From Verrucomicrobiota bacterium (lineage in GTDB: Bacteria; Verrucomicrobiota; Verrucomicrobiia; Limisphaerales; UBA11358), in the NCBI GenBank assembly GCA_028872915.1, contig JAGWNY010000001.1:86642-150641 (forward strand): 64,000 nucleotides of DNA, in the 5' to 3' direction. The notes below the pieces were generated by a model. The model searched no databases. It was not told the DNA's origin and saw only the letters and a program-made list of their open reading frames with translations. The translations under genes were made by a program, and so were the position numbers. Numbering within the stretch: position 1 is the first letter of the stretch; every line of letters starts with the position of its first letter. Below, one piece after another: positions 1-64,000 of this stretch.

Positions 1-1141
1 CCAGAAAACCGCCCAGCATCGTGATGCCGACCATCAAGGCAATAATCACCACCACCGGATGCATCCCGACCCGATGTCCCATGATGCGCGGCGAGTAAAA
101 AAAGCTTTCGAGCGACTGCACGACGGCAAAAACCACCACCACCAGGAGGGGGTGCAGCCAATCGCCGAATTGCACGGCTGTGAGGATCATCGCGATGATC
201 CCATTTGCAATGGCGCCCACATAAGGAACGATCACCAGGATGAAAGCGGTAAATCCCAGCAGAAACGCGTAATCCAGGCCCATGGCCAGGTAACCGATGG
301 TGTAAAGGGCGCCGCTGATCAGGGCCACCAGCACCTGTCCGCGGAAAAAGGTAATCATGTATTGGTTGATCGCTGAGAGGATGAAGATGATTTCATCCTT
401 CATCCGGGAATCGCGGATGGGCAAGTAATTTGTCCACTGCGTTTTGATCTCCCGTTTTTCGCGCAGGAAATAAAACGTATAGATGGGAATCAAAATGATG
501 GCGATGGCCACATCAACCAATGACGAGGCTTTCGAGAGAAGACCCAAAAGCCATTGGCCAAGCCGCGGCATGGCTTTTCCGAGCCAGCTTTTTGCCGACG
601 AGACCAATTGCTGATGTATCCGCGCATTGCCGACGCCCGATGGCGGAGCATTGGTTGCCAGGGCAGTTTGAGGGGCGGTTTTCGGCGGCGGGGACTTGGG
701 ATTCGACGCCTTCGACGCTTGGTTCGTCGGGGCGCTCACGCCGCCTTCCGGCCCCGTATTGGCCCAATGTTCAAAACGCTGCTGCGCCGTGGCCGTGTAA
801 CGCGGAATCTTTGAAACGAGAGCGTTCGTCTCCTGGACCAGTTGCGGAATGACGCTTGCCAGAATGCCGCCGAAGATCAAAAGGCCCGCCACAAAAACGA
901 TCACGATCCCCCAAGCCCGCGAAACCCGGTGATGCTCCAGCCAGTTGACGGCTGGGTCGAGCAGGTACGAAAGAACCGCCGCTATGGCCAGCGGCCACAA
1001 GACCGGACTCAACAACCCCAGCAGTTCTCCGATTCCCCATACGAAGGCCACGATGACCGCCACCAGGACCGCCAATGCCAGCGCTGTCAGGGCGAACCAG
1101 ATGATTCGTCGTTGGCTCTCGCTCGGCGGCTTTTCGTTCAT
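1..1141 (-). CDS. AI-2E family transporter (PerM/TqsA-like permease), 3' end cut by window
   Basis: This gene is missing from the ORF track because its stop lies beyond base 1. Reading the reverse strand from ATG at 1141 gives a protein beginning MNEKPPSESQRRIIWFALTA, with paired N-terminal hydrophobic segments, a 'LLDPAVNWLE' loop and a C-terminal part ending 'GHRVGMHPVVVIIALMVG'. That last motif is characteristic of the AI-2E/PerM (UPF0118) family of polytopic inner-membrane permeases. About 380 residues are present, so only a short C-terminal stretch should be missing. An unusual Pro/Ala/Ser-rich insert of roughly 35 residues (near 115-150) sits in the central soluble region. It is divergent from rpsA. 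The substrate cannot be told from sequence; family members have been linked to AI-2 export and Na+/H+ exchange. Confidence 0.85.
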   Translation of the reverse strand, partial: MNEKPPSESQRRIIWFALTALALAVLVAVIVAFVWGIGELLGLLSPVLWPLAIAAVLSYLLDPAVNWLEHHRVSRAWGIVIVFVAGLLIFGGILASVIPQLVQETNALVSKIPRYTATAQQRFEHWANTGPEGGVSAPTNQASKASNPKSPPPKTAPQTALATNAPPSGVGNARIHQQLVSSAKSWLGKAMPRLGQWLLGLLSKASSLVDVAIAIILIPIYTFYFLREKREIKTQWTNYLPIRDSRMKDEIIFILSAINQYMITFFRGQVLVALISGALYTIGYLAMGLDYAFLLGFTAFILVIVPYVGAIANGIIAMILTAVQFGDWLHPLLVVVVFAVVQSLESFFYSPRIMGHRVGMHPVVVIIALMVGITMLGGFL

Positions 1142-1234
1142 CCCCGTTTGAATGCGCCAAACCTGCCACCGGCAAAACAGCCCGTCAAGCCATGCCAAAT
1201 CGCTCCAATGCCAAAACCTTTCAAAAAATACCGC

Positions 1235-1262
1235 TTGTCTTCCTCCGATTTTCGCGTATCCT
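1235..1262 (+). promoter_or_regulatory. candidate sigma70-type promoter for rpsA
   Basis: TTGTCT and TATCCT are separated by 16 bp in the divergent gap between the AI-2E permease and rpsA. It would give a leader of about 155 nt. The leader contains a small perfect hairpin (GTCCGATTCGGAC, 1385-1397) close to the start codon and no obvious Shine-Dalgarno sequence. Prediction by eye only. Confidence 0.35.
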
Positions 1263-1422
1263 TTCCATTGCCTGGGCGCCACGAGTGCGGCTGCCCATTG
1301 AGGCTGAGAAAAAACAGTCAACCAACAACCTGACCCGCAACCTCCGTTGCCACGGAAGTCCTGGTTTAGGCAATGGAGCCTTCAGTCCGATTCGGACAAA
1401 GTCTCCCGCGGTAAAAATTATT

Positions 1423-3090
1423 ATGCTCACAATGGAAGAAGCCCTCAGGCAAAGCTCGATGCGCTTTGCCGCGGGCGAAATTGTCAAAGGTAAAATTATC
1501 GAAGTTCGCCCCAAGGAAGTGCTCGTGGATATCGGCTACAAAAGCGAGGGCGTCGTGCCCGGAAACGAATTCGAAGACATCAACGCCGTCAAAATTGGCG
1601 ATGAGATTGACGTTCTGATCGAACGCCTCGAAAACAAGGAAGGCACCGTGGTGCTCTCCCACGAAAAGGCTGAATTTAAGAAGAATTGGGACAAAATTTT
1701 GACGATTTGCAATGAAGGCGGCCGTATCAATGGCAAGGTCAAATCCGTTGTCAAAGGCGGGCTGGTGGTCAACGTGGGCGTGGAGGCATTCCTGCCCGCA
1801 TCCCAAATTGACGTGACCACGCCCAAAAACCTCCAGCAGTTTGTCGGCAACACCTACGAATTCAAGGTCGTCAAAATCAACCAGGACCGCCAGAACATCG
1901 TCCTCTCCCGCCGCGAACTCATTGAGGCCGAGCGCAACGAAAAACGCGCCCAATTGCTCTCCGAAATGGTGCCCGGCGACATCCGCAAGGGTACCGTCAA
2001 GAACATCACGGATTTCGGCGCCTTCATTGATTTGAACGGCATAGACGGCCTCCTGCATATCACGGACATGAGTTGGGGCCGCATCGGCCATCCGTCCGAA
2101 ATTTTGAAGGTCGGCCAGGAAATTGACGTCGTCGTTCTCGATATCAACAAGGAAAAGGAACGGGTCAGCCTGGGCCTCAAGCAAAAAATGGCCAACCCCT
2201 GGGACAACATTGAAACCAAGTATCCGGTCAGCGCCCGCGTCAAGGGCAAGGTGGTCAGCCTGGTGCCCTACGGCGCCTTCGTGCAACTGGAGCCGGGCGT
2301 GGAAGGCCTCATCCACGTGACCGAGTTGTCCTGGACCAAGCGCGTTGCCAAACCAAGCGATTTGCTCAAACAAGGCCAGGACGTCGAAGCCGTCGTCCTG
2401 GGCATCAATCGCGAAGAACAAAAGATTTCCCTGGGCGTGCGCCAGCTTGAAAGCAATCCCTGGGATACCGTGGAGACAAAATATGCCGCGGGCGCGCGCG
2501 TCAAGGGCAAGGTGCGCAATCTCACCAGCTACGGCGCCTTCGTGGAGCTTGAAGAGGGCATTGATGGCATGATCCACGTTTCAGACCTCTCGTGGACGCG
2601 CAAGATCAATCACCCCAGCGAAATGCTCAAGAAAGGCGATGACCTCGAAGCCGTTGTCCTGGAAGTGGACCGTCCCAACCAGCGCATCGCGCTGGGCATC
2701 AAACAATTGGGCACGGACCCGTGGGAAACCATCGAGACCCTTTACAAGGTCGGCGATTTGGTGCAGGGCAAGGTGACGAAACTGGCCAGCTTCGGCGCGT
2801 TCATTGGGTTGCAGCACGATATTGACGGCCTGGTTCATATTTCGCAAATCAGCGAGGAACGGGTCGAGAAAATCAAAAACGTGCTCAAGGTCGGGCAGGA
2901 CGTTTCGGCCAGGGTCATTAAAATTGACAAGGGAGAGCGGCGCATCGGCTTGTCCATCAAGGCGGCCAATTACAGCGAGGAACAGTTAAAGGAAGAACAG
3001 AAAATCCTCGATGCTCTCAAGCCCGGTGAAGACCTCGTCGCCCTCCAACACGCCTTTGACGCCGCCGACGAAGCCCAAAAATCCGAATAA
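1423..3090 (+). CDS. rpsA: 30S ribosomal protein S1
   Basis: Ribosomal protein S1 binds mRNA on the 30S subunit and helps unfold and load transcripts. The track ORF opens at 1192, but its first 77 residues are arginine-rich read-through. The S1 homology begins at MLTMEEALRQSSMRFAAGEI, so I place the start at ATG 1423 (or 1432), giving 555 residues, close to the usual 550-560. Six S1 repeats follow at roughly 16-85, 100-168, 187-256, 272-343, 359-430 and 446-515. Repeats 3-6 show the canonical 'G.V..I..FGAFI.L...DGLLHI..MSW' pattern, while 1 and 2 are divergent, as in bacterial S1. No strong Shine-Dalgarno precedes the start, as also seen in other bacteria where S1 autoregulates. A strong terminator follows. 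Confidence 0.96.
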   Translation: MLTMEEALRQSSMRFAAGEIVKGKIIEVRPKEVLVDIGYKSEGVVPGNEFEDINAVKIGDEIDVLIERLENKEGTVVLSHEKAEFKKNWDKILTICNEGGRINGKVKSVVKGGLVVNVGVEAFLPASQIDVTTPKNLQQFVGNTYEFKVVKINQDRQNIVLSRRELIEAERNEKRAQLLSEMVPGDIRKGTVKNITDFGAFIDLNGIDGLLHITDMSWGRIGHPSEILKVGQEIDVVVLDINKEKERVSLGLKQKMANPWDNIETKYPVSARVKGKVVSLVPYGAFVQLEPGVEGLIHVTELSWTKRVAKPSDLLKQGQDVEAVVLGINREEQKISLGVRQLESNPWDTVETKYAAGARVKGKVRNLTSYGAFVELEEGIDGMIHVSDLSWTRKINHPSEMLKKGDDLEAVVLEVDRPNQRIALGIKQLGTDPWETIETLYKVGDLVQGKVTKLASFGAFIGLQHDIDGLVHISQISEERVEKIKNVLKVGQDVSARVIKIDKGERRIGLSIKAANYSEEQLKEEQKILDALKPGEDLVALQHAFDAADEAQKSE

Positions 3091-3110
3091 TTGCCGCCCC
3101 GCTTCAAACA

Positions 3111-3142
3111 AAAGGCGGACCACACCCGGTCCGCCTTTTTTT
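3111..3142 (+). terminator. rho-independent terminator after rpsA (convergent with folA)
   Basis: An 11-bp perfect stem AAAGGCGGACC / GGTCCGCCTTT with a 6-nt loop is followed by a run of T (to 3142). It ends where the folA stop codon lies on the other strand. The flanking A-run means it could also act on the minus-strand transcript. Confidence 0.92.
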
Positions 3143-3744
3143 CATCCAGCCAGCGATTTATGGCGGTAATGGACGATCTCGAATTCCGGCTCGTCCTTGA
3201 TCTGCCCGATCATCTCAAACTTTTTCTCGAATGGCGGAAAAAAGGCGTCGCCCGCCACCTCCCGCTTGACGATGGTCAGATACAGGTCCGAACAATACGG
3301 AAGCATCTGCCCGTAAATGTCCGCGCCGCCGCAGATAAATACATCGGTCGGGAAACTTTCCGGGTCGAATTTTCCCGGAGAATAGCGCGCCAGCAAAATG
3401 TCGGTCTGCCCTCCCCGTTCCGACCTCGTGAAATAAAACTCAAATTGATGGGGTCGTTTCAATTTTTCCTCCACGCGCCGTCCGCCGCGCCATTCATGAT
3501 ACTGCCCGAAAATTTCCGGATGCGTCCGGATGAGCCGTTGCGGATGGCGCGTCAACACCACGTTTTTGCGATTGGGCAGCGGATGGCGCAGGCTCTCAAA
3601 CGTCCTGCGACCCATGACCACGACGTTGCCCAGCGTCATTTTTTTGAACCATTTGAAATCCTCCGGCAAATGCCACGGAATCCCCCCCTCCGCGCCAATC
3701 ACGCGGTTGAGCGACATGGCGGCAATGGCCTTGAAATACTTCAT
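3142..3744 (-). CDS. folA: dihydrofolate reductase
   Basis: NADPH-dependent reduction of dihydrofolate to tetrahydrofolate. The N-terminus [20 protein letters not shown], then '[15 protein letters not shown]' and '[11 protein letters not shown]', matches the DHFR substrate/cofactor loops, and '[16 protein letters not shown]' is the second cofactor motif. At 200 aa it is longer than the usual 160. The excess is an insert of about 45 residues (about 80-125) between the 'VVLTRHP' strand and the 'ICGGADIY' motif. It is the last gene of a minus-strand hemE-hemN-folA cluster with an 11-bp gap to hemN. The active-site acidic residue in 'LPEDFKWF' is present, so it should be functional. Confidence 0.93.
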
Positions 3745-3755
3745 TCAGGCCTTTG

Positions 3756-5132
3756 TCAGATGGTCTTGGAATGCTTCCGTTCCCCGCCCGGCGCCAGCGT
3801 GCCGTCAAAGCACATTGCGATATTCCGGATGAACAGCCGCCCGCCAGCCGTCACTTCCAATCCTGTTGGATTGCGGCGCACCAGGCCATCCCCCTCAAAC
3901 GGCTCCAGCGCAGCCAGCTCACCCTCGAAGTGCCGCGCAAAGTCCACGCCGAGCCTCGCGGACATCGCCCGATAATCCAGCGAAAGGTCGCACATCACCC
4001 GCATGATGGTTTCCCGCCGGATTTTGTCCTCGTCCGTGACGAAATAGCCGCGTGCCAGCGGCATTTTATTGTTGTTCAGGGCGCCATAGTAGTCCGCCAA
4101 CTCCTTTTCGTTCTGCCAATACGCGTCTGGAATCTGGGAAATGGCCGACATGCCAAAGGCGTAGATATCCGCGTTGCCGCGCGTGCTGTAGCCTTGAAAA
4201 TTTCGCTGCAACGTTTTGTTCCGCTGCGCGGCGACCAGTTCGTCCGACGGACGGGCAAAATGGTCCATGCCGATATAAACGTAACGGTCGTCCTCCGTGA
4301 GCCGTTCGATCACGTTCTTCAGCAACCGCAACTTCGTTTCCGGCGGAGGCAGGACTTTTTGTTCCAGAATTTTTTGCGCCGGCTTGACCCACGGCACATG
4401 CGCATAACTGAAAACCGCCAGACGGTCCGGTTGCATCTCCAGCACCGCGTCCAGCGTGCGGTTGAACGATTCCACCGTCTGGTGCGGCAGGCCGTAAATC
4501 AAGTCAAAGTTTACCGAGCCGAATCCCAGTTCGCGCGCCCAGTCCAGCGCCTGCTGCGTCATGTCCCGCGGCTGAATGCGATGTATGGCCTGCTGCACCG
4601 CCGGCTCGAAGTCCTGCACGCCCAGCGACGCGCGATTGAAGCCGATTTCCCGCAATGCCTCAATGTGCCCGCGCGACAGCCGCCGCGGATCAATTTCCAC
4701 CCCCGCCTCCGCGTCATCGGCAAACGTAAAATGCCGCCGGATGATCCCGCCCAGCCGGCGGATTTCCTCCGGTCTCAGAAACGTGGGCGAACCGCCTCCC
4801 CAATGCAATTGCACTACCTTGCGCCGGCCGCTGATGCGCGCCGCCATCTCCGCCACCTCCCGTTCCAGGTAATCCAGATACGTTGTGCCCTGTCCATGGT
4901 TCAACGTGATGACCGTGGTGCATCCGCAAAACCAGCAGAGTGTCTCGCAAAATGGAATGTGAAAGTAAAGCGACAGATCCCGGTCCGTCTGGTTGTTCTC
5001 CGCAATTTTCCCCGCGAGCCGCTTCTCTTCCATCGCCTCGGTGAACTTCGTCGCCGGCGGATAACTCGTGTAACGCGGCCCGGCCACGTTGTATTTCTTT
5101 ACCAGGTCCAGATTGACGTTCAGCGCGCTCAT
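3756..5132 (-). CDS. hemN: oxygen-independent coproporphyrinogen III oxidase (radical SAM)
   Basis: Converts coproporphyrinogen III to protoporphyrinogen IX without oxygen, using S-adenosylmethionine and a 4Fe-4S cluster. The N-terminal 'VAGPRYTSYPPATKF' is typical of true HemN. The cluster motif CX3CX2CXC is intact as CETLCWFCGC at residues 62-71, followed by the 'HWGGGSPTFL' SAM-binding motif. At 458 residues it matches the family length and has the C-terminal HemN domain that the HemW paralogues lack in part. It lies 18 bp downstream of hemE and 11 bp upstream of folA, so the three are probably co-transcribed. Confidence 0.95.
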   Translation of the reverse strand: MSALNVNLDLVKKYNVAGPRYTSYPPATKFTEAMEEKRLAGKIAENNQTDRDLSLYFHIPFCETLCWFCGCTTVITLNHGQGTTYLDYLEREVAEMAARISGRRKVVQLHWGGGSPTFLRPEEIRRLGGIIRRHFTFADDAEAGVEIDPRRLSRGHIEALREIGFNRASLGVQDFEPAVQQAIHRIQPRDMTQQALDWARELGFGSVNFDLIYGLPHQTVESFNRTLDAVLEMQPDRLAVFSYAHVPWVKPAQKILEQKVLPPPETKLRLLKNVIERLTEDDRYVYIGMDHFARPSDELVAAQRNKTLQRNFQGYSTRGNADIYAFGMSAISQIPDAYWQNEKELADYYGALNNNKMPLARGYFVTDEDKIRRETIMRVMCDLSLDYRAMSARLGVDFARHFEGELAALEPFEGDGLVRRNPTGLEVTAGGRLFIRNIAMCFDGTLAPGGERKHSKTI

Positions 5133-5150
5133 GCCGTTCCGCAGCCGGTT

Positions 5151-6287
5151 TTATTTGAAATTTACCACGGTTCCCACCAGGGCGGCGATGTTTTCCAGTC
5201 TGGCGCCAGGGGGCACGCCGTGCCCCAGATTAAAAATATAGCCGCAAAATGGCCGCATCTCGTTCAAAATGGCCAAAGTATGCGCCGCAACCCGTTGGGG
5301 CGTAGTCATTAACAACGAAGGGTCCAGGTTGCCCTGAATGCCAACGGTTCCAGGCAATTTTTTTCGCACATCCGCCAACCGCATTCCGTGGCTGATTCCC
5401 AAAACATCCGCGCGGATTCCCGCCAAGTCATCCCAGGCGCCGACGTCCTTGGAAAATACGATCACCGGCGTTTTTGCGTTTTCCCGGGTTTCTTCCGCCT
5501 TCAGCGCCGTCACGATGTCGCGCATCCACCGCCCGCTGGCCGCGAAAAAATCCGCCGCCGGCAGCAGGCCGCCCAGGCTGTCAAAAATCTGCACGGCGTC
5601 CGCGCCGGCGGCAATCTGCATCCGCAGCAGCGTCGTCACTGCGGCCGTCAATTTCTCCATCAACCGCGCGAATGCCTCCGGCTCCTTCTCAAAGAGGTTT
5701 TTGGCGCGTGTAAACTGCTTCACACTGCCGCCTTCCAGCATGAAATTGGCGAGCGTCCAGGGTGAACCGGCAAACCCGATCAGGGCAATCCGCCCGGCCA
5801 ACTCCTTCCTGGCCAGTTCCAGGGCGCGGGAGATGTAATCGAGCCGGTCCGGCAACCCGTCGGTTTCAAGCCGCGCTATGTCGGCGGGCGTTTGCAGCAC
5901 ATAATCCATCTGGATGCCCCCGCGCTCGCGAAACGTGTAGCCTTGTCCAAGTCCCTCCGCGGCGACGAGGATGTCGCTGAACAAAATCGCGGCGTCAAAA
6001 TCGAACCGCCGCACCGGTTGCAGCGTCACTTCGCACGACAGTTCAGGCGTCCGCACCAGTTGAAGAAAATCGTGCCTCGCTTTGAGCCGGCGATATTCCG
6101 GCAGCGCGCGCCCGGCCTGCCGCATCAGCCATACGGGCGGCCGGTCAACCGGTTGGCACCGGCAGGCGCTCAGAAAACGGCTGCGCGCCGCCCGGCGGCC
6201 CGGCCCGCTTCGAGCCGCCGGGGAGTCGTCGGCCGCCGCGGCGCTTTTGTCCACAAATTGGGGAGCAGTTCCGCTCATCGAGTCCAT
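5151..6287 (-). CDS. hemE: uroporphyrinogen decarboxylase
   Basis: Decarboxylates uroporphyrinogen III to coproporphyrinogen III, the step two before protoporphyrinogen in heme synthesis. 'RPPVWLMRQAGRALPEYR' and 'LFSDILVAAEGLGQGYTF' are HemE signatures, and the C-terminus 'NLGHGVPPGARLENIAALV' is the second family signature. The track ORF opens at 6560, but homology starts just before 'VDRPPVWLMRQAGR'. I use ATG 6287 (MDSMSG...), giving 378 aa; ATG 6278 is an alternative. The N-terminal 45 residues are low-complexity Ala/Arg-rich. It is first in hemE-hemN-folA and divergent from the anti-sigma-like gene. Confidence 0.95.
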   Translation of the reverse strand: MDSMSGTAPQFVDKSAAAADDSPAARSGPGRRAARSRFLSACRCQPVDRPPVWLMRQAGRALPEYRRLKARHDFLQLVRTPELSCEVTLQPVRRFDFDAAILFSDILVAAEGLGQGYTFRERGGIQMDYVLQTPADIARLETDGLPDRLDYISRALELARKELAGRIALIGFAGSPWTLANFMLEGGSVKQFTRAKNLFEKEPEAFARLMEKLTAAVTTLLRMQIAAGADAVQIFDSLGGLLPAADFFAASGRWMRDIVTALKAEETRENAKTPVIVFSKDVGAWDDLAGIRADVLGISHGMRLADVRKKLPGTVGIQGNLDPSLLMTTPQRVAAHTLAILNEMRPFCGYIFNLGHGVPPGARLENIAALVGTVVNFK

Positions 6288-6417
6288 AGTCCTAGCATAC
6301 GATTGGGTGATTGGACAGCCTTTACCAACTTTGGCATTCGTTGGGCATTTTTTGCCTGGTTTGGATAAAGGCTTGCCCGGCGCAACTTTCCCCCCGCCGC
6401 GGTTTTTAACGTTCGCG

Positions 6418-6816
6418 ATGAAAAATGAGTCGGACACCCAACTGGATGCGCGGCTGGACCAGGCATTGAAAGGCCTTCGAGACCCGGCGGTGGCTTCCAA
6501 TTTTACCGCCCGTGTCATGCGGGAGATTGACACCTGGGAAGCCCGGCGCGGCCCCACCATGCGGTTTCATCGGTGGTCCTGGCGTTTTTTGTTGCCCCGG
6601 GCGGTTGTGGCCGCCGTCCTGGTGTTTGCCGGCATTGCCGCGCATCGCCACGAAGTCAACGTCCGGCGCGCCGTTCTGGCCGACAGCGTGGCGGTCGTGG
6701 CCATGCAGCCCATGCCCAGTGTGGATGCGTTGAAAAATTTTGATGCCATCCGCCGCATGAGCCAGCCGGCCGCGGCCGATGATGAATTGCTGGCGCTGGC
6801 GCCCGACCTGAAATGA
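6418..6816 (+). CDS. small single-pass membrane protein, anti-sigma-like
   Basis: 132 residues from ATG 6418 (MKNESDTQLDARLDQALKGL). The track ORF starts much further upstream in sequence antisense to hemE, so I discard that part. The layout is an acidic cytoplasmic N-terminus ('LRDPAVASNFTARVMREID', the kind of segment seen in zinc-less anti-sigma factors of this phylum), one transmembrane helix at about 60-80 and a short periplasmic tail. It overlaps the next gene by 4 nt (ATGA), so translation is coupled. In related genomes such a gene often follows an ECF sigma factor; none is present here. The anti-sigma role is inference only. Confidence 0.72.
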   Translation: MKNESDTQLDARLDQALKGLRDPAVASNFTARVMREIDTWEARRGPTMRFHRWSWRFLLPRAVVAAVLVFAGIAAHRHEVNVRRAVLADSVAVVAMQPMPSVDALKNFDAIRRMSQPAAADDELLALAPDLK

Positions 6817-7793
6817 ATTTCCGGCGCCAGCGGCATCGGCAAACCGCCGCCATCGTTACCGCCCTCGCTTTAACCGTTCTTTCAGGGCAGGCCCAGGTTG
6901 CGACGAACTCTCTTCGCAGCCGTTCCGCGCCCGTCGCCATCATGCCTCCTCCCGCCGCCGTCCGCTCGCCTGTGGACTTTTTCCGCAACCTGTTGGAAAT
7001 GCCGCCCCTTCAATTGCACGAGTTCCTGGCCGCCAAACCGCCTGGAATCCGCGTCCGTATTGTTGCCAAAATCCGCGAATACATGGCCCTGGACCCAAAC
7101 CAGCGCGAGCTGAAATTGCGCGCCACGGAATTGCGCTGGTATCTGCTGCCGCTGTTACACGAACCCACCGCCAGTCAGACCAACCAGATCGCCCGAATTC
7201 CCGCAGATTTGCTGCCGCTGGTGCGGGCGCGCCTCGAACAATGGGATGCTTTGCCCTCGCAACTGCGCGGCGAGTTTTTGGATAATGAGCGGACACTCCT
7301 TTATTTCACCGATGTCCAGGGATCAAAATCGAACGTGGCGTCCGTGCCGGCCCGCCCGGCGCCCGCTCCTGGCGACCAGGCCCGTTGGAACGCCCTTTCC
7401 CAAGGCGCCCGCGCCAAAATCACGCGGCAATTCAATGAATTTTTTCAACTGACGCCGGATGAAGCCCGACAGACCCTCCAAACCCTGTCCGCGCCGGAGC
7501 GGGCGCAGATGGAAAGGACGTTGAAGACATTCAACTCCCTTCCGCCCGCGCAACGGCTCCGATGCATTCGTGCGTTTACCGACTTTGCCGGAATGTCGCC
7601 GCGCGACCGGGCTGAATTTCTGAAAAACGCGGCCAAGTGGGCGCAAATGTCTCCCTCCCAACGGCAGGCATGGCGTGACCTTGTGGCGAGTGTGCCGCTC
7701 TGGCCGCCCATGCCGCCCTCGCTCATCATGCCGCCCATGCCGCCCAAACTTCATCCCATGGCCCGCGTCACCGTGGCCACCAATTTGAATTAG
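6813..7793 (+). CDS. DUF3106-type exported protein
   Basis: 326 residues with an N-terminal signal peptide (MNFRRQRHRQTAAIVTALAL ... 'SGQAQ'). The body carries repeated short helical units of the form 'F..LPPAQR...', 'F.GMSPRDRAEFLKN' and 'W.QMSPSQRQAWRDLV', which is the DUF3106 pattern. The C-terminus is Pro/Met-rich. The gene begins inside the stop of the upstream membrane protein, so the two probably work as a pair across the inner membrane. Molecular function is unknown. Confidence 0.78.
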   Translation: MNFRRQRHRQTAAIVTALALTVLSGQAQVATNSLRSRSAPVAIMPPPAAVRSPVDFFRNLLEMPPLQLHEFLAAKPPGIRVRIVAKIREYMALDPNQRELKLRATELRWYLLPLLHEPTASQTNQIARIPADLLPLVRARLEQWDALPSQLRGEFLDNERTLLYFTDVQGSKSNVASVPARPAPAPGDQARWNALSQGARAKITRQFNEFFQLTPDEARQTLQTLSAPERAQMERTLKTFNSLPPAQRLRCIRAFTDFAGMSPRDRAEFLKNAAKWAQMSPSQRQAWRDLVASVPLWPPMPPSLIMPPMPPKLHPMARVTVATNLN

Positions 7794-7841
7794 CCGGCGA
7801 AACCCTCTTTCATTTCCGCGCGCGCCGGTTAAGTTTTGATC

Positions 7842-8681
7842 GTGCATCCGATTGCTTTTCACCTGGGACCGCTGACGATTCGATGGTATGGCGTCATGAT
7901 CGCCCTCGCCTTCCTCTTCGGCTTGTGGACGGCCATGCTGCGCGCGCGGCGCGAGGGAATTCCGGCTGAAAAAATTGGCGACGTGGTCCTTTGGATCATG
8001 GCCGGGGCGATTCTTGGAGCGCGCATCGTCTATGTGACCACATATTGGCGGGAGGAATTTGCCGGCCAACCCTTCATCGAAATTTTCATGATTCAGCGGG
8101 GTGGCCTCGTTTATTACGGGGGGTTCATTGGCGCCATCGTCGCCGGCTTTCTTTATCTGCGCTGGAAACGGCTCCCTTTATGGCGGACAGCCGACGTGCT
8201 CGCGCCCAGCATCACCCTCGGCAATGTGTTTGGCCGCGCCGGTTGCCTGCTCAACGGCTGCTGCTATGGACGGCCGACGAACGCACCCTGGGCAATCCAA
8301 TTCCCCAACGGTTCCTATGCCTGGTATCATCAGTTCTACGATCAACACCTGTCCGGCGTCACAGCCAACGGGCCGGCGCTGCCCGTTCATCCCACCGAAA
8401 TCTACGATGGCCTGCTCAACCTCCTCGTTTATTTCTTCCTGGCGTGGCTCTTCCGCCGGAAAAAGTTCGATGGCCAGGTCTTTGCAACCTGTCTCCTTTG
8501 TTATGGCGTCACGCGCTCCATCAGCGAAGCCTTCCGCGGCGACTATTCATCATTGCACTATCACCTGGGCCTTTCCCCGGGACAATGGCTCAGCATCCCC
8601 ACCTTCATCGCCGGCCTGTTCCTCGCCGCCATTTTGTCCCGCCGCGGCCCGATGCGCCGCGGATTCCAACCGGAGGGTTGA
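7842..8681 (+). CDS. lgt: prolipoprotein diacylglyceryl transferase
   Basis: Transfers diacylglycerol from phosphatidylglycerol to the lipobox cysteine of prolipoproteins in the inner membrane. The signature 'GRAGCLLNGCCYGRPT' is complete, the N-terminus 'HPIAFHLGPLTIRWYGVMIA' and the 'YYGGFIGAIVAGFLYLRW' segment match Lgt, and 'GFRGDYSSLHYHLGLSPGQW'-type C-terminal sequence is present. The track ORF starts at TTG 7836; I prefer GTG 7842 (MHPIAF..., 279 aa). The stop overlaps the next start (TGAATG), so lgt and miaA are co-translated. The OppA lipoprotein in this window would be one substrate. Confidence 0.95.
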   Translation: MHPIAFHLGPLTIRWYGVMIALAFLFGLWTAMLRARREGIPAEKIGDVVLWIMAGAILGARIVYVTTYWREEFAGQPFIEIFMIQRGGLVYYGGFIGAIVAGFLYLRWKRLPLWRTADVLAPSITLGNVFGRAGCLLNGCCYGRPTNAPWAIQFPNGSYAWYHQFYDQHLSGVTANGPALPVHPTEIYDGLLNLLVYFFLAWLFRRKKFDGQVFATCLLCYGVTRSISEAFRGDYSSLHYHLGLSPGQWLSIPTFIAGLFLAAILSRRGPMRRGFQPEG

Positions 8682-9668
8682 ATGCGCGGTTCCGCTGCGC
8701 CAATCGAACCTCCCTTTGCGCCGGTCTTTATCGCCGGTCCCACCGCCGTGGGAAAATCCAGCATTGCCCTCGTCCTCGCCGAACTCCTGGGCGGCGAAAT
8801 CATTTCCGCCGATTCCATGCAAGTCTATCGCGGACTGGACATCGGAACCGCCAAACCCCCGGCCGCCGAACGGCGCCGCGTTCCCCACCACCTCATTGAC
8901 GTCTGCGAGTTGCGCGAATCCTTTGATGCCGCCCGATTTGTGTCCCTCGCCCGCGCCGCCGTCGCCGAAATCCAGGCCCGAAAAAAATTCCCCATCTTCT
9001 GCGGCGGCACCGGCCTCTATTTCCAGGCTTTCCTCGGCGGCCTCGGCCATGCGCCCTCGCCGGATGAATCCCTGCGCGCCAGCCTGGAAAAAACGCCGCT
9101 CCCGGAATTGCTGGCCGAACTGCGCGAACGCGACCCATCCACTTATGAACGAATTGACCGCCAAAATCCACGCCGCGTCATTCGCGCCATCGAGGTGCTT
9201 CGCCTGACTGGAAAACCATTTTCCGCCCAGCGCGCCGACTGGAAAACCGGGAACGTCTCAACCCCGATTTATTGTCTCACCCGCCCCGCCCCCGCGCTGC
9301 GCGCGCGAATTGCCGCGCGCGTGGATGAAATGTTCCGGCGCGGGCTGGTTGAAGAAACCCGGCGCCTGCTCGAACGCGGCTTGGAAGGGAATCAAACCGC
9401 CATGCAAGCCATTGGCTATCGCCAGGTGGTCAGCCATTTACGCGGCGGGCGCAACCTGGACGAGACCATTGAACTGGTCAAAGTCCGCACCCGGCAGTTC
9501 GCCCGCCGGCAAATGACCTGGTTTCGACGCGTCGGAAATTGCCGATGGATCGAATTGGAAGATTCGCAGTCCCCTCAATCCGCCGCCCTGCAATTGAAAG
9601 GGCACATCGAAGCGGGGAAACGGGGCGCGGCTGGCGGGGAGCGCATCAGTTTGAAATCTTCAGTTTAA
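8682..9668 (+). CDS. miaA: tRNA dimethylallyltransferase
   Basis: Adds a dimethylallyl group to A37 of tRNAs that read UNN codons. The P-loop 'AGPTAVGKSS' lies at residues 18-27 and is followed by the diagnostic 'IISADSMQVYRGLDIGTAKP'. Later motifs 'FCGGTGLYFQAFLGGL' and 'AMQAIGYRQV' are also present. The length of 328 aa is normal. The start codon follows the lgt stop directly. The C-terminal 30 residues are probably disordered. Confidence 0.95.
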   Translation: MRGSAAPIEPPFAPVFIAGPTAVGKSSIALVLAELLGGEIISADSMQVYRGLDIGTAKPPAAERRRVPHHLIDVCELRESFDAARFVSLARAAVAEIQARKKFPIFCGGTGLYFQAFLGGLGHAPSPDESLRASLEKTPLPELLAELRERDPSTYERIDRQNPRRVIRAIEVLRLTGKPFSAQRADWKTGNVSTPIYCLTRPAPALRARIAARVDEMFRRGLVEETRRLLERGLEGNQTAMQAIGYRQVVSHLRGGRNLDETIELVKVRTRQFARRQMTWFRRVGNCRWIELEDSQSPQSAALQLKGHIEAGKRGAAGGERISLKSSV

Positions 9669-9775
9669 ATTTCCCGGCCAGCCATTCCAGCGGAACTTTC
9701 TCAAGCAGCGGGGAATCGCCGCCGGGGCGCATCGCCCCCCTTGCATCCTTTAACCAGGCATTTAACCAAGCATTC

Positions 9776-9803
9776 TTGCGCTCGCGGCCTTTTCGGCTAT
9801 GAT
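9776..9803 (+). promoter_or_regulatory. candidate promoter for moeB-like gene
   Basis: TTGCGC and TATGAT (5/6 match to the -10 consensus) are separated by 16 bp. The -10 box ends 14 bp before the ATG at 9818, so the leader would be very short. Upstream lie a GGGGCG-CAT-CGCCCC hairpin without a T-tract (about 9724-9738) and a short direct repeat TTTAACCAGGCA/TTTAACCAAGCA. Confidence 0.35.
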
Positions 9804-9817
9804 GTTGAACTCGATTT

Positions 9818-10966
9818 ATGGAATTGAATAACGACGAAATCCGGCGCTACTCCCGGCATTTGATCCTTCCGGAAGTCGGCGTGGGCGGCCAAAAAAAGCT
9901 CAAGAACGCCAGTGTCCTCTGCATTGGGGCGGGAGGACTTGGCTCCCCCATTGCCATGTACCTGGCCGCCGCCGGCGTTGGCAGGCTTGGCATCGTGGAT
10001 TTCGACACCGTGGACATTTCCAATCTCCAGCGCCAGATTCTGCACACGGACGCGGACGTGGGCCGCTCCAAGGCCCAGTCCGCCAGCGAGACCATCCACG
10101 GCATCAATCCTCATTGTCACGTTGTCCTCCACAACGCCCGCATTTCCTCCGAAAACGCCCTCGACCTCATTGGCCCCTACGACGTTGTCGTGGACGGCAC
10201 GGACAATTTTCCCACGCGCTATCTCACCAACGACGCCTGCGTGCTCTTGAAAAAGCCCAACGTCTATGGCTCGATTTTCCGCTTCGAAGGGCAGGCGAGC
10301 GTTTTTGCGCCGTCGCTGGGGGGTCCCTGTTACCGCTGTCTGTATCCGGAGCCGCCGCCGCCGGGCATGGTCCCCAGTTGCGCCGAGGGCGGAGTGCTCG
10401 GCGTTTTGCCCGGAATCATCGGCTGCATTCAAGCGATTGAAATCCTCAAACTCCTTCTCCGCAGGGGAAGTTCCCTGGTCGGACGTTTGCTCTTGTTCAA
10501 CGCGCTGGAAATGAAATTCAGGGAACTGAAACTCCGGCGCGATCCGGAATGTCCGGTCTGCGGCGAACATCCAACCATTCATCAATTGATTGATTACGAG
10601 CAATTTTGCGGCATCCTGCCCGAACCGGATGCTTCCCAGGCCAATCCGGACGAGGTCACGGTGCAGGAGATGAAAAAGGCCCTGGAGAATCCCGGCCTGG
10701 GTATAAAAGTTATTGACGTTCGCGAGCCGGACGAATACGAAATCGCCCACGTTAACGGCGTTCCCCAGCTCCCGATGAGCCAGCTTCGGCAACGCTTCAC
10801 GGAATTGGACCCCAACACCCAATACTACATCCATTGCAAAACCGGCGTCCGCTCCATGACGGCGCTTCAGTTCCTGCGCCAACAGGGGTTCAAGTATTTG
10901 AAAAACGTCAGGGGCGGCATTGATTCGTGGTCCCGCGAAATTGATTCCTCCGTCCCGCGATATTAA
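9818..10966 (+). CDS. E1-like adenylyltransferase with C-terminal rhodanese domain (MoeB/ThiF/MoeZ-like)
   Basis: Family members activate the C-terminal glycine of a ubiquitin-like sulfur carrier (MoaD, ThiS or CysO) by adenylation, and fused rhodanese domains then pass on sulfur. Residues 1-250 show 'RYSRHLILPEVGVGGQKKL', the nucleotide loop 'GAGGLGSPIAMYLAAAGVG', 'NLQRQILH', and the zinc cysteines in 'CYRCLYPEP' and 'CPVCGEH'. Residues about 280-382 are a rhodanese with 'VIDVREPDEYEIAHVNG' and the catalytic loop 'HCKTGVRS' (Cys near 340). No sulfur carrier is encoded nearby. An IscU-like scaffold follows after 15 bp. Which pathway it serves cannot be settled from sequence. Confidence 0.9.
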   Translation: MELNNDEIRRYSRHLILPEVGVGGQKKLKNASVLCIGAGGLGSPIAMYLAAAGVGRLGIVDFDTVDISNLQRQILHTDADVGRSKAQSASETIHGINPHCHVVLHNARISSENALDLIGPYDVVVDGTDNFPTRYLTNDACVLLKKPNVYGSIFRFEGQASVFAPSLGGPCYRCLYPEPPPPGMVPSCAEGGVLGVLPGIIGCIQAIEILKLLLRRGSSLVGRLLLFNALEMKFRELKLRRDPECPVCGEHPTIHQLIDYEQFCGILPEPDASQANPDEVTVQEMKKALENPGLGIKVIDVREPDEYEIAHVNGVPQLPMSQLRQRFTELDPNTQYYIHCKTGVRSMTALQFLRQQGFKYLKNVRGGIDSWSREIDSSVPRY

Positions 10967-10981
10967 ATCCCGCCGCCCTCC

Positions 10982-11461
10982 ATGACCGACGATCTGCAAA
11001 AGCGCATCCAGGCCGCCCTCGCGAATCCCCAAAACATGGGCGAATTGGCCGGCGCGGACGCCGTCGGCGCCGTTGGCAACGCGGATTGCGGCGAAATGCT
11101 CCGCCTCTGGGTCAAGTTCAAGGAGCAGAACGGCAAAAAAGTCATTGATCGCGCCACGTTTCAATCGTTTGGCTGCGAGACGGCAATCGCCGTTGCCAGC
11201 CTGGCCACCGAATTGATCCGCGGCAAGACTCCCGCTGAAGCGCTGGCCCTCAAGACTGAAGAACTGGCCGGCGAACTCGGCCCCTTGCCGCCCATGAAAA
11301 TTCATTGCGCGCAACTCGTGGAAGGCGCCCTGCGCGCGGCCCTTGAACCGCAGTCGGCGGAAAACAAAACGCCGGCGCAGCCCGGCGCCTCAACGCTTCT
11401 GGACAGCTTTTCCAAGCACCCGGAAGGCGTCAAACTCACCTTTCTGGACCCCGGTAAATAA
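10982..11461 (+). CDS. IscU/NifU-N-like Fe-S scaffold protein
   Basis: 159 residues. Scaffolds of this family assemble Fe-S clusters on three conserved cysteines. Here they are Cys36 ('NADCGEM'), Cys65 ('FGCETAIAVASLATELI') and Cys109 ('KIHCAQL'), with normal spacing. The residue two after the first Cys, Asp in classic IscU (CGD), is Glu here. The LPPMK-like chaperone-recognition segment appears as 'LPPMKIHC'. A 40-residue tail with no clear homology follows. It sits 15 bp after a MoeB-rhodanese gene, with no cysteine desulfurase, ferredoxin or HscA/B nearby, unlike a standard isc operon. Confidence 0.85.
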   Translation: MTDDLQKRIQAALANPQNMGELAGADAVGAVGNADCGEMLRLWVKFKEQNGKKVIDRATFQSFGCETAIAVASLATELIRGKTPAEALALKTEELAGELGPLPPMKIHCAQLVEGALRAALEPQSAENKTPAQPGASTLLDSFSKHPEGVKLTFLDPGK

Positions 11462-11478
11462 TCCGCGCCGGAACACTC

Positions 11479-13695
11479 TCACGGCAGCGGTTCCGCCGGA
11501 TTGGTGCTCTCTTCCACCGGCGCCGGGGCCGGGACAGCCTGAACCGCATTGTATTTCCGCCGCAACCGCAGCCGTTTTAGTTCATTTCGCTTTTCTGCCT
11601 GGATGAGTTTGGCTTCCTGCTGGTCGTTCTCGGCTTCGGCCGCGGAAATGCCGGGCAATTGCGCCTCCTCCTTGGCCGTCTGGGCCGCCGCCAGTTCCGG
11701 CGTTGGCAGGACCGTGGGCCGCATTAATACCACCAATTCTTCGCGGTCCTTCTGACTGCTGCGGGCGCTGAACAGGGCGCCCAAAAGCGGAATCCGGTCC
11801 AAAAGCGGGATGCCGTTGTTCGACCGGCGGATGTCGGAACGGATGAAACCACCCAGCATGATGGTGTCCTTGTCCTTGACAATTACCTGGGACGACAGCG
11901 TCCGCTTGTCCGTATTGGGCACGGCGTTGCCATTGATGGTCGTGCTGCCGCTGATGTCGTCAATTTCCTGCTGGATTTGCATCACGACGACGCCGCCGGG
12001 ATTGATATAAGGCGTCACATCCAGTTCCACGCCCACCGACAACTGCGAATAGGTGGATTGCGGGTAGCCGTTGTATCCATACCCGTAGCTCGTGCCGGTA
12101 ATATATGGGACGGTCTGGCCCACAAAAAATTGGGCTGCGGTGGCCTGGGATGTTTCGATTCGCGGGCGTTGGATGATGTTGATATCGCTGTCGGCTTCCG
12201 CCGCCTGCACCGCCACGTCCCATGTCGGTCCGAGATTGCCAAAATAGCTGAAGCCGTTGTTTGGCAGCGTGGAGGTGAAACTGCCTGGAAACGCGTTGGA
12301 GGTGACGCTGCCGCTGACCGCTCCCAGGAAATCCAGAAAGGGCGGACCGCCGGGATTGAGCATTCCGCCCGCGCCCTGGATATTCGGCCCGAGGGTCCTG
12401 GGATTTTGCGCGGCTGAAACGCCGTACGTCAGGCCCTTGTTCAACCCCACGTCCATGATGATGGCGTCAATAAGCACCTGGGGCGGCGGCACATCCAATT
12501 GTGAAATCACTTTCTTGATGCGTTCCATGTCTCCGCGCGTGGCGAAGACCAAAAGCGAATTGTTTTGTTCATCCGCCACGATCTTGGCCTGGCCGAACAC
12601 CTCGATCTTTCCCTCTTTGTTCAGCCCCGCCGCCCCCTGCAAAATGCTCCGCAGACGGCTTTGAAACGTGGCCGGCGGCTGATACTGCTCGGGAACGTAG
12701 GACTGCGGCGTGACCGGGTCCGTCATGTACGAAGGGCCGACCGGTTCCGGTGAAAACGATTGGGGCCGATACCCGTTATTGATCCCATTTTCGACGCCAT
12801 TGCCAAAAGGACTGCCGCCCCGGTTCATCGTGTTGGGCGCGAATCCGCTCACGGGCGCCGGGGCCTTGCCCCCTCCGATGGCGACCGTGGCGCCGCCGCT
12901 CCCAAGGCTGTTCAACGCCTGCGCGATGTCATCGGCCTTCTCATACTTGATGGGAATGACTTCCGAGATGTATTCCTGCGGCACGCTCACGTCTATTTGC
13001 CGGATCATCTCCAGCATTCTCTTGACGTTTTCGGCATAGTCACGGATCACAAGAATTCCGTTGCTATCCAGCGGAATGATGGAATTGACCCGGGCCAGCG
13101 GCTGAAGAATCGGCACAATGTCCGTTGGCTTGACGTATTTCAATTGCACGATATGGGTCACATAAGACCCCAAATCGGGCAGTTGGCTGGCCATGTTGTT
13201 TGTATCGAGGCCTTCTCCCGCCCCCGCCGCCTCGGGCGTCGTGACCACTTTTACGAATTTATCGCCGATGGGGATGACGACAATGTTGTTCATGCCCAGC
13301 ACGGCCTGCAGCGCCTCGATGGCCTCGCTTTTTGTCAACGGGCTTTCGGTTTTCAAAACAATTGTCGAAGCGGGCAGTTGCGCGTGCAGCAGCGTGCGCC
13401 CCACCAACCCGGCATAAACGTCCAATACCTGCTGCACCGGTACCCCCTCGTAATTGAACTGATACCCCGGAACCTCGGCCGGAGCCGCCGGAGGCGCAAC
13501 GGCCGGAGGCGCAACGGGCGGCGGCGCCGGCATGTTGGGCAACGAGGGCAACGGCGCGCGGCCGGCGGGCGCCGGAATGCGCGGCCGGGGCCGCACTGGA
13601 AATGAGGGATGCGCGGAGGGCGCCGGCGGCATTTGCGCCCAAAGGCACCCGGCCGTCAGACCGTACAAAAACAGGATAATGGGGGTTGTCTTCAT
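11479..13695 (-). CDS. gspD: type II secretion / type IV pilus secretin GspD-like
   Basis: Outer-membrane secretin of 738 residues, forming the gated exit channel. An N-terminal signal sequence ends near 'GLTAGCLWAQ' (the Cys makes lipoprotein processing possible). A Pro/Ala-rich linker of about 60 residues follows, then an N0-like domain ('YQFNYEGVPVQQVLDVYAGL'), N1/N2 KH-type domains ('VQLKYVKPTDIVPILQPLA', 'VIPIKYEKADDIAQALNSL') and N3. The C-terminal secretin domain ends with 'DTIMLGGFIRSDIRRSNNGI' and 'PLLGALFSARSSQKDREELVVLMRPTVL'. The tail after it is charged, then Pro-rich. It overlaps the gspM-like stop by one base (TAATG), so it is the last gene of the cluster. Confidence 0.93.
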   Translation of the reverse strand: MKTTPIILFLYGLTAGCLWAQMPPAPSAHPSFPVRPRPRIPAPAGRAPLPSLPNMPAPPPVAPPAVAPPAAPAEVPGYQFNYEGVPVQQVLDVYAGLVGRTLLHAQLPASTIVLKTESPLTKSEAIEALQAVLGMNNIVVIPIGDKFVKVVTTPEAAGAGEGLDTNNMASQLPDLGSYVTHIVQLKYVKPTDIVPILQPLARVNSIIPLDSNGILVIRDYAENVKRMLEMIRQIDVSVPQEYISEVIPIKYEKADDIAQALNSLGSGGATVAIGGGKAPAPVSGFAPNTMNRGGSPFGNGVENGINNGYRPQSFSPEPVGPSYMTDPVTPQSYVPEQYQPPATFQSRLRSILQGAAGLNKEGKIEVFGQAKIVADEQNNSLLVFATRGDMERIKKVISQLDVPPPQVLIDAIIMDVGLNKGLTYGVSAAQNPRTLGPNIQGAGGMLNPGGPPFLDFLGAVSGSVTSNAFPGSFTSTLPNNGFSYFGNLGPTWDVAVQAAEADSDINIIQRPRIETSQATAAQFFVGQTVPYITGTSYGYGYNGYPQSTYSQLSVGVELDVTPYINPGGVVVMQIQQEIDDISGSTTINGNAVPNTDKRTLSSQVIVKDKDTIMLGGFIRSDIRRSNNGIPLLDRIPLLGALFSARSSQKDREELVVLMRPTVLPTPELAAAQTAKEEAQLPGISAAEAENDQQEAKLIQAEKRNELKRLRLRRKYNAVQAVPAPAPVEESTNPAEPLP

Positions 13696-14258
13696 TATTT
13701 CGCGGTTTGGTTCAATTTTGAGGGCGCCTGACTCTGATAGGTCGCCACCAGTTCAATGCTCGCTTCCAGGCGTTGATGCGGCGGATCGGGCCACAGCGAC
13801 AGGTCCCGCACCCGGACCGATGACGCGCCTTCGCCCAGCTTGTAGAGAAAATCCACCAACTGCGCGTCCGTGGCCACCACCTGGATTCCCTCCGGCTGTT
13901 CGGTAAAGAAGGGACCCGTCTGCGTCAGGCCGTGCGAGGCGCTGGAAATCGTCACCCCGCTCGATGCCGCCTGGCTGTACACCGTGCGCATGAAATTGAT
14001 GGCCTGGTCCCCGGCTGGCACGTATTCGCCGCCGCTCCGGTATTTTTTGACCAGCGTCTCATATTTGCCCGTCTCGCCAATGGTGCGTTCATACAATGTT
14101 ATTTTCCGCCGCGCGCCGGCGATGCGGCTTTTTACGTTGCCCAAATCCGAAAAATGGGGCCAGATGAATATCCAGTTCAGCGCCAGAATCAGCACCACCA
14201 GCACGCCAACGGCGAGCCGGCGTTCCATGGGACGCAGTTGTGCGAGGAATTTTTTCAC
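13695..14258 (-). CDS. GspM/PilO-like inner-membrane protein
   Basis: I start this at GTG 14258 (VKKFLAQLRPMERRLAVGVL), 187 residues. The track ORF runs further upstream only through antisense sequence of the previous gene. One N-terminal transmembrane helix ('LAVGVLVVLILALNWIFIW') is followed by a helical stalk and a ferredoxin-like periplasmic domain. This is the architecture of GspM/PilO. The start overlaps the gspL-like stop by 4 nt (GTGA) and its stop overlaps gspD, so all are translationally coupled. The name is by position and topology rather than by motif. Confidence 0.78.
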   Translation of the reverse strand: MKKFLAQLRPMERRLAVGVLVVLILALNWIFIWPHFSDLGNVKSRIAGARRKITLYERTIGETGKYETLVKKYRSGGEYVPAGDQAINFMRTVYSQAASSGVTISSASHGLTQTGPFFTEQPEGIQVVATDAQLVDFLYKLGEGASSVRVRDLSLWPDPPHQRLEASIELVATYQSQAPSKLNQTAK

Positions 14259-15649
14259 CGGAACACCTCCGTTTTGGGCAGGCTGTTCGCCAGTTCCAGC
14301 GATAAACTCCACGATGTCGTTCCCCCGCGCGTCGAAGGATTCACGGGCGAGCTGCCTTTGGTCTGAAACATCGGTTTGCCATTGACCGTCGCGTTTTGCA
14401 TCGCCGTGTTGAAATCCAGCAGTGTATTGAGCTGGTCCGGCGTTGTCGTCCCGCTCAGGTTCAGGCGATCGCCGCCCGAAAAACTGAAACGCTGGAGGTT
14501 GAGCGCTTCGGGTAGTTTTTCCGCAACGAGTTTCCAGCAATCCAGCGCTTCAAACTGCAATTGCGCCCGTTCATTGAGCACGGTGTATTCGGCTTGAAGG
14601 TGCAGCACGTTCGTGTAACCGCCGCCCAAATCGGACGCCTGCTTTTCCAGCCCGCGCGCCTTGTAGCCCAGCGCCGTCGTGGCCGCGAAATAAACCGCCA
14701 CGAAAATCGCATACACAATGCCCGCCGCGTATAATCCGTGCAGCCAGAGCCGGTCGCTGAATTGCTGGCGGTATCGTTCCGCGAATTCAGCCGGCAAAAG
14801 CCCCGGACCGGCCGCGCCGGCTGCGCGCCGCGCCGTCCGGGCCGCCAGTTCTTCCGGCGGGAGCGGCGGTAAAACCTTCAGCGGCTCGTTCAATGTTTCG
14901 CGCAACAACGTTTCCCACTCGCCCGCCATGGCCTCATCGGCGGCCAAATGCCATCCCGGAGAACCCGTCAACCAGCCTTCCATCTCCCCAGCCCAGCACA
15001 ATTGTGTCAATTGTTCGCGCAGGCTTTTGACGCGGTCGCCGTTTGCCGGAAGCGTGATCACGCTCAAGTTTCGGAGCGTCTGCCCGCTCCACCAGGCCGC
15101 CAGCGCCGTGTCGGGTCCCCGAAAGCCGGGGTAAAGGCACGCCGTCACCCCTCCCGCCGCCTCCAGCCAGTCCGCCGCTTCCAATTGATCCAAAAAGGGT
15201 GCCTCCAAACGGTCCGCCTGAAAGCCCCGCCCCTCCAGCTTCCCCAGAAAATTCTCCACCGCCGCGCGTGAGGCGATCACGACCACCACGTTCTGCAGTT
15301 CGGCCGACGCCGCAGCCAGCGTGTGAAACGTCCACACGATTTGCGCCACCGGCATCGGCGAAAGCTTTTCCAACTGCAATTCCACCATCGAACGCGTTTC
15401 CTCGGCCGCGCTCCTGGGCAGTTCAATCACCCGCAGGAATACCTCGCCCGCCGGCAGCCACGCCACGTTCAATTTCGGTTGCCAGAGCGAATTCCACGAT
15501 TTGGCCGCCATTCGCGGCGGCAACGGCCCGCCATCGGAGGCCTGATGCTGGCGCCCTGGAACGAATTTCCCCCCCTTGGCGTCAAACTGCCATAGTCGGT
15601 GGGCCTCGAACGCCAGATGCAAAACGTTGCAGGAATTCCAACGGGCCAT
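14255..15649 (-). CDS. GspL-like (PilM/PilN-type) assembly platform protein
   Basis: 464 residues from ATG 15649 (MARWNSCNVLHLAFEAHRLW), two bases after the gspE stop; the track's earlier start at 15667 would overlap gspE. The N-terminal 290 residues are cytoplasmic and actin-like in style ('VFLRVIELPRSAAEETRSMV', 'VVVVIASRAAVENFLGKLE'). A transmembrane helix lies near 310-335 ('GLYAAGIVYAIFVAVYFAA'), followed by a periplasmic PilN/GspL-C-type domain. Family members couple the GspE ATPase to the pseudopilus machinery. Sequence identity to named families is low; the call rests on gene order E-L-M-D and topology. Confidence 0.78.
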   Translation of the reverse strand: MARWNSCNVLHLAFEAHRLWQFDAKGGKFVPGRQHQASDGGPLPPRMAAKSWNSLWQPKLNVAWLPAGEVFLRVIELPRSAAEETRSMVELQLEKLSPMPVAQIVWTFHTLAAASAELQNVVVVIASRAAVENFLGKLEGRGFQADRLEAPFLDQLEAADWLEAAGGVTACLYPGFRGPDTALAAWWSGQTLRNLSVITLPANGDRVKSLREQLTQLCWAGEMEGWLTGSPGWHLAADEAMAGEWETLLRETLNEPLKVLPPLPPEELAARTARRAAGAAGPGLLPAEFAERYRQQFSDRLWLHGLYAAGIVYAIFVAVYFAATTALGYKARGLEKQASDLGGGYTNVLHLQAEYTVLNERAQLQFEALDCWKLVAEKLPEALNLQRFSFSGGDRLNLSGTTTPDQLNTLLDFNTAMQNATVNGKPMFQTKGSSPVNPSTRGGTTSWSLSLELANSLPKTEVFR

Positions 15650-15651
15650 GT

Positions 15652-17403
15652 TCAATCCTTGATCCAAATGCCCGTCTTTTCATCCCCAACCAGCGCGCCC
15701 ATGTGTTCCTCGACCTGTGTGACACGCAGGACCTCCTCAATGGTGGTCTCGCCGTTTTTGACCTTCGTCCAGCCATCGGTTCGCAGCGTTCGCATCCCGT
15801 TTTCGATGGCCCGCTGCGAAATGGTCGTGGCGGGCGTCCGGTTGAGGATCATCGGGCGAATCGCTTCCGTGACGGTCAACAATTCATAGATGCCTTTCCG
15901 GCCCTGGTAACCCAATTGACGGCATTCCTCGCACCCAGCGCCGCGCCAGAATTTTGCCGACTCAATCTCTTCCTCGGGAAATCCGATCTTTTTCAAATAA
16001 TCCAGTTCCACCCGCTGTTCGACCTTGCAGCCCGGACAGATCGTCCGCACCAACCGCTGGGCCATGATGGCTTCCACGGACGACGCCACCAAAAACGGCT
16101 CGATGCCCATGTCAATGAGCCGCGTGAACGCGCTGGCCGCGTCGTTCGTATGCAGCGTCGAAAATACAAGGTGGCCCGTCAGCGACGCCCGGATCGCGAT
16201 TTCCGCCGTTTCGCCGTCCCGGATTTCCCCCACCATCACCACGTTCGGGTCCTGCCGCAATATGTGCCGCAGACCCATGGCAAACGTCAGCCCGATCTCC
16301 GGCCGCACGGCAATCTGATTGATGCCCTTCAACTCGTATTCCACCGGCTCTTCAATCGTGATGATGCGTTTATGCACCGAATTGATCGCGCTCAAAAACG
16401 CGTAAAGCGACGTGGACTTCCCCGAACCGGTCGGCCCCGTCACCAGAAAAATTCCGTGCGGTTTGACAATGATGTCGCGAATCAGCGCCTCGTCCTTCGC
16501 GGCAAAGCCCAGTTTGTCCAGGCTCAAAAAAATCTTCCCGCGCGTGAGCAAACGCAGCGAAACGCTTTCCCCGTACACGGTGGGCACCGTTGAAACGCGA
16601 ATGTCAATCTCCTCGCCCTTGATCCGCACGTTGATGCGCCCGTCCTGCGGCAGCCGTTTCTCCGCGATGTTCATCCCGCTCATCACCTTGATGCGCGAAA
16701 TGAGCGCCGCCTGAAACCGTTTCAATTGCGGCGGCATTGGGGTCTGGTGCAGAATTCCGTCAATGCGGTAACGAATCCGCAGTTCGTCCTCCGCCGGCTC
16801 GAAATGGATGTCCGTTGACCGGTCCTTGTAGGCTTCCCAGATGATTTGATTGACAAACTTGATGACACTCGCCTCCTGGTCGTCCTCCGTGATCTCCTTG
16901 TCGCTCGCCACCTCCAGTTCCATCGGCTCCCCTTCCCCCAGTTCCTCCAGCGTTTCGGCCCCCACCCCGTAGTATTTCTTCAGCGCCTTTTCAATTTCCG
17001 CTTGCGGCGACAACGCGAACGTGACCGGCATGTTCGCGTCAAAACGCACCGCGTTCATCATCGCTGCGTCAAACGGATCGCTCACCGTCACCTGTAACGT
17101 TCCATCCGCGATCGCCGCCGGCAGGACGCAGTGCTGAAACGCCACCTTCGTGGAGATTTTATTCCGCACTTCCGCCGGAACCGGGTGCTTTTGCAAGTCC
17201 ACGTAAGGCCACCCCATCGCCTCGGCCAGTTTCCGGATGAACACGTCTTCAGCCACCCCCCCCTCCCGCGCAATGAACCCCAGCAATCGCTCGCCGGAAC
17301 CCCCCGCTGTCGCCGTCCGCCATGCCCCGCGCCAATCCTCAAATTGGTCCGTGGACACGCCGGCTGCCGACGCCACAAGGTTCTTTGCTGAGCTGAATGC
17401 CAT
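15652..17403 (-). CDS. gspE: type II secretion / pilus assembly ATPase GspE/PilB
   Basis: Cytoplasmic hexameric ATPase that powers pseudopilus or pilus assembly. From ATG 17403 (MAFSSAKNLVASAAG) it is 583 residues. The N-terminal MshEN/GSPII_E domain occupies about 30-150. The core has 'STDIHFEPAEDELRIRYRID', the Walker A loop 'GPTGSGKST' near residue 325, the Asp box 'PNVVMVGEIRDGETAEIA' and the His box 'GHLVFSTLHTND'. The zinc-binding tetracysteine is complete: 'CPGC' near 457 and 'CEEC' near 493. It is the first gene of the E-L-M-D cluster and divergent from purU. No gspF or pseudopilin gene accompanies it. Confidence 0.95.
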   Translation of the reverse strand: MAFSSAKNLVASAAGVSTDQFEDWRGAWRTATAGGSGERLLGFIAREGGVAEDVFIRKLAEAMGWPYVDLQKHPVPAEVRNKISTKVAFQHCVLPAAIADGTLQVTVSDPFDAAMMNAVRFDANMPVTFALSPQAEIEKALKKYYGVGAETLEELGEGEPMELEVASDKEITEDDQEASVIKFVNQIIWEAYKDRSTDIHFEPAEDELRIRYRIDGILHQTPMPPQLKRFQAALISRIKVMSGMNIAEKRLPQDGRINVRIKGEEIDIRVSTVPTVYGESVSLRLLTRGKIFLSLDKLGFAAKDEALIRDIIVKPHGIFLVTGPTGSGKSTSLYAFLSAINSVHKRIITIEEPVEYELKGINQIAVRPEIGLTFAMGLRHILRQDPNVVMVGEIRDGETAEIAIRASLTGHLVFSTLHTNDAASAFTRLIDMGIEPFLVASSVEAIMAQRLVRTICPGCKVEQRVELDYLKKIGFPEEEIESAKFWRGAGCEECRQLGYQGRKGIYELLTVTEAIRPMILNRTPATTISQRAIENGMRTLRTDGWTKVKNGETTIEEVLRVTQVEEHMGALVGDEKTGIWIKD

Positions 17404-17534
17404 TGTTGTCGCTTTAAACAATAAAAGTCGGGAAAAGTTGCATAAATCCTCGAAAAAGACAACATAAGGTGTCCGCTGCCAAAACAGGCCGCCGCTGAAC
17501 GCCTCCGAACCGCGTCCGCGCCGCCATCATCGCT

Positions 17535-18368
17535 ATGAAACAGGTCGCCACCATCACCGTCATTGGCCGCGATAAAACGGGCGTCATCGCGCGTGTCACC
17601 GGCTTTTTGTTCCAACAAAAAGCCAATATCGAGGCCCTCGAGGAACAAGTGACCCGCGGCCAGTTCAGCATGACCCTCCAGGCTTCCTGGAAAAAACGTG
17701 ACTGGGATGAGGGCCGCGTTCGATCCGGCCTCGAATCCCTTGCCGCCGATTTGCGCATGGAGATAACCCTCCGTTTCACCGAACCCAACCGCCGCCAAAA
17801 ATTCGCCCTCTTCGTTACCCGCGAAACCCACTGCCTGCGCGCGCTTTTGGCCGCCAAATTGAATGCCGACGCCGCCCTCCTCATCGCCAACCATGTTGAT
17901 TTCGCCCCCCTCGCTCAAAAATATCGCCTGCCCTTCTTTCACGTCAATTGGAACAACCGCGCCACCGCCGAAGCCCGATGCCTTGCCATCCTCGAACGGC
18001 ATCAGGTGGACTTCGTCGTGCTCGCCCGTTTCATGAAAATCCTCTCTCCAAACTTCGTCTGGCGCTTCAAAAACAAAATCATCAACATCCATCCCTCCCT
18101 TTTACCGAGCTTTCCAGGCCCACAAGCCTATCGCCAGGCCTACGAAAACGGCGTCAAAATCGCCGGCGTCACCGCCCATTTCGTTTCCATGCGCCTGGAT
18201 GAGGGTCCCATCATCGCCCAGGGCGCCTTCGTCGTCCGCCCGGGCATGGAACTCAGGGAAATCATCGCCCGCGGCCAAAAACTCGAAGCCGCCATCCTCG
18301 TCAAGGCCGTCAAATTGTATCTCGGCAGGCGCCTCGACGTCCATTGGGGCATCGTCAGGGAAATCTGA
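17535..18368 (+). CDS. purU: formyltetrahydrofolate deformylase
   Basis: Hydrolyses 10-formyltetrahydrofolate to formate and tetrahydrofolate, balancing one-carbon pools and feeding formate to PurT. An N-terminal ACT domain ('TITVIGRDKTGVIARVTGFL', 1-80) is followed by a formyl-transferase fold with 'FFHVNWNN', the active-site 'NIHPSLLPSFPGPQAYRQAY' and the catalytic Asp in 'SMRLDEGPII'. At 277 aa it matches the family length of about 280. It is divergent from gspE. A weak stem (CCCCG-CGACA-CGGGG, 18375-18389) with a T-run a few bases later follows; I do not call it a terminator. Confidence 0.95.
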   Translation: MKQVATITVIGRDKTGVIARVTGFLFQQKANIEALEEQVTRGQFSMTLQASWKKRDWDEGRVRSGLESLAADLRMEITLRFTEPNRRQKFALFVTRETHCLRALLAAKLNADAALLIANHVDFAPLAQKYRLPFFHVNWNNRATAEARCLAILERHQVDFVVLARFMKILSPNFVWRFKNKIINIHPSLLPSFPGPQAYRQAYENGVKIAGVTAHFVSMRLDEGPIIAQGAFVVRPGMELREIIARGQKLEAAILVKAVKLYLGRRLDVHWGIVREI

Positions 18369-18468
18369 TCCACACCCCGCGACACGGGGCCCCTGTTTTT
18401 CCTTTTGCGCTTTTCGGATTTTGAACCAATTTAAAGGTGTCTGTGTCGGAGACAAAGGAGCGGGAACA

Positions 18469-18975
18469 ATGACTGTGGTCAAAAAAACACAAGCCGACCG
18501 GCTGGTCTTAAAGGTGGCCGTGATCTACAATGATTTCAGCCTTGCCGGGCGCGCGCTGGCAGCCTTGGACCGCGTGGCCGCCGATTTGGACGATATCATC
18601 GCGTGGGATGCAAAGCCCTGGTCGTTGGGAATCCTCCAAAATCCCGCCCAGGCGGGCGTCGCGCTTGCCGTCGCCGCCGATGCCCGCCTCCTGCTCCTCG
18701 TTTTAAATAACCTCGAAACCATTCCCCCCGAATTGCTTGACTGGCTCGATCATTGGTCCGCAAACCGGACCATCCGCGAAGCCGCCATCATGGCCGTCCG
18801 CTTCGATGAAGCCCAAACCCCGCCTGGTTTTTGGAACCAAATCAAATGGCTCGCCAAATGGCGCGGCCTCGAATTTCTGGACCAGCGCGCCGAAACCGCC
18901 GGCCGCCTCAATCAACCCGGCTCCGACGCCTCTCCCAGCCGGATACGGCGCGGTATGGTTTTGGTAGAGGGATGA
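18469..18975 (+). CDS. conserved-looking small soluble protein of unknown function
   Basis: 168 residues from ATG 18469, preceded at good spacing by a strong ribosome-binding site (AAAGGAG). The long track ORF starting at 18199 is antisense-type read-through of purU. The protein reads as an alpha/beta fold: a strand at 'VLKVAVIYNDFSLAGRALAA', 'WDAKPWSLGILQNP', 'AADARLLLLVLNNLETIPPE' and a Trp-rich segment 'FWNQIKWLAKWRGLEFLDQR'. No signal peptide or catalytic motif stands out. I do not recognise a named family. It is followed by the CBM48 gene 81 bp later. Confidence 0.7.
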   Translation: MTVVKKTQADRLVLKVAVIYNDFSLAGRALAALDRVAADLDDIIAWDAKPWSLGILQNPAQAGVALAVAADARLLLLVLNNLETIPPELLDWLDHWSANRTIREAAIMAVRFDEAQTPPGFWNQIKWLAKWRGLEFLDQRAETAGRLNQPGSDASPSRIRRGMVLVEG

Positions 18976-19056
18976 CCCCTTGCATTTGATTGGGGAAGAG
19001 ACTATGGTGCAAAGTGATGGCGATTCCAGTCGCCTTCTGGAAAGGAAGAAAAACTT

Positions 19057-19365
19057 ATGGCACGAAAACAGGAACCAAAACAACAAATAAAAAAAGAACC
19101 CGCGGGAGAACGCGCGCAGACGTTTTCATTCCGCTCGGCCGATGCAATGAGCGTCCAATTGGTCGGCGATTTCACCCAATGGCAGGATCGCCCCATCAAT
19201 CTGCATAGAAATGCCGACGGCATCTGGCAAACCACTGTCATCCTCCCTCCCGGAACGCACTATTACCGTTTTCTGGTGGATGGCCAGTGGCGCGACGATC
19301 CCGAATGCCCGTTGCGCGCCCCCAACCCATTCGGCACTGAAAACATGATGCGCCAGGTGGCGTGA
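19057..19365 (+). CDS. stand-alone CBM48 (AMPK-type glycogen-binding) domain protein
   Basis: 102 residues, start supported by an upstream GGAAAGGAAG. After a charged 20-residue N-terminus the whole protein is one carbohydrate-binding module 48: 'FSFRSADAMSVQLVGDFTQW', 'NADGIWQTTVILPPGTHYYR', 'FLVDGQWRDDPECPLRAPNP'. The Trp and Lys/Arg-type positions expected to contact alpha-glucan are mostly retained. Such domains usually sit on branching enzymes, isoamylases or AMPK beta subunits. As a free domain it may recruit a partner to glycogen, but no glycogen gene is nearby. The partner is unknown. Confidence 0.85.
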   Translation: MARKQEPKQQIKKEPAGERAQTFSFRSADAMSVQLVGDFTQWQDRPINLHRNADGIWQTTVILPPGTHYYRFLVDGQWRDDPECPLRAPNPFGTENMMRQVA

Positions 19366-19413
19366 GCCGTTGCCGCGCAAATTGTTTGCCGCCGCATGGG
19401 CCGTTGTATGGGC

Positions 19414-19441
19414 TTGACTTTTGCTGAATCAGCCTTTCAAT
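19414..19441 (+). promoter_or_regulatory. candidate promoter for outer-membrane barrel gene
   Basis: TTGACT and TTCAAT are separated by 16 bp and end only 6 bp before the ATG at 19448. If real, the transcript would be close to leaderless. Confidence 0.3.
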
Positions 19442-19447
19442 AGGCGC

Positions 19448-20170
19448 ATGCAAAAACAACATTGGCGGACGTGGCTGCCGCTTGTCATGGCCTTGGCCGG
19501 CGGCGCGGCTTTCACAATTCAGGCCCAGCCCGCCCGGGAATCCGCTCAACGCGGCCCAGGGCTTGCCCAGCGTTTTCCATCATTTTCAGATTGGCATTTC
19601 CGCGCCGGCCTCGGCCCCGAATTTACTGACGACTCCGCCTTCAGCCTGGACCCCACCCAACCGGATGCGAAGGTGAGATTTGATTCCGGTTTGCGGTTTG
19701 ACGCGGTCGGTGGATACCAATTCAGCCCCTATTTCAGCCTGGAATGCGCCACCGGAGTGATTTACAATCGGATCGATTCCATTGCCGGCTCGCCGGAAAC
19801 CGACGGAGATTTTGCCCAAATCCCGTTTCTCATCAATGCCGTTTTCCAGGCGCCCACATCAACGGGCTTCACGCCCTTCGCGGGCGCCGGATTTGGCTTT
19901 ACCGTGGACTATCTAAACCTTAACCAAGCCACGATACAAGGCTACGATATAACCGGAAACGCCGACACCGCCGCGTTTGCCTATCAAGTCATGGCCGGGC
20001 TTGCTTATCGCTTTGCTCCGGGCATGGATATTTCGGTGGCCTACGAATTCCTCGGCACGACCCAGCCCGAATGGGATGTCAATTCCGCGAGCGGCGGCCC
20101 CACCCAAACCTTGGATTTGCGCCGCCCTTATACGCACGCCGTGGTCGCCGCGGTGACCATCCAGTTTTGA
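19448..20170 (+). CDS. outer-membrane beta-barrel protein (OmpW/opacity-like)
   Basis: 240 residues from ATG 19448 (MQKQHWRTWLPLVMALAGGA), which gives a good signal peptide cleaved after 'IQAQ'; the track start (TTG 19421) adds an unlikely leader. The mature part alternates hydrophobic and polar residues in short amphipathic strands ('FRAGLGPEFTDDSAF', 'FDAVGGYQFSPYFSLECATG', 'YQVMAGLAYRFAPGMDISVA') and ends with 'VVAAVTIQF', a C-terminal aromatic typical of BAM-assembled barrels. Length suggests an 8-stranded barrel. It is convergent with the FadL gene. Confidence 0.82.
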   Translation: MQKQHWRTWLPLVMALAGGAAFTIQAQPARESAQRGPGLAQRFPSFSDWHFRAGLGPEFTDDSAFSLDPTQPDAKVRFDSGLRFDAVGGYQFSPYFSLECATGVIYNRIDSIAGSPETDGDFAQIPFLINAVFQAPTSTGFTPFAGAGFGFTVDYLNLNQATIQGYDITGNADTAAFAYQVMAGLAYRFAPGMDISVAYEFLGTTQPEWDVNSASGGPTQTLDLRRPYTHAVVAAVTIQF

Positions 20171-20190
20171 TCCGCGCCTTGCCCGCCGTC

Positions 20191-21435
20191 CTAAAAATGA
20201 TACTCCACGGACGCCGCCAGGGCGTTGCTGATGAAATCGTATTTGCCGTTGGCCGGCGCTGATAAACCGGAGGCGCCCGTCACCGTCCGCGTCGGTCCCC
20301 AGCCAAATTGATACGCCACGTCAAAATCAAACTTCCCGCCCTTGCGCCCGATTCCAACGCTGAAAAAATGCCGGTCCAAATCCGCCACCGCCGGCGTGTA
20401 GTTGGCATCCGGGACGGAATTTTCATTGAAGATGTAACCCGCGCTCACGTGCCAGCCATTGTTCAAATAACGCGTCGCCCCCCACTCAAAATACCAACTG
20501 GATTGCCAGTCCAAAGTTACCGGAACGTCGGAAAGCGGCAGGGCCGGTGGCGGCGTTTGCTGATGAATCACCACCGTTCCCAAAGCGCTCCAATCGGCGT
20601 AGTCGGCGTCGAATTCAAAATTCCATTCGGGCGTCGGCCGATACGAAATGCCGAAAACAGCCTCCAGCGGAAATGAAAATTCCGCATTGGCCAGGCTCTC
20701 GCTGGCGGGCGGCGCGGCGCCTTCCGCCGCGGTATGCCCTTGCAGATTGACGGTCGTGGAACTGCGAAACGTCGCGCCGAGCGAAACGTTTTGCCACGGC
20801 TGCCACAGCAATCCCAGGTTATACCCCACCGCCCAGCCGTCGCCCTTGAATTCAAAATAATCGCTGCCCGGCGACTCTGACAGCAGTCCCTGCTTCAAAT
20901 TCGCATAGGCGTAATTGGCGGAGACTCCGCCGCCGATCGCCAGGTTCGGCGCCAATTTGATGGCCATGACCGGATTAAAGGTCAGATACGTCAGCGAACT
21001 TCGCAAAGCCCCGGTCACCGTTCGGAATCCGGAGTCTTGCGGCCATTCCAGCCCAAGGCCAAACGGCGTATAGATGCCCAGGCCCAGGGTCACGGGGCAA
21101 TTGCGGGCGCCGTAAGTATAATAGAGTTGGGGAACGGCGTGAAGCTGGTTCTCGTTGTCAATGGTCTTGCCCGTGCCGGACGCCGTGTAACTGGGGTCCA
21201 GGTCAATGCCGTAAATGCCCGTGCGCGCGTTGCCGCCGGAAAGCTGGGATATGCCGGCGGGGTTGTAATAAATCGCGGAAGGATTGTCCGCGGTGGCAAC
21301 CACCGCCATGCCCCGCCCGACGGCGAACGCATCCAGGTCGGGCAAATCGAAGCCGGCTCCATAGGCCGTGATCGTCGCGCACGTCAAAAACGCGGCCGTC
21401 CAAATAAACAAAAAATATCCGGTGAATTTTCGCAT
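20191..21435 (-). CDS. OmpP1/FadL/TodX-family outer-membrane transporter
   Basis: Family members carry long-chain fatty acids or hydrocarbons across the outer membrane. From ATG 21435 (MRKFTGYFLFIWTAAFLTCA) there is a signal peptide ending at 'AYGAG'. The mature N-terminus 'FDLPDLDAFAVGRGMAVVAT' and 'NPSAIYYNPAGISQLSGG' is the FadL hatch/NPA signature. The body is a barrel of about 390 residues ending in 'VEYHF'. It is the last gene of a minus-strand set SDR-epimerase-FadL with an 18-bp gap, suggesting that the operon handles a lipid. The track ORF's first 78 residues (from 21669) overlap the epimerase gene and are rejected. Confidence 0.9.
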   Translation of the reverse strand: MRKFTGYFLFIWTAAFLTCATITAYGAGFDLPDLDAFAVGRGMAVVATADNPSAIYYNPAGISQLSGGNARTGIYGIDLDPSYTASGTGKTIDNENQLHAVPQLYYTYGARNCPVTLGLGIYTPFGLGLEWPQDSGFRTVTGALRSSLTYLTFNPVMAIKLAPNLAIGGGVSANYAYANLKQGLLSESPGSDYFEFKGDGWAVGYNLGLLWQPWQNVSLGATFRSSTTVNLQGHTAAEGAAPPASESLANAEFSFPLEAVFGISYRPTPEWNFEFDADYADWSALGTVVIHQQTPPPALPLSDVPVTLDWQSSWYFEWGATRYLNNGWHVSAGYIFNENSVPDANYTPAVADLDRHFFSVGIGRKGGKFDFDVAYQFGWGPTRTVTGASGLSAPANGKYDFISNALAASVEYHF

Positions 21436-21452
21436 GTTGTTTTTTTCAGGTT

Positions 21453-22373
21453 TCAACCGCAGGCGGACCGCAATGCCTGGGCGCTGCCATGGCGCGGTTT
21501 CCAGCCCGTGCTTTTGAGTTTGGCATTGCTGCCGGAAAAGTCCACCAGCATATCTTCCACCCAGGAAGGATGCACCGGCGACCCAAAATACCGCCATCGA
21601 ATTCCCGTGACCATCCGCGCCAGCCACAGCGGAACCGTCGGCACAAACTTTTTGCCAACCATTTTCCACACGTCGCCCAACTGGATAAAGTCATCGGAAA
21701 CAACGTTGAATGCGCCTGGCATATCGGTGCGAACGGCCTGGACGAAGGCCGCGGCCACGTCCTCTTCATGAACAAATTGGCGGCGCGGATTGCGCCCCAA
21801 AAAATTTATGGCGTTCTCGCGATAGCTTTGAACCACCGCCCGATTGCGCGGCCCGATGATATAAATCGGACGGAGAAACGTCAGGATGGTTGAAGATCCC
21901 AAAATTTCCGCGAGGATTCGTTCGGCTTCCGCCTTCGCGTTCCAATAGTAAAAAGGCGAATCGCCCTTTCCCAGCGGGAAATCCTCGGTAACGCCGGTTT
22001 TTCCGCGTGCCAGCATCGGATCATACACAGCCATGCTGCTGGCGTGGACAAAACGCCGCGCGTTGCCCGCCCGCGCCGCCTGCGCCACGTTCCGCGCCCC
22101 GTTCAAATTAATGTCATCGCGTTCAGCCGCGGACATTTTGGCGGGCCACAACACGATGCAAGCGGTGTGGACAATGACATCATGCCCGGCCATCAAGGCG
22201 GGCAATTGCGGCGAGCGAATGTCCATTTGAATGAACTTGGCCCTCGCCGGCCACGACTCGCCCGGCTCGGTCAGCGCCACGCCGGTGAGACCTTCCACTT
22301 CCGGCAAATCCATCAGCCGTTCCGCCAGGAGGCTGCCCAAATAACCGCTCGCGCCGGTTAAAAAGATGCGCAT
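21453..22373 (-). CDS. NAD(P)-dependent epimerase/dehydratase (extended SDR, 3-beta-HSD-like)
   Basis: 306 residues from ATG 22373. The Rossmann motif 'MRIFLTGASGYLGSLLAERL' opens the protein. The catalytic Tyr-Lys appears as 'SPFYYWNAKAEAERIL' (YxxxK, Y-W-N-A-K) after 'VHASSMAVYDP', and 'LRPIYIIGPRNRAVV' is the usual C-terminal substrate-side motif. The pattern resembles sterol/3-beta-hydroxysteroid dehydrogenase-type extended SDRs as seen in OleD. The substrate is not determinable. It lies 7 bp after the SDR gene and 17 bp before the FadL gene. Confidence 0.88.
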   Translation of the reverse strand: MRIFLTGASGYLGSLLAERLMDLPEVEGLTGVALTEPGESWPARAKFIQMDIRSPQLPALMAGHDVIVHTACIVLWPAKMSAAERDDINLNGARNVAQAARAGNARRFVHASSMAVYDPMLARGKTGVTEDFPLGKGDSPFYYWNAKAEAERILAEILGSSTILTFLRPIYIIGPRNRAVVQSYRENAINFLGRNPRRQFVHEEDVAAAFVQAVRTDMPGAFNVVSDDFIQLGDVWKMVGKKFVPTVPLWLARMVTGIRWRYFGSPVHPSWVEDMLVDFSGSNAKLKSTGWKPRHGSAQALRSACG

Positions 22374-22380
22374 AATTTTG

Positions 22381-23214
22381 TCAAGACTGTTGTTGTTTCT
22401 GCATCCGGACGACACGCTCAAAAAATTGGTTGGCGCCGGTTTTACGGATGGCCCATTCCCCCCCTCGCGGAAACAGCGCCGTGAAGGCAAACAACGGACG
22501 CACCGGAAAGGCGTTCACAATCACTTCGGGCAAGTCCCCTTCAATCGCCCGCATGACCGCGCGCGTCACCGCTTCCGGCGGCGATGTCCCCAGCAATGCC
22601 GGCGCCGTGCAACCGGTCCGTTCCTTCAGCTTCGCGTAAATGCCCGCCTCCACAAATCCCGGAACAATCACCGACGCGCTCACGCCAGTTCCCCGGTAGG
22701 TCGCCCGTAAGGATGACGTGAACGCGATCAACCCCGCTTTTGACGCCGCGTAAGGCTCTTGAAATGCCGGCCCCGCCTTTCCCGCCAGCGAAGATACATT
22801 CACGATGTGGCCGCGCCGGCGTTCGAGCATTCCTGGCAGCGCCAGCCGGCTCAAAATCATCGGCGCTTCCAAATTGACGTTCAGCACGTCGCAAATGCTC
22901 TCCTCATTCAAGTCGTGATACTGCGATGTGAACTCAATCCCCGCGTTGTTGATCAAAATGTCAATCGGTCCCAGGGTCCTTTCCACCCGCTGCAACAATT
23001 CACGTCTTCCTGCCGGCTCCCGAAGATCGGAAGAAATCGCAATCGCCCTGGCGCCGTTTTTTTCGATTTCCTGGCGCAATCCTTCCAAATTCACCCCGGG
23101 ATGCGCCGCCAATGCCAGCTTGACTTTCAGTTTCGCCAAAGCGCGCGCCATGCCCGTCCCCAATCCGCCGGACGCGCCTGTCAGCAGCACCGTGTCCCCC
23201 GCTTTGATTTTCAT
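22381..23214 (-). CDS. short-chain dehydrogenase/reductase
   Basis: 277 residues from ATG 23214, chosen because a perfect AGGAGG lies just upstream on this strand. Classical SDR features: 'VLLTGASGGLGTGMARALAK' (TGxxxGxG), 'DILINNAGIEFTSQY' (NNAG), Ser in 'VNVSSLAGKAGPAF' and 'YAASKAG' (YxxxK). The C-terminal 40 residues ('FPRGGEWAIRKTGANQFFER') resemble membrane-associated SDRs. It is the first gene of the SDR-epimerase-FadL set, and the strong ribosome-binding site suggests good expression. The substrate is unknown; the FadL neighbour suggests a fatty or acyl compound. Confidence 0.9.
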   Translation of the reverse strand: MKIKAGDTVLLTGASGGLGTGMARALAKLKVKLALAAHPGVNLEGLRQEIEKNGARAIAISSDLREPAGRRELLQRVERTLGPIDILINNAGIEFTSQYHDLNEESICDVLNVNLEAPMILSRLALPGMLERRRGHIVNVSSLAGKAGPAFQEPYAASKAGLIAFTSSLRATYRGTGVSASVIVPGFVEAGIYAKLKERTGCTAPALLGTSPPEAVTRAVMRAIEGDLPEVIVNAFPVRPLFAFTALFPRGGEWAIRKTGANQFFERVVRMQKQQQS

Positions 23215-23341
23215 CCCGCCTCCTTTTATACGGGCTATTTCTTTTCTGCAATCGTTTTCATCCCAAAATCGCTCGCGCGCGGGGCGCTGGGGCCTGTTAA
23301 TATACCGCATTATCGCGCATCCTCAACAAAGTGGCCGGTTT

Positions 23342-24007
23342 TCATTCGCTCGCCCCTGGCCGGTTTTGACCGCTCGCTGACACTAGCCGGGCACGCAATG
23401 CTTTTATTACGAGCACGCAAGGCAAAATGGCAAAGATGATGATCGGATACCAAAGGCTGATCATAAGCGTCCACCAGTTCTGCGCCTTGTCAACGCTATG
23501 GAATATTCGACTGAAGAAAATTCCGTAACCGATAAATACCGTTGCTGACGTTCGGTCGTTGTCAGCACAGCCTATCATATTTCCAGTATGGATCCCCGAC
23601 CCGTATTTGATTCCGAAATGAACAAACCCGACACGGTTCGTAATTCTATCGTTGGGAGCGAAAGCGAAACTCGTATTAAGCTCGTAAGGGAAGTTTTGAC
23701 TATAAACAACCAAATAACAACCAGACATATCTCTTACATAGCCCTTTTGAATGGCAAAATGAACTCTGTTACCACCATCGTACAGATAAGTGAACATACC
23801 GGGGTGATTTTTGTCGCGCGATGGTTGCAGACTGTGCGCAATTGCAATCCCGCCGCGTCCAATCGAAATTGAGCACCAGTCATCTTGACCGGAACGAGTC
23901 TCAAAAGGTTCCGGATTGGCCATACGAACCCAGCAGTAAACGCCGATGGTCCCCAGCAACAGGATTGCCGACGCAAATGTAAACCAAACAAGCAGCCTTT
24001 CTCTCAT
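23342..24007 (-). CDS. two-helix membrane protein of unknown function, low G+C
   Basis: 221 residues from ATG 24007, 7 bp after the stop of the RHS gene. It has one transmembrane helix near the N-terminus ('LLVWFTFASAILLLGTIGVY'), an extracytoplasmic domain of about 140 residues with four cysteines, and a second helix at the C-terminus ('LWYPIIIFAILPCVLVIKAL'). I do not recognise a family. Base composition is unlike the neighbours: I count 74 G+C in 180 bases for 23581-23760 (41%), versus 63% in a sample line of rpsA. Position directly after an RHS protein raises the possibility of an accessory or immunity role, but nothing in the sequence proves it. Confidence 0.7.
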   Translation of the reverse strand: MRERLLVWFTFASAILLLGTIGVYCWVRMANPEPFETRSGQDDWCSISIGRGGIAIAHSLQPSRDKNHPGMFTYLYDGGNRVHFAIQKGYVRDMSGCYLVVYSQNFPYELNTSFAFAPNDRITNRVGFVHFGIKYGSGIHTGNMIGCADNDRTSATVFIGYGIFFSRIFHSVDKAQNWWTLMISLWYPIIIFAILPCVLVIKALRARLVSASGQNRPGASE

Positions 24008-24014
24008 AGGTACA

Positions 24015-27000
24015 TTAAAATCCAAATTCTTTCCTGAGCGTTGCTCGTGATGCGGGCGTAACGACGAACGGGGTAAAAAGGTACGCTGATTTCCCTAAAA
24101 AACTCCCCTCGCTGATGTCACCAGTTGTGCCACCGCCGAAGAAATGCACGGCGTCATAGTTGCCGCCGGCGTTCCCCCAGATCCCTTCGTGGGCAAGAAT
24201 ATTTACCCAGGTTTGCGTGCCTACGTTCCTACTGGATTGCGCAGCGAATTCCTCGACCTTTTCGTCGCTGATCTGTATCAACCCGTGACCGTCCCGACTG
24301 GACTGGGTCCCGTACAACCGCCAAATAACCCGATTAACGTATCTGTGCTTGGGCGATCCAATCCATCCGCGAGTTCCTCCGCCACCGGCCTCGACATGGA
24401 CTCTTACTCCCACGCTTCGTCCGGCAGGCGGGCTGTCGAACACCTTGGCCGACAATTCGGATTGCAACGTCGTTTGAACGGCATTCGCATTAAAACTTGG
24501 TGGCATACCGGCTGGATCAACGCTGAAATCCACGATTATTGACGCCGCAAACGAGATCGTATTAACAACTGCTCTCGCGGACGCCATCGCTTCCGCGCCG
24601 ATAGCGCCAATGGAAATGGCATCGAATGAAGCACTGATATCCATCACCGTCAAGACCTCGCCAAGCTCATGCCCACCCGGATCGGCGTTGTTGGCGGGAT
24701 TATCCTCCGTGAAAAGGTAGCGGTGGAGCGATAGCGGGTCCTCAGTATTCCCTTCAAACGTGTCCCTTGTCCAAAACCGGCCTGTAACCGGATTCATGTA
24801 GCGGGCGCGGAGATAATAGAAGCCGATATTCGGATCGTATTGCTGGCCGGTGTAGAGATAATCATTTGGCGTCGTGCCCGTGCTGGCAAGAAAATCCCCA
24901 AACGCATCGTACGTGTAGGTATCGGAAATCGTCCCGTTCGCGGCGGTGAGGAACCGTGTATTGCCGTTCCCGTCGTATCCGTAAAAACTCGTCGCGCCGC
25001 CGGATTGCCGCTGGCTGATAAGGTTGAGGCCATAAGCGTAAAGGCGGCTTGGCGTGGAACCAATCGTCGTCAATTCTTCCAAAACTTGCGCGTAACCGGA
25101 TGGGTTGCGGTCATCAACAAGATAAAAGTTTGTCGTCGTGCCGACGACTTTCTCCACTCGATTCCCATCGCCGTCATAAACAAATTGGACGTTCGTCCCG
25201 CCAACCACGGCGTTGGTTAGACGGTTCTCGACGTCGTAAAAATAGCTGTTCCCCGCAGAATTCGTCGTGCTGCCGTTGGCATCGTAGTTATCGGTGGTTA
25301 ACTGGTTGTCCGTGTTGTAAGCGAATGATTGGTTGCCAACGCCACTCACCGTGGAAGTCCGATTCGTCCGATTGCCCACGGCGTCGTATTTGTAGCTGAT
25401 ACTGCCGCCGCCGGACGCAACAATGGTTTCGTTGGTCAGCCGATAGAGCGGGTCGTATTGCCATTGGTTCGTCCGGCTGACGCCATTGATCGTTTCAACG
25501 AGGTTGGTGCGGTTGCCCGCGGGCGCGAGTTGATAGACAAAATTCGCAAACGTGCCGGTGCCGGTAGTTGACGTTAAATTTGTCAGCCGGTTGAGCGAGT
25601 CGTAGCTGTACGAGTTGGTGACGCCATTGGGCAGAACCTCCGTTTGCAGGTTGCCCACGGCGTCGTAGCCGTAAATGGTCGAATCGTTGAACCGGTCAAT
25701 GACGTTGGTCAGCCGCATGAGCGAATCGTAGTAATACGTCAGTTGCGCGCCGTTCGTGGTCGAGGAGGCGATCCCATACAGATTGCCAAAGCCGTCGTAG
25801 CTGTAGGTCAACGTTCCTTCGGGGCCGGCCTTTGTCTTCAGACGGCCCATGTCATCGTAGGTGTAGCGGGTCGTCCCGCTGGCGTCCACCATGTTTGTCC
25901 GCTGGCCGGCGGGCGAATAAGCAAAGGCAACGTGGCAGCCGGCGATGGACGTTTTGTTCATCAATCGGTTCAGGGCATCATATTGATTGGTAACGACGAC
26001 ATCGTTGAAATTCGTTTCGCGGATGAGATTGCCCGCGGCGTCGTAACCGGATGTCGCCACCTGATTGCCGGGGAGCGTTTCTTTTGTGCGCCGCCCCATA
26101 CCGTCATATTGGAAGAAGTTGGTGCGGTTCAGAGCGTCAATCTGCTGGAGCATGTTCCCCACTTCATCATAAACGTAGCGCGTGACCATTTGCTGGCTTG
26201 TGCCAAAGGCGTTCGTCACCGCCGTTAACCGGCCCAGCGTGTCATAGCCGTATCGCGTGACGATGTTCGCCTGATTCGTCACTGCAATGCGATTGCCGAT
26301 GGCGTCGTATCCATAATTCTCATGCGTGCCGTCCGGATAAATCCTCTCGATTTGGCGGGCAAGGGCGTCATAAACGTAAATGTTGGTGTGATTGAGCGCG
26401 TCAATGACGGAGGATTGGTTGCCATCCGCGTCGTAGGTGAATTGCGTCACCTGATTCAAGGCGTTGGTCTGGGCAACGCGGTTGCCCGCCGCGTCGTAGG
26501 CATAATGGGCGGTCGCTATCGTGGATGAATAAGGCGGAAGAAGTCCGCCGCCGCCGTTGGGCGCGGCCGTCCGCGTTTGGGCCGTGGCCTGGCCCGCCAG
26601 ATTATAAATCGTTCGGTTGACCTCGCCGTCGGCCTGGGCCGTTTCCAACAACTGGCCCGTGGGATTGTAAAAATAGGACGTGGCATTGCCGTCCCGGTCC
26701 ACGGAGTTGGTCCGGTTGCCGTCCGCGTCATAGGCGTAGCTCTCGAACGTGCCGTCCGGGAACGTCTCGTTGGTCAGCAAACCGTCCGCGTCGTAGAAGA
26801 ACTGGTTCGTCCGGCCCAGGTCGTCAATGGTTTGGGCTTGTTTGCCGATGGCGTCATAAACGACCGAATTGGTGAAACCATCCGCGTCAATGGTCTGAAT
26901 CACGCGATTGGCGGCATCGTAAACCCATCGCGTGACAACCGGGCCGGCGACGCGCAACCGGGTCTCGTTGGTTTTGTTGCCATTGCCGTCATAGGCGTAG

Positions 27001-29636
27001 CTGGTCTGGCTCAAGAGCTGCCCTTGGGCGTTCAACGCGCCCGTTCCGACGAGGTCGCCGAACGAATCGTATTGATTGGTGACGATCACCTCTTCCGGCA
27101 GGCCCAACGCATTGGTCACGCCGGTCTGGTCGCCCTTTGAATCGTAGCCGTGGCGCGCGACGATGCCCACGGCATTGGTTGTGGCGAGCAAATTGCCATT
27201 GGCATCGTAGCCATTCGTTGTGCCATGGCCCAGGTTGTCAACGGAGACCAGCACTTCGCCAAATCCGTTGTAGGTGGCACTGGAAGATTGGCTCAGCGCG
27301 TTGGTCTGGCCGATCAAATGACCGTTCGAATCGTAGGAATAATACGTCGGCTGGGCGATGGCGTTGGTCTCGGCAATCCGGTCTCCCTGCGAATCATAAC
27401 CGTAACTCGTCACGCCCCCGTCGGCATTCTGCACGCTGGCCAACGCTCCGGCGGCGGTGAAGGTCTGGGTGGTCGGAAAACCGCTTCTGTCCGTGATGGT
27501 CTGCTCGTGGGTGACGGAGTCGTAGCCGTAGGTGATGGCACGCCCATAAGCGTCATATTGCCTGGATAAACGCCCTTCCGAATCGTATTCGTAGCGCGCG
27601 GAAACGATCCCGCGCGGGTCGGTTATGGACGTGACGTTGTGCGGGAAAACCGCATTGGTGTAGGCGTAGCCGGTGTTTTGATAAATTGCCGGGCTGCGCT
27701 GAATCAGTTGCGCGACATTGGTCAAATTCCCGCCGCCGTCATAGGAATACACCAGAACCGGCGAACCACTGGTGTTGATCGCAATCGGGTCATAAATGTC
27801 CGTAACGCGGTTGTTGCCGTCCCGCGTAAACTGAATTTGCCGCCCCGCGCTGCTGCTGATGCCCGATAAACTGAAAGAAAGCGTGTTGCCATTGCGGTCC
27901 TTTTCCCAGGCAACGGTTCCATCCCCGTTGAAGCCATATTGTGTTCCGTCCGGCGCGGTAAACGTGAATTGCGAAAAATCCGGGTCGTAATTCTGTCCCG
28001 TGGGAAATGGCGTGCTGTCAAACCATGCCGCCGGCAACGATTGGTTCCAGCCGCTCAACTGGTCGTCCATCCCCACCGTGTCTCCGTTGTAATCCGAGGG
28101 GTGTGCCACGCTCAACTGACCCTGGCCCAGCGGCGTGCAAACCAGGTGAACCCAATAGGAATTGTAACCGTCCGGCGTGGATGAGGAATTGATGGATGGA
28201 CTGCCGCTCAAATCAAAATCCAATTGCGCCACGAAATAATACCTCGAACCGTCCGCCAGCGTCACCGTGACCAGATGTTGGACGGACGGGTTGATCGCAT
28301 AGCTGATCCCGCTGCTCGTGCCATACCAGCCCGTCGCCAGGGAACCCGATTTCTCAATCTTGACGTTCTCGTAATCCAGCCTCCAATCGTTCCCAAAACC
28401 GCCGCTGGTGCCATACCGCGTGTCGTAGTCGCGGGTAACGGCGATGGGCAGGCCCGCCGATGGAATTTGCAGGTCGTTCAACGTCATCGTCACCTGCCCC
28501 ACGTTCGTGGGCCAGGCCACCGTGACGTTCACCGCGCTGGATGCCAGGCTGAAATTGTTCGGGTCCGTTGTCTGTGCCACGGCGGTTAGCGCCAAATTCC
28601 CCGATGAAACGTCCTTCCAATTCAAACTGAACGTGCTGCCATCGGAAGTGCTCCCCGCGCCAACAAACGTCGAATTGGCATAGAATAATAATTGGGTCAC
28701 GCTCCCGCTGCCGCAACTGGCCGTGGCCTGCAACAGAAAGTTCGTGGGCACCGTATAGGTGGAACCGTCCGCCGGAGCCGTCATTGAGACCGAAAGCGTG
28801 GTGTTGTAGGCAATCGTCACCTGGCTGGAATTGGTGTATTGCCCGTCGCTGGCCGAAAGCTCCAATACATAGATGCCAGCCGCGCCGAAACTGGCCGTCG
28901 TGTTCGTTTGATGCGAATTGCCAAACGTCACCGCCCCCGGCCCGCTGATCTTCGTCCAATTGGTGAACTGAACCCCGCCCCCCGTCAGCCCGTCATCCGT
29001 CACGTAGCCCTGCAATGTCGTCGAAGAACTGCCGATGTTCTGTTGCGGCCCGGCGTTGACAACGGGCGGACTGTTGATGGAATACGTGGCGCCGGCCACC
29101 GCGCTGTCGTTGTAGCCGGCGGCAAAAGCCCTGGCCTTGAGGGTCGTGACGCCGGAAACATAAATGCTGCCCCCATTGTAAATGTAGGTGGACGACGTGG
29201 TGGGCGTGCTGCCGTCCGTCGTGTAATAAATCGCAGCGCCCGGCGTGCCGCACGTGACAACGACGTTGGTGGCGGTGGCGTAGCTGCCGCCGCCGGGCGT
29301 GAAAACAGGCGTGGCAACCGTCGGCGTGCCAATCGGCGCGATGCCGGCGGCAAAGAAGGCCATGTCATTCGTCGGCTTGGGCAAATCAAACGTCACCTGG
29401 CCGACCGCGCCGGTGGTGAGGCGCGTCCATCCCGGAAGCGGAACGGTCAAATCCGGCGCGAAGAAAATAATTTGGGCGTTTGTGGACGCCGCGCCGCTCA
29501 ACGTCAATTCCACCGTGTTGGTGGATGGAAACGTCGGAGGATTGATCATCAATTGCGCCCACAGTGAAAAGGGCACAGCCATGTAAATGGCGAAATAAAC
29601 GCACAGAATCCGAGTGAACAAACCCAGCTTTTTCAT
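24015..29636 (-). CDS. giant secreted RHS/YD-repeat protein with unique C-terminal domain
   Basis: 1873 residues with a signal peptide (MKKLGLFTRILCVYFAIYMA ... 'LWAQ'). Domains in order: a beta domain 'FFAPDLTVPLPGWTRLTTGA' (about 35-95), a chitobiase-type bacterial Ig segment 'IYYTTDGSTPTTSS' (about 130-190), a PKD/Ig-like region (190-370), the 'LPIAVTRDYDTRYGTSGGFG' entry to the RHS shell (about 395-420), then some 900 residues of YD repeats from about 680 ('YEYDSEGRLSRQYDAYGR'). The RHS core 'IGFYYLRARYMNPVTGRFW' lies near 1610 and 'EDNPANNADPGGHE' near 1650. About 220 residues of unrelated sequence follow, with 'NILAHEGIWGNAGGNYDAVH'. RHS proteins encapsulate and deliver C-terminal toxins or act as adhesins. 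No PAAR/VgrG is nearby; Sec export is implied by the signal peptide. Confidence 0.92.
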   Translation of the reverse strand: MKKLGLFTRILCVYFAIYMAVPFSLWAQLMINPPTFPSTNTVELTLSGAASTNAQIIFFAPDLTVPLPGWTRLTTGAVGQVTFDLPKPTNDMAFFAAGIAPIGTPTVATPVFTPGGGSYATATNVVVTCGTPGAAIYYTTDGSTPTTSSTYIYNGGSIYVSGVTTLKARAFAAGYNDSAVAGATYSINSPPVVNAGPQQNIGSSSTTLQGYVTDDGLTGGGVQFTNWTKISGPGAVTFGNSHQTNTTASFGAAGIYVLELSASDGQYTNSSQVTIAYNTTLSVSMTAPADGSTYTVPTNFLLQATASCGSGSVTQLLFYANSTFVGAGSTSDGSTFSLNWKDVSSGNLALTAVAQTTDPNNFSLASSAVNVTVAWPTNVGQVTMTLNDLQIPSAGLPIAVTRDYDTRYGTSGGFGNDWRLDYENVKIEKSGSLATGWYGTSSGISYAINPSVQHLVTVTLADGSRYYFVAQLDFDLSGSPSINSSSTPDGYNSYWVHLVCTPLGQGQLSVAHPSDYNGDTVGMDDQLSGWNQSLPAAWFDSTPFPTGQNYDPDFSQFTFTAPDGTQYGFNGDGTVAWEKDRNGNTLSFSLSGISSSAGRQIQFTRDGNNRVTDIYDPIAINTSGSPVLVYSYDGGGNLTNVAQLIQRSPAIYQNTGYAYTNAVFPHNVTSITDPRGIVSARYEYDSEGRLSRQYDAYGRAITYGYDSVTHEQTITDRSGFPTTQTFTAAGALASVQNADGGVTSYGYDSQGDRIAETNAIAQPTYYSYDSNGHLIGQTNALSQSSSATYNGFGEVLVSVDNLGHGTTNGYDANGNLLATTNAVGIVARHGYDSKGDQTGVTNALGLPEEVIVTNQYDSFGDLVGTGALNAQGQLLSQTSYAYDGNGNKTNETRLRVAGPVVTRWVYDAANRVIQTIDADGFTNSVVYDAIGKQAQTIDDLGRTNQFFYDADGLLTNETFPDGTFESYAYDADGNRTNSVDRDGNATSYFYNPTGQLLETAQADGEVNRTIYNLAGQATAQTRTAAPNGGGGLLPPYSSTIATAHYAYDAAGNRVAQTNALNQVTQFTYDADGNQSSVIDALNHTNIYVYDALARQIERIYPDGTHENYGYDAIGNRIAVTNQANIVTRYGYDTLGRLTAVTNAFGTSQQMVTRYVYDEVGNMLQQIDALNRTNFFQYDGMGRRTKETLPGNQVATSGYDAAGNLIRETNFNDVVVTNQYDALNRLMNKTSIAGCHVAFAYSPAGQRTNMVDASGTTRYTYDDMGRLKTKAGPEGTLTYSYDGFGNLYGIASSTTNGAQLTYYYDSLMRLTNVIDRFNDSTIYGYDAVGNLQTEVLPNGVTNSYSYDSLNRLTNLTSTTGTGTFANFVYQLAPAGNRTNLVETINGVSRTNQWQYDPLYRLTNETIVASGGGSISYKYDAVGNRTNRTSTVSGVGNQSFAYNTDNQLTTDNYDANGSTTNSAGNSYFYDVENRLTNAVVGGTNVQFVYDGDGNRVEKVVGTTTNFYLVDDRNPSGYAQVLEELTTIGSTPSRLYAYGLNLISQRQSGGATSFYGYDGNGNTRFLTAANGTISDTYTYDAFGDFLASTGTTPNDYLYTGQQYDPNIGFYYLRARYMNPVTGRFWTRDTFEGNTEDPLSLHRYLFTEDNPANNADPGGHELGEVLTVMDISASFDAISIGAIGAEAMASARAVVNTISFAASIIVDFSVDPAGMPPSFNANAVQTTLQSELSAKVFDSPPAGRSVGVRVHVEAGGGGTRGWIGSPKHRYVNRVIWRLYGTQSSRDGHGLIQISDEKVEEFAAQSSRNVGTQTWVNILAHEGIWGNAGGNYDAVHFFGGGTTGDISEGSFLGKSAYLFTPFVVTPASRATLRKEFGF

Positions 29637-29735
29637 TTTCGTTCTCCGGTTGTGGCTCCGTGAGCCGGTTTAACAGACGCATTCCACGAGTCCAGCTTTT
29701 TTCCGCAACTTTTCTGTGACAAAGGCTTCGGCGTC

Positions 29736-29763
29736 ATTTTCAGCCTATGTCTGCCGTTGTCAA
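29736..29763 (-). promoter_or_regulatory. candidate promoter for the RHS gene
   Basis: On the minus strand a perfect TTGACA (29758-29763) is followed after 16 bp by GAAAAT (29736-29741, 4/6 of the -10 consensus), about 100 bp before the RHS start codon. Confidence 0.4.
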
Positions 29764-29810
29764 CCCTTTTTCGCCATGAGTTCATAATTTCCCTCTGGCA
29801 GGTTACAGAA

Positions 29811-30038
29811 GTGGCAAAGAAAAATCTCCGATTCAACATCCGCATGTCGGAGGAACAGCGGGCCGAACTCGATGAATTGAGCCGCCAGCATGGACGGCGC
29901 TTGAGCAATCAGGTTGAGCACCTGATTACTTTGGGAAAAATGCTCGTCGAGTTTTGTGGTGGCAATGACAATTTGGAAGCGGCGCGCGAGCATTTGGCTG
30001 CTGCCAAAAAACTTTTGGCAAAAAGGAAGCGCGGTTGA
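29811..30038 (+). CDS. small ribbon-helix-helix (Arc/MetJ-type) DNA-binding protein
   Basis: I start at GTG 29811 (VAKKNLRFNIRMSEEQRAEL), 75 residues; the track's TTG at 29757 adds an implausible leader. 'LRFNIRMSEEQRAELDELSR' followed by 'GRRLSNQVEHLITLGKML' has the strand-helix-helix layout of RHH repressors, with an alternating strand (RFNIRM) for base contact. The C-terminal 30 residues are Lys-rich and helical. It is divergent from the RHS gene (175 bp apart) and could regulate it or itself. No toxin partner follows. RHH assignment is by pattern only. Confidence 0.65.
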   Translation: MAKKNLRFNIRMSEEQRAELDELSRQHGRRLSNQVEHLITLGKMLVEFCGGNDNLEAAREHLAAAKKLLAKRKRG

Positions 30039-30151
30039 AATCCGCGTTGCATTGCAAATGGGATGATCTGCTTGGCAGTTGTGAAAAAGTGTAGCTATTC
30101 TTTCATGTCGCGCTTTCCAAAACGGCAATCAGACTGCTTTTAGAATCCCAT

Positions 30152-30212
30152 GGGGCGGGCATACCCTCCCTGGGTCTGTAGGTGGCGAGCGACAGAGCCT
30201 CCTGCCCGCCCC
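30152..30212. repeat. REP-like palindrome in the RHH-galM gap
   Basis: GGGGCGGGCA (30152-30161) and its exact reverse complement TGCCCGCCCC (30203-30212) enclose about 41 bp containing ACCCTCCCTGGGT. The 255-bp gap otherwise holds no gene I can support. There is no T-tract on either side, so it is not a simple terminator; it resembles a dispersed palindromic element. Confidence 0.5.
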
Positions 30213-30293
30213 GCCGTAATTCCCCCCTGGGGGAAGGAACGCCGGGCGCAAAAAATCGAGCAACCACAACCGCGCCAATTGCATCGTTCCTGC

Positions 30294-31307
30294 TCAGGGA
30301 AACTTGTACATGCACGTCTGCCGGTAAACCTGGCCCGGCCGCAAAATGACGGCGGGAAACCGCGGTTTGTTGACCGAATCGGGAAAATGCTGCGTCTCAA
30401 AGCACATCGCCGCAAAGCGTCCGTGCCGGGTGCCGCCCCGGCCACGGATGCCGTCAAAGTGGTTGGCCGTGTAAAATTGGAGGCCTGGCTGGGTCGTCCA
30501 CGTTTCCATCGTCCGGCCCGATTTGCATTCCCGGACGCGTGCCGCCAGCGCAAGTCCCGTGCCGCCGTTGCGGATGACAAAATTACAATCGAAACCGCCG
30601 GCGACCGCCGGATATTTTTTCATTGGGTCGCCGACGAGGCGCGGCGTGGTAAAATCCATGCCGGTCCCGGTGACTGGCGCGATCTCGCCGGTGGGAATCA
30701 ACGCGGCGTCGGTGGGCGTGTAGAAATCCGCCGCCACCATCAATTCATGGCCCAGGATGTTCCCCCTGCCGGCGAGATTGAAATAGCTGTGGCTCGTGAG
30801 ATTGACGGGGGTCGGCTTGTCCGTTTGCGCGGTGTAATCCAGGCGCAACGCGTTGTCCTGCGTGAGAGTGAACCGCACCGCCACCTCAAGATTTCCCGGA
30901 TACCCTTCCTCGCCGTCGCGGCTCAAGTGGAAGAATTCCAATGCATCACCCGCCGGTCGGTGCGTCCAGACGGCTTTGTCGAAACCGTGCCGGCCGCCAT
31001 GCAACTGATTTGGCCCCTCATTGGCGGTCAGCCGGAAGATCTCTTGGTCGAGCGTGAACTTTGCTCCGCCGATGCGATTGGCCACCCTCCCGCAAATCGA
31101 GCCAAAAAACGGATTTTGCAGGTAGCCGCCCAGTGAATCAAAACCAAGAACAACGTCCGTTCTCCGCCCGCGGGCGTCGGGAACTTCGATGGAGGCTATG
31201 GTGGCGCCGTAACTGAGCAGGCGGCAAAGCAAACCGTTTGTGTTTTCCAGCGTCCATCGCTCTATGATGGCGCCATCGGGCATGACGCCAAATTTTTCTC
31301 TCTTCAT
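30294..31307 (-). CDS. galM: aldose 1-epimerase (mutarotase)
   Basis: Interconverts alpha and beta anomers of galactose/glucose. 'GLLCRLLSYGATIASIEVPD', 'VVLGFDSLGGYLQNPFFGSI', 'CGRVANRI', 'GPNQLHGGRHGFDKAVW' (catalytic-site His), and 'PVNLTSHSYFNLAG' (second His) are the GalM landmarks. The C-terminal Glu lies in 'MCFETQHFPDSVNKPRFPAV', where the family has 'ETQHFPDSPN'. 337 residues, no signal peptide, so cytoplasmic. It is separated by 68 bp from recJ on the same strand; other Leloir genes are not in the window. Confidence 0.94.
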   Translation of the reverse strand: MKREKFGVMPDGAIIERWTLENTNGLLCRLLSYGATIASIEVPDARGRRTDVVLGFDSLGGYLQNPFFGSICGRVANRIGGAKFTLDQEIFRLTANEGPNQLHGGRHGFDKAVWTHRPAGDALEFFHLSRDGEEGYPGNLEVAVRFTLTQDNALRLDYTAQTDKPTPVNLTSHSYFNLAGRGNILGHELMVAADFYTPTDAALIPTGEIAPVTGTGMDFTTPRLVGDPMKKYPAVAGGFDCNFVIRNGGTGLALAARVRECKSGRTMETWTTQPGLQFYTANHFDGIRGRGGTRHGRFAAMCFETQHFPDSVNKPRFPAVILRPGQVYRQTCMYKFP

Positions 31308-31375
31308 GGGAACGGTTAATGGCAGGAATGACCCGCGGATGCAATTTCAGATTTCGGATTGGCGCTGGAACCACT

Positions 31376-33169
31376 CTAATAACGGCATGTCAGCCCGGGA
31401 GCGGAAGGGCGCCAGTCGAGGACTTTTAATTGCACGATCGCGCTGCCATTGAAACGGTTGATCTGGGGCGTAAAGGCCAGATCGAACTTTCCCACCGGCA
31501 ATGATCCATCGCCGCGCTTCCACCAGAGGGCTTCGTGGGAGGCGGCTCCGTCGTTGACCCGCATTTTAACGTGCTGCTTTTCGGCGCCGATGCGCTGAAG
31601 CGGCCTGGCATGGGACAATGGGCCGCTCCAGAATTGTGGAGCGGGATTCCCCTGTCCGTGCGGTTTAAGCCGTTCGAGTTCGCCGAGCATTTGGAAATGA
31701 ATTTCATCGAGGCCGAGGCGTGCGTCCAGGCGAAGGGTCGGCTGTAAATCGTCTGCAACGAGCCGGCGGCGCGCAAGTTCGTTTAGTTTTTCGCGCAGGG
31801 GATCAATATTGTGGGGCAGGATGCTCAAACCCGCCGCCATGGCGTGGCCGCCGTGCCTCAGGAGCAGATGACCGCATTCGCGCAGCGCGCCAGCCAGATC
31901 GAAGCCGGCAATGCTCCGTCCCGACCCGCGCATTTCCTCCGCGCCACCGCCAATGATGATCGCGGGCCGGTAAAATTCCTGGACCACGCGTGAAGCCACA
32001 ATTCCCACCACGCCGATGTGCCAGGGCGCCTGGCCCTCAACGATGACAAAATGCCTTTGCGAATCGAATTTTGCGCGCAACGCGACCATGACCTCATCCG
32101 TTATGGCCTTTTCAACGCTCTGCCGTTCACGATTGCGCGCGTCCAGCGCCTGCGCCAGCGGCATGGCCGCGTCCAGCCTTTCGGCAAGCAGCAGCCGCAG
32201 GGCGTCCTCGGCGGTTTCCAGCCGGCCGGCCGCGTTCAGGCGCGGCGCCAGTTGAAACGCCACTTCATAAACACCAACGGCTTCGGGCGCGCCCGCGATT
32301 TTTTTGAGCGCCACGATGCCAGGACGCGCCGTCCGGTTCAATTGCCCAAGGCCGGCCGAAACCAAAATCCGGTTCTCCCCGGTCAGCGGCACGAGGTCCG
32401 CTATGGTTCCCAGTGCCACCAAATCGAGCATTGGCTTGAGGTCGAACTCTGCCGCGCCAGGCAGGGCGGTGGCGCGTCCGCGTTTCAAAATCGCATGCGC
32501 CAGTTTGAACGCAAGGCCGGCGGAACAAAATTCCGTAAATTCCGCTCCCCCTGCCGGGTTGCCATTGGAGCCGGGCCGTGACAATTGAGGATTGACCAGC
32601 GCAACGGCAGCCGGCGGAGGTTTGGAAATCTGATGATGATCCAGGATGATGACCTCAATGCCGCGGTCCTGAAGCGAAGCCACAACGTCCGTGGCCGTGG
32701 AACCGCAATCCACGGCCAGCAGCAACGTCTTCATCCGCGCCGCGCCGTTTCCCCCGCCCCAACCCGGTAATTTTTTGAGACAATTCGCGACGCCGCCGGC
32801 GCTCAGGCCGTACCCGTCGCCGATGCGCTCTGGCAGATGCCATTCCACGCGCCAGCCCAGGCCCCGCAACAATTCAACGAGCAACGCCGTGGCCGTGACG
32901 CCGTCCACGTCGTAATCGCCAAAGATGACGACCCGTTCGCCCTCGCTCCTGGCCTGCAACAGCCGCTCAACGGCTTTATCCATGTCCGGTAATAAAAAGG
33001 GGTCCCTCAGATTGGCGAGCCGTGGAAGGAGCACGCCTTCAATGTCCGCCGGCTCGCTGAACCCGCGATTGAGAAGGCATTGGGCCAGCAGCGGCGATAT
33101 GCCCAGGCGCGACGCCAGCCGCCCCGCGAGCAGCGGTTGCGATGGCGCGGGAGACCAGCGAAATTTCAT
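31376..33169 (-). CDS. recJ: single-stranded-DNA-specific exonuclease RecJ
   Basis: 5'-3' ssDNA exonuclease of the DHH superfamily used in recombination and mismatch repair. Motifs: 'VVIFGDYDVDGVTATALLVE' (DYDVDG, about 80-100), 'LLAVDCGST', the DHH motif 'VIILDHHQISKPPPAAVALV', 'ADLVPLTGENRILVSAGLGQ', and the DHHA1 motif 'GSGRSIAGFDLAGALRECG' with 'GGHAMAAGLSI'. 597 residues, normal length, with the OB-fold region at the C-terminus. Its ATG directly follows the stop of the TerC-family gene (TAAATG), so the two are likely co-transcribed. Confidence 0.95.
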   Translation of the reverse strand: MKFRWSPAPSQPLLAGRLASRLGISPLLAQCLLNRGFSEPADIEGVLLPRLANLRDPFLLPDMDKAVERLLQARSEGERVVIFGDYDVDGVTATALLVELLRGLGWRVEWHLPERIGDGYGLSAGGVANCLKKLPGWGGGNGAARMKTLLLAVDCGSTATDVVASLQDRGIEVIILDHHQISKPPPAAVALVNPQLSRPGSNGNPAGGAEFTEFCSAGLAFKLAHAILKRGRATALPGAAEFDLKPMLDLVALGTIADLVPLTGENRILVSAGLGQLNRTARPGIVALKKIAGAPEAVGVYEVAFQLAPRLNAAGRLETAEDALRLLLAERLDAAMPLAQALDARNRERQSVEKAITDEVMVALRAKFDSQRHFVIVEGQAPWHIGVVGIVASRVVQEFYRPAIIIGGGAEEMRGSGRSIAGFDLAGALRECGHLLLRHGGHAMAAGLSILPHNIDPLREKLNELARRRLVADDLQPTLRLDARLGLDEIHFQMLGELERLKPHGQGNPAPQFWSGPLSHARPLQRIGAEKQHVKMRVNDGAASHEALWWKRGDGSLPVGKFDLAFTPQINRFNGSAIVQLKVLDWRPSAPGLTCRY

Positions 33170-34165
33170 TTAACTGGACGGGAGGTTTGATTTCGACGAT
33201 TTCATCATCCGGGCTGTTTTCTTCTCCCGCTGTTCCGCCGCCAGCGACAATGCAATGGAGATCAGAAGAATGGCCGCGATGATCCCCAATGCCCGGCCGG
33301 CTGGGATGTGGACCGCAAACCATTCAGGCTGCCGGCCATGAGGCGCCAATATCATTTTCGCCCCGGCAAAAATCAGAACCGAGGACAAACCTGCCTTCAG
33401 GTATCGAAAATGGCGCAGTGCGCCGGCCAGCAGGAAATACATGGAACGCAATCCGACAATGGCGAAGATATTCGATGTAAAGACGATGAAGGCGTCTCGT
33501 GTCACGGAAAACACAGCTGGTACGGAATCCACGGCGAAAATCAGGTCGCTGGTTTCCACGAGTATCAGCGCCAAAACCAGCGGCGGCAGCGCGAGCCGGA
33601 TGCGGCCGCCGGGCAGGGCGCCGGCGGGATGGGCGGGCTGGTTTTGCGGCGCCGGGAAATAGCGGCGGGCCAGGCGCACGGCGGCGTTGTGTTGCGGGTC
33701 GGCGGACGCGCGGAAAAAGAGCATCTTTATCCCCGCGAGCAGGAGGAACGCGCCAAAAATATAGAGCACCCAATCAAAGCGGTGAATGAGGACAACGCCG
33801 CCGGCAATCATCGCCCCGCGCATGAGCATGGCGCCCGGAATTCCAAAAGTTAAAGCCTGCCGCTGCCCCTCCGGCGGCAGGTGAAACCATTCCAGGATCA
33901 ACGCCATCACCAGAATATTGTCGAGAGACAGGGAAAGTTCGATCACGTAGCCGGTTGTGAATTGGATGGCCTCCTCGTGGCTGCGCCACCGGGCCAGCGC
34001 CAGCGCGAAGGCGAGGGCGGCGCAAATCCAGATCGCGCTCCACCCGGCCGCCGCCCGAACTGTCACCTGTGCCGAAGCCCGGCGAAACAGCCACGGATCA
34101 AGGGCCAGGAAAAACAGGGTACAAAGAATGAACGCGATCCAATGCCATTGCGTGATTCCGGTCAT
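33170..34165 (-). CDS. TerC/Alx-family integral membrane protein
   Basis: 331 residues with about nine hydrophobic helices. 'YVIELSLSLDNILVMALILE' and 'ILVETSDLIFAVDSVPAVFS' are the paired TerC signatures with their intramembrane acidic residues, and 'TSNIFAIVGLRSMYFLLAGA' follows. Alx-type members export Mn2+ or act in co-translational metalation at the membrane. I looked upstream for a yybP-ykoY manganese riboswitch and saw none. It lies between secDF and recJ on the minus strand, 106 bp after secDF. Confidence 0.92.
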   Translation of the reverse strand: MTGITQWHWIAFILCTLFFLALDPWLFRRASAQVTVRAAAGWSAIWICAALAFALALARWRSHEEAIQFTTGYVIELSLSLDNILVMALILEWFHLPPEGQRQALTFGIPGAMLMRGAMIAGGVVLIHRFDWVLYIFGAFLLLAGIKMLFFRASADPQHNAAVRLARRYFPAPQNQPAHPAGALPGGRIRLALPPLVLALILVETSDLIFAVDSVPAVFSVTRDAFIVFTSNIFAIVGLRSMYFLLAGALRHFRYLKAGLSSVLIFAGAKMILAPHGRQPEWFAVHIPAGRALGIIAAILLISIALSLAAEQREKKTARMMKSSKSNLPSS

Positions 34166-34271
34166 CTCGAATTTACGATTTCCGATTTCGGCCTCCGCTC
34201 AAAGAAAAAAATCCAGTCAAGTCGGATCAGACTCACGCCCGCGCCCGCGTTTTTAACGGGCTGCCGGCGCG

Positions 34272-36827
34272 TCAAACCTTTGCCGCGGCCGTATGCTGCA
34301 TGGTGACCGACGACGCCCCGATTTTGGGCAGCGCGCCTTTGTGCCACCACAAGACAAACGCGCTGGCAATGTAGATGGAGGAATACGTGCCGGTGATGAT
34401 GCCCACCAGGAAGGTGAACGCGAAGTCGTTGATGACGCCGCCGCCCCAAATATACAGGCAAGCAGTCGCAATGAACACCGTGCCGCTGGTGATGATCGTG
34501 CGGCTCAAGGTCTGGTTGAGGGCTTGATTGATGATCTCCTTGAAGCTGCCCCTCATGCCCAGCTTCAAATCCTCCCGGATACGGTCGAAGATGACAACCT
34601 TGTCGTTGATCGAAAAGCCGATGATCGTCAGCACCGCCGCCACCACCGTGGCGCCAAACTGGCGCCCGGAAATTCCATTGGCGATACAGTAACAGCCAAT
34701 GGTCAACAGCACGTCGTGAATGACCGCCACGATGGCCCCTACCGCAAACGAAAATTCATAACGGAATGCCACATAAACCAGAATGCCGAACATTGCAAAA
34801 ATGGACGCAAGAATGGCCGAGTTCCGAACGTCCTTGCCCACCGACGCCCCAACCTCCTGGCGGCTCAGCGGACGGAAGTCCGCCTGCGGGAACTTTGTCT
34901 CCAGGGTCTTGACCACTTCGTCGGCGGTCCCATGCGCGGTCGTCACCCGCAAAGTTTCCGCCGCGCTGGATACTGTCTTTTGATACTGGATTTGCGCGTC
35001 CTTTTGCCCAATCTGCGCCAGCGCGGCCCGAAGTTGGTCCAGGCCTTCCCTTTCCACGAAACTGAACGTCGTGCTGTCGCCGCCCAGAAAATCCACCCCG
35101 AAAAGCTTTTCACCGCGGAAGAAAATACCGTACCCCAGGGAAAGGATGACCAGAAGCCAGGTGGTGATGAACAAGGGCGTTGCCACGTTCATGAAATTGA
35201 TTTTGGCGCTGCGGATCACGTGCAGCATGCCCAGCGATTTCAACCAGCTCCGATCCAGCAGAAAATTGAAAATCAGCCGCGTGACCACCAGCGCCGTAAA
35301 TAAACTCGCCGCCACGCCGATGGTCAGCGTCACCCCAAATCCCTTGATCTCGCCCGTGCCCATGAAAATGAGAATGATGGACGAAATAAGCGTCGTGACG
35401 TGCGAATCGAAGATGGTGCCAAAGGCCCGCGCGTAACCCGCCGCAATCGCGCCCCGCAACGATTTGCCTTTTTCCAGTTCCTCCCGCAGGCGCTCGTATA
35501 TCAGCACGTTTGCGTCCACCGCCATGCCGATGGTCAACACCACGCCCGCAATGCCCGGCAGCGTCAGCGTCGTGCCCACGCTGCACATCACCCCCATCAA
35601 AATGATGATGTTCACGATCAGCGCCACGTTTGCCGTCAGGCCGGCCACGCGGTAATAAACCAGCATGAACAACGATACAAAAATCACCGACGCCACCGAC
35701 GCGTAAATGCCGTGCCGGATGGTGTCCTTGCCCAGCGTCGGGTCCACGTTTTCCGTGTAAAGTATGTTCAACGGCGCGCTGAGCGGATTCTGCAACACCG
35801 CCGCCAGGTCCTGCGCCTCCGTTTCCGTGAAATTGCCCGTGATTTGAACGTTGCCGCCAATAATCGCGCCTTCAATTTGCGGCGCTGAATAAAGCTGCCC
35901 GTCCATCACAATCGCCATGCGATGCTTGAATTGGGTCTGTGGATCGGGCGCGTATTCGGTCGTCACGTCCGCAAACCGTTTTGCCGCGTCGCTCGTGAGC
36001 GTAAATTCGATGTCCGGCCGGCCCATGTCATCCCGTCCGGGAGCGGCGCGCGTCACAATCGGACCGGCCAGGTTGTTCACCGGCTTCGTGCTCACGATGA
36101 TCTCCTCCGGCGGCTGCGGCTGCCCATTGACCGGCGGCGCGCTTTCCATGAGATTCGTGTAACCAGGCGGGACCGGCTGGTGATTGGCCACGATCTCGTC
36201 GCTGCGATCGTTCACCATCCGGAATTCCAGGTACGCGGCCTTTTTAATCTGATCCTCGGCCGCCTGCTTGTCGGCTTCGGAGAGGCCGGGCAATTGGATC
36301 AATATTTGATTGGCGCCCACCGGCTGGATGACCGGTTCCGCCACTCCAAACTGGTCCACGCGCCGCCGCAGCACTTCCACCGCTTGCGAGATCGCCGCCG
36401 ACGCCTGCGCCTGGCTGATCTGATTGCTCGTGCCGCCGGCCAGCTTGTTCGTTTGCATCTCCACCAAAAACGCCGTCCCGCCCTGCAGGTCCAGGCCCAG
36501 CTTGATGCGCCCGGTCGCGTTCTGCTGGATTTGGTTGAGAATATAGGTGGACGCGTCCTCCTGGTTCGTCGCGTTGATGCCGGAAAAATAGGGCTGGATG
36601 TTGTTGGTTCCAACCGCCTCGCGCAAAATGGCGAACTCGCTGTTCGTGCCCCATTTTTGGAGGGCGGTCGCCTTCTCCAGGATATTCGTAAACCGCGCGT
36701 CCCGCCCGGTTGCCTGGCGCGCGAATTCCCGAATCAGGTCCCGCGACGTTGGCGGATATACCTGGAACAGCGCCCAGGCGATGATTACCAGGACCAGAAT
36801 GAATTTCCAGCGATCGTTCTTGTTCAT
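34272..36827 (-). CDS. secDF: protein translocase subunits SecD and SecF fused
   Basis: Proton-motive-force-driven accessory of SecYEG that pulls proteins across the inner membrane. The SecD half (about 1-540) shows 'GRIKLGLDLQGGTAFLVEMQ', the large P1 periplasmic domain and 'GIAGVVLTIGMAVDANVLIY' in TM4. The SecF half (about 550-851) shows 'GEKLFGVDFLGGDSTTFSFV', 'AVIHDVLLTIGCYC' and 'VAAVLTIIGFSINDKVVIFD'. SecD and SecF are separate in E. coli and fused in many other bacteria, including this case. The yajC gene ends 4 bp upstream, giving a yajC-secDF operon. Confidence 0.96.
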   Translation of the reverse strand: MNKNDRWKFILVLVIIAWALFQVYPPTSRDLIREFARQATGRDARFTNILEKATALQKWGTNSEFAILREAVGTNNIQPYFSGINATNQEDASTYILNQIQQNATGRIKLGLDLQGGTAFLVEMQTNKLAGGTSNQISQAQASAAISQAVEVLRRRVDQFGVAEPVIQPVGANQILIQLPGLSEADKQAAEDQIKKAAYLEFRMVNDRSDEIVANHQPVPPGYTNLMESAPPVNGQPQPPEEIIVSTKPVNNLAGPIVTRAAPGRDDMGRPDIEFTLTSDAAKRFADVTTEYAPDPQTQFKHRMAIVMDGQLYSAPQIEGAIIGGNVQITGNFTETEAQDLAAVLQNPLSAPLNILYTENVDPTLGKDTIRHGIYASVASVIFVSLFMLVYYRVAGLTANVALIVNIIILMGVMCSVGTTLTLPGIAGVVLTIGMAVDANVLIYERLREELEKGKSLRGAIAAGYARAFGTIFDSHVTTLISSIILIFMGTGEIKGFGVTLTIGVAASLFTALVVTRLIFNFLLDRSWLKSLGMLHVIRSAKINFMNVATPLFITTWLLVILSLGYGIFFRGEKLFGVDFLGGDSTTFSFVEREGLDQLRAALAQIGQKDAQIQYQKTVSSAAETLRVTTAHGTADEVVKTLETKFPQADFRPLSRQEVGASVGKDVRNSAILASIFAMFGILVYVAFRYEFSFAVGAIVAVIHDVLLTIGCYCIANGISGRQFGATVVAAVLTIIGFSINDKVVIFDRIREDLKLGMRGSFKEIINQALNQTLSRTIITSGTVFIATACLYIWGGGVINDFAFTFLVGIITGTYSSIYIASAFVLWWHKGALPKIGASSVTMQHTAAAKV

Positions 36828-36831
36828 GGTC

Positions 36832-37227
36832 TCAAGTTCCTGATTTCTCCTGTCCCGCCCGTTCCAGGATTTCGGTGACCGAGGATTTGGTGACTTCCAT
36901 CTTGGCGTCCATCGAACGCAGCGAGACCGTTTTATCCTTGACCGTGATCACCACCCCGACGATGCCGCTGGACGTGACGATCCTGTCCCCCGCTTTGAGG
37001 CCTTCCAGCAGGCGCGCCTGCTGCTTGCGCTGCTGTGACTGCGGGCGAAACAGGAGGAAATACATCATCACAATCAGTAGCGCGAAAAAGATGACGGGAC
37101 TGCCAAAAAACGTCTGAAGCGGCGACACGGGGCCGCTTGGCGCGGAGGGCGCGCCGGGCGAAGCCGCCGCCGCCGCCGCCGCGGACGGCGCATCCGCCAG
37201 AAACAAAATCCGGTTCAAGGACATCAT
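36832..37227 (-). CDS. yajC: preprotein translocase accessory subunit YajC
   Basis: 131 residues from ATG 37227 (MMSLNRILFLADAPSAAAAA); the track start at 37323 adds 32 residues without support. An Ala/Pro/Ser-rich N-terminus is followed by the single helix 'SPVIFFALLIVMMYFLLFRP' and the YajC signature 'QSQQRKQQARLLEGLKAGDR' and 'IVTSSGIVGVVITV'. It is the small partner of SecDF, encoded immediately downstream. Confidence 0.93.
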   Translation of the reverse strand: MMSLNRILFLADAPSAAAAAAASPGAPSAPSGPVSPLQTFFGSPVIFFALLIVMMYFLLFRPQSQQRKQQARLLEGLKAGDRIVTSSGIVGVVITVKDKTVSLRSMDAKMEVTKSSVTEILERAGQEKSGT

Positions 37228-37782
37228 GTGAAAATAGTCGTCCACTTTACGGCAACCAACCGGATTGGCAAGCGTTATCGAACCCCGTTTCGCGCCCCGA
37301 CGGAGAAAAAGGGTGTGAGACAAAATTCCGCATCAGTCGAAAAGGCCCAGCCGGGACCAGAACATGCCCGATTGCCTGCCGCCGCCGCCAATGAGCGTCT
37401 TGCAACCGGCTTCGACCACGCCCGAGCCGATAAAGCAGCCCCTGGCCCGGAAGGCGCCATATTGCGTTCGTTGGACGTTGCGCACGAAACAGCCGCGGGC
37501 GGCGTTGAAGGCGGTGGAAAAACGCTTGAGAACCCAAAATGACTGCAAATTACTAAAAATACCGGGGATCGGCGGCAGGCGAGGGCGGCCCGGTCGGGGG
37601 AAAGGACGTGTTTTGGCGTGAATCGGGCGGCGGGGCCTGCCCAGGGGAGAGGCAGCGGCCCGGACAATCTCACGGCCTTGCCCGCATCAGGCCCGAACCG
37701 TGCGGTTGGCGCGGTTGGTCCCGGCCGGGTTCCATTAGACCACGCGGATTCCAACGGCGGCACTGGCGTGCTCCCGGATTTC

Positions 37783-37872
37783 ATCTTCCTCATTCCGACC
37801 GTTCCCTTCATTCCGTCAGTTCCATTCATTACGACCGCTCCATTCATTACGACTCTTCCATTCATTACTACA
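37783..37872. repeat. 18-bp tandem repeat, five units
   Basis: Five consecutive 18-bp units: ATCTTCCTCATTCCGACC, GTTCCCTTCATTCCGTCA, GTTCCATTCATTACGACC, GCTCCATTCATTACGACT, CTTCCATTCATTACTACA. Unit length is a multiple of three, so both strands read as hexapeptide repeats (VPFITT-like on plus, VVMNGx-like on minus). There are no spacers, so it is not a CRISPR array. Confidence 0.85.
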
Positions 37873-37905
37873 GTTGCATTAAACCACGGGGATGGAAGAA
37901 AGTCC

Positions 37906-37998
37906 ATGAAAAGTTATTTAACTGAATTTATCGCGGAAGTCATTGCAAGGGAACGGGTTCCAAAAAGTTATCTAACTGATTTGGCCCAAGTTGAATAA
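37906..37998 (+). CDS. possible 30-residue small protein
   Basis: ATG 37906 follows a purine-rich GGAAGAAAG at suitable spacing. The product starts MKSYLTEFIAEVIARERVPK, is amphipathic, and contains the repeated motif KSYLT(E/D). The stretch is A+T-richer than its surroundings. It lies directly after the 18-bp tandem repeat. Coding status is uncertain because the motif repetition reflects a DNA-level repeat. Confidence 0.3.
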   Translation: MKSYLTEFIAEVIARERVPKSYLTDLAQVE

Positions 37999-38038
37999 CT
38001 TTCCGCGTGAATTTCAACGCGAATACAGCGCATTTCAC

Positions 38039-38070
38039 CACCAAGGCGCGGAGAACACGGAGAAAGAAGC
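38039..38070. repeat. degraded dispersed intergenic repeat
   Basis: CACCACCAAGGCGCGGAGAACACGGAGAAAG resembles the widely dispersed 'ACCACGAAGGCACAGAGAACACAGAGAAAG' family of intergenic sequences that I know from several environmental bacterial phyla. Recognition is from memory and the copy is decayed. Confidence 0.4.
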
Positions 38071-38167
38071 CGCATTCCAAGACGCTGGCGCGGTTTTGAC
38101 ACGTTGTCTCCCACGGGATGGGTTGGCTGCGGCCCGGGTGCTCCGGGATGAACCCGCCCCTGCCTTT

Positions 38168-38608
38168 TCAGCGATTGTTGCCAGAAACGGTCGGGGCGGC
38201 CGATAGCGTGGGCTTTACGAGGGTGGTTAATTTATCCACCAATTCCGCCGGCGCCCGTTTTGGCTTTTCGTTCAAACCGGTGCAAACATGGAACGTCTCG
38301 GCGTCCAAAATTAATTTTCCGTCCTGGTTGAAAATCCGATGGGCGAAATTGATCCGCACCTTGTCGGCGAGGGTTGGCCAGACTTCAACGGTGAGCACAT
38401 CGTCGTAGCGCGCGGGGAACTTGTAGCGCAGGCGCGCCTCGACCACGGGAAAGATGGCGTCGGCGTCCTGCAAACCGGCAACCGTGAAGCCCAGTGAACG
38501 CAGAAATTCGCCCCTCGCCTCCTCCAACATGTCCAGATAGCGGGAATGATAGACGTGGTTGCCCACGGTGCATTCGGCGTAGATGACGCGATGAGTGTGC
38601 CGAAACAT
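38168..38608 (-). CDS. 4-hydroxybenzoyl-CoA-type (hotdog) acyl-CoA thioesterase
   Basis: 146 residues in a single hotdog fold: 'VYHSRYLDMLEEARGEFLRS' is the central helix motif, and 'VVEARLRYKFPARYDDVLTV' followed by 'LILDAETFHVCTGLNEKPKR' are the usual strands. YbgC-type enzymes have a catalytic Asp in 'DTDAGGVVYHANYL'. Here the equivalent stretch is 'CTVGNHVYHSRYL', with Thr where the Asp would be, so the mechanism or subfamily may differ. It stands alone, 262 bp upstream of the divergent aroB, with a palindromic element in between. Confidence 0.85.
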   Translation of the reverse strand: MFRHTHRVIYAECTVGNHVYHSRYLDMLEEARGEFLRSLGFTVAGLQDADAIFPVVEARLRYKFPARYDDVLTVEVWPTLADKVRINFAHRIFNQDGKLILDAETFHVCTGLNEKPKRAPAELVDKLTTLVKPTLSAAPTVSGNNR

Positions 38609-38647
38609 TTGGCAAGTTTAGCGGTTGCGGACCCGATTTAACAGATT

Positions 38648-38830
38648 TTATAGCGGTCTCAGAAATACTTTAGCCATGCGGTTGGGGAGAAGGGAACAGC
38701 GGTTCTTTTGGGTTTTGGCTTCGTTTTCGCTCGGTTACAGGCCGCTTTGGGCATGCTCCCTCGCCCGGCCTCGCCAAAACCCAAAATTCCTCGCTGCCGC
38801 ACGGCTACATTATTTCCTCAACCGCTCTAA
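38648..38830. repeat. 183-bp MITE-like palindromic element
   Basis: The ends TTATAGCGGT (38648) and ACCGCTCTAA (38830) are inverted copies with one mismatch, and the similarity continues inward (GAAATA.T.TAGCC.TGCGG on both arms). An internal 14-bp perfect inverted repeat TTTTGGGTTTTGGC (38706-38719) / GCCAAAACCCAAAA (38773-38786) is nested within. No ORF is carried. It fills nearly the whole gap between the thioesterase and aroB genes. Confidence 0.65.
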
Positions 38831-38870
38831 TTTTCTTCAAACTGGCCTTGCGAGATTGTAGTTTGGGCCA

Positions 38871-39953
38871 ATGCGCATCGTTCCGGTCCATCTGGGCAGC
38901 CGCAGTTATTCCATCAAAATCGCGCCGGGCCTTTTAAGAAGGCTCGGCCCGGAATGCGCGGTGCTCAAATTCGGGCGCCGTTGCGCCGTCATCACGGACA
39001 CAAACGTCGCCAGGGTCCATGGAGCGATTGCCCGCCGATCATTGATTCGCGCCGGATTCGAGCCGGTGCTGACAGCCGTTCGGGCCGGGGAAAAAGCCAA
39101 AGACCTCAAGACGGCCCAGGATTGTTACGACCGCTTGGCGGCCCACCGGCTGGAGCGCGGTTCCTTTATTGTCGCGCTTGGCGGCGGCGTGGCGGGGGAT
39201 TTGGCGGGATTCGTGGCGGCGACGTATTTGCGCGGGATTCCGTTCGTGCAGGTTCCGACAACGCTTTTGGCGCAGGTGGACAGTTCGGTGGGCGGCAAGA
39301 CGGGCGTGAATTTGCGGGCCGGCAAGAACCTGGTGGGCGCTTTTTACCAGCCACGGCTTGTGCTTTGCGACCTGGACACGCTTCAAACCCTTCCCGACCG
39401 CGAATTTCGCGCCGGGCTGGCCGAGGTGATCAAATACGGAATCATCCGGGATGCGGCATTTTTCGCGCGACTGGAGCGGGACTTGGACGGCATCCTCCGG
39501 CGCAGGCGGACGGCGCTGGCGCCGGTCATTGCGCGGTGTTGCGAAATCAAGGCCGAGGTGGTTGCCCGGGACGAGAAGGAGGGCGGGCTGCGCTCCATCC
39601 TGAATTTCGGTCACACGATTGGACATGCCATCGAGAACAGCGCCGGTTACGGGACCTTTCTGCACGGGGAGGCCATTTCCATCGGCCAAATTGCCGCCGC
39701 CCGGCTTTCGCACGCCGTTTCGGGGCTTCCTGAAGCCGAATTGCGCCGCATCGTGGATTTGTTTCGGCGGGCCGGGCTGCCGGTGACAATTTCATTGAAT
39801 TCCCGCCAGCGAAAAAAAGTTTTGGACGCGATGCGTTTGGATAAAAAGGCGCGGGATGGCGAGATCAAATTTGTGCTGGCGCGGCGCATTGGACGGGTGG
39901 AGTGGGGCCGGGCTGTGCCGGAACAATCCATCATGGAAGTCCTGCGGCGATAG
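38871..39953 (+). CDS. aroB: 3-dehydroquinate synthase
   Basis: Second step of the shikimate pathway: DAHP to 3-dehydroquinate, with NAD+ and a divalent metal. 'FIVALGGGVAGDLAGFVAAT' is the NAD-binding loop, and 'PTTLLAQVDSSVGGKTGVNL', 'GLAEVIKYGIIRD' (metal Glu) and 'LNFGHTIGHAIE' (metal His) are all intact. The second metal His is in 'FLHGEAISIG'. 360 residues, normal length. It opens a plus-strand run aroB-trpG/pabA-panD. Confidence 0.95.
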   Translation: MRIVPVHLGSRSYSIKIAPGLLRRLGPECAVLKFGRRCAVITDTNVARVHGAIARRSLIRAGFEPVLTAVRAGEKAKDLKTAQDCYDRLAAHRLERGSFIVALGGGVAGDLAGFVAATYLRGIPFVQVPTTLLAQVDSSVGGKTGVNLRAGKNLVGAFYQPRLVLCDLDTLQTLPDREFRAGLAEVIKYGIIRDAAFFARLERDLDGILRRRRTALAPVIARCCEIKAEVVARDEKEGGLRSILNFGHTIGHAIENSAGYGTFLHGEAISIGQIAAARLSHAVSGLPEAELRRIVDLFRRAGLPVTISLNSRQRKKVLDAMRLDKKARDGEIKFVLARRIGRVEWGRAVPEQSIMEVLRR

Positions 39954-40055
39954 CGGCGGAGGACTGGCATACAGGAACCGACGCAAGGCGGTTGGGAAGG
40001 AGGATCAAAAAAACGGCGTCTTTCAAACCGGCCGGCTTCTGTTATATTGCGGGCC

Positions 40056-40625
40056 ATGATCTTCGTTTTGGACAATTACGATTCGTTCACCTACAACCTG
40101 GTGCAATACCTGGGCGAGTTGGGGGCGGAGATGGTCATCAAGCGGAACGACGAGGTGACGATTGACGAAATCCGGGCGCTAAAGCCGGAGCGGATTCTTG
40201 TGTCGCCGGGGCCTTGTTCGCCGCGGGAGTCGGGCTTGTCCAATGAGGTGATCCGAACATTTGGATCGGAGGGGGTACCGGTTTTTGGGGTATGCCTGGG
40301 GCACCAGTGCATCGGGCACACGTTTGGGGCGGAAGTGGTGGTGAATTACCGCATGATGCATGGAAAAATTTCACCGATCCGCCATAACGGCCGGGATTTG
40401 TTTGAGGGCATGGCCAATCCGTTTTCGGCGACCCGCTATCATTCGCTGGTCATCAAACGCGAGTCGGCGCCGGACTGCCTGGAGATCACGGCTGAGAGCG
40501 ATGAGGGCGAAATCATGGGCGTGCGGCACAAAAGCCTGCCGATCTGGGGCGTGCAGTTTCATCCCGAAAGCATTCTCACGGACAATGGGCGGCGGATTTT
40601 GAAAAATTTTCTAAAGTTGAAGTAG
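40056..40625 (+). CDS. anthranilate / aminodeoxychorismate synthase glutamine amidotransferase subunit
   Basis: Class I glutamine amidotransferase that feeds ammonia to TrpE or PabB. From ATG 40056 ([20 protein letters not shown]) it is 189 residues. The oxyanion motif '[12 protein letters not shown]', the nucleophile '[12 protein letters not shown]' (Cys) and the His-Glu pair in '[11 protein letters not shown]' are intact. TrpG and PabA cannot be separated by sequence, and one protein may serve both tryptophan and folate synthesis. No trpE or pabB is adjacent. The -10-like TTATAT at 40042-40047 is only 8 bp from the start codon. Confidence 0.93.
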
Positions 40626-40653
40626 CGGGGGCGCGTGTTACAGTGGGAGGCTC

Positions 40654-41037
40654 ATGCAAATCATTTTGCTTAAATCCAAGATTCATCGAGCCACGGTAAC
40701 CGGAGGCAACGTCAATTACGAGGGCAGCCTGACGATTGACGGCGACCTGATGGATGAGGCGGGACTGCGCGAATACGAACGCATTCTTTGCGGCAACATG
40801 GCGAACGGCAACCGTTTCGAGACCTATGTGATTCGGGGGCGAAACGGTTCGGGGGACATCATCATGAACGGCGCCGTGGCGCATTTGGGAAAGAAAGGCG
40901 ATTTGCTGACGATTATGAATTTTGGTGTCTTTGCGGAAGACGAGGCAAAAAACTGGAAACCGCGCGTGGTGCTTCTGGGCAAGGGCAACCAGAGGGAGTT
41001 GGTAAAGAAAAAGGCAGCCGGCAAGCTACCGGAATGA
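40654..41037 (+). CDS. panD: aspartate 1-decarboxylase, pyruvoyl-dependent
   Basis: Makes beta-alanine for pantothenate and coenzyme A. The proenzyme self-cleaves between Gly24 and Ser25 in 'YEGSLTID', and Ser25 becomes the pyruvoyl group. 'RFETYVIRGRNGSGDIIMNG', 'AAHLGKKGDL'-type sequence (here 'AVAHLGKKGDLLTIMNFGVF') complete the double-psi barrel. 127 residues, normal length. It lies 28 bp after the amidotransferase gene and is convergent with the GT-C-like gene. Confidence 0.95.
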   Translation: MQIILLKSKIHRATVTGGNVNYEGSLTIDGDLMDEAGLREYERILCGNMANGNRFETYVIRGRNGSGDIIMNGAVAHLGKKGDLLTIMNFGVFAEDEAKNWKPRVVLLGKGNQRELVKKKAAGKLPE

Positions 41038-41065
41038 CGCGGAACGCGGCCACGCGGCGGATGGA

Positions 41066-42679
41066 TTATTCCCGGCGTTGCGGCAAATGATTGGGGAAGG
41101 CAGCCCGGCCCCTCGTTGCCGCCGGGCGGCCCCGAATTGGCAGCGGCAATCCGGCCAGCTTCGGAAACTGGTTCAGATTCTTTACCAAAACGACGGCCAA
41201 ATTATCGAAATAGACCGGACGCCAGTCGTCCATTTTTGCCAGGGCCATTGAGCCGGCCAAATGGGAGGGCAGCAGGGCAAAATCGGCGCGGCGAAGGTCC
41301 AGGACGTTGGTATCGAAGGGTTCGGCATTGTAAAAGCGCCAATGGGCGGTAATGAGGCGGCGGGGGTAGCAGGTGTCGAGGCGTCCGTCCATGGAGACGC
41401 GGCTGCGGGGCAGTTCCCAGAGACAGATTTCGCCCCAATCGAAAAAGACCAAGAGATTTCCGCGCAAATCGCGCGCCCGGATGAATTGAATCGCGGCAAC
41501 GGGATACTGATTTCGCGGCACTTCCATCGTCCATGCCCGCTGCTTGTGCAGAAAAGCCGTGGCGGCGAGAATGCCGGCGGAGGCCACGCAAAGCAACAGG
41601 GTGAGGAATTTTTGCGCCAGGGACCGGGCGAAAACCGCTGTCAGATTTGCAAAACGATTTTCAAATCGTTCCAACACGCCGGCCAGGCCGGGCGGCGCGA
41701 GCGCGAGGGCCGCGATGCAAAAAAGGGGCGTGTTGCGCACGGAGCGAAACGCGGCAGCCGCGAGCAAAACAAGGACGGCGGCCTCCCATAGTTGGCGTCG
41801 CCGGGGGGAGAGCAGGAGCGCGACGGCGGCCAGCGCCGCGCAAAAGAAAAACGCAGCATGGTTCCAGCCGAGGCTGACCGGGTTCCATTCGGTGATTTGC
41901 GGACGCAACCATGAGACGCTGCCAGAGAGCCAGCGAATCAAACCGGCGCCATAGGGATTGAGAAACAACGCCGCGGCGGAAAAGGCGCAGGCAATCCAAA
42001 GGACGGGAACGATTTTGGCGGGCGGCTTTTCCAAACGGACGACATCCAAATTGAACCGATTGAAAATACATTGGGCCGTTGTGGCGCCGGCGGCGGCGAA
42101 AAGCAGAAGGATGCCGGCGACGACTCCGCCATGCGTGTTGATCCAGGCGGCGAACAGGGGCGGCAGGGCAAAGGCCCATCGCAGCCGTCCTTCGTGAATC
42201 CGCCGCAGTATCCACAATTCGGCCGCAAGGGCGAGCGCGGTGAAGATTTGGGGGCGCACGGCAAATCCGTAGGATATTTCCACGACCGCAAGCGCGCCCA
42301 ATGCCCATGCGACAATTCTTGTCCTGCCCGGGACCATGCCCGCCGATGCCGTCGCGAGGGCCAAAAAAAACGTCAGCAATCCCACGGCGACCGTCAGCAG
42401 CAGAAGGCCCGGCCCGCCCAGCGCGCGAAAAGACAACGCCATTGCCGCCTCGGCGAGAATTTCGTGATTGATCCAGGGATGCCCGTTGGCTGTCCACGAA
42501 TAAGGATCGGCGCGCATCAACGTTCCGGTTTGAAGCAGGTGGGAGCCATAAATAACGTGACCCCACAAGTCGGGATCGGTTGTATTCTCGGAGAATTGGA
42601 AAATGGCGAGACAGAGGACGCAGAAGATGAACGCCCGCCGCAAACTGGAATGGTTTTGAACGCATTCGTCTTGCGGCAT
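41066..42679 (-). CDS. polytopic membrane protein, GT-C glycosyltransferase-like
   Basis: 537 residues with about ten hydrophobic helices followed by a soluble C-terminal domain. Near the N-terminus 'FSENTTDPDLWGHVIYGSHL' places acidic residues in the first external loop, as in GT-C enzymes that use polyprenyl-phosphate sugars. The C-terminal 'LLVFFDWGEICLWELPRSRV' and 'SMDGRLDTCYPRRLI' form a pattern common in uncharacterised Planctomycetes/Verrucomicrobia membrane proteins. Neither donor nor acceptor can be inferred, and it could be another kind of membrane protein. No polysaccharide genes flank it. Confidence 0.7.
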   Translation of the reverse strand: MPQDECVQNHSSLRRAFIFCVLCLAIFQFSENTTDPDLWGHVIYGSHLLQTGTLMRADPYSWTANGHPWINHEILAEAAMALSFRALGGPGLLLLTVAVGLLTFFLALATASAGMVPGRTRIVAWALGALAVVEISYGFAVRPQIFTALALAAELWILRRIHEGRLRWAFALPPLFAAWINTHGGVVAGILLLFAAAGATTAQCIFNRFNLDVVRLEKPPAKIVPVLWIACAFSAAALFLNPYGAGLIRWLSGSVSWLRPQITEWNPVSLGWNHAAFFFCAALAAVALLLSPRRRQLWEAAVLVLLAAAAFRSVRNTPLFCIAALALAPPGLAGVLERFENRFANLTAVFARSLAQKFLTLLLCVASAGILAATAFLHKQRAWTMEVPRNQYPVAAIQFIRARDLRGNLLVFFDWGEICLWELPRSRVSMDGRLDTCYPRRLITAHWRFYNAEPFDTNVLDLRRADFALLPSHLAGSMALAKMDDWRPVYFDNLAVVLVKNLNQFPKLAGLPLPIRGRPAATRGRAAFPNHLPQRRE

Positions 42680-42724
42680 GGCCTGAAAATAGCAATTGGC
42701 CGCGCCGGAAAAAGATTATTTATT

Positions 42725-42756
42725 AAAAAACAACGCGCCGGAAAGTCCGGCGCGTT
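42725..42756 (-). terminator. rho-independent terminator after superoxide dismutase
   Basis: On the minus strand AACGCGCCGGA-CTT-TCCGGCGCGTT, an 11-bp stem with a tiny loop, is followed by GTTTTTTAATA. It lies 32 bp downstream of the sod stop codon. Confidence 0.9.
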
Positions 42757-42787
42757 TGAAGCGGAAGCCTTGGAAGCTCGAAGGCGG

Positions 42788-43402
42788 CTAGAAGTTCCTG
42801 GCAACGGCGTTCCAATCAATCACGTTCCAGATGGCTTTCAAATAAGCGCCTCGCTTGTTCTGATATTTCAGGTAATAGGCATGTTCCCAGACGTCCACGC
42901 CGAAAACCGGTTTGCCTTCGCAACCGGCAATCGTCCTGCCCATGAGCAGATTATCCTGGTTTGCCGTTGAGCAGATTTCCAATTTTCCGCCGTGGGAAAC
43001 CAGCCATGCCCAGCCGCTGCCGAAGCGCGCCAGGCCGGCCGCTTCAAATTTCTCCTTGAAGGCGTCGAAGCCGCCGAACGCCGAATGGATGGCGTCGGCC
43101 AATTTGCCGGAGGGCGCGCCGCCGCCCTTGGGCGAAAGAGATTTCCAGAAAAAGGAATGGTTCCAATGTCCGCCGCCATTGTTGCGGACCGCTCCACGGA
43201 TGTTTTCGGGCACGGAAGGCAAATCGCCAATGAGCGCGTCGAGCGACTTGGATTCCAGCGCGGGGTTGCCCGCGATGGCCTTGTTCAGGTTGTCCACGTA
43301 GGCCTTGTGATGGGCGCCGTGATGGACTTCCATCGTCGCCTTGTCAATATGCGGTTCCAGGGCATTCGACGGAAACGGAAGTGAGGGTAATTCATGTGCC
43401 AT
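42788..43402 (-). CDS. Fe/Mn superoxide dismutase
   Basis: Dismutates superoxide to oxygen and hydrogen peroxide. From ATG 43402 ([20 protein letters not shown]) it is 204 residues; the track's extra 43 N-terminal residues are non-homologous. Metal ligands are visible: His27 in '[17 protein letters not shown]', His82 in '[14 protein letters not shown]', and the Asp and His of '[20 protein letters not shown]'. The 'GGHWNH' and 'GSGWAWLV' signatures fit both Fe and Mn forms, so I leave the symbol open. No signal peptide, so cytoplasmic. A strong terminator follows. Confidence 0.95.
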
Positions 43403-43572
43403 AATTGTTCCTTGTTTGTTGCAATCAGTTAATTGCCGAAACCCAAAGTGCGCCAGCGCGGCGCGAAAATCAAGCGCGGGCCTAAAAAAAGTATTGAAAC
43501 GGCCGGCTTGCATGGTCCCGGCCAAATCCACGGCTCACTTGCGTCTGACCGTCTTTCGTTGAAAATGGGGAC

Positions 43573-44172
43573 ATGACAGGCGAATGCGAACCGACGGACC
43601 GGAAACGATTCGAGGAGGCGTTGCGGCGTTTTGACGGGGAAAACGCGCGCGACCCGAACCGCGAGGCGGGGCAACCGCGGGAACTGCTTTACGCGGAGCG
43701 GTTGACGCAGTGGGTGCTCAAGCTTTGTCCCGCCGCGAGTGAAGAGTTGCGGCTGGCCGCGCGCTGCCAGCACGTCTGCCGTTGGCAAATTCCGCGCGAA
43801 TCCCAACCCATGACGCGTCCGGGCTACCTGAAATGGCGGGCGGACTTGAAAAAGTTTCACGCGCAAAAGGCGGGCGAGATTCTTGGCGAAACCGGTTATG
43901 ACGAAGCGGTGATCGCGCGCGTGCAGGACCTGAATCTAAAAAAGCATTTCCCCGCCGACATGGAAACGCGGGTGCTCGAAGACGCGCTGTGCCTCGTGTT
44001 TTTGGAACATCAATTCGCCGCCCTGGCGGCAAAGACCGACGACGGGAAGATGATCAACGCCATCCAAAAAACCTGGCGGAAAATGACCGATGTCGCGCGC
44101 GCCGAGGCGTTGAAACTGAATTTCGGGCCGCATGAAAAGGCGCTGCTGGAGCAGGCGCTTAAGGAGCGCTGA
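43573..44172 (+). CDS. DUF4202 family protein
   Basis: 199 residues. 'RFEEALRRFDGENARDPNRE', 'RELLYAERLTQWVLKLCPAA', 'AARCQHVCRWQIPRESQPMT' and 'RPGYLKWRADLKKFHAQKAG' are the family hallmarks. The conserved His/Arg/Asp-Glu positions ('QHVCRW', 'EDALCLVFLEHQF') suggest an HD-like metal site, but no activity is known to me. Divergent from sod and 84 bp upstream of pgk. Confidence 0.88.
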   Translation: MTGECEPTDRKRFEEALRRFDGENARDPNREAGQPRELLYAERLTQWVLKLCPAASEELRLAARCQHVCRWQIPRESQPMTRPGYLKWRADLKKFHAQKAGEILGETGYDEAVIARVQDLNLKKHFPADMETRVLEDALCLVFLEHQFAALAAKTDDGKMINAIQKTWRKMTDVARAEALKLNFGPHEKALLEQALKER

Positions 44173-44255
44173 ACGCGGGCATAAGCGATGACAACCGCCG
44201 TTTCTGCTTTACTCGCGGCGGCGGGGATTTAATCTATGCTTTCAATTTTTGAGCT

Positions 44256-45509
44256 ATGGCAAAACTCACGGTTCGAGATTTGGATGTGCGCGGCAAACGC
44301 GTGTTCGCGCGAGTGGATTACAACGTGCCGCTGGAGGAACGGGACGGGAAAATGGTCATCACGGATGCCACACGCATCGTCGAGACGCTGCCGACGCTGA
44401 AATTGTTGATCGAAAAGGGAGCGAGGATCGTGCTGGCATCGCACCTGGGGCGGCCCAAGGGCAAGCCGGACCCCGCGATGTCGCTGCGGCCGGCGGGCAT
44501 GAAATTGCACGAACTGCTCGGCAAACCGGTTGAATTCGCGAATGATTGCATCGGCGATCACGCGGAGAAGGTCGTGGCGTCGTTGAAGGACGGAGACGTG
44601 GCGCTTTTGGAGAATGTGCGTTATTACAAGGAGGAAGAGGCGAACGATCCGCGGTTCGCGGCAAAGCTGGCGCGCTTTGCCGACGTTTATGTCAACGACG
44701 CCTTCGGCTCCGCCCATCGCGCGCACGCCTCCACGGAGGGCGTGGCCCGGATTGTGGCCGGACGGGGCGGCCAATGCGCGGCGGGGCTGTTGATGGAGCG
44801 GGAATTGAAATTTTTGGGCGAGGAACTGGAGAAACCGGCTCGGCCGTTTGTGGTGATTTTGGGCGGGGCGAAGGTATCGGACAAGATAAAAGTCATTGAC
44901 AGGTTGCTGGAGAAGGCGGACACGATTTTGATCGGGGGCGCGATGGCTTACACGTTCAAGCTGGCGCATGGAGAAAAGACCGGCAAATCGCTGGTGGAAC
45001 CGGGCCACGCGCGAACGGCGCTGGACGCGGAGGCCAAGGCGAGGAAGCTGGGCGTGAATTTTCAATTGCCGGTGGACGTGGTCGTGGCCACGGCGGTGGA
45101 CACCGGCAAACGCAACAAGAAGGGCAAACCGATCTTCGATTTCACGAACATTCGGACGGTGAACGGCAACATTCCGGATGACGCGGAAGGGTTCAGCATT
45201 GGCGAAGAGACGGCGGCCCGTTACGCGGAGATTATCGGGAGCGCAAAGACAATTTTGTGGAATGGCCCGCTGGGGATGTTCGAGGACGCGCGGTTTGCCG
45301 GGGGCACGAATCGCATTGCGAAAGCCGTGGCGGCCGCGACACGGAACAACGGCGCCAAGAGCATTATTGGCGGCGGAGACAGTGTCAAAGCGGTCAACCA
45401 GGCCGGGCTTGGCGACCAGGTGACGTTTATGAGCACGGGCGGCGGCGCGAGCCTGGAATTTCTTGAAGGGGCGGTGCTGCCAGGCGTTGCGGCGTTGACG
45501 GACAAATAA
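44256..45509 (+). CDS. pgk: phosphoglycerate kinase
   Basis: ATP-forming step of glycolysis: 1,3-bisphosphoglycerate + ADP to 3-phosphoglycerate + ATP. 'KRVFARVDYNVPLEERDGKM' (PGK signature), 'IVLASHLGRPKGKPDPAMSL', 'VVILGGAKVSDKIKVIDRLL', 'LWNGPLGMFEDARFAGGTNR' and the C-terminal 'IIGGGDSVKAVNQAGLGDQV' plus 'STGGGASLEFLEG' are complete. 417 residues, the typical bacterial length. It heads a plus-strand run pgk-tpiA-secG-oppABC. Confidence 0.97.
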   Translation: MAKLTVRDLDVRGKRVFARVDYNVPLEERDGKMVITDATRIVETLPTLKLLIEKGARIVLASHLGRPKGKPDPAMSLRPAGMKLHELLGKPVEFANDCIGDHAEKVVASLKDGDVALLENVRYYKEEEANDPRFAAKLARFADVYVNDAFGSAHRAHASTEGVARIVAGRGGQCAAGLLMERELKFLGEELEKPARPFVVILGGAKVSDKIKVIDRLLEKADTILIGGAMAYTFKLAHGEKTGKSLVEPGHARTALDAEAKARKLGVNFQLPVDVVVATAVDTGKRNKKGKPIFDFTNIRTVNGNIPDDAEGFSIGEETAARYAEIIGSAKTILWNGPLGMFEDARFAGGTNRIAKAVAAATRNNGAKSIIGGGDSVKAVNQAGLGDQVTFMSTGGGASLEFLEGAVLPGVAALTDK

Positions 45510-45574
45510 TTTATGATGGTGAAGGAAGCCGCGGAACAGACGCGCGGGGACGGCCGCGGAATCATTGCTGAAAA

Positions 45575-46342
45575 ATGAACAAAGAACGAAAATTAATCAT
45601 CGCCGGCAACTGGAAGATGAACAAGACGGTGGCCGAGTCGCTGGCGCTGGTCAACGGGCTGAAGCTCGAGTTGGGCAAGGTCAAGACCGTGGACATTGTG
45701 GTGTGCCCGCCGTTCACGGCGCTGGAATCGGTGTCGAAGGCCATTTTGGAAACGAAGAACATCCGGCTCGGCGCCCAGAACATGAGCGAAAACAATTTTG
45801 GGGCGTTTACGGGCGAGATTTGCGCCGGAATGTTGAAGGAATTTTCCGTTCGCTACGTGATCCTGGGCCACAGCGAACGCCGGCAGCATCAGAAGGAGAC
45901 CGACGCGCTGATCGCAAAAAAGGCGGCGGTGGCGCACGCGGCCAACCTCAAGCCCATTGTTTGCGTGGGTGAAACGCTGGCCGAACGGGAAGCCAACGCC
46001 ACGGAGTCGGTCCTGGAGACGCAGGTGCGCGGCAGCCTGGGCGCCTTGACAGGCGAACAGATTGTCGAAACGATCATTGCCTATGAACCGGTTTGGGCCA
46101 TCGGCACGGGCAGGACGGCGACCGCGGAGCAGGCGCAGGAGGCGCACGCCTTCATTCGCGGGCTGCTGGGAAAATTGTTCGGGGACGCCACGGCCAAAAA
46201 AGCGCGCATTCAATACGGCGGCAGCGTCAAACCCGCCAACGCCGCGGAATTAATGCGGCAGCCGGACGTGGATGGCGCGCTGGTTGGCGGGGCCAGCCTG
46301 GAAACGCGGACATTTGCTGACATTGTGAAAAATTCCATATAA
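45575..46342 (+). CDS. tpiA: triosephosphate isomerase
   Basis: Interconverts dihydroxyacetone phosphate and glyceraldehyde 3-phosphate. The substrate Asn-Lys 'AGNWKMNKT' is at residues 10-18, the electrophilic His lies in 'ILGHSERRQHQKETD', the catalytic Glu in 'AYEPVWAIGTGRTAT' (loop 6), and the phosphate loop in 'YGGSVKPANAAELM'. 255 residues, normal length. It lies 65 bp after pgk and 9 bp before secG. Confidence 0.97.
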   Translation: MNKERKLIIAGNWKMNKTVAESLALVNGLKLELGKVKTVDIVVCPPFTALESVSKAILETKNIRLGAQNMSENNFGAFTGEICAGMLKEFSVRYVILGHSERRQHQKETDALIAKKAAVAHAANLKPIVCVGETLAEREANATESVLETQVRGSLGALTGEQIVETIIAYEPVWAIGTGRTATAEQAQEAHAFIRGLLGKLFGDATAKKARIQYGGSVKPANAAELMRQPDVDGALVGGASLETRTFADIVKNSI

Positions 46343-46351
46343 GATTGCCCC

Positions 46352-46759
46352 ATGATTTTTATTGCAGGCATTTTGACCGTTTTGCTGGTGCTCGATTCCG
46401 CGCTCCTGATTCTTCTGGTGCTCATTCAACTTCCGAAGAAGGACGCGGGCATTGGACTGGCGTTTGGCAGCGGGGCGGCGGACGCCTTGTTTGGAGCCGG
46501 CTCCGGCAACGCGCTGACCAAGGTGACGAAATACGCGACGGGCATTTTCTTCGTGCTATCGTTGCTGCTGGGCTTTGCCGAGCAACGGCTGCATGCGCCC
46601 ACGACGTCGGCATTTCAACGCGCGCTGCAACAGCAGCAGGAGCAGCAGCCCGCGGCTCCGGGGCAGGTTCAGACCATGGCCGTGCCCACAAATGTTCCAG
46701 GCGCCCCGGCCCCCGTGGCGCCGCCTGCCTCCGCCGGCACCAACGCTCCGCCAAAGTAA
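46352..46759 (+). CDS. secG: preprotein translocase subunit SecG
   Basis: Small two-helix partner of SecYE. Helix 1 is 'ILTVLLVLDSALLILLVLIQ', followed by the SecG loop 'LPKKDAGIGLAFGSGAADAL' and 'FGAGSGNALTKVTKYATGIF' leading into helix 2. The 135-residue length comes from a Gln/Pro/Ala-rich C-terminal tail of about 50 residues. The pgk-tpiA-secG order is common in bacteria. Confidence 0.95.
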   Translation: MIFIAGILTVLLVLDSALLILLVLIQLPKKDAGIGLAFGSGAADALFGAGSGNALTKVTKYATGIFFVLSLLLGFAEQRLHAPTTSAFQRALQQQQEQQPAAPGQVQTMAVPTNVPGAPAPVAPPASAGTNAPPK

Positions 46760-46765
46760 TCGTTA

Positions 46766-48454
46766 ATGATGGACGTTTCCGCCCGCGCCCAACCCGGAAG
46801 GGCATCACAGCCCGGAGCACGGTGGCGCGGAAAAAGAACGTCGCGGATTCTTCCAGTTCTGGTTTTCATCGTGTGCGCCTTGATGTCCGGTTGCATGCGG
46901 CGCGAGCCGCAGGCAAACGTGACGATCATCAACCAAGCCGAGGCTGAAACGCTTGATCCGGCGCTCATTACCGGCCAGGCCGAATTCCGAATTGTCATCG
47001 GCCTGTTTGAGGGCCTGATGCGCCTGGACCCGCGGACGGCCCGGCCCATCCCCGGCATGGCCCAAAGCTGGAACCTTTCGCCCGACGGAAGAATTTATAC
47101 GTTTCGGCTGCGCACAAACCTGGTCTGGTCCACGGGCCAGCCCATCACGGCGGACGACGTAGTTTACTCATGGATTCGCGCGCTCAAGCCGGCAACGGCT
47201 TCGGATTACGCCGGATCGCTCTATTGCATAACGAACGCCGAGGCCTTCAACGCCGGGGCGATCACGAACGCGGGGCTTGTGGGCGTTCACGCCGCGGGCA
47301 AATATACCGTGCGGGTGGCATTGACGCATCCCACGCCTTATTTTTTGGACATCTGCACGCTGCCGGTCACGGACGTTGTGCCGCGGCGGACGATTGAAAA
47401 ATATGGCGACCGGTGGATACTGGCGCGGCCGCTGCCCAGCGACGGCCCTTTTGAACTGGTCGAATGGCGCCTCAACGACAAGGTGCGTTTGAAGAAAAAT
47501 CCTCTTTACTGGGATGCCGCGCGCACGAAATCGGACGTGATTGACATCCTGCCCATTGATTCGCCGGACACGGCGCTGAATTTATACGAGCGGCACGAGG
47601 CGGACATCATCCTCGATCGGACCATGATTCCGAGTGAATTGCTCGATGTGCTGCTCAAACGGCCCGACTTTCATTCGTTCAATTATCTCGCGACCTATTT
47701 CATCCGATTCAACGTGACACGGAAACCGTTTGACGATCCGCGCGTGCGAAAGGCGCTGGCATTGGTCATAGATAAAGAGCGGATTGTCAAAAGGATTACC
47801 CGGGCGGGCGAACAACCGGCGGCCGCGCTTGTTCCGCCGGGGACGGCCGATTACACCCCGACGGCCGGCCTCGGCTATGATCCGGCGCTGGCGCGAAAGC
47901 TCCTGGCCGAGGCGGGCTATCCGGGCGGGCGCGGCTTTCCCGGCGTGGAATACACGTTTGACGCGGCGGCCGGGGGCGGCGACAGCCTGCACAAGGACAT
48001 AGGGGTTGAATTGCAGCAAATGTGGCGCAGCCAGCTCGGCATCCGGGTGGATTTGCGGCAGCTTGAATGGAAGGTTTATTTGAGCGCCCAGGACCACCTG
48101 CAATATCAGATGTCCCGCTCAAGCTGGATCGGCGATTATGACGACGCCAACACGTTTTTGGAAATGTTTACCAGCAATAACGGCAACAATCGCACCGGCT
48201 GGACAAACGCCCAATATGACGCGCTCATCCGCGAGGCCAACGACCAGGCGGACCCGAAAGAGCGGGAGGCGCTGTTTCAACGCGCGGAAAACATTCTTGT
48301 CAATGACCAGGTCCCCATCATTCCGCTTTATTATTACGTGGGCGTCAACGCCTTTGACACCAACCGCGTTCACGGCCTTTACGAAAACATTCTGGACGAC
48401 CATCCTTTGCAGGGCATCTGGAAAAACAGCCGGACGAAGCGCAATCATTTGTAA
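46766..48454 (+). CDS. oligopeptide ABC transporter substrate-binding lipoprotein (OppA-like)
   Basis: 562 residues, SBP family 5. The signal sequence is atypically long: about 30 Arg-rich residues precede the hydrophobic core, and the lipobox is 'ALMSGC' with Cys43. After it, 'ETLDPALITGQAEFRIVIGL' and 'FEGLMRLDPRTARPIPGMAQ' followed by 'WNLSPDGRIYTFRLRTNLVW' are the classic domain I signatures, and 'SSWIGDYDDANTFLEMFTSN' is the late signature. It starts 6 bp after secG and is followed at 11 bp by the permease gene. Ligand specificity (peptide or other) is not clear from sequence. Confidence 0.92.
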   Translation: MMDVSARAQPGRASQPGARWRGKRTSRILPVLVFIVCALMSGCMRREPQANVTIINQAEAETLDPALITGQAEFRIVIGLFEGLMRLDPRTARPIPGMAQSWNLSPDGRIYTFRLRTNLVWSTGQPITADDVVYSWIRALKPATASDYAGSLYCITNAEAFNAGAITNAGLVGVHAAGKYTVRVALTHPTPYFLDICTLPVTDVVPRRTIEKYGDRWILARPLPSDGPFELVEWRLNDKVRLKKNPLYWDAARTKSDVIDILPIDSPDTALNLYERHEADIILDRTMIPSELLDVLLKRPDFHSFNYLATYFIRFNVTRKPFDDPRVRKALALVIDKERIVKRITRAGEQPAAALVPPGTADYTPTAGLGYDPALARKLLAEAGYPGGRGFPGVEYTFDAAAGGGDSLHKDIGVELQQMWRSQLGIRVDLRQLEWKVYLSAQDHLQYQMSRSSWIGDYDDANTFLEMFTSNNGNNRTGWTNAQYDALIREANDQADPKEREALFQRAENILVNDQVPIIPLYYYVGVNAFDTNRVHGLYENILDDHPLQGIWKNSRTKRNHL

Positions 48455-48465
48455 CCAGGTGACTT

Positions 48466-49413
48466 ATGTATTTCGTGAAGCGCATCGTGTTTGCCGTTCC
48501 GCTGCTGATCGTCATCAGCGCGCTGGCGTTTGCGCTGGTCCACCTGGCGCCGGGAGGGCCCTTTGACCGGGAGCGCGCGCCGGCGTCGCCGGAAATCGAG
48601 CGCAACCTCCGCGCCGCCTATCATCTGGACGAGCCGCTCTGGAAACAGTATCTGCGATTTTTCGGGCTGGTGTGGGACAAAGGGCCGGATGGACGCTGGC
48701 ATCATGCGCCCGCCAGCTTCAACGTGTCGTTCAAATACCGGGACCATCGGGTCAGCGACATCATTGCGCAAAGCCTGCCGGTGTCGCTGCTGCTGGGCGG
48801 CCTGGCGTTCGGGTTTGCCATGGGGGTGGGATTGCCGCTGGGCTTTTTGACCGCGGCGCGGCGCGGGCAATGGCAGGATTATGGCGGAAGTATTGCGGCG
48901 ATGCTGATGGTGTGCGTGCCCGGCTTTGTCGTGGCGCCGCTGCTGATCCTGTCGTTCGCCATCAAATGGAGATTGCTGCCGGTGGCGCTCTGGGTGACGC
49001 CGTGGCACGTGATTCTGCCAACGATCTCGCTGGGGCTGTTTTTTGCCGGAAAGATCGGGCGGCTCTTTCGCGAGGGGATGTTGAGCGCGATGCAATCGGA
49101 GTTTGTCACGGCGGCCCGGGCGAAGGGGCTGGGCGAAAATTGGGTGCTGGTGAAACACGCGGTGCGCATCGCCATCCTGCCGGTTGTTTCTTATTCGGGG
49201 CCGATGCTGGCCGATCTGTTGACGGGTTCGTTTGTGATTGAAACCATTTTTCAGATTCCGGGATTGGGTTTCTTCTTTATTAACAGCTCGCTCAACTCCG
49301 ATTACACGCTCACGGTGGACCTGGCTTTGCTTTACGCGGCGTTGCTCATTGGGCTGAATCTGCTGGCCGATCTGGCTTATACTCTTCTTGACCCTCGCGT
49401 GAAATATGAGTGA
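48466..49413 (+). CDS. ABC transporter permease, OppB type
   Basis: 315 residues with six predicted helices. The opening 'MYFVKRIVFAVPLLIVISAL', 'VHLAPGGPFDRERAPASPEI' and 'LRAAYHLDEPLWKQYLRFFG' are the OppB/DppB N-terminal signature, and the EAA loop for ATPase contact is 'EFVTAARAKGLGENWVLVKH'. It overlaps the OppC-type gene by 8 nt. It forms the membrane pore with OppC. Confidence 0.94.
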   Translation: MYFVKRIVFAVPLLIVISALAFALVHLAPGGPFDRERAPASPEIERNLRAAYHLDEPLWKQYLRFFGLVWDKGPDGRWHHAPASFNVSFKYRDHRVSDIIAQSLPVSLLLGGLAFGFAMGVGLPLGFLTAARRGQWQDYGGSIAAMLMVCVPGFVVAPLLILSFAIKWRLLPVALWVTPWHVILPTISLGLFFAGKIGRLFREGMLSAMQSEFVTAARAKGLGENWVLVKHAVRIAILPVVSYSGPMLADLLTGSFVIETIFQIPGLGFFFINSSLNSDYTLTVDLALLYAALLIGLNLLADLAYTLLDPRVKYE

Positions 49414-50410
49414 GCCGGCCACATCGAAAGGCGCGGGCGCGGCCTTGATCCAGTCCGCGGGACAAACCGCGGCGTCTGGCGGGCATCCCAGTCCGGGGCG
49501 GCGGGCGTGGCGGCGGTTCCAGCGCAACCTTCCGGCCGTGGCGAGCGCGTGGTTTTTGATGGTTCTGCTCGCCGCGGTCGTGGTCTGGCCGTTGGCCCTC
49601 AAGTTTGCCGGGCCGCAATTTGACGCGCTTCACGCGCCGGACCGCCTTTCCAACGCGCAGTTTGCGCCGCCATCGGCGGAGCATTGGTTTGGAACGGACC
49701 TGCACGGGCGGGACGTGTTCTCGCGGGTGCTTTACGGGGCGCGGATTTCGCTTCTGGTGGGCGTGGTGGGCACGCTGGTGAGCCTGGTCATTGGCGTGCT
49801 GTGGGGCGCCATTGCAGGCTACGCGGGCGGCCGGACGGACGCCATTTTGATGCGCATCGTGGACGTCCTTTATTCGCTGCCTTCGGTGATTTTCGTGATG
49901 GTGTTAATCACGATGCTGGGTGAATGGCTCAAAGGTCTGCCGTTTGCGCGGCAGTCGTCCACCGCGGCAGGAGCGGCGCGGGTCACGCTGCTGTTCGTGG
50001 GGCTGGGGGCGGTGTCGTGGCTGACCATGGCGCGGATTGTTCGCGGCCAGGTGTTGTCCTTGCGCGCGCGCCCTTTTGTGGAGGCGAGCCGGGCGCTGGG
50101 CGCGCGGCCCGGATGGATTCTGGGCCGGCACATCATTCCCAATATCCTGGGCATAGTGATCACCTACCTCGCGTTGACAATGCCGGCCATCATTCTTTAC
50201 GAATCGTTTTTGAGCTATCTGGGATTGGGCGTGCAACCGCCGATGGCAAGCTGGGGCACGCTGATTGCCGAGGGCGTTTCGCAGATCAATCCCATCCGCA
50301 TCTACTGGTGGCTCGTCTTTTTTCCGGCGGGAATACTGGTGATAACGCTGCTGGCGTTGAATCTTCTGGGCGACGGCCTGCGGGACGCGTGGGATGTAAA
50401 GGGGCGGTAA
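49406..50410 (+). CDS. ABC transporter permease, OppC type
   Basis: 334 residues. 'SPGRRAWRRFQRNLPAVASA' is the N-terminal OppC_N segment, 'EHWFGTDLHGRDVFSRVLYG' is the family hallmark, and the EAA loop is 'PFVEASRALGARPGWILGRH'. Five or six helices follow. The operon ends here: no oppD or oppF ATPase gene is found downstream in the window, where the next gene is an unrelated secreted protein. The ATPases must be encoded elsewhere. Confidence 0.94.
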   Translation: MSEPATSKGAGAALIQSAGQTAASGGHPSPGRRAWRRFQRNLPAVASAWFLMVLLAAVVVWPLALKFAGPQFDALHAPDRLSNAQFAPPSAEHWFGTDLHGRDVFSRVLYGARISLLVGVVGTLVSLVIGVLWGAIAGYAGGRTDAILMRIVDVLYSLPSVIFVMVLITMLGEWLKGLPFARQSSTAAGAARVTLLFVGLGAVSWLTMARIVRGQVLSLRARPFVEASRALGARPGWILGRHIIPNILGIVITYLALTMPAIILYESFLSYLGLGVQPPMASWGTLIAEGVSQINPIRIYWWLVFFPAGILVITLLALNLLGDGLRDAWDVKGR

Positions 50411-50417
50411 CGCTTTG

Positions 50418-50500
50418 TTTAGCCACGGATGAAACACTGATTGAACAAGGATAAAGACGGGAAAAGGGGTTTGGAACCGGCGTTTGGAACCGGCGGAGGC
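50418..50500. repeat. degraded dispersed repeat plus short direct repeat
   Basis: TTAGCCACGGATGAAACACTGATTGAACAAGGATAAAG resembles the common intergenic family 'AGCCACGGATGAACACGGATAAACACGGAT'. It is followed by a 13-bp tandem TTTGGAACCGGCG / TTTGGAACCGGCG. The remaining gap to the beta-helix gene holds only the promoter candidate. Confidence 0.45.
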
Positions 50501-50580
50501 GGCTGAAATAATTATCTGCTTTAACCAACAAAATTAGAGATATGACTTGCGGCGGGAGGCAAAAATTCCAAAAATTCAGC

Positions 50581-50609
50581 TTGACTTCGTTTCGGGTTTC
50601 GTGTGTATT
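50581..50609 (+). promoter_or_regulatory. candidate sigma70 promoter for the beta-helix gene
   Basis: TTGACT (50581-50586) and TGTATT (50604-50609) with the ideal 17-bp spacer, about 67 bp upstream of ATG 50676. Confidence 0.5.
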
Positions 50610-50675
50610 CGTCGGCGTGGATTTCGCTCGACGCATGACGCTGCTTTGCTTGTGCCTCTGAGGCGAATCCAGGCC

Positions 50676-53600
50676 ATGACATCCATCCGCCCATCGTCCT
50701 TCGCCTTTGCGCTTGTTCTGGCCGCGGTTGGCATCTGGCTGGGCATGGCGCCGGCGGCGCCGGGTGCCACGGTTATCGTGACCAATACGGCTGACAGCGG
50801 CCCCGGTTCGCTGCGCGAGGCCATCGGCAACAGCGCGGCTGGCGACACCATTCTCTTCACCAACACCCTTGCCGGCCAGACCATCCGCCTGACCGGCGGA
50901 GGGCTTCTCGTTTCCGAGAGCCTGACCATTGATGCATCCGGGCTGGCCGGAGGAGTTCGCATTGATGCCGACGGAAACTCGCGAGTAATGGAGATTCACA
51001 ACGCAAGCGTAATCCTCGATTCGCTCACGTTGACGAATGGCCGTGCCTCCAGCGCCGGCGGTGGAATACTGGTTGATGACGGCTCGATGCTCATCGCCAG
51101 CAATTGCGTCTTTTCGGGCAATGCCGCCTCCTACGGCGGCGGCATTGAGAATTACTCCGGCCCGATGACGCTCAACTATTGCACATTTTCGGGTAATTCC
51201 GCGACCTCTGGCAACGGCGGCGGCATAGACAACGGCGGCCCGATGACGCTCAACCATTGCGTCCTCTCGGATAATTCCGCCATCGGCGGCTATGGATTCG
51301 GCGGCGGCATTTGCAACACCTTTTACGACAGCGAGACCGCCACGCTCAACAATTGCGCGATCTCCAATAACTTCAGCGTCAGCGACGGCGGCGGTATTTC
51401 CACCGCGGCCGTGCCTGGGGGCGCGATGACGCTCAACAATTGCGTCTTGTCGGGCAACGCGACCGCCAACGGCTACGGGGGCGGCGTCGCCAGCGACTAT
51501 TCGGGCGCGCTGACGCTCAACAATTGCACCCTGTCCGGCAACTCCAGCCGCTGGAGCGGCGGCGGCGTTGACAACGACTATTGGAGCGCGCTGGCGCTCA
51601 ACAACTGCTCCCTGTCCGGCAATTCCGGCGTCCGGGGCGGCGGCGGCATTGAGAGCTACGGCCCCGCCATGCTCAATAATTGCACGTTGGCCGGCAATTC
51701 CGCCACCAACGGCAACGGCGGCGGCCTGTGCATCTCTTCGGGCGCCGTCGCGCTGACCAATACAATTGTGGCCGGGAACACGGCCTCCGGCGATGCCAAC
51801 GTCTCAGGCGGTTTCATCGGCGCCAACAACCTGATTGGCGGCGATCCGCGCCTTATGCCCTTGGGCAATTATGGCGGGCCGACTCAAACGATGCCGCCTT
51901 TGGCCGGCTCACCCGCGATTAACGCCGGCACGGATTCGGTCACCAATTTCCTGGCAACCGATCAGCGCGGATATCCGCGCTTATTCGGCGCGCACGTGGA
52001 CATTGGCGCGGTGGAGTTTCGCAATTTTGTCGTTCTCAATGCCAACGACAGTGGACCCGGTTCGCTGCGCGATGCCATTGCCCTTGCGCCGGATTTGGTC
52101 ACTTTCACCAACACACTTGCCGGCCAGACCATCCACCCGACGAGCGGAGAGCTTCTCATTTCCAACAGCATGACAATTGACGCGTCGGCGCTGCCTGGCG
52201 GGGTGAGCATTGCCCACGGCTACCCCCTCAGTTATCGTGTGATGGAGATTACAAACGCAACCGCGATCCTGGATTCCCTCACTTTTACAAACGCTGTATT
52301 CGTACTTTTCACCAGCGGCGCCGAAGGCGGCGGAATGCTGGTTGATCACGGCTCAACGCTTATCGCCAGCAATTGCATCTTCGGTAACGATGAAGTTAGC
52401 GGCTACTCGCGTGCGGGTGGAGGCAGCGGAGGTGGACTTGCCGTGGAGGGTGACGCCACGCTCACGGGATGCATTTTTTCTGGCAATGAGGCCGGCTCGT
52501 ACGGCGGCGCCATTTACAACAATGGCACTCTCACTCTCAACGATTGCGTGGTCTCGGACAATGATGTAGAGGAGTACCGGAACGGCTACCACTACAATGG
52601 CGGCGGCATTTACAACCGCGGCGTTCTAACGCTCAACAATTCCTTTCTGTCAAATAATGTCGCCGGTAGAATCATATTTTCTCATTATTACCAACGGGTG
52701 CCTGGGGACGGCGGCGGCATTTTCAGCTCCAACGCCCAGGTCACGCTCAGTAATTGTGTTGTCGCCGACAATGTCGCCTCCTCGGGAGGCGGCATTGAGA
52801 GTTACCGTGGCGGTTCTCTTACGCTCAACCGTTGCATAATATCAGGTAATTCCGCCACCAACGGGTACGGGAATGGCGGCGGCATTGACGCCGAAGGCGT
52901 CTCTCTGACACTCAACGATTGCACATTTTCGGGTAATTCCGCGACCTCTGGCGATGGCGGCGGCATTGACGCCGAAGGCGTCTCTCTGACGCTCAACGAT
53001 TGCGACATCTCCAGCAATGGGTGCGCATGGAACGGTGGCGGCATTTGCCTAGGACCTGGCAGGGGCACAGACGTGCTTAGCAATTGCACAATCTCTGGTA
53101 ATATAAGCGGCTTTGGCGGCGGCATTGGAAATAGCGTCGCGTTAGGCGCTCCAGCTCTCATGCTTAACAATTGCACCATCGCGGACAATTCGGCCACCAA
53201 CGGCAGTGGCGGCGGTATTGAAACCTCCGGGACTCTCATTATCAACAATTGCACCATCTCAGGCAATTTCACCACGAATGTGTTCGGCTGGAACAGCGGC
53301 GACGGCATTTCCCACGGCTTTATTACTGCGCTGACCAATACGATTGTGGCCGGGAACACGCCCGGCAACATCGCCATCCTTGGCCAATTTTCCGGCGCCA
53401 ACAACCTGATTGGCGGCGATCCGCGCCTTATGCCCTTGGGCAATCATGGGGGGCCTACTCAAACCATGCCGCCGTTGCCCGGTTCGCCGGCCATTGACGC
53501 CGGCACGGATTCAGTCACGAATTTTCTGGCAACCGATCAGCGCGGTTATCCGCGGTTGTTTGGCGCGCACGTGGACATTGGCGCGGTGGAACTCCGCAAC

Positions 53601-55421
53601 CCCGTCGTTCTCAACGCCAACGACAGCGGACCCGGTTCCCTGCGCCAGGCCATTGCCCTTGCGCCGGAGTTGGTCACTTTCACCAACACACTCGCCGGCC
53701 AGACCATTCTACTGACCAGCGGAGAGCTTTTCGTTTCCAACAGCATGACAATTGACGCATCGGCGCTGCCGGGCGGCGCAAGCATTGCCAGCCCACGGTT
53801 CGGTGTCCCCGCTCATCGTGTGATGGAGATTACAAACGCAACCGCGATCCTGGATTCCCTCACGTTGACGAACGGCGAAGCCTACAACGGCGGCGGAATA
53901 TTGGTTGACGGCGGCTCAACGCTCATTGCCAGCAATTGCATCTTCTCAGGCAATTCCGCTTTTGATCGCTATTACCCCTTTGGTCCTGGAATTGGCGGGG
54001 CCATCTGCGGTTCTCCCCTGACCACGGTCACGCTCGTTGGATGCACTCTTTCTGGCAATGAGGCCAATTCCTTTGGCGGAGCCGTTTATGATTTTCCCCT
54101 AGCCACTGTCACGCTCACCGGATGCACGCTTTCCGGCAATAAGGCCAATTCCTCTGGCGGAGCCATTTTTGTGGATTTTCCCCCAGCCACTGTCACGCTC
54201 ACCGGATGCACGCTTTCCGGAAACGCTGCCAACTCAGCTGGCGGCGCCATTGACAACAACGGCACTCTCACGCTCAACGATTGCGTGCTCTCGGACAATG
54301 TCGCACGCCAACAGTTCGGCTACCGCTACGGCCCCCCCGGCAACGGCGGCGGCATTTACAACCACGGCGCTTTGACGCTCAACAATTGCATCCTTTCAGA
54401 TAACTCCGCCACAAGCTACCTCGGTTTCGGCGCTGGCGGTGGCATTTGCAGTGTCGGGTTGCCGGCCACGCTTAATAATTGCACGTTGTCTGGTAACACC
54501 GCCAGCGCCGGCGGCGGCATTGAAGCCTCTGGCACGCTGACACTCAACAATTGCACATTGTTTGACAACACCGCCGGCAACGGCGGCGGCATTGCGAGCT
54601 CTATCTTCTTCGGATCCACGAACGTTTTGACGCTCAACAATTGCACGCTGTCAGGCAACTCCGCAACGAACTTCGGTGTCCCTTTCATCCAAGGCTTCGG
54701 CAGCTTCGGCGGCTACGGCGGCGGCATAGACACCTACGGCCCTGCCTCGCTCAACAATTGCACCCTTTCCGGCAACTCCAGCGGCACGAACGGCGGCGGC
54801 ATATATGCCGATGATGCTGCGCTCAACAATTGCACCATCTCCGGCAATCACTCATACTACGGCGGCGGCATTGGCGGCCATGTCCTAGGGATAACGAATA
54901 CAATTGTGGCCGGGAACACTCCCGGCAACATCGCCATCTTTGGCCAATTTTCCGGCGCCAACAACCTGATTGGCGGCGATCCGCGGCTTATGCCATTGGG
55001 CAATCATGGAGGGCCGACCCAAACGATGCCGCCCTTGCCCGGTTCACCCGCCATTGACGCCGGCGCGGATTCAGTCACGAATTTTCTGGCCACCGATCAG
55101 CGCGGTTATCCGCGTTTGTCCGGCGCGCACGTGGACATTGGCGCGGTGGAGGTGCAATTTGTTCCGGCGCCCGCGAACAGTCCGCCGGTGATCACGGGCG
55201 CGTTCTGGGCCTATGCGGGCGAAAGCAACGCCTTTCAATTCACGTTCACCAACGTGTTGGATGCCGATTTCACCGCGCTGGCCTCCACGAACATGGCCCT
55301 GCCATTGGCCGATTGGACGGTCCTGGGCAATATCCCTGAAATTTCGCCCGGCGAATACCAATTCACCGATTGGAACGCGACCAATTCCGCGCAATGCTTT
55401 TACCGCGTCGTTTCGCCCTGA
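50676..55421 (+). CDS. giant secreted right-handed beta-helix protein (three duplicated modules)
   Basis: 1581 residues from ATG 50676, where a signal peptide begins (MTSIRPSSFAFALVLAAVGI ... 'APAAPGA'); the track's earlier start adds 43 unlikely residues. It consists of three modules, each opening with a CSLREA-like segment ('TNTADSGPGSLREAIGNSAA', 'NANDSGPGSLRDAIALAPDL', 'NANDSGPGSLRQAIALAPEL'). Each continues through many 'LNNCTLSGNSA...GGGI' beta-helix rungs and closes with 'NNLIGGDPRLMPLGN...GAHVDIGAVE', a choice-of-anchor-Q-like segment. The C-terminus 'ASTNMALPLADWTVLGNIPE ... FYRVVSP' is a small beta domain common at the ends of secreted proteins in this phylum. There is no autotransporter barrel. 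Likely exported and surface-attached or released; a function in adhesion or polysaccharide binding is possible but unproven. Confidence 0.88.
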   Translation: MTSIRPSSFAFALVLAAVGIWLGMAPAAPGATVIVTNTADSGPGSLREAIGNSAAGDTILFTNTLAGQTIRLTGGGLLVSESLTIDASGLAGGVRIDADGNSRVMEIHNASVILDSLTLTNGRASSAGGGILVDDGSMLIASNCVFSGNAASYGGGIENYSGPMTLNYCTFSGNSATSGNGGGIDNGGPMTLNHCVLSDNSAIGGYGFGGGICNTFYDSETATLNNCAISNNFSVSDGGGISTAAVPGGAMTLNNCVLSGNATANGYGGGVASDYSGALTLNNCTLSGNSSRWSGGGVDNDYWSALALNNCSLSGNSGVRGGGGIESYGPAMLNNCTLAGNSATNGNGGGLCISSGAVALTNTIVAGNTASGDANVSGGFIGANNLIGGDPRLMPLGNYGGPTQTMPPLAGSPAINAGTDSVTNFLATDQRGYPRLFGAHVDIGAVEFRNFVVLNANDSGPGSLRDAIALAPDLVTFTNTLAGQTIHPTSGELLISNSMTIDASALPGGVSIAHGYPLSYRVMEITNATAILDSLTFTNAVFVLFTSGAEGGGMLVDHGSTLIASNCIFGNDEVSGYSRAGGGSGGGLAVEGDATLTGCIFSGNEAGSYGGAIYNNGTLTLNDCVVSDNDVEEYRNGYHYNGGGIYNRGVLTLNNSFLSNNVAGRIIFSHYYQRVPGDGGGIFSSNAQVTLSNCVVADNVASSGGGIESYRGGSLTLNRCIISGNSATNGYGNGGGIDAEGVSLTLNDCTFSGNSATSGDGGGIDAEGVSLTLNDCDISSNGCAWNGGGICLGPGRGTDVLSNCTISGNISGFGGGIGNSVALGAPALMLNNCTIADNSATNGSGGGIETSGTLIINNCTISGNFTTNVFGWNSGDGISHGFITALTNTIVAGNTPGNIAILGQFSGANNLIGGDPRLMPLGNHGGPTQTMPPLPGSPAIDAGTDSVTNFLATDQRGYPRLFGAHVDIGAVELRNPVVLNANDSGPGSLRQAIALAPELVTFTNTLAGQTILLTSGELFVSNSMTIDASALPGGASIASPRFGVPAHRVMEITNATAILDSLTLTNGEAYNGGGILVDGGSTLIASNCIFSGNSAFDRYYPFGPGIGGAICGSPLTTVTLVGCTLSGNEANSFGGAVYDFPLATVTLTGCTLSGNKANSSGGAIFVDFPPATVTLTGCTLSGNAANSAGGAIDNNGTLTLNDCVLSDNVARQQFGYRYGPPGNGGGIYNHGALTLNNCILSDNSATSYLGFGAGGGICSVGLPATLNNCTLSGNTASAGGGIEASGTLTLNNCTLFDNTAGNGGGIASSIFFGSTNVLTLNNCTLSGNSATNFGVPFIQGFGSFGGYGGGIDTYGPASLNNCTLSGNSSGTNGGGIYADDAALNNCTISGNHSYYGGGIGGHVLGITNTIVAGNTPGNIAIFGQFSGANNLIGGDPRLMPLGNHGGPTQTMPPLPGSPAIDAGADSVTNFLATDQRGYPRLSGAHVDIGAVEVQFVPAPANSPPVITGAFWAYAGESNAFQFTFTNVLDADFTALASTNMALPLADWTVLGNIPEISPGEYQFTDWNATNSAQCFYRVVSP
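51819..52015 (+). repeat. module-closing repeat, copy 1
   Basis: First of three 197-bp near-identical direct repeats inside the beta-helix gene (GGCGCCAACAACCTGATTGG ... GCGCGGTGGA). Confidence 0.85.
53394..53590 (+). repeat. module-closing repeat, copy 2
   Basis: Second copy, same 197-bp length as copies 1 and 3. It is preceded by an extra shared stretch 'NTIVAGNTPGNIAI.GQFSG' that only copies 2 and 3 have in common. Confidence 0.85.
54954..55150 (+). repeat. module-closing repeat, copy 3
   Basis: Third copy, closest to copy 2 in both the repeat and the upstream 60 bp, suggesting that the last duplication event produced modules 2 and 3. Confidence 0.85.
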
Positions 55422-55554
55422 AGCTGCATCCGCCCAAATCAAACCAAATCACGATCCAGACCGCATCCACTGGCGTCAAATCAAGCCTGTTCAATCACCC
55501 GAACACGAAATGCGCTTGCTCCGCGGCGGGTTGCCGGGGGATAATAACCGCGGT

Positions 55555-55643
55555 GGAGAGGTGGCAGAGTGGTTTAACGCGCACGCCTGGAGAGCGTGAA
55601 TACCCAAAAGGTATCGGGGGTTCGAATCCCCCCCTCTCCGCCA
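55555..55643 (+). tRNA. tRNA-Ser (anticodon GGA)
   Basis: A full class II cloverleaf: acceptor GGAGAGG pairs with CCTCTCC, D-arm GTGGCAGAGTGGTTT, anticodon loop CTGGAGA giving GGA (reads UCC and UCU), a long variable arm (TACCCAAAAGGTA), T-arm GGGGGTTCGAATCCCCC, discriminator G and an encoded CCA. Its 3' third serves as an integration site (see the attL/attR-like repeats). Confidence 0.96.
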
Positions 55644-55646
55644 GTT
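55617..55646. other. attL-like site: 3' end of tRNA-Ser
   Basis: GGGGTTCGAATCCCCCCC-TCTCCGCCAGTT, the T-arm, acceptor and CCA of tRNA-Ser plus 3 bases. It is repeated at 56915-56945 with one extra C in the C run. Intact tRNA on this side marks it as the attachment site regenerated by the element. Confidence 0.82.
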
Positions 55647-55841
55647 CGATTCGAGAGGTTTTTCGCGCTGATGCGCGAGAATGGTCGTGGGGTCGGAATT
55701 AAAGTCGGCCCAGTAAATCCACGGGTTTTTGAACTCCAGCCGCAACGTTTTATCCCCCACTTGAAAGTTCGAACCGATGTTTTTGAGAAAACCGCGTTTT
55801 CTCTCCGCGTTTCCTTCGGCGAGCAATAGAACCGCTTGTTA
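55644..55841 (-). pseudogene. C-terminal remnant of a serine recombinase
   Basis: On the minus strand the reading frame gives 'AERKRGFLKNIGSNFQVGDK' followed by 'TLRLEFKNPWIYW', then runs out through the attL core into antisense tRNA. 'K/R..FL..IGSNF....KTL' is the C-terminal motif of zinc-ribbon serine recombinases. An in-frame stop lies just upstream (about 55842-55846) and no catalytic domain is present. I regard it as a stump, identified by motif memory only. Confidence 0.5.
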
Positions 55842-55896
55842 CGTCCGCGCCGGACAGAAGGGTTGCAGTTGGATGGAAGATCCGGCAGATTAACCC

Positions 55897-56109
55897 ATGA
55901 TGAAAGCGGTTGCATTAACAGCCCATTTTGACGGCGAGAAGGTTCAGTTTGACGAACCATGCCAACTTGACCCCAATGCGCGGCTGGTGGTCGTGGTGCT
56001 GCCACCCGATGATGAACGCCACGCTTGGTCGCGATACTCCGCCGGTCAGTTGGCGAAAGCTTACGGCGACAACGAGCCGGAATATACCACCGCTGACGTG
56101 CGCCCATGA
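55897..56109 (+). CDS. antitoxin of a PemK/MazF-type toxin-antitoxin pair
   Basis: 70 residues (MMKAVALTAHFDGEKVQFDE; ATG 55900 is an equally good start). 'LTAHFDGEKVQFDEPCQLDP' and 'ARLVVVVLPPDDERHAWSRY' form an N-terminal beta-rich part, followed by 'SAGQLAKAYGDNEPEYTTAD', an acidic C-terminal tail of the kind that binds a toxin. I recognise the pattern from small genes that precede PemK-like toxins in cyanobacteria and soil bacteria. It overlaps the toxin start by 4 nt (ATGA). It probably represses its own operon, but a DNA-binding fold is not obvious. Confidence 0.75.
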   Translation: MMKAVALTAHFDGEKVQFDEPCQLDPNARLVVVVLPPDDERHAWSRYSAGQLAKAYGDNEPEYTTADVRP

Positions 56110-56465
56110 CCGAAGGTGACATCGCCCTGGCCCCGTTGCCCCAAGCCGACGGCCAGATCAAAAACCGGCCCATTGTTTTGCTCCGACGATTCCCTCCCTT
56201 CGGCGATTTCCTCGTCTGTGGCGTGAGCAGCCAACTCCACCAGAGCGTTGCTGGGTTTGACGAAACCATTGCGCCGGCTGACAACGAATTTGCCGCCAGC
56301 GGACTCAAGGCGGCGTCGCTTATTCGGTTGGGCTTTCTCGCGGTGCTGCCAGAATCGGCGCTTCTGGGAAAAATCGGCTCGCTGTCGTCCGAACGCCGGC
56401 AACGACTGCTGGCCAACCTTTGCCGCCATCTGGGTTCGCAAGACCAGCCCGGCTCGAAGAAATAA
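56106..56465 (+). CDS. PemK/MazF-family toxin (endoribonuclease)
   Basis: 119 residues. MazF/PemK toxins cut mRNA at short sequences and arrest growth. 'MTEGDIALAPLPQADGQIKN' is the MazF opening strand pair (GDI...PL...DG), 'RPIVLLRRFPPFGDFLVCGV' carries the conserved RP.(V/L)L strand, 'LKAASLIRLGFLAVLPESAL' corresponds to the (K)xS.(I/V)....L region, and 'GKIGSLSSERRQRLLANLCR' matches the C-terminal helix ('I G.L......L'). It is translationally coupled to the antitoxin, and together they are the only intact genes between the tRNA-Ser direct repeats. Confidence 0.82.
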   Translation: MTEGDIALAPLPQADGQIKNRPIVLLRRFPPFGDFLVCGVSSQLHQSVAGFDETIAPADNEFAASGLKAASLIRLGFLAVLPESALLGKIGSLSSERRQRLLANLCRHLGSQDQPGSKK

Positions 56466-56748
56466 CCGAATACAGACTGCGCTGACTTTTTGGACGACAG
56501 AATTCCAGCACGGCCGTTGAGAGAATTTTCGCTTGGCTGACCAGGATGCAAGTTCATGGCCCGGCATCCCTAGTCGGTTCGTCAGCCTGGCGTCCGTATT
56601 GCAGCCGCAGCCGTTGCCAGCCTCGCCAGCGCGTTTTTCCCAAAGCGGGGAGCCAAGTTGCGGGTGGACCGTATCCCGGCCCGTAGGCGCGTTAAATTCG
56701 ATTGCGCCGCGTTCACGTTCCTTGTCAGGTGAAAGCTCATGGTGAAAA
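56466..56748. other. non-coding stretch inside the tRNA-Ser island
   Basis: About 280 bp between the toxin gene and the integrase stump. The track ORFs here (56533-56745 plus; 56061-56567 minus) are Pro/Ser/Arg-rich with no recognisable motif. I see no terminator, tRNA or repeat in it. It is probably decayed element DNA. Confidence 0.5.
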
Positions 56749-56914
56749 TCATTCCGCCGATTTGACGATGGCGAGAATTGCGGCCTTGAGCGGGGCCGGG
56801 AGTTTTTCCCAGGCGGTGACTGCTTGGGACAAATCGTGGCTTGACGAGACTGAAATTTGTGAGTCTATTTGTGAGTCGCTGTGCGGATTTCCCTTATTTT
56901 CGCCGGGAAACCAT
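56749..56914 (-). pseudogene. C-terminal tail of a tyrosine recombinase/integrase, truncated at the att core
   Basis: The minus strand, in frame with a TGA at 56749-56751, encodes 'WFPGENKGNPHSDSQIDSQI' and ends 'TAWEKLPAPLKAAILAIVKS' + AE. Such 'AW..LP..L.AAILA.V...' endings close many integrases of Verrucomicrobia and Planctomycetes. The frame continues upstream through the attR core ('GGIRTP'), so the original gene read across its own attachment site. The catalytic part is absent: beyond attR lies tRNA-His. There is no start codon, hence a remnant. Confidence 0.55.
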
Positions 56915-56945
56915 GGGGTTCGAATCCCCCCCCTCTCCGCCAGTT
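56915..56945. other. attR-like site: duplicated tRNA-Ser 3' end
   Basis: GGGGTTCGAATCCCCCCCCTCTCCGCCAGTT, 31 nt, equal to the tRNA-Ser 3' end at 55617-55646 except for one additional C. No tRNA body precedes it. It bounds a 1.3-kb segment. Confidence 0.82.
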
Positions 56946-56965
56946 GGCTTCTTCAGTATCGAAAA

Positions 56966-57044
56966 TGGGGTGGTCAACGGGATTTGAACCCGCGACAGCC
57001 AGATCCACAATCTGGGGCTCTAACCAGGCTGAGCTATGACCACC
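56966..57044 (-). tRNA. tRNA-His (anticodon GTG)
   Basis: Reverse strand: G-1 then GTGGTCA / TGACCAC acceptor, D-arm GCTCAGCCTGGTTAGAGC, anticodon loop TTGTGGA giving GTG, T-arm CGGGTTCAAATCCCG, C73 opposite G-1, and an encoded CCA. The extra G-1:C73 pair is the histidine identity feature. Confidence 0.96.
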
Positions 57045-57131
57045 AACCGCCGCAAATGCTAATTTTTTCAACCCACTGCGTCAAGTTTGCGGCGTTGCCA
57101 AGCCCCCGGCGTCACTTTAAAATTTTTTCGC

Positions 57132-57941
57132 ATGGCCGATTACAAAGTCCAGTTCGAGGTGTTCGAAGGCCCGCTCGATCTGCTGCTCTACCTCATCAAA
57201 AAAGAGGAGGTGGATATTTACCAGGTCAATCTCACCCGCCTGGCCACGCAATTCATCGAATACGTTGACACCTTACGGCTGCTGGATTTGGAAATCGCCG
57301 GCGAATTCCTCGTGATGGCTTCGACTCTCATGCTCATCAAAAGCCGCGAGTTGCTTCCGGCCGATCAACAGGCGCAGGTGGAAGGCGAGGACGAAGGGGA
57401 AGACCCCCGCTGGGAACTGATCCGGCAACTGGTGGAATATAAAAAATTCAAGGACGCGGCCGCCCAGTTGCAGACGCTCGAAGCGCGGCAGGACGACATT
57501 TTTCCCCGCCTGCCCGGCAAGCCGGACTTGGAATCGTCCGCCGCGCCGCGGCCCAGGCCCGATGTTTCCATCTTTGACCTGCTCAACGCCGTCAACGCGG
57601 TCCTCAAACGGTTTGAACGGCGGGCAGGCGCGGCGCCGGACATTTTCGAAGACCAATGGACCGTGGGCCAGAAGATTGAGTTCATTCTCCAGATGCTGGC
57701 GGAGCGCGGTTCGTTGAAATTTTCCGAATTGTTCGAAACCGCCTCCAGCCGGGCTGAAATCGTCTGCACGTTTCTGGCGCTGCTGGAATTGATTCGCCTG
57801 AAACAACTGGTCTGCGCGCAGGCGGAGGCTTTTGGCGAGATTGAAATCACCAGGGCGCCCAATGCGGCGCCGGTGGCGTCGGCGTCGGCCCCGGCGCCAT
57901 CCACCCCGGCCGGCCAGCCTGTGGCGGAGCAAACGTCGTAA
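57132..57941 (+). CDS. scpA: segregation and condensation protein A
   Basis: Kleisin that bridges the SMC heads and binds ScpB in the bacterial condensin. From ATG 57132 (MADYKVQFEVFEGPLDLLLY) it is 269 residues. 'FEGPLDLLLYLIKKEEVDIY' and 'LEIAGEFLVMASTLMLIKSR' are the N-terminal signature that contacts the SMC neck, and the C-terminal winged helix is 'GSLKFSELFETASSRAEIVC' with 'TFLALLELIRLKQLVCAQAE'. An Ala/Pro-rich tail of 30 residues follows. It lies 8 bp before scpB. Confidence 0.95.
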   Translation: MADYKVQFEVFEGPLDLLLYLIKKEEVDIYQVNLTRLATQFIEYVDTLRLLDLEIAGEFLVMASTLMLIKSRELLPADQQAQVEGEDEGEDPRWELIRQLVEYKKFKDAAAQLQTLEARQDDIFPRLPGKPDLESSAAPRPRPDVSIFDLLNAVNAVLKRFERRAGAAPDIFEDQWTVGQKIEFILQMLAERGSLKFSELFETASSRAEIVCTFLALLELIRLKQLVCAQAEAFGEIEITRAPNAAPVASASAPAPSTPAGQPVAEQTS

Positions 57942-57949
57942 TTTAAAAA

Positions 57950-58699
57950 ATGGAACTTAAATTCATTCTCGAATCCCTCCTGTTTTCAGCCCAAAAGCCC
58001 TTGAGCGCGAAGGAACTGCGCGACGTGCTGGCCAACGCCGCCAGCGCCGAAGACGCCGATCCGGCCGCCGCCGCATTCGCAAAAGTCAAGGAAGCCGAAC
58101 TCGTGGCCGCGCTGGAGGAACTGGCCCGGGAGCATGAAGCGGCCGGGCGCAGTTACCGGCTCGTGTGCGTGGCGGCGGCGTGGCAATTCGTGACGCAGCC
58201 CGAATGCGCGCCCTGGCTGCGCGCGCTCGTCGGCGTCAAAGCGCGTCCGCCGCGCCTGTCGCAGCCGGCCCTTGAGACGCTCGCCATCATCGCCTATCGC
58301 CAGCCGGTGACGCGGGCGGAAATTGAGCAGATTCGGGGTGTGAACGTGGATGGCGTGATGCAGACGCTCATGGAGCGCGGACTGGTGGAGGCGGCGGGCC
58401 GTGCGGAGGTCATTGGCCGGCCGCAGACCTACGGCACCACCCCGTTGTTTCTGGAATACTTCGGCTTGCGCGGCCTGGAAGAGTTGCCGGCGGCGGATGA
58501 ATTGCGCCGGGTTCCCATCGAACGTCCGCCGGGGCCGGTCACCGCCGAGCCGGGCCTGGCCACAACGCCGCCGGAACAGCTTCAACCCGGCGAGGAAACC
58601 AGGGCAAAAAGCGAAGGCTCCGAAACCGCTTCGGGCGGGCCTGGCGCTGAAAACCCTTCGGACGGCGCGGCGCGGGACAGGAAAAATCAGGAGGCATGA
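57950..58699 (+). CDS. scpB: segregation and condensation protein B
   Basis: Partner of ScpA, with two winged-helix domains. 'LKFILESLLFSAQKPLSAKE' opens the first, and 'LSQPALETLAIIAYRQPVTR' with 'AEIEQIRGVNVDGVMQTLME' and 'VIGRPQTYGTTPLFLEYFGL' are the diagnostic second domain. The core ends near residue 180; the last 65 residues are Pro/Gly/Glu-rich and probably disordered. An Ala-rich insert sits at about 27-40. 249 residues. Confidence 0.95.
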   Translation: MELKFILESLLFSAQKPLSAKELRDVLANAASAEDADPAAAAFAKVKEAELVAALEELAREHEAAGRSYRLVCVAAAWQFVTQPECAPWLRALVGVKARPPRLSQPALETLAIIAYRQPVTRAEIEQIRGVNVDGVMQTLMERGLVEAAGRAEVIGRPQTYGTTPLFLEYFGLRGLEELPAADELRRVPIERPPGPVTAEPGLATTPPEQLQPGEETRAKSEGSETASGGPGAENPSDGAARDRKNQEA

Positions 58700-58751
58700 T
58701 GCTTCAAGCGCGGGCTGCGCCAGTTCATCGGCAGAGCGCAAATGACGCGCT

Positions 58752-59666
58752 CTACCTCCCCGATCGCCAGGCGTTCCAATCCCTTTCCAGTCGTTTGCAG
58801 AACACGGACGGTTTTTCTTCATAAATGCGCTTTCCTGCCGCAAGGGCGGTGTCGCGCAATTCCCTCTGCCAGGCCGCCGCGGCGCGGCTCACGGCGCGAA
58901 TTTCCGCCGGCGGAATCAGCCGGCTGGCGGCGCGGCCGGCGGCCGGGGCGGAAAGTACAGCGACGGATTGCCGCACGGTGACGAGGTCATGGTGGTTGCC
59001 CAGGTGCTCGATCAAGACTTTCAGCCGGTCCTCGATGGCGCGCGTGTTCCGCCCCCACGCGCCGCGCAAGCATCGCAACTGATGCCACAAATCCTTGGCG
59101 CGCTTGCGCCATTCGTGAAGCGCCTCGGGTGCCGCGCCGGACCGGGCCTGCAGATATAATTTTCCGCCGCGGCGATAGCCGCGCTTCAACCCGGCTGCAA
59201 TGGCCCGCCAGCCGACGGGTTCCAAATCCGCCTTATCCACCCGCTTCCGCGCCAGTTGCAGGAGCCTGCGCGCGGTTCGCCATGCCGCATCGCTCCAAAA
59301 GCGGTCCGCTTGCTGCTGGCAATCCGCTCTCAACCGTTTTTTAAGCCGCGCGCAGGGCAACTTTTTTCGGGAATGGCCGGCCAGTTTTTCCAGGGCTTGC
59401 AGCCGAACGTGCGCGTCGCGCGCCGGCGACATGGCCTTGGACGCGTCGCGCAGGGTCCGGGTTTCTTTTCGATAGCCGCCGCGGTCCATTTCCTGGCGCG
59501 CCAGCCGCAATAACGCGCGCGCCCTCTTGATGTTTTTGCGCGCCTCATGAATGGCTTCCAAGCGCCCGCGCCGTTTCAAGCATTCCAACGCCTGCCCGAT
59601 GGCTTCCCCTTGCAGGCGGCGGACGGCCGAATCGGCCTCCTCTTTGCGTTTGATTCGGAGAGACAT
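58752..59666 (-). CDS. CHAD domain protein
   Basis: CHAD domains are all-helical, positively charged modules that bind polyphosphate. From ATG 59666 (MSLRIKRKEEADSAVRRLQG) there are 304 residues; ATG 59705 is an alternative. The paired conserved His motifs are present: 'RLEAIHEARKNIKRARALLR' in the first repeat and 'ALHEWRKRAKDLWHQLRCLR' in the second, with 'LIEHLGNHHDLVTVRQSVAV' as the usual follow-up. Very Arg/Lys-rich throughout. There is no fused CYTH triphosphatase domain and no ppk gene nearby. It lies 80 bp after odhB. Confidence 0.88.
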   Translation of the reverse strand: MSLRIKRKEEADSAVRRLQGEAIGQALECLKRRGRLEAIHEARKNIKRARALLRLARQEMDRGGYRKETRTLRDASKAMSPARDAHVRLQALEKLAGHSRKKLPCARLKKRLRADCQQQADRFWSDAAWRTARRLLQLARKRVDKADLEPVGWRAIAAGLKRGYRRGGKLYLQARSGAAPEALHEWRKRAKDLWHQLRCLRGAWGRNTRAIEDRLKVLIEHLGNHHDLVTVRQSVAVLSAPAAGRAASRLIPPAEIRAVSRAAAAWQRELRDTALAAGKRIYEEKPSVFCKRLERDWNAWRSGR

Positions 59667-59745
59667 GACGTAGCGGCCCCTGGACTGGGGCCGGCGGGAA
59701 ATCATACTCCCTTTCCCAGCCGCTTCAATCAGGGAATGCCAATCT

Positions 59746-60942
59746 TCAAGCTTCAATCAGCATTCGCGCCGGATTCTCAATCATCTCCTTGACGCGCCGC
59801 AGGAACAGCACCGCTTCGCGCCCATCCACCAGCCGGTGATCGTACGTCAGCGCCAGATACATCATCGGGCGGATGACCACCTGGCCGTCGCGGGCAATCG
59901 GCCGTTCCTGGATGCTGTGCATGCCCAGGATGCCCGTCTGGGGCGGATTAATGATGGGCGTCGAAAGCAGCGAACCGAACACGCCGCCGTTGGTAATGGT
60001 GAACGTGCCGCCTTCCAGGTCCGCCGGCTTCAATTTGCCGTCCCGGGCGCGGCCGGCGAAATCGCCGATGGCCTTCTCAATGTCGGCAAAATTCATCCGC
60101 CCTGCGTCGCGCAGGACCGGCACGACCAGGCCGCGATCGCTGGCAATGGCCACGCCAATGTCGAAACGCCGATGATAAACGATGTCCGTGTCCCGAATTT
60201 CCGCGTTGAGTTGTGGAAATTGTTGCAGGGCGCCGGCGGCCGCTTTCACAAAAAACGACATGAAACCCAGCTTCACCCCGTGCCGTTTTTCAAAAGCTTC
60301 CTGATGCTCCTTGCGCAACGCCTGCACGGCGCTCATGTCTGCTTCGTTAAAGGTCGTGAGCATGGCCGTTTGCTGCTTCGCTTCCACCAGCCGTTTCGCC
60401 GCCGTGCGCCGCAGCATTGTCATGGGAACGATTTTCTCATCGTCGTGTGCCGTTGGCCCGGCGGCCGGCTGCGGCGCCGCAAGCGCGGACGGCCCGGCGG
60501 GCGCGACGCGCGGCGCTTTTTTTGGCGGCTTTGCGGGTTCGGTCTTTTCCGTTTTTGCTTCAGTGAGAGGTTGCGCTTCGCGCTCCGATGGCTTTGGCGT
60601 CTGCTTCCGCATCGCCGGGGGTTCGCCATGCTTTTGACCTTCCGGCCCTTGTGCCGCCGCCTTCGGCGCCGCCGCTTCTTGTGCCGCCTCCGGCTTTTCA
60701 GGTTCGCCGTTGGCTTCTATTTGGGCCACGACCTCGCCCACTTTCACGGTCTCACCCGCCTGATGCAAAATTTTCAGCCGCCCGCCGCCGGGCGACGGCA
60801 ATTCCAGCGTCGTCTTTTCCGAATCCAGCACGGCTACGTTTTCGTCTTTTTTCACAGCGTCGCCATCGGCCTTGAGCCATTCGGCGATCTGGACTTCGCT
60901 GATGGACTCACCCACTTCGGGAATTTTCAATTCAATTGCCAT
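59746..60942 (-). CDS. sucB: 2-oxoglutarate dehydrogenase E2, dihydrolipoyl succinyltransferase
   Basis: Transfers succinyl from lipoate to CoA in the TCA cycle. The lipoyl domain (1-76) is clear: '[20 protein letters not shown]' with the lipoylated Lys in '[13 protein letters not shown]'. The catalytic domain (about 170-398) has '[20 protein letters not shown]' and the active-site '[20 protein letters not shown]'. Between them (about 77-168) lies an Ala/Pro/Lys/Glu-rich linker in which I cannot find the usual E3-binding (PSBD) motif. 398 residues, normal overall length. It starts 43 bp after the E1 gene; no E3 gene is adjacent. Confidence 0.94.
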
Positions 60943-60985
60943 AAATTAATTCATCTCCATGCGGCCGCCACCCGGCCTTTCTTCG

Positions 60986-63781
60986 TCACTCCTCCTGCAA
61001 CCTCGCGGACGCCGCCGTGTGGCGCAACGGGCCTGGCGACGGGTTTTCGCCGTCGCCGAAGGCGCGCCGGATGACTTTTTGTTGTTCGAGCTTATGGGCG
61101 CCCGCCGAGCCGGTTGCCGGGCTGGCCGACTCGGGGCGGCTCACCAGCGCAAACGGCCATCGGCCAAAAAGATGCTTGCCGAATTTTTCGTGCAGATAAC
61201 GCCACGCCCCCATGTTGTGCGGCTCTTCCTGCACCCACAGCACCGGTGTCTGGTCCGCATACGGGTTGAGCATGGTTTCCAACGCCGCGTCGCGGATGGG
61301 ATAAAGCTGTTCGAGACGCAGGAGAGCCACGTCCTGGCGTTTGTGTTCTTCCTGATAGGCCAGCAATTCGTAATGGATTTTTCCGCTGCACAACAGAACC
61401 CGCCGCACGCCGGGATTCGGCGCCCTCTCCGGCAGGATGCGTTCGAATGTCCCGCGGATGAATTGTTCCAGGGGCGAAACCACCCGCGGGTGCCGGAGCA
61501 GGCTCTTGGGCGTAAAGACCACCAATGGCTTGCGCCATTTACGCACGGCTTGACGGCGGAGCAGGTGAAAATATTGGGCCGGCGTCGTCGGCTGCGCGAC
61601 CTGGATGTTGTCGCCGGCTGCCAGAGCCATAAACCGTTCCAGCCGCGCGCTCGAATGCTCCGGCCCCATTCCTTCAAAGCCGTGCGGCAACAGCAGGACC
61701 AGTCCGGATAACCGCCGCCATTTGTCCTCCGCGCTGCAGATGAATTGGTCCAGTATCACCTGCGCCACGTTGATAAAGTCGCCAAACTGCGCCTCCCACA
61801 AAATCAATCCACCAGGGCAATCCAAACTGTAGCCGTATTCGAACCCCAGCGCGCCCGTCTCGCAAAGCGGGCTGTTGACGATTTCCACCGGCCCTTGTTT
61901 CGGCGAAAGGTGTTGGAGCGGCGAAAAAGGAAGGCCGCTTTCGTAATCGTAAAAAATGGCGTGGCGATGACTGAACGTCCCGCGCGCGGTGTCCTGTCCC
62001 GCCAGCCGTATTCGCACGCCTTCATCCGCCAGCGACGCCAGCGCCAGCATTTCCGCCGCCGCCCAATCCAGCGGATGCCTCCCCTCCGCCATTTCGCGCC
62101 GGGTCTGCAAGGCGCGCTCCAGCTTGGGATGCACGTGAAAATCGGATGGCGTCTCCGCCAATTGGCGGAGCAACGCCGCAACCCGTTCCGGCGCGATGCC
62201 CGTTTCCACGTCATCCGCCGGCTCCGGACCGCCCGTGTAATCTCTCCAGACGCCCGGCGCCGCCGCCGCGCCGTTTCCGGCAACCGCCGGCTGCGCGTTT
62301 CCATTTTTCGCCGCGGCCAATTCCTGCTCCAACCGGTCGCGGCAATCGCGCGCGATCCGTTCCGCCTCAGTGCCGTCAATGCCGCCCATCTCTTTGAGCC
62401 GTTCGTAATAGCCTTCCCGCACGCTCTTGCGCTTGTCAATCCGCCGGTACAAAACCGGCTGCGTGAACGACGGCTCGTCGGTCTCGTTATGCCCCCAGCG
62501 CCGGTACCCGAACATGTCAATAAAAACGTCGCACTGAAATTCATGCCGGTAATCCATGGCCAGCAGCACCACCTGCGCCACGGCTTCCGGGTCCTCGCCG
62601 TTCACGTGGAAAATCGGCGACTGAAGCATCCGCGCCGCGTCCGTCGCATAGACGGTCGAGCGGCCCTCCTGCGGCGTCGTCGTGAATCCAATTTGGTTGT
62701 TGAGGATCACGTGCAGCGTGCCCCCGACGCTGTAACCCTTCAGGCGGCTCAAATTGAGGGTCTCCTGCACCACCCCTTCGCCGGCAAACGCCGCGTCGCC
62801 GTGAATAAGCAGGCTTAGCACCTCGCGCCGCTCCGCGTCGCCCAGCCGGTCCTGCCGCGCGCGCGCCCGGCCCAGCACAATCGGATTGATGAATTCCAGG
62901 TGGCTCGGATTGAAACAAAGTGAAACGTGAACGTCCCGCCCCGTTGAAGTCGTCCAGTTGCCCGCGTGCCCCAGGTGATACTTCACGTCGCCCCGCCCCT
63001 CCCACAATTCCGGTTCGGCGTCCGCGAATTCCCGGAATATCTCGAAGGCGCTTTTTCCCGCGATATGCGCCAGCACATTGAGCCGGCCCCTGTGCGCCAT
63101 GCCGATGACCATGTCCCGCGCGCCATGCGCGGCAGCCCGTTCGATGGCCAGGTCGAGCAGCGGCAGAAGCGTTTCACAGCCCTCCAATGAAAACGTCTTG
63201 GCGCCAGGAAATTTCTTCCGCAGAAATTCCTCGAAAACCACCGCGTCCGTCAGCCGCGTCAAAATTCGCGCCTGCTGCTCCCGTGAAATGGCCAGCCGGT
63301 TTTGCGTGCTTTCCATCCGCTGCTGCAGCCATTGCCGCGCTTCCCAGTCGTCAACGTGCATGAATTGCACGCCAATCGAGCGCGAATAGGTGTTCTGCAG
63401 GTGCTCAAAAATTTCCCGGATGGTCAGCGGCCCGCCGAAATTGAGCGTGGGCAGGTTCACCGGCGTCTCCAGTTCCGTGGACGTGAAATTGTAAAATTCC
63501 AGTTTGAGTTCCGGCGGGCAGGGCCGGGCCGCGCCCAGCGGATCAATCGCCGCAATTTTGTGCCCGCGCACCCGGTAATTGCGGATCAACTGATGGACTT
63601 TTTCGTCAAGATGCCGCGGCTCCCGCTCCAGCCGGCCCGGCGCAAGCGCCGCATGTCCCTTGCCATCGCCGTTTCCCCCCATTTCCGCCCCAAAATAATC
63701 GCGCCATTCCGGCGCCACGGACTCCGAATTGGCCCGGTACCGCTTGTAAAGTGTTTCCAAATACTCGATATTATCAAGCAT
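60986..63781 (-). CDS. sucA: 2-oxoglutarate dehydrogenase E1
   Basis: Thiamine-diphosphate-dependent decarboxylase of 2-oxoglutarate, 931 residues. The N-terminus 'EYLETLYKRYRANSESVAPE' with 'WRDYF' is the E2-binding segment; 'VRGHKIAAIDPLG' follows. TPP motifs are 'GMAHRGRLNVLAHI' and 'HGDAAFAGEGVVQETLNLSR', and 'RYRRWGHNETDEPSFTQPVL'-like sequence is present as 'GYRRWGHNETDEPSFTQPVL'. The C-terminal half shows 'GTFSHRHAIFYDYESG' and 'LLLPHGFEGMGPEHSSARLE'. It is upstream of sucB on the minus strand. Confidence 0.96.
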   Translation of the reverse strand: MLDNIEYLETLYKRYRANSESVAPEWRDYFGAEMGGNGDGKGHAALAPGRLEREPRHLDEKVHQLIRNYRVRGHKIAAIDPLGAARPCPPELKLEFYNFTSTELETPVNLPTLNFGGPLTIREIFEHLQNTYSRSIGVQFMHVDDWEARQWLQQRMESTQNRLAISREQQARILTRLTDAVVFEEFLRKKFPGAKTFSLEGCETLLPLLDLAIERAAAHGARDMVIGMAHRGRLNVLAHIAGKSAFEIFREFADAEPELWEGRGDVKYHLGHAGNWTTSTGRDVHVSLCFNPSHLEFINPIVLGRARARQDRLGDAERREVLSLLIHGDAAFAGEGVVQETLNLSRLKGYSVGGTLHVILNNQIGFTTTPQEGRSTVYATDAARMLQSPIFHVNGEDPEAVAQVVLLAMDYRHEFQCDVFIDMFGYRRWGHNETDEPSFTQPVLYRRIDKRKSVREGYYERLKEMGGIDGTEAERIARDCRDRLEQELAAAKNGNAQPAVAGNGAAAAPGVWRDYTGGPEPADDVETGIAPERVAALLRQLAETPSDFHVHPKLERALQTRREMAEGRHPLDWAAAEMLALASLADEGVRIRLAGQDTARGTFSHRHAIFYDYESGLPFSPLQHLSPKQGPVEIVNSPLCETGALGFEYGYSLDCPGGLILWEAQFGDFINVAQVILDQFICSAEDKWRRLSGLVLLLPHGFEGMGPEHSSARLERFMALAAGDNIQVAQPTTPAQYFHLLRRQAVRKWRKPLVVFTPKSLLRHPRVVSPLEQFIRGTFERILPERAPNPGVRRVLLCSGKIHYELLAYQEEHKRQDVALLRLEQLYPIRDAALETMLNPYADQTPVLWVQEEPHNMGAWRYLHEKFGKHLFGRWPFALVSRPESASPATGSAGAHKLEQQKVIRRAFGDGENPSPGPLRHTAASARLQEE

Positions 63782-63858
63782 AATGGTAAGCTACACCACC
63801 GCCTTGGTCGGCGAAAGGCGAAAGGGGCGCGGGAGCGAAACACACCAGGAATTGCGCG

Positions 63859-64000
63859 GAAATGTCAAAACTCTTTAGAAATGTCCCCCTCTTAACTCAC
63901 GAGAAAATGTCCCCTGGTTGTGGTTGGTTGTTTATTCTCCCGGTTGGGGCTGCGGGACGCAGAGAGGCCGGAGCGTAGCGGAGGCCGACCGGAGTCCCGC
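63859..64000. repeat. possible insertion-sequence end at window edge
   Basis: Three spaced copies of a short motif: GAAATGTC (63859), GAAATGTCCCC (63878) and GAAAATGTCCCC (63903). They are followed by an inverted repeat GCGGGAC (63952-63958) / GTCCCGC (63994-64000). Repeated 'AAATGTCCCC' motifs are typical of the ends of some DDE-integrase-type insertion sequences. No transposase is visible before the window stops. Confidence 0.4.

Follow-up and report, generated by a model that had tools for sequence, protein, structure and literature searches.

Within the window, the whole 64,000-nucleotide stretch of Verrucomicrobia subdivision 3 DNA analysed here, an open reading frame on the reverse strand (24015..29636) encodes an RHS/YD-repeat protein of 1873 residues (RHS_repeat, E = 6.8e-88), with GGAGAA preceding its ATG. 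Its N-terminus is a hydrophobic, signal-like segment and a probable Sec signal peptide (MKKLGLFTRILCVYFAIYMAVPFSLWA, residues 1–27; 29556..29636, reverse strand), as read from the sequence and a hydropathy peak only. Pfam places CHB_HEX_C_1, PKD and Big_7 domains in the N-terminal half of the protein, and we counted 19 RHS repeat stretches along the 1873-aa chain. An RHS repeat-associated core domain (TIGR03696, Rhs_assc_core; 53.1 bits against a cut-off of 32.5) spans residues 1576–1656 (24669..24911, reverse strand) and ends as NP..N..DPGG, so that RHS repeats and an RHS-associated core domain, both features of RHS polymorphic toxins, are present in the same protein. Elsewhere in the window, a right-handed beta-helix protein of 1624 residues (50547–55421, forward strand; Beta_helix, E = 7.9e-37) is likely to be a further large surface protein, and a 327-aa frame (55574–56557, reverse strand) has a low GC3 (0.56) and no Pfam match. 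At its 3' end this frame overlaps a tRNA-Ser gene (55555–55643, forward strand); it may have been inserted at the tRNA, or may be no real gene.

The RHS core is followed by a tail of ~218 residues (24018..24671, reverse strand) that stands outside the RHS/YD repeats, in agreement with a first-pass annotation of this DNA, which had described an ending of about 220 residues unlike YD repeats. This tail, the proposed effector domain, had no match among Pfam and NCBIfam models with the threshold relaxed to E ≤ 1, and no credible one in PHROGs, PADLOC or the PDB, where profile matches to antibodies and a designed protein were noise. It occurs once in its own genome (a match on contig C46, E = 0.16, was not credited) and is carried by two of the 49 genomes of the genus. 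Elsewhere in the order (320 genomes) no convincing copy was found; weak matches there (L004–L008, L025, L026 and L028) fell in unrelated proteins or probable non-gene frames and were taken as chance. Searches across 388 genomes of the phylum yielded no credible relative, one match (G582) having been read and not credited; the viral contigs searched contained no relative, and plasmids gave nothing credible, the matches returned from them being discounted.

The only clear relative of the tail is found in an uncultured Verrucomicrobia subdivision 3 bacterium of the same genus (CAIQKM010000079.1, hereafter G222), where it likewise forms the C-terminus of an RHS protein and is an open frame of similar length. 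Identity between the two tails is about 32–34% (62/194 = 32%), below that of the two cores (54% over 99 aa in their last part; 34/57 at the core end). The best-conserved 15-residue block of the whole tail (24153..24197, reverse strand; H1816, E1817, W1820 and D1828) reads LAHEGIWGNAGGNYD in the window and LAHESIWLNAGQNWD in G222, with 11/15 positions identical and the consensus LAHE[GS]IW[GL]NAG[GQ]N[YW]D. It covers the stretch NILAHEGIWGNAGGNYD, in which E1817 comes directly after H1816 (24191–24189) and Trp, not His, occupies position 1820, giving HExxW where a zincin has HExxH. The first-pass annotation had noted an AHE without the second His of that signature, and this is borne out in both tail members; because the G222 tail shares HExxW within its most conserved block, the missing His is inherited and not an error. 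His-Glu is thus retained in a fast-changing domain, two thirds of which has altered between the homologues, and by this conservation the motif is judged to be more than chance.

Directly downstream of the RHS gene, a 221-aa frame (23342..24007, reverse strand) encodes a membrane protein with a transmembrane helix at each end and a loop of ~150 aa; 7 bases separate its ATG (24007) from the RHS stop. The G222 counterpart is shorter but built alike, and it begins 14 bases past the RHS stop. Both partners carry NPEP following the N-terminal helix and WWTLxxSxWYP at the C-terminal one, and their similarity (z = 9.0 against window-shuffled sequences) was equalled in none of 1000 shuffles. Basic residues at both ends of the partner suggest that its termini are cytoplasmic and its loop periplasmic. 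The contig of a third genome (G295) starts inside a close partner relative, leaving the preceding gene unreadable, and the flanks inspected around five further relatives in the genus contain no RHS gene, so that the partner family is not specific to RHS loci. Among the 320 genomes of the order, the family turned up in seven, all of this genus. Stand-alone members at L040, L041, L042, L049 and L051 are small two-TM proteins with a WTLxxSLWYP-like end, and those in G239 and on G222 contig C68 adjoin other small membrane proteins. With such stand-alone members in its family, the partner is a good but still putative candidate for an immunity gene.

Other RHS core regions of the same genome, on contigs C13, C56 and C69, all bear different tails, so that the C-terminal module varies between otherwise alike proteins. 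On C13, a complete RHS gene is followed by a shorter frame (L017, G000:C13:8000–26000; frames of 3397 aa at 1331–11524 and 415 aa at 12070–13317), and their core ends are nearly identical (ARVDSYGPVDGYPALSLESSPLTAAHLAWRGKWRD...DPDGRFGK) while their tails differ. The 415-aa frame, which has its own signal-like start, is by analogy a putative displaced toxin cassette, a pattern described for polymorphic toxins (PMC3482391), in which the 3' toxin part is replaced together with the immunity gene. Base composition follows the same boundaries, GC3 falling from a mean of 0.74 in the core to 0.58 in the tail, below every 224-codon core window (minimum 0.65), and to 0.50 in the partner gene, a value below that of every other frame among the 32 checked across the window; such a drop is as expected of an exchanged cassette. 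In a synteny comparison at recJ across 20 genomes of the genus, galM lay downstream in one and RHS or SDR neighbours in none, and no empty site was readable. We also asked whether every RHS protein of the genus bears this tail, the pattern named beforehand as counting against an effector, and found that this is not so. A variable, effector-like C-terminus, as earlier proposed, accordingly stands: two of 49 genomes carry this tail, the same genome carries others, and a membrane gene adjoins it in both cases.

Whether the tail is related to zincins is less clear. By hhalign, its profile similarity to two Bacteroidota zincins amounted to 9% probability. Scanning 85,000 species genomes with W[VA]N[IV]LAHE, a pattern derived from the motif itself, led to a Marivirga HELGH protein that scored z = 8.8 against the window tail (BLASTP 8e-07 in a single comparison). 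The similarity is local, with Marivirga WVNVLAHELGHG...NLMDYSEGSFLHK aligning with WVNILAHEGIWGN...GDISEGSFLGK of the tail and WVN[IV]LAHE and SEGSFLxK common to both; the G222 tail scored z = 2.0 against this protein, giving no support for a zincin link. No intermediates joining the tail to HExxH proteins were found in the 388 phylum genomes. AlphaFold models of the tail were of low confidence (pLDDT 44 and 39.5), making their Foldseek matches meaningless, and the model was no better when the Marivirga domain was added to the alignment. The order of elements predicted in the low-confidence model at pLDDT 44, beta-alpha-beta, then a helix with HE, then a further helix, fits a small zincin but is only suggestive. 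The zincin-like motif of the first-pass annotation therefore keeps a local similarity to an HExxH protein on its side, which the profile comparison, Pfam, the PDB and the two low-pLDDT models leave unconfirmed. We consider a zincin relationship quite possible, if somewhat short of probable; the tail is not to be filed as a zincin, yet may still act like one or descend from one.

The large Bacteroidota HELGHG...NLMDYS proteins (Marivirga arenosa, L021; Persicobacter, L055) resemble the tail in WVNxLAHE, seen in Marivirga, and in the SEGSFLxK of the window tail, but they differ from it in having a full HExxH and a Met-turn-like NLMD, and the Marivirga frame has no RHS repeats by Pfam. Tox-MPTase1-5 and HopH1-like zincin toxin domains resemble the tail in their place at the end of RHS proteins and in a His-Glu pair within a predicted helix, but HExxH is the defining signature of every one of them (PMC3482391), against HExxW in the tail. 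Among Verrucomicrobia, an RHS protein of Pedosphaera parvula bears a PVC-metallopeptidase tail of the HExxHxxQ-E family (PMC3482391), a signature that the window tail lacks although both are verrucomicrobial RHS proteins. With Sec-exported RHS polymorphic toxins (PMC3482391) in general, the protein shares a probable signal peptide, a core ending in DPxG and a variable C-terminal module, and its genome shares a small gene directly downstream and short displaced copies with other tails; unlike in known systems, neither the tail nor the partner falls into a described family, of toxins in the one case and of immunity proteins in the other.

The locus is, in our view, probably that of a polymorphic RHS toxin in which a new family of effector tails and a linked immunity gene are exchanged as a cassette. 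Observed directly are the position of the tail, its conservation and rarity, the variation of tails within the genome, the partner gene beside it in each of the two known cases and the compositional break; the layout of tail and partner is, by analogy, the usual one of bacterial toxin/immunity cassettes. According to this model, the RHS protein would be exported via Sec and either displayed at the cell surface or released from it, its YD-repeat shell carrying the C-terminal effector module of ~218 residues. The module would be delivered into neighbouring, probably related, cells, to which it would be toxic, and the downstream membrane protein, with both termini in the cytoplasm and a periplasmic loop, would protect the producer. 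Exchange at the 3' end of the RHS gene would move tail and partner gene together. The activity of the tail would probably depend on the conserved His-Glu, which lies on a predicted helix; the tail would most likely be a zincin-like hydrolase with non-canonical ligands (HExxW and a later Asp), or a relic of such an enzyme. A fully specified version, with a zincin-like fold, the second His replaced by Trp, an unusual ligand set or no metal, and a two-TM immunity protein with a periplasmic loop, strikes us as rather unlikely.

The strongest alternative, possible but somewhat doubtful, is a toxin with a different fold, in which AHE sits within another active site and the likeness to zincins is coincidental. 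It departs from the polymorphic-toxin reading favoured here in tail chemistry only, and our confidence in the two overlaps. Neither profile comparison nor Pfam detects a zincin, polymorphic toxins employ many folds (PMC3482391) and the structure prediction left the C-terminal half of the tail unmodelled, all consistent with this alternative; the strand-helix-strand arrangement before the HE helix is nevertheless the order expected of a small zincin, and the two motifs held in common with the Marivirga HExxH protein also argue against coincidence. The adhesive tip that the first-pass annotation had offered beside an effector fares less well. The tail would then be a pseudo-zincin or another non-catalytic binding domain, the RHS protein a surface adhesin with a ligand-binding tip, and the membrane protein unrelated or structural. 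The absence of the second His from both members, the N-terminal domains typical of surface proteins and the stand-alone partner relatives would suit such an adhesin, but retention of His and Glu while two thirds of the tail changed is unexpected once catalysis is lost, and the differing tails of one genome and the pairing with a partner better fit a toxin cassette, so that we hold the adhesin to be improbable. That AHE is meaningless in a decaying, non-functional tail, as its rarity and incomplete motif might hint, is largely refuted by the G222 homologue, with its open frame of similar length, the motif as the top conserved block and the partner kept, and we give it hardly any credence.

As a type, the system at this locus is known and ordinary; what is new is the tail family, and its conserved but incomplete motif is the main interest. 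To our knowledge, few polymorphic-toxin tail families have been described from Verrucomicrobia. Such tail families are a steady source of enzyme activities new to science, and here two genomes have preserved a small tail–partner pair together, one that comes with a hypothesis on specific residues.
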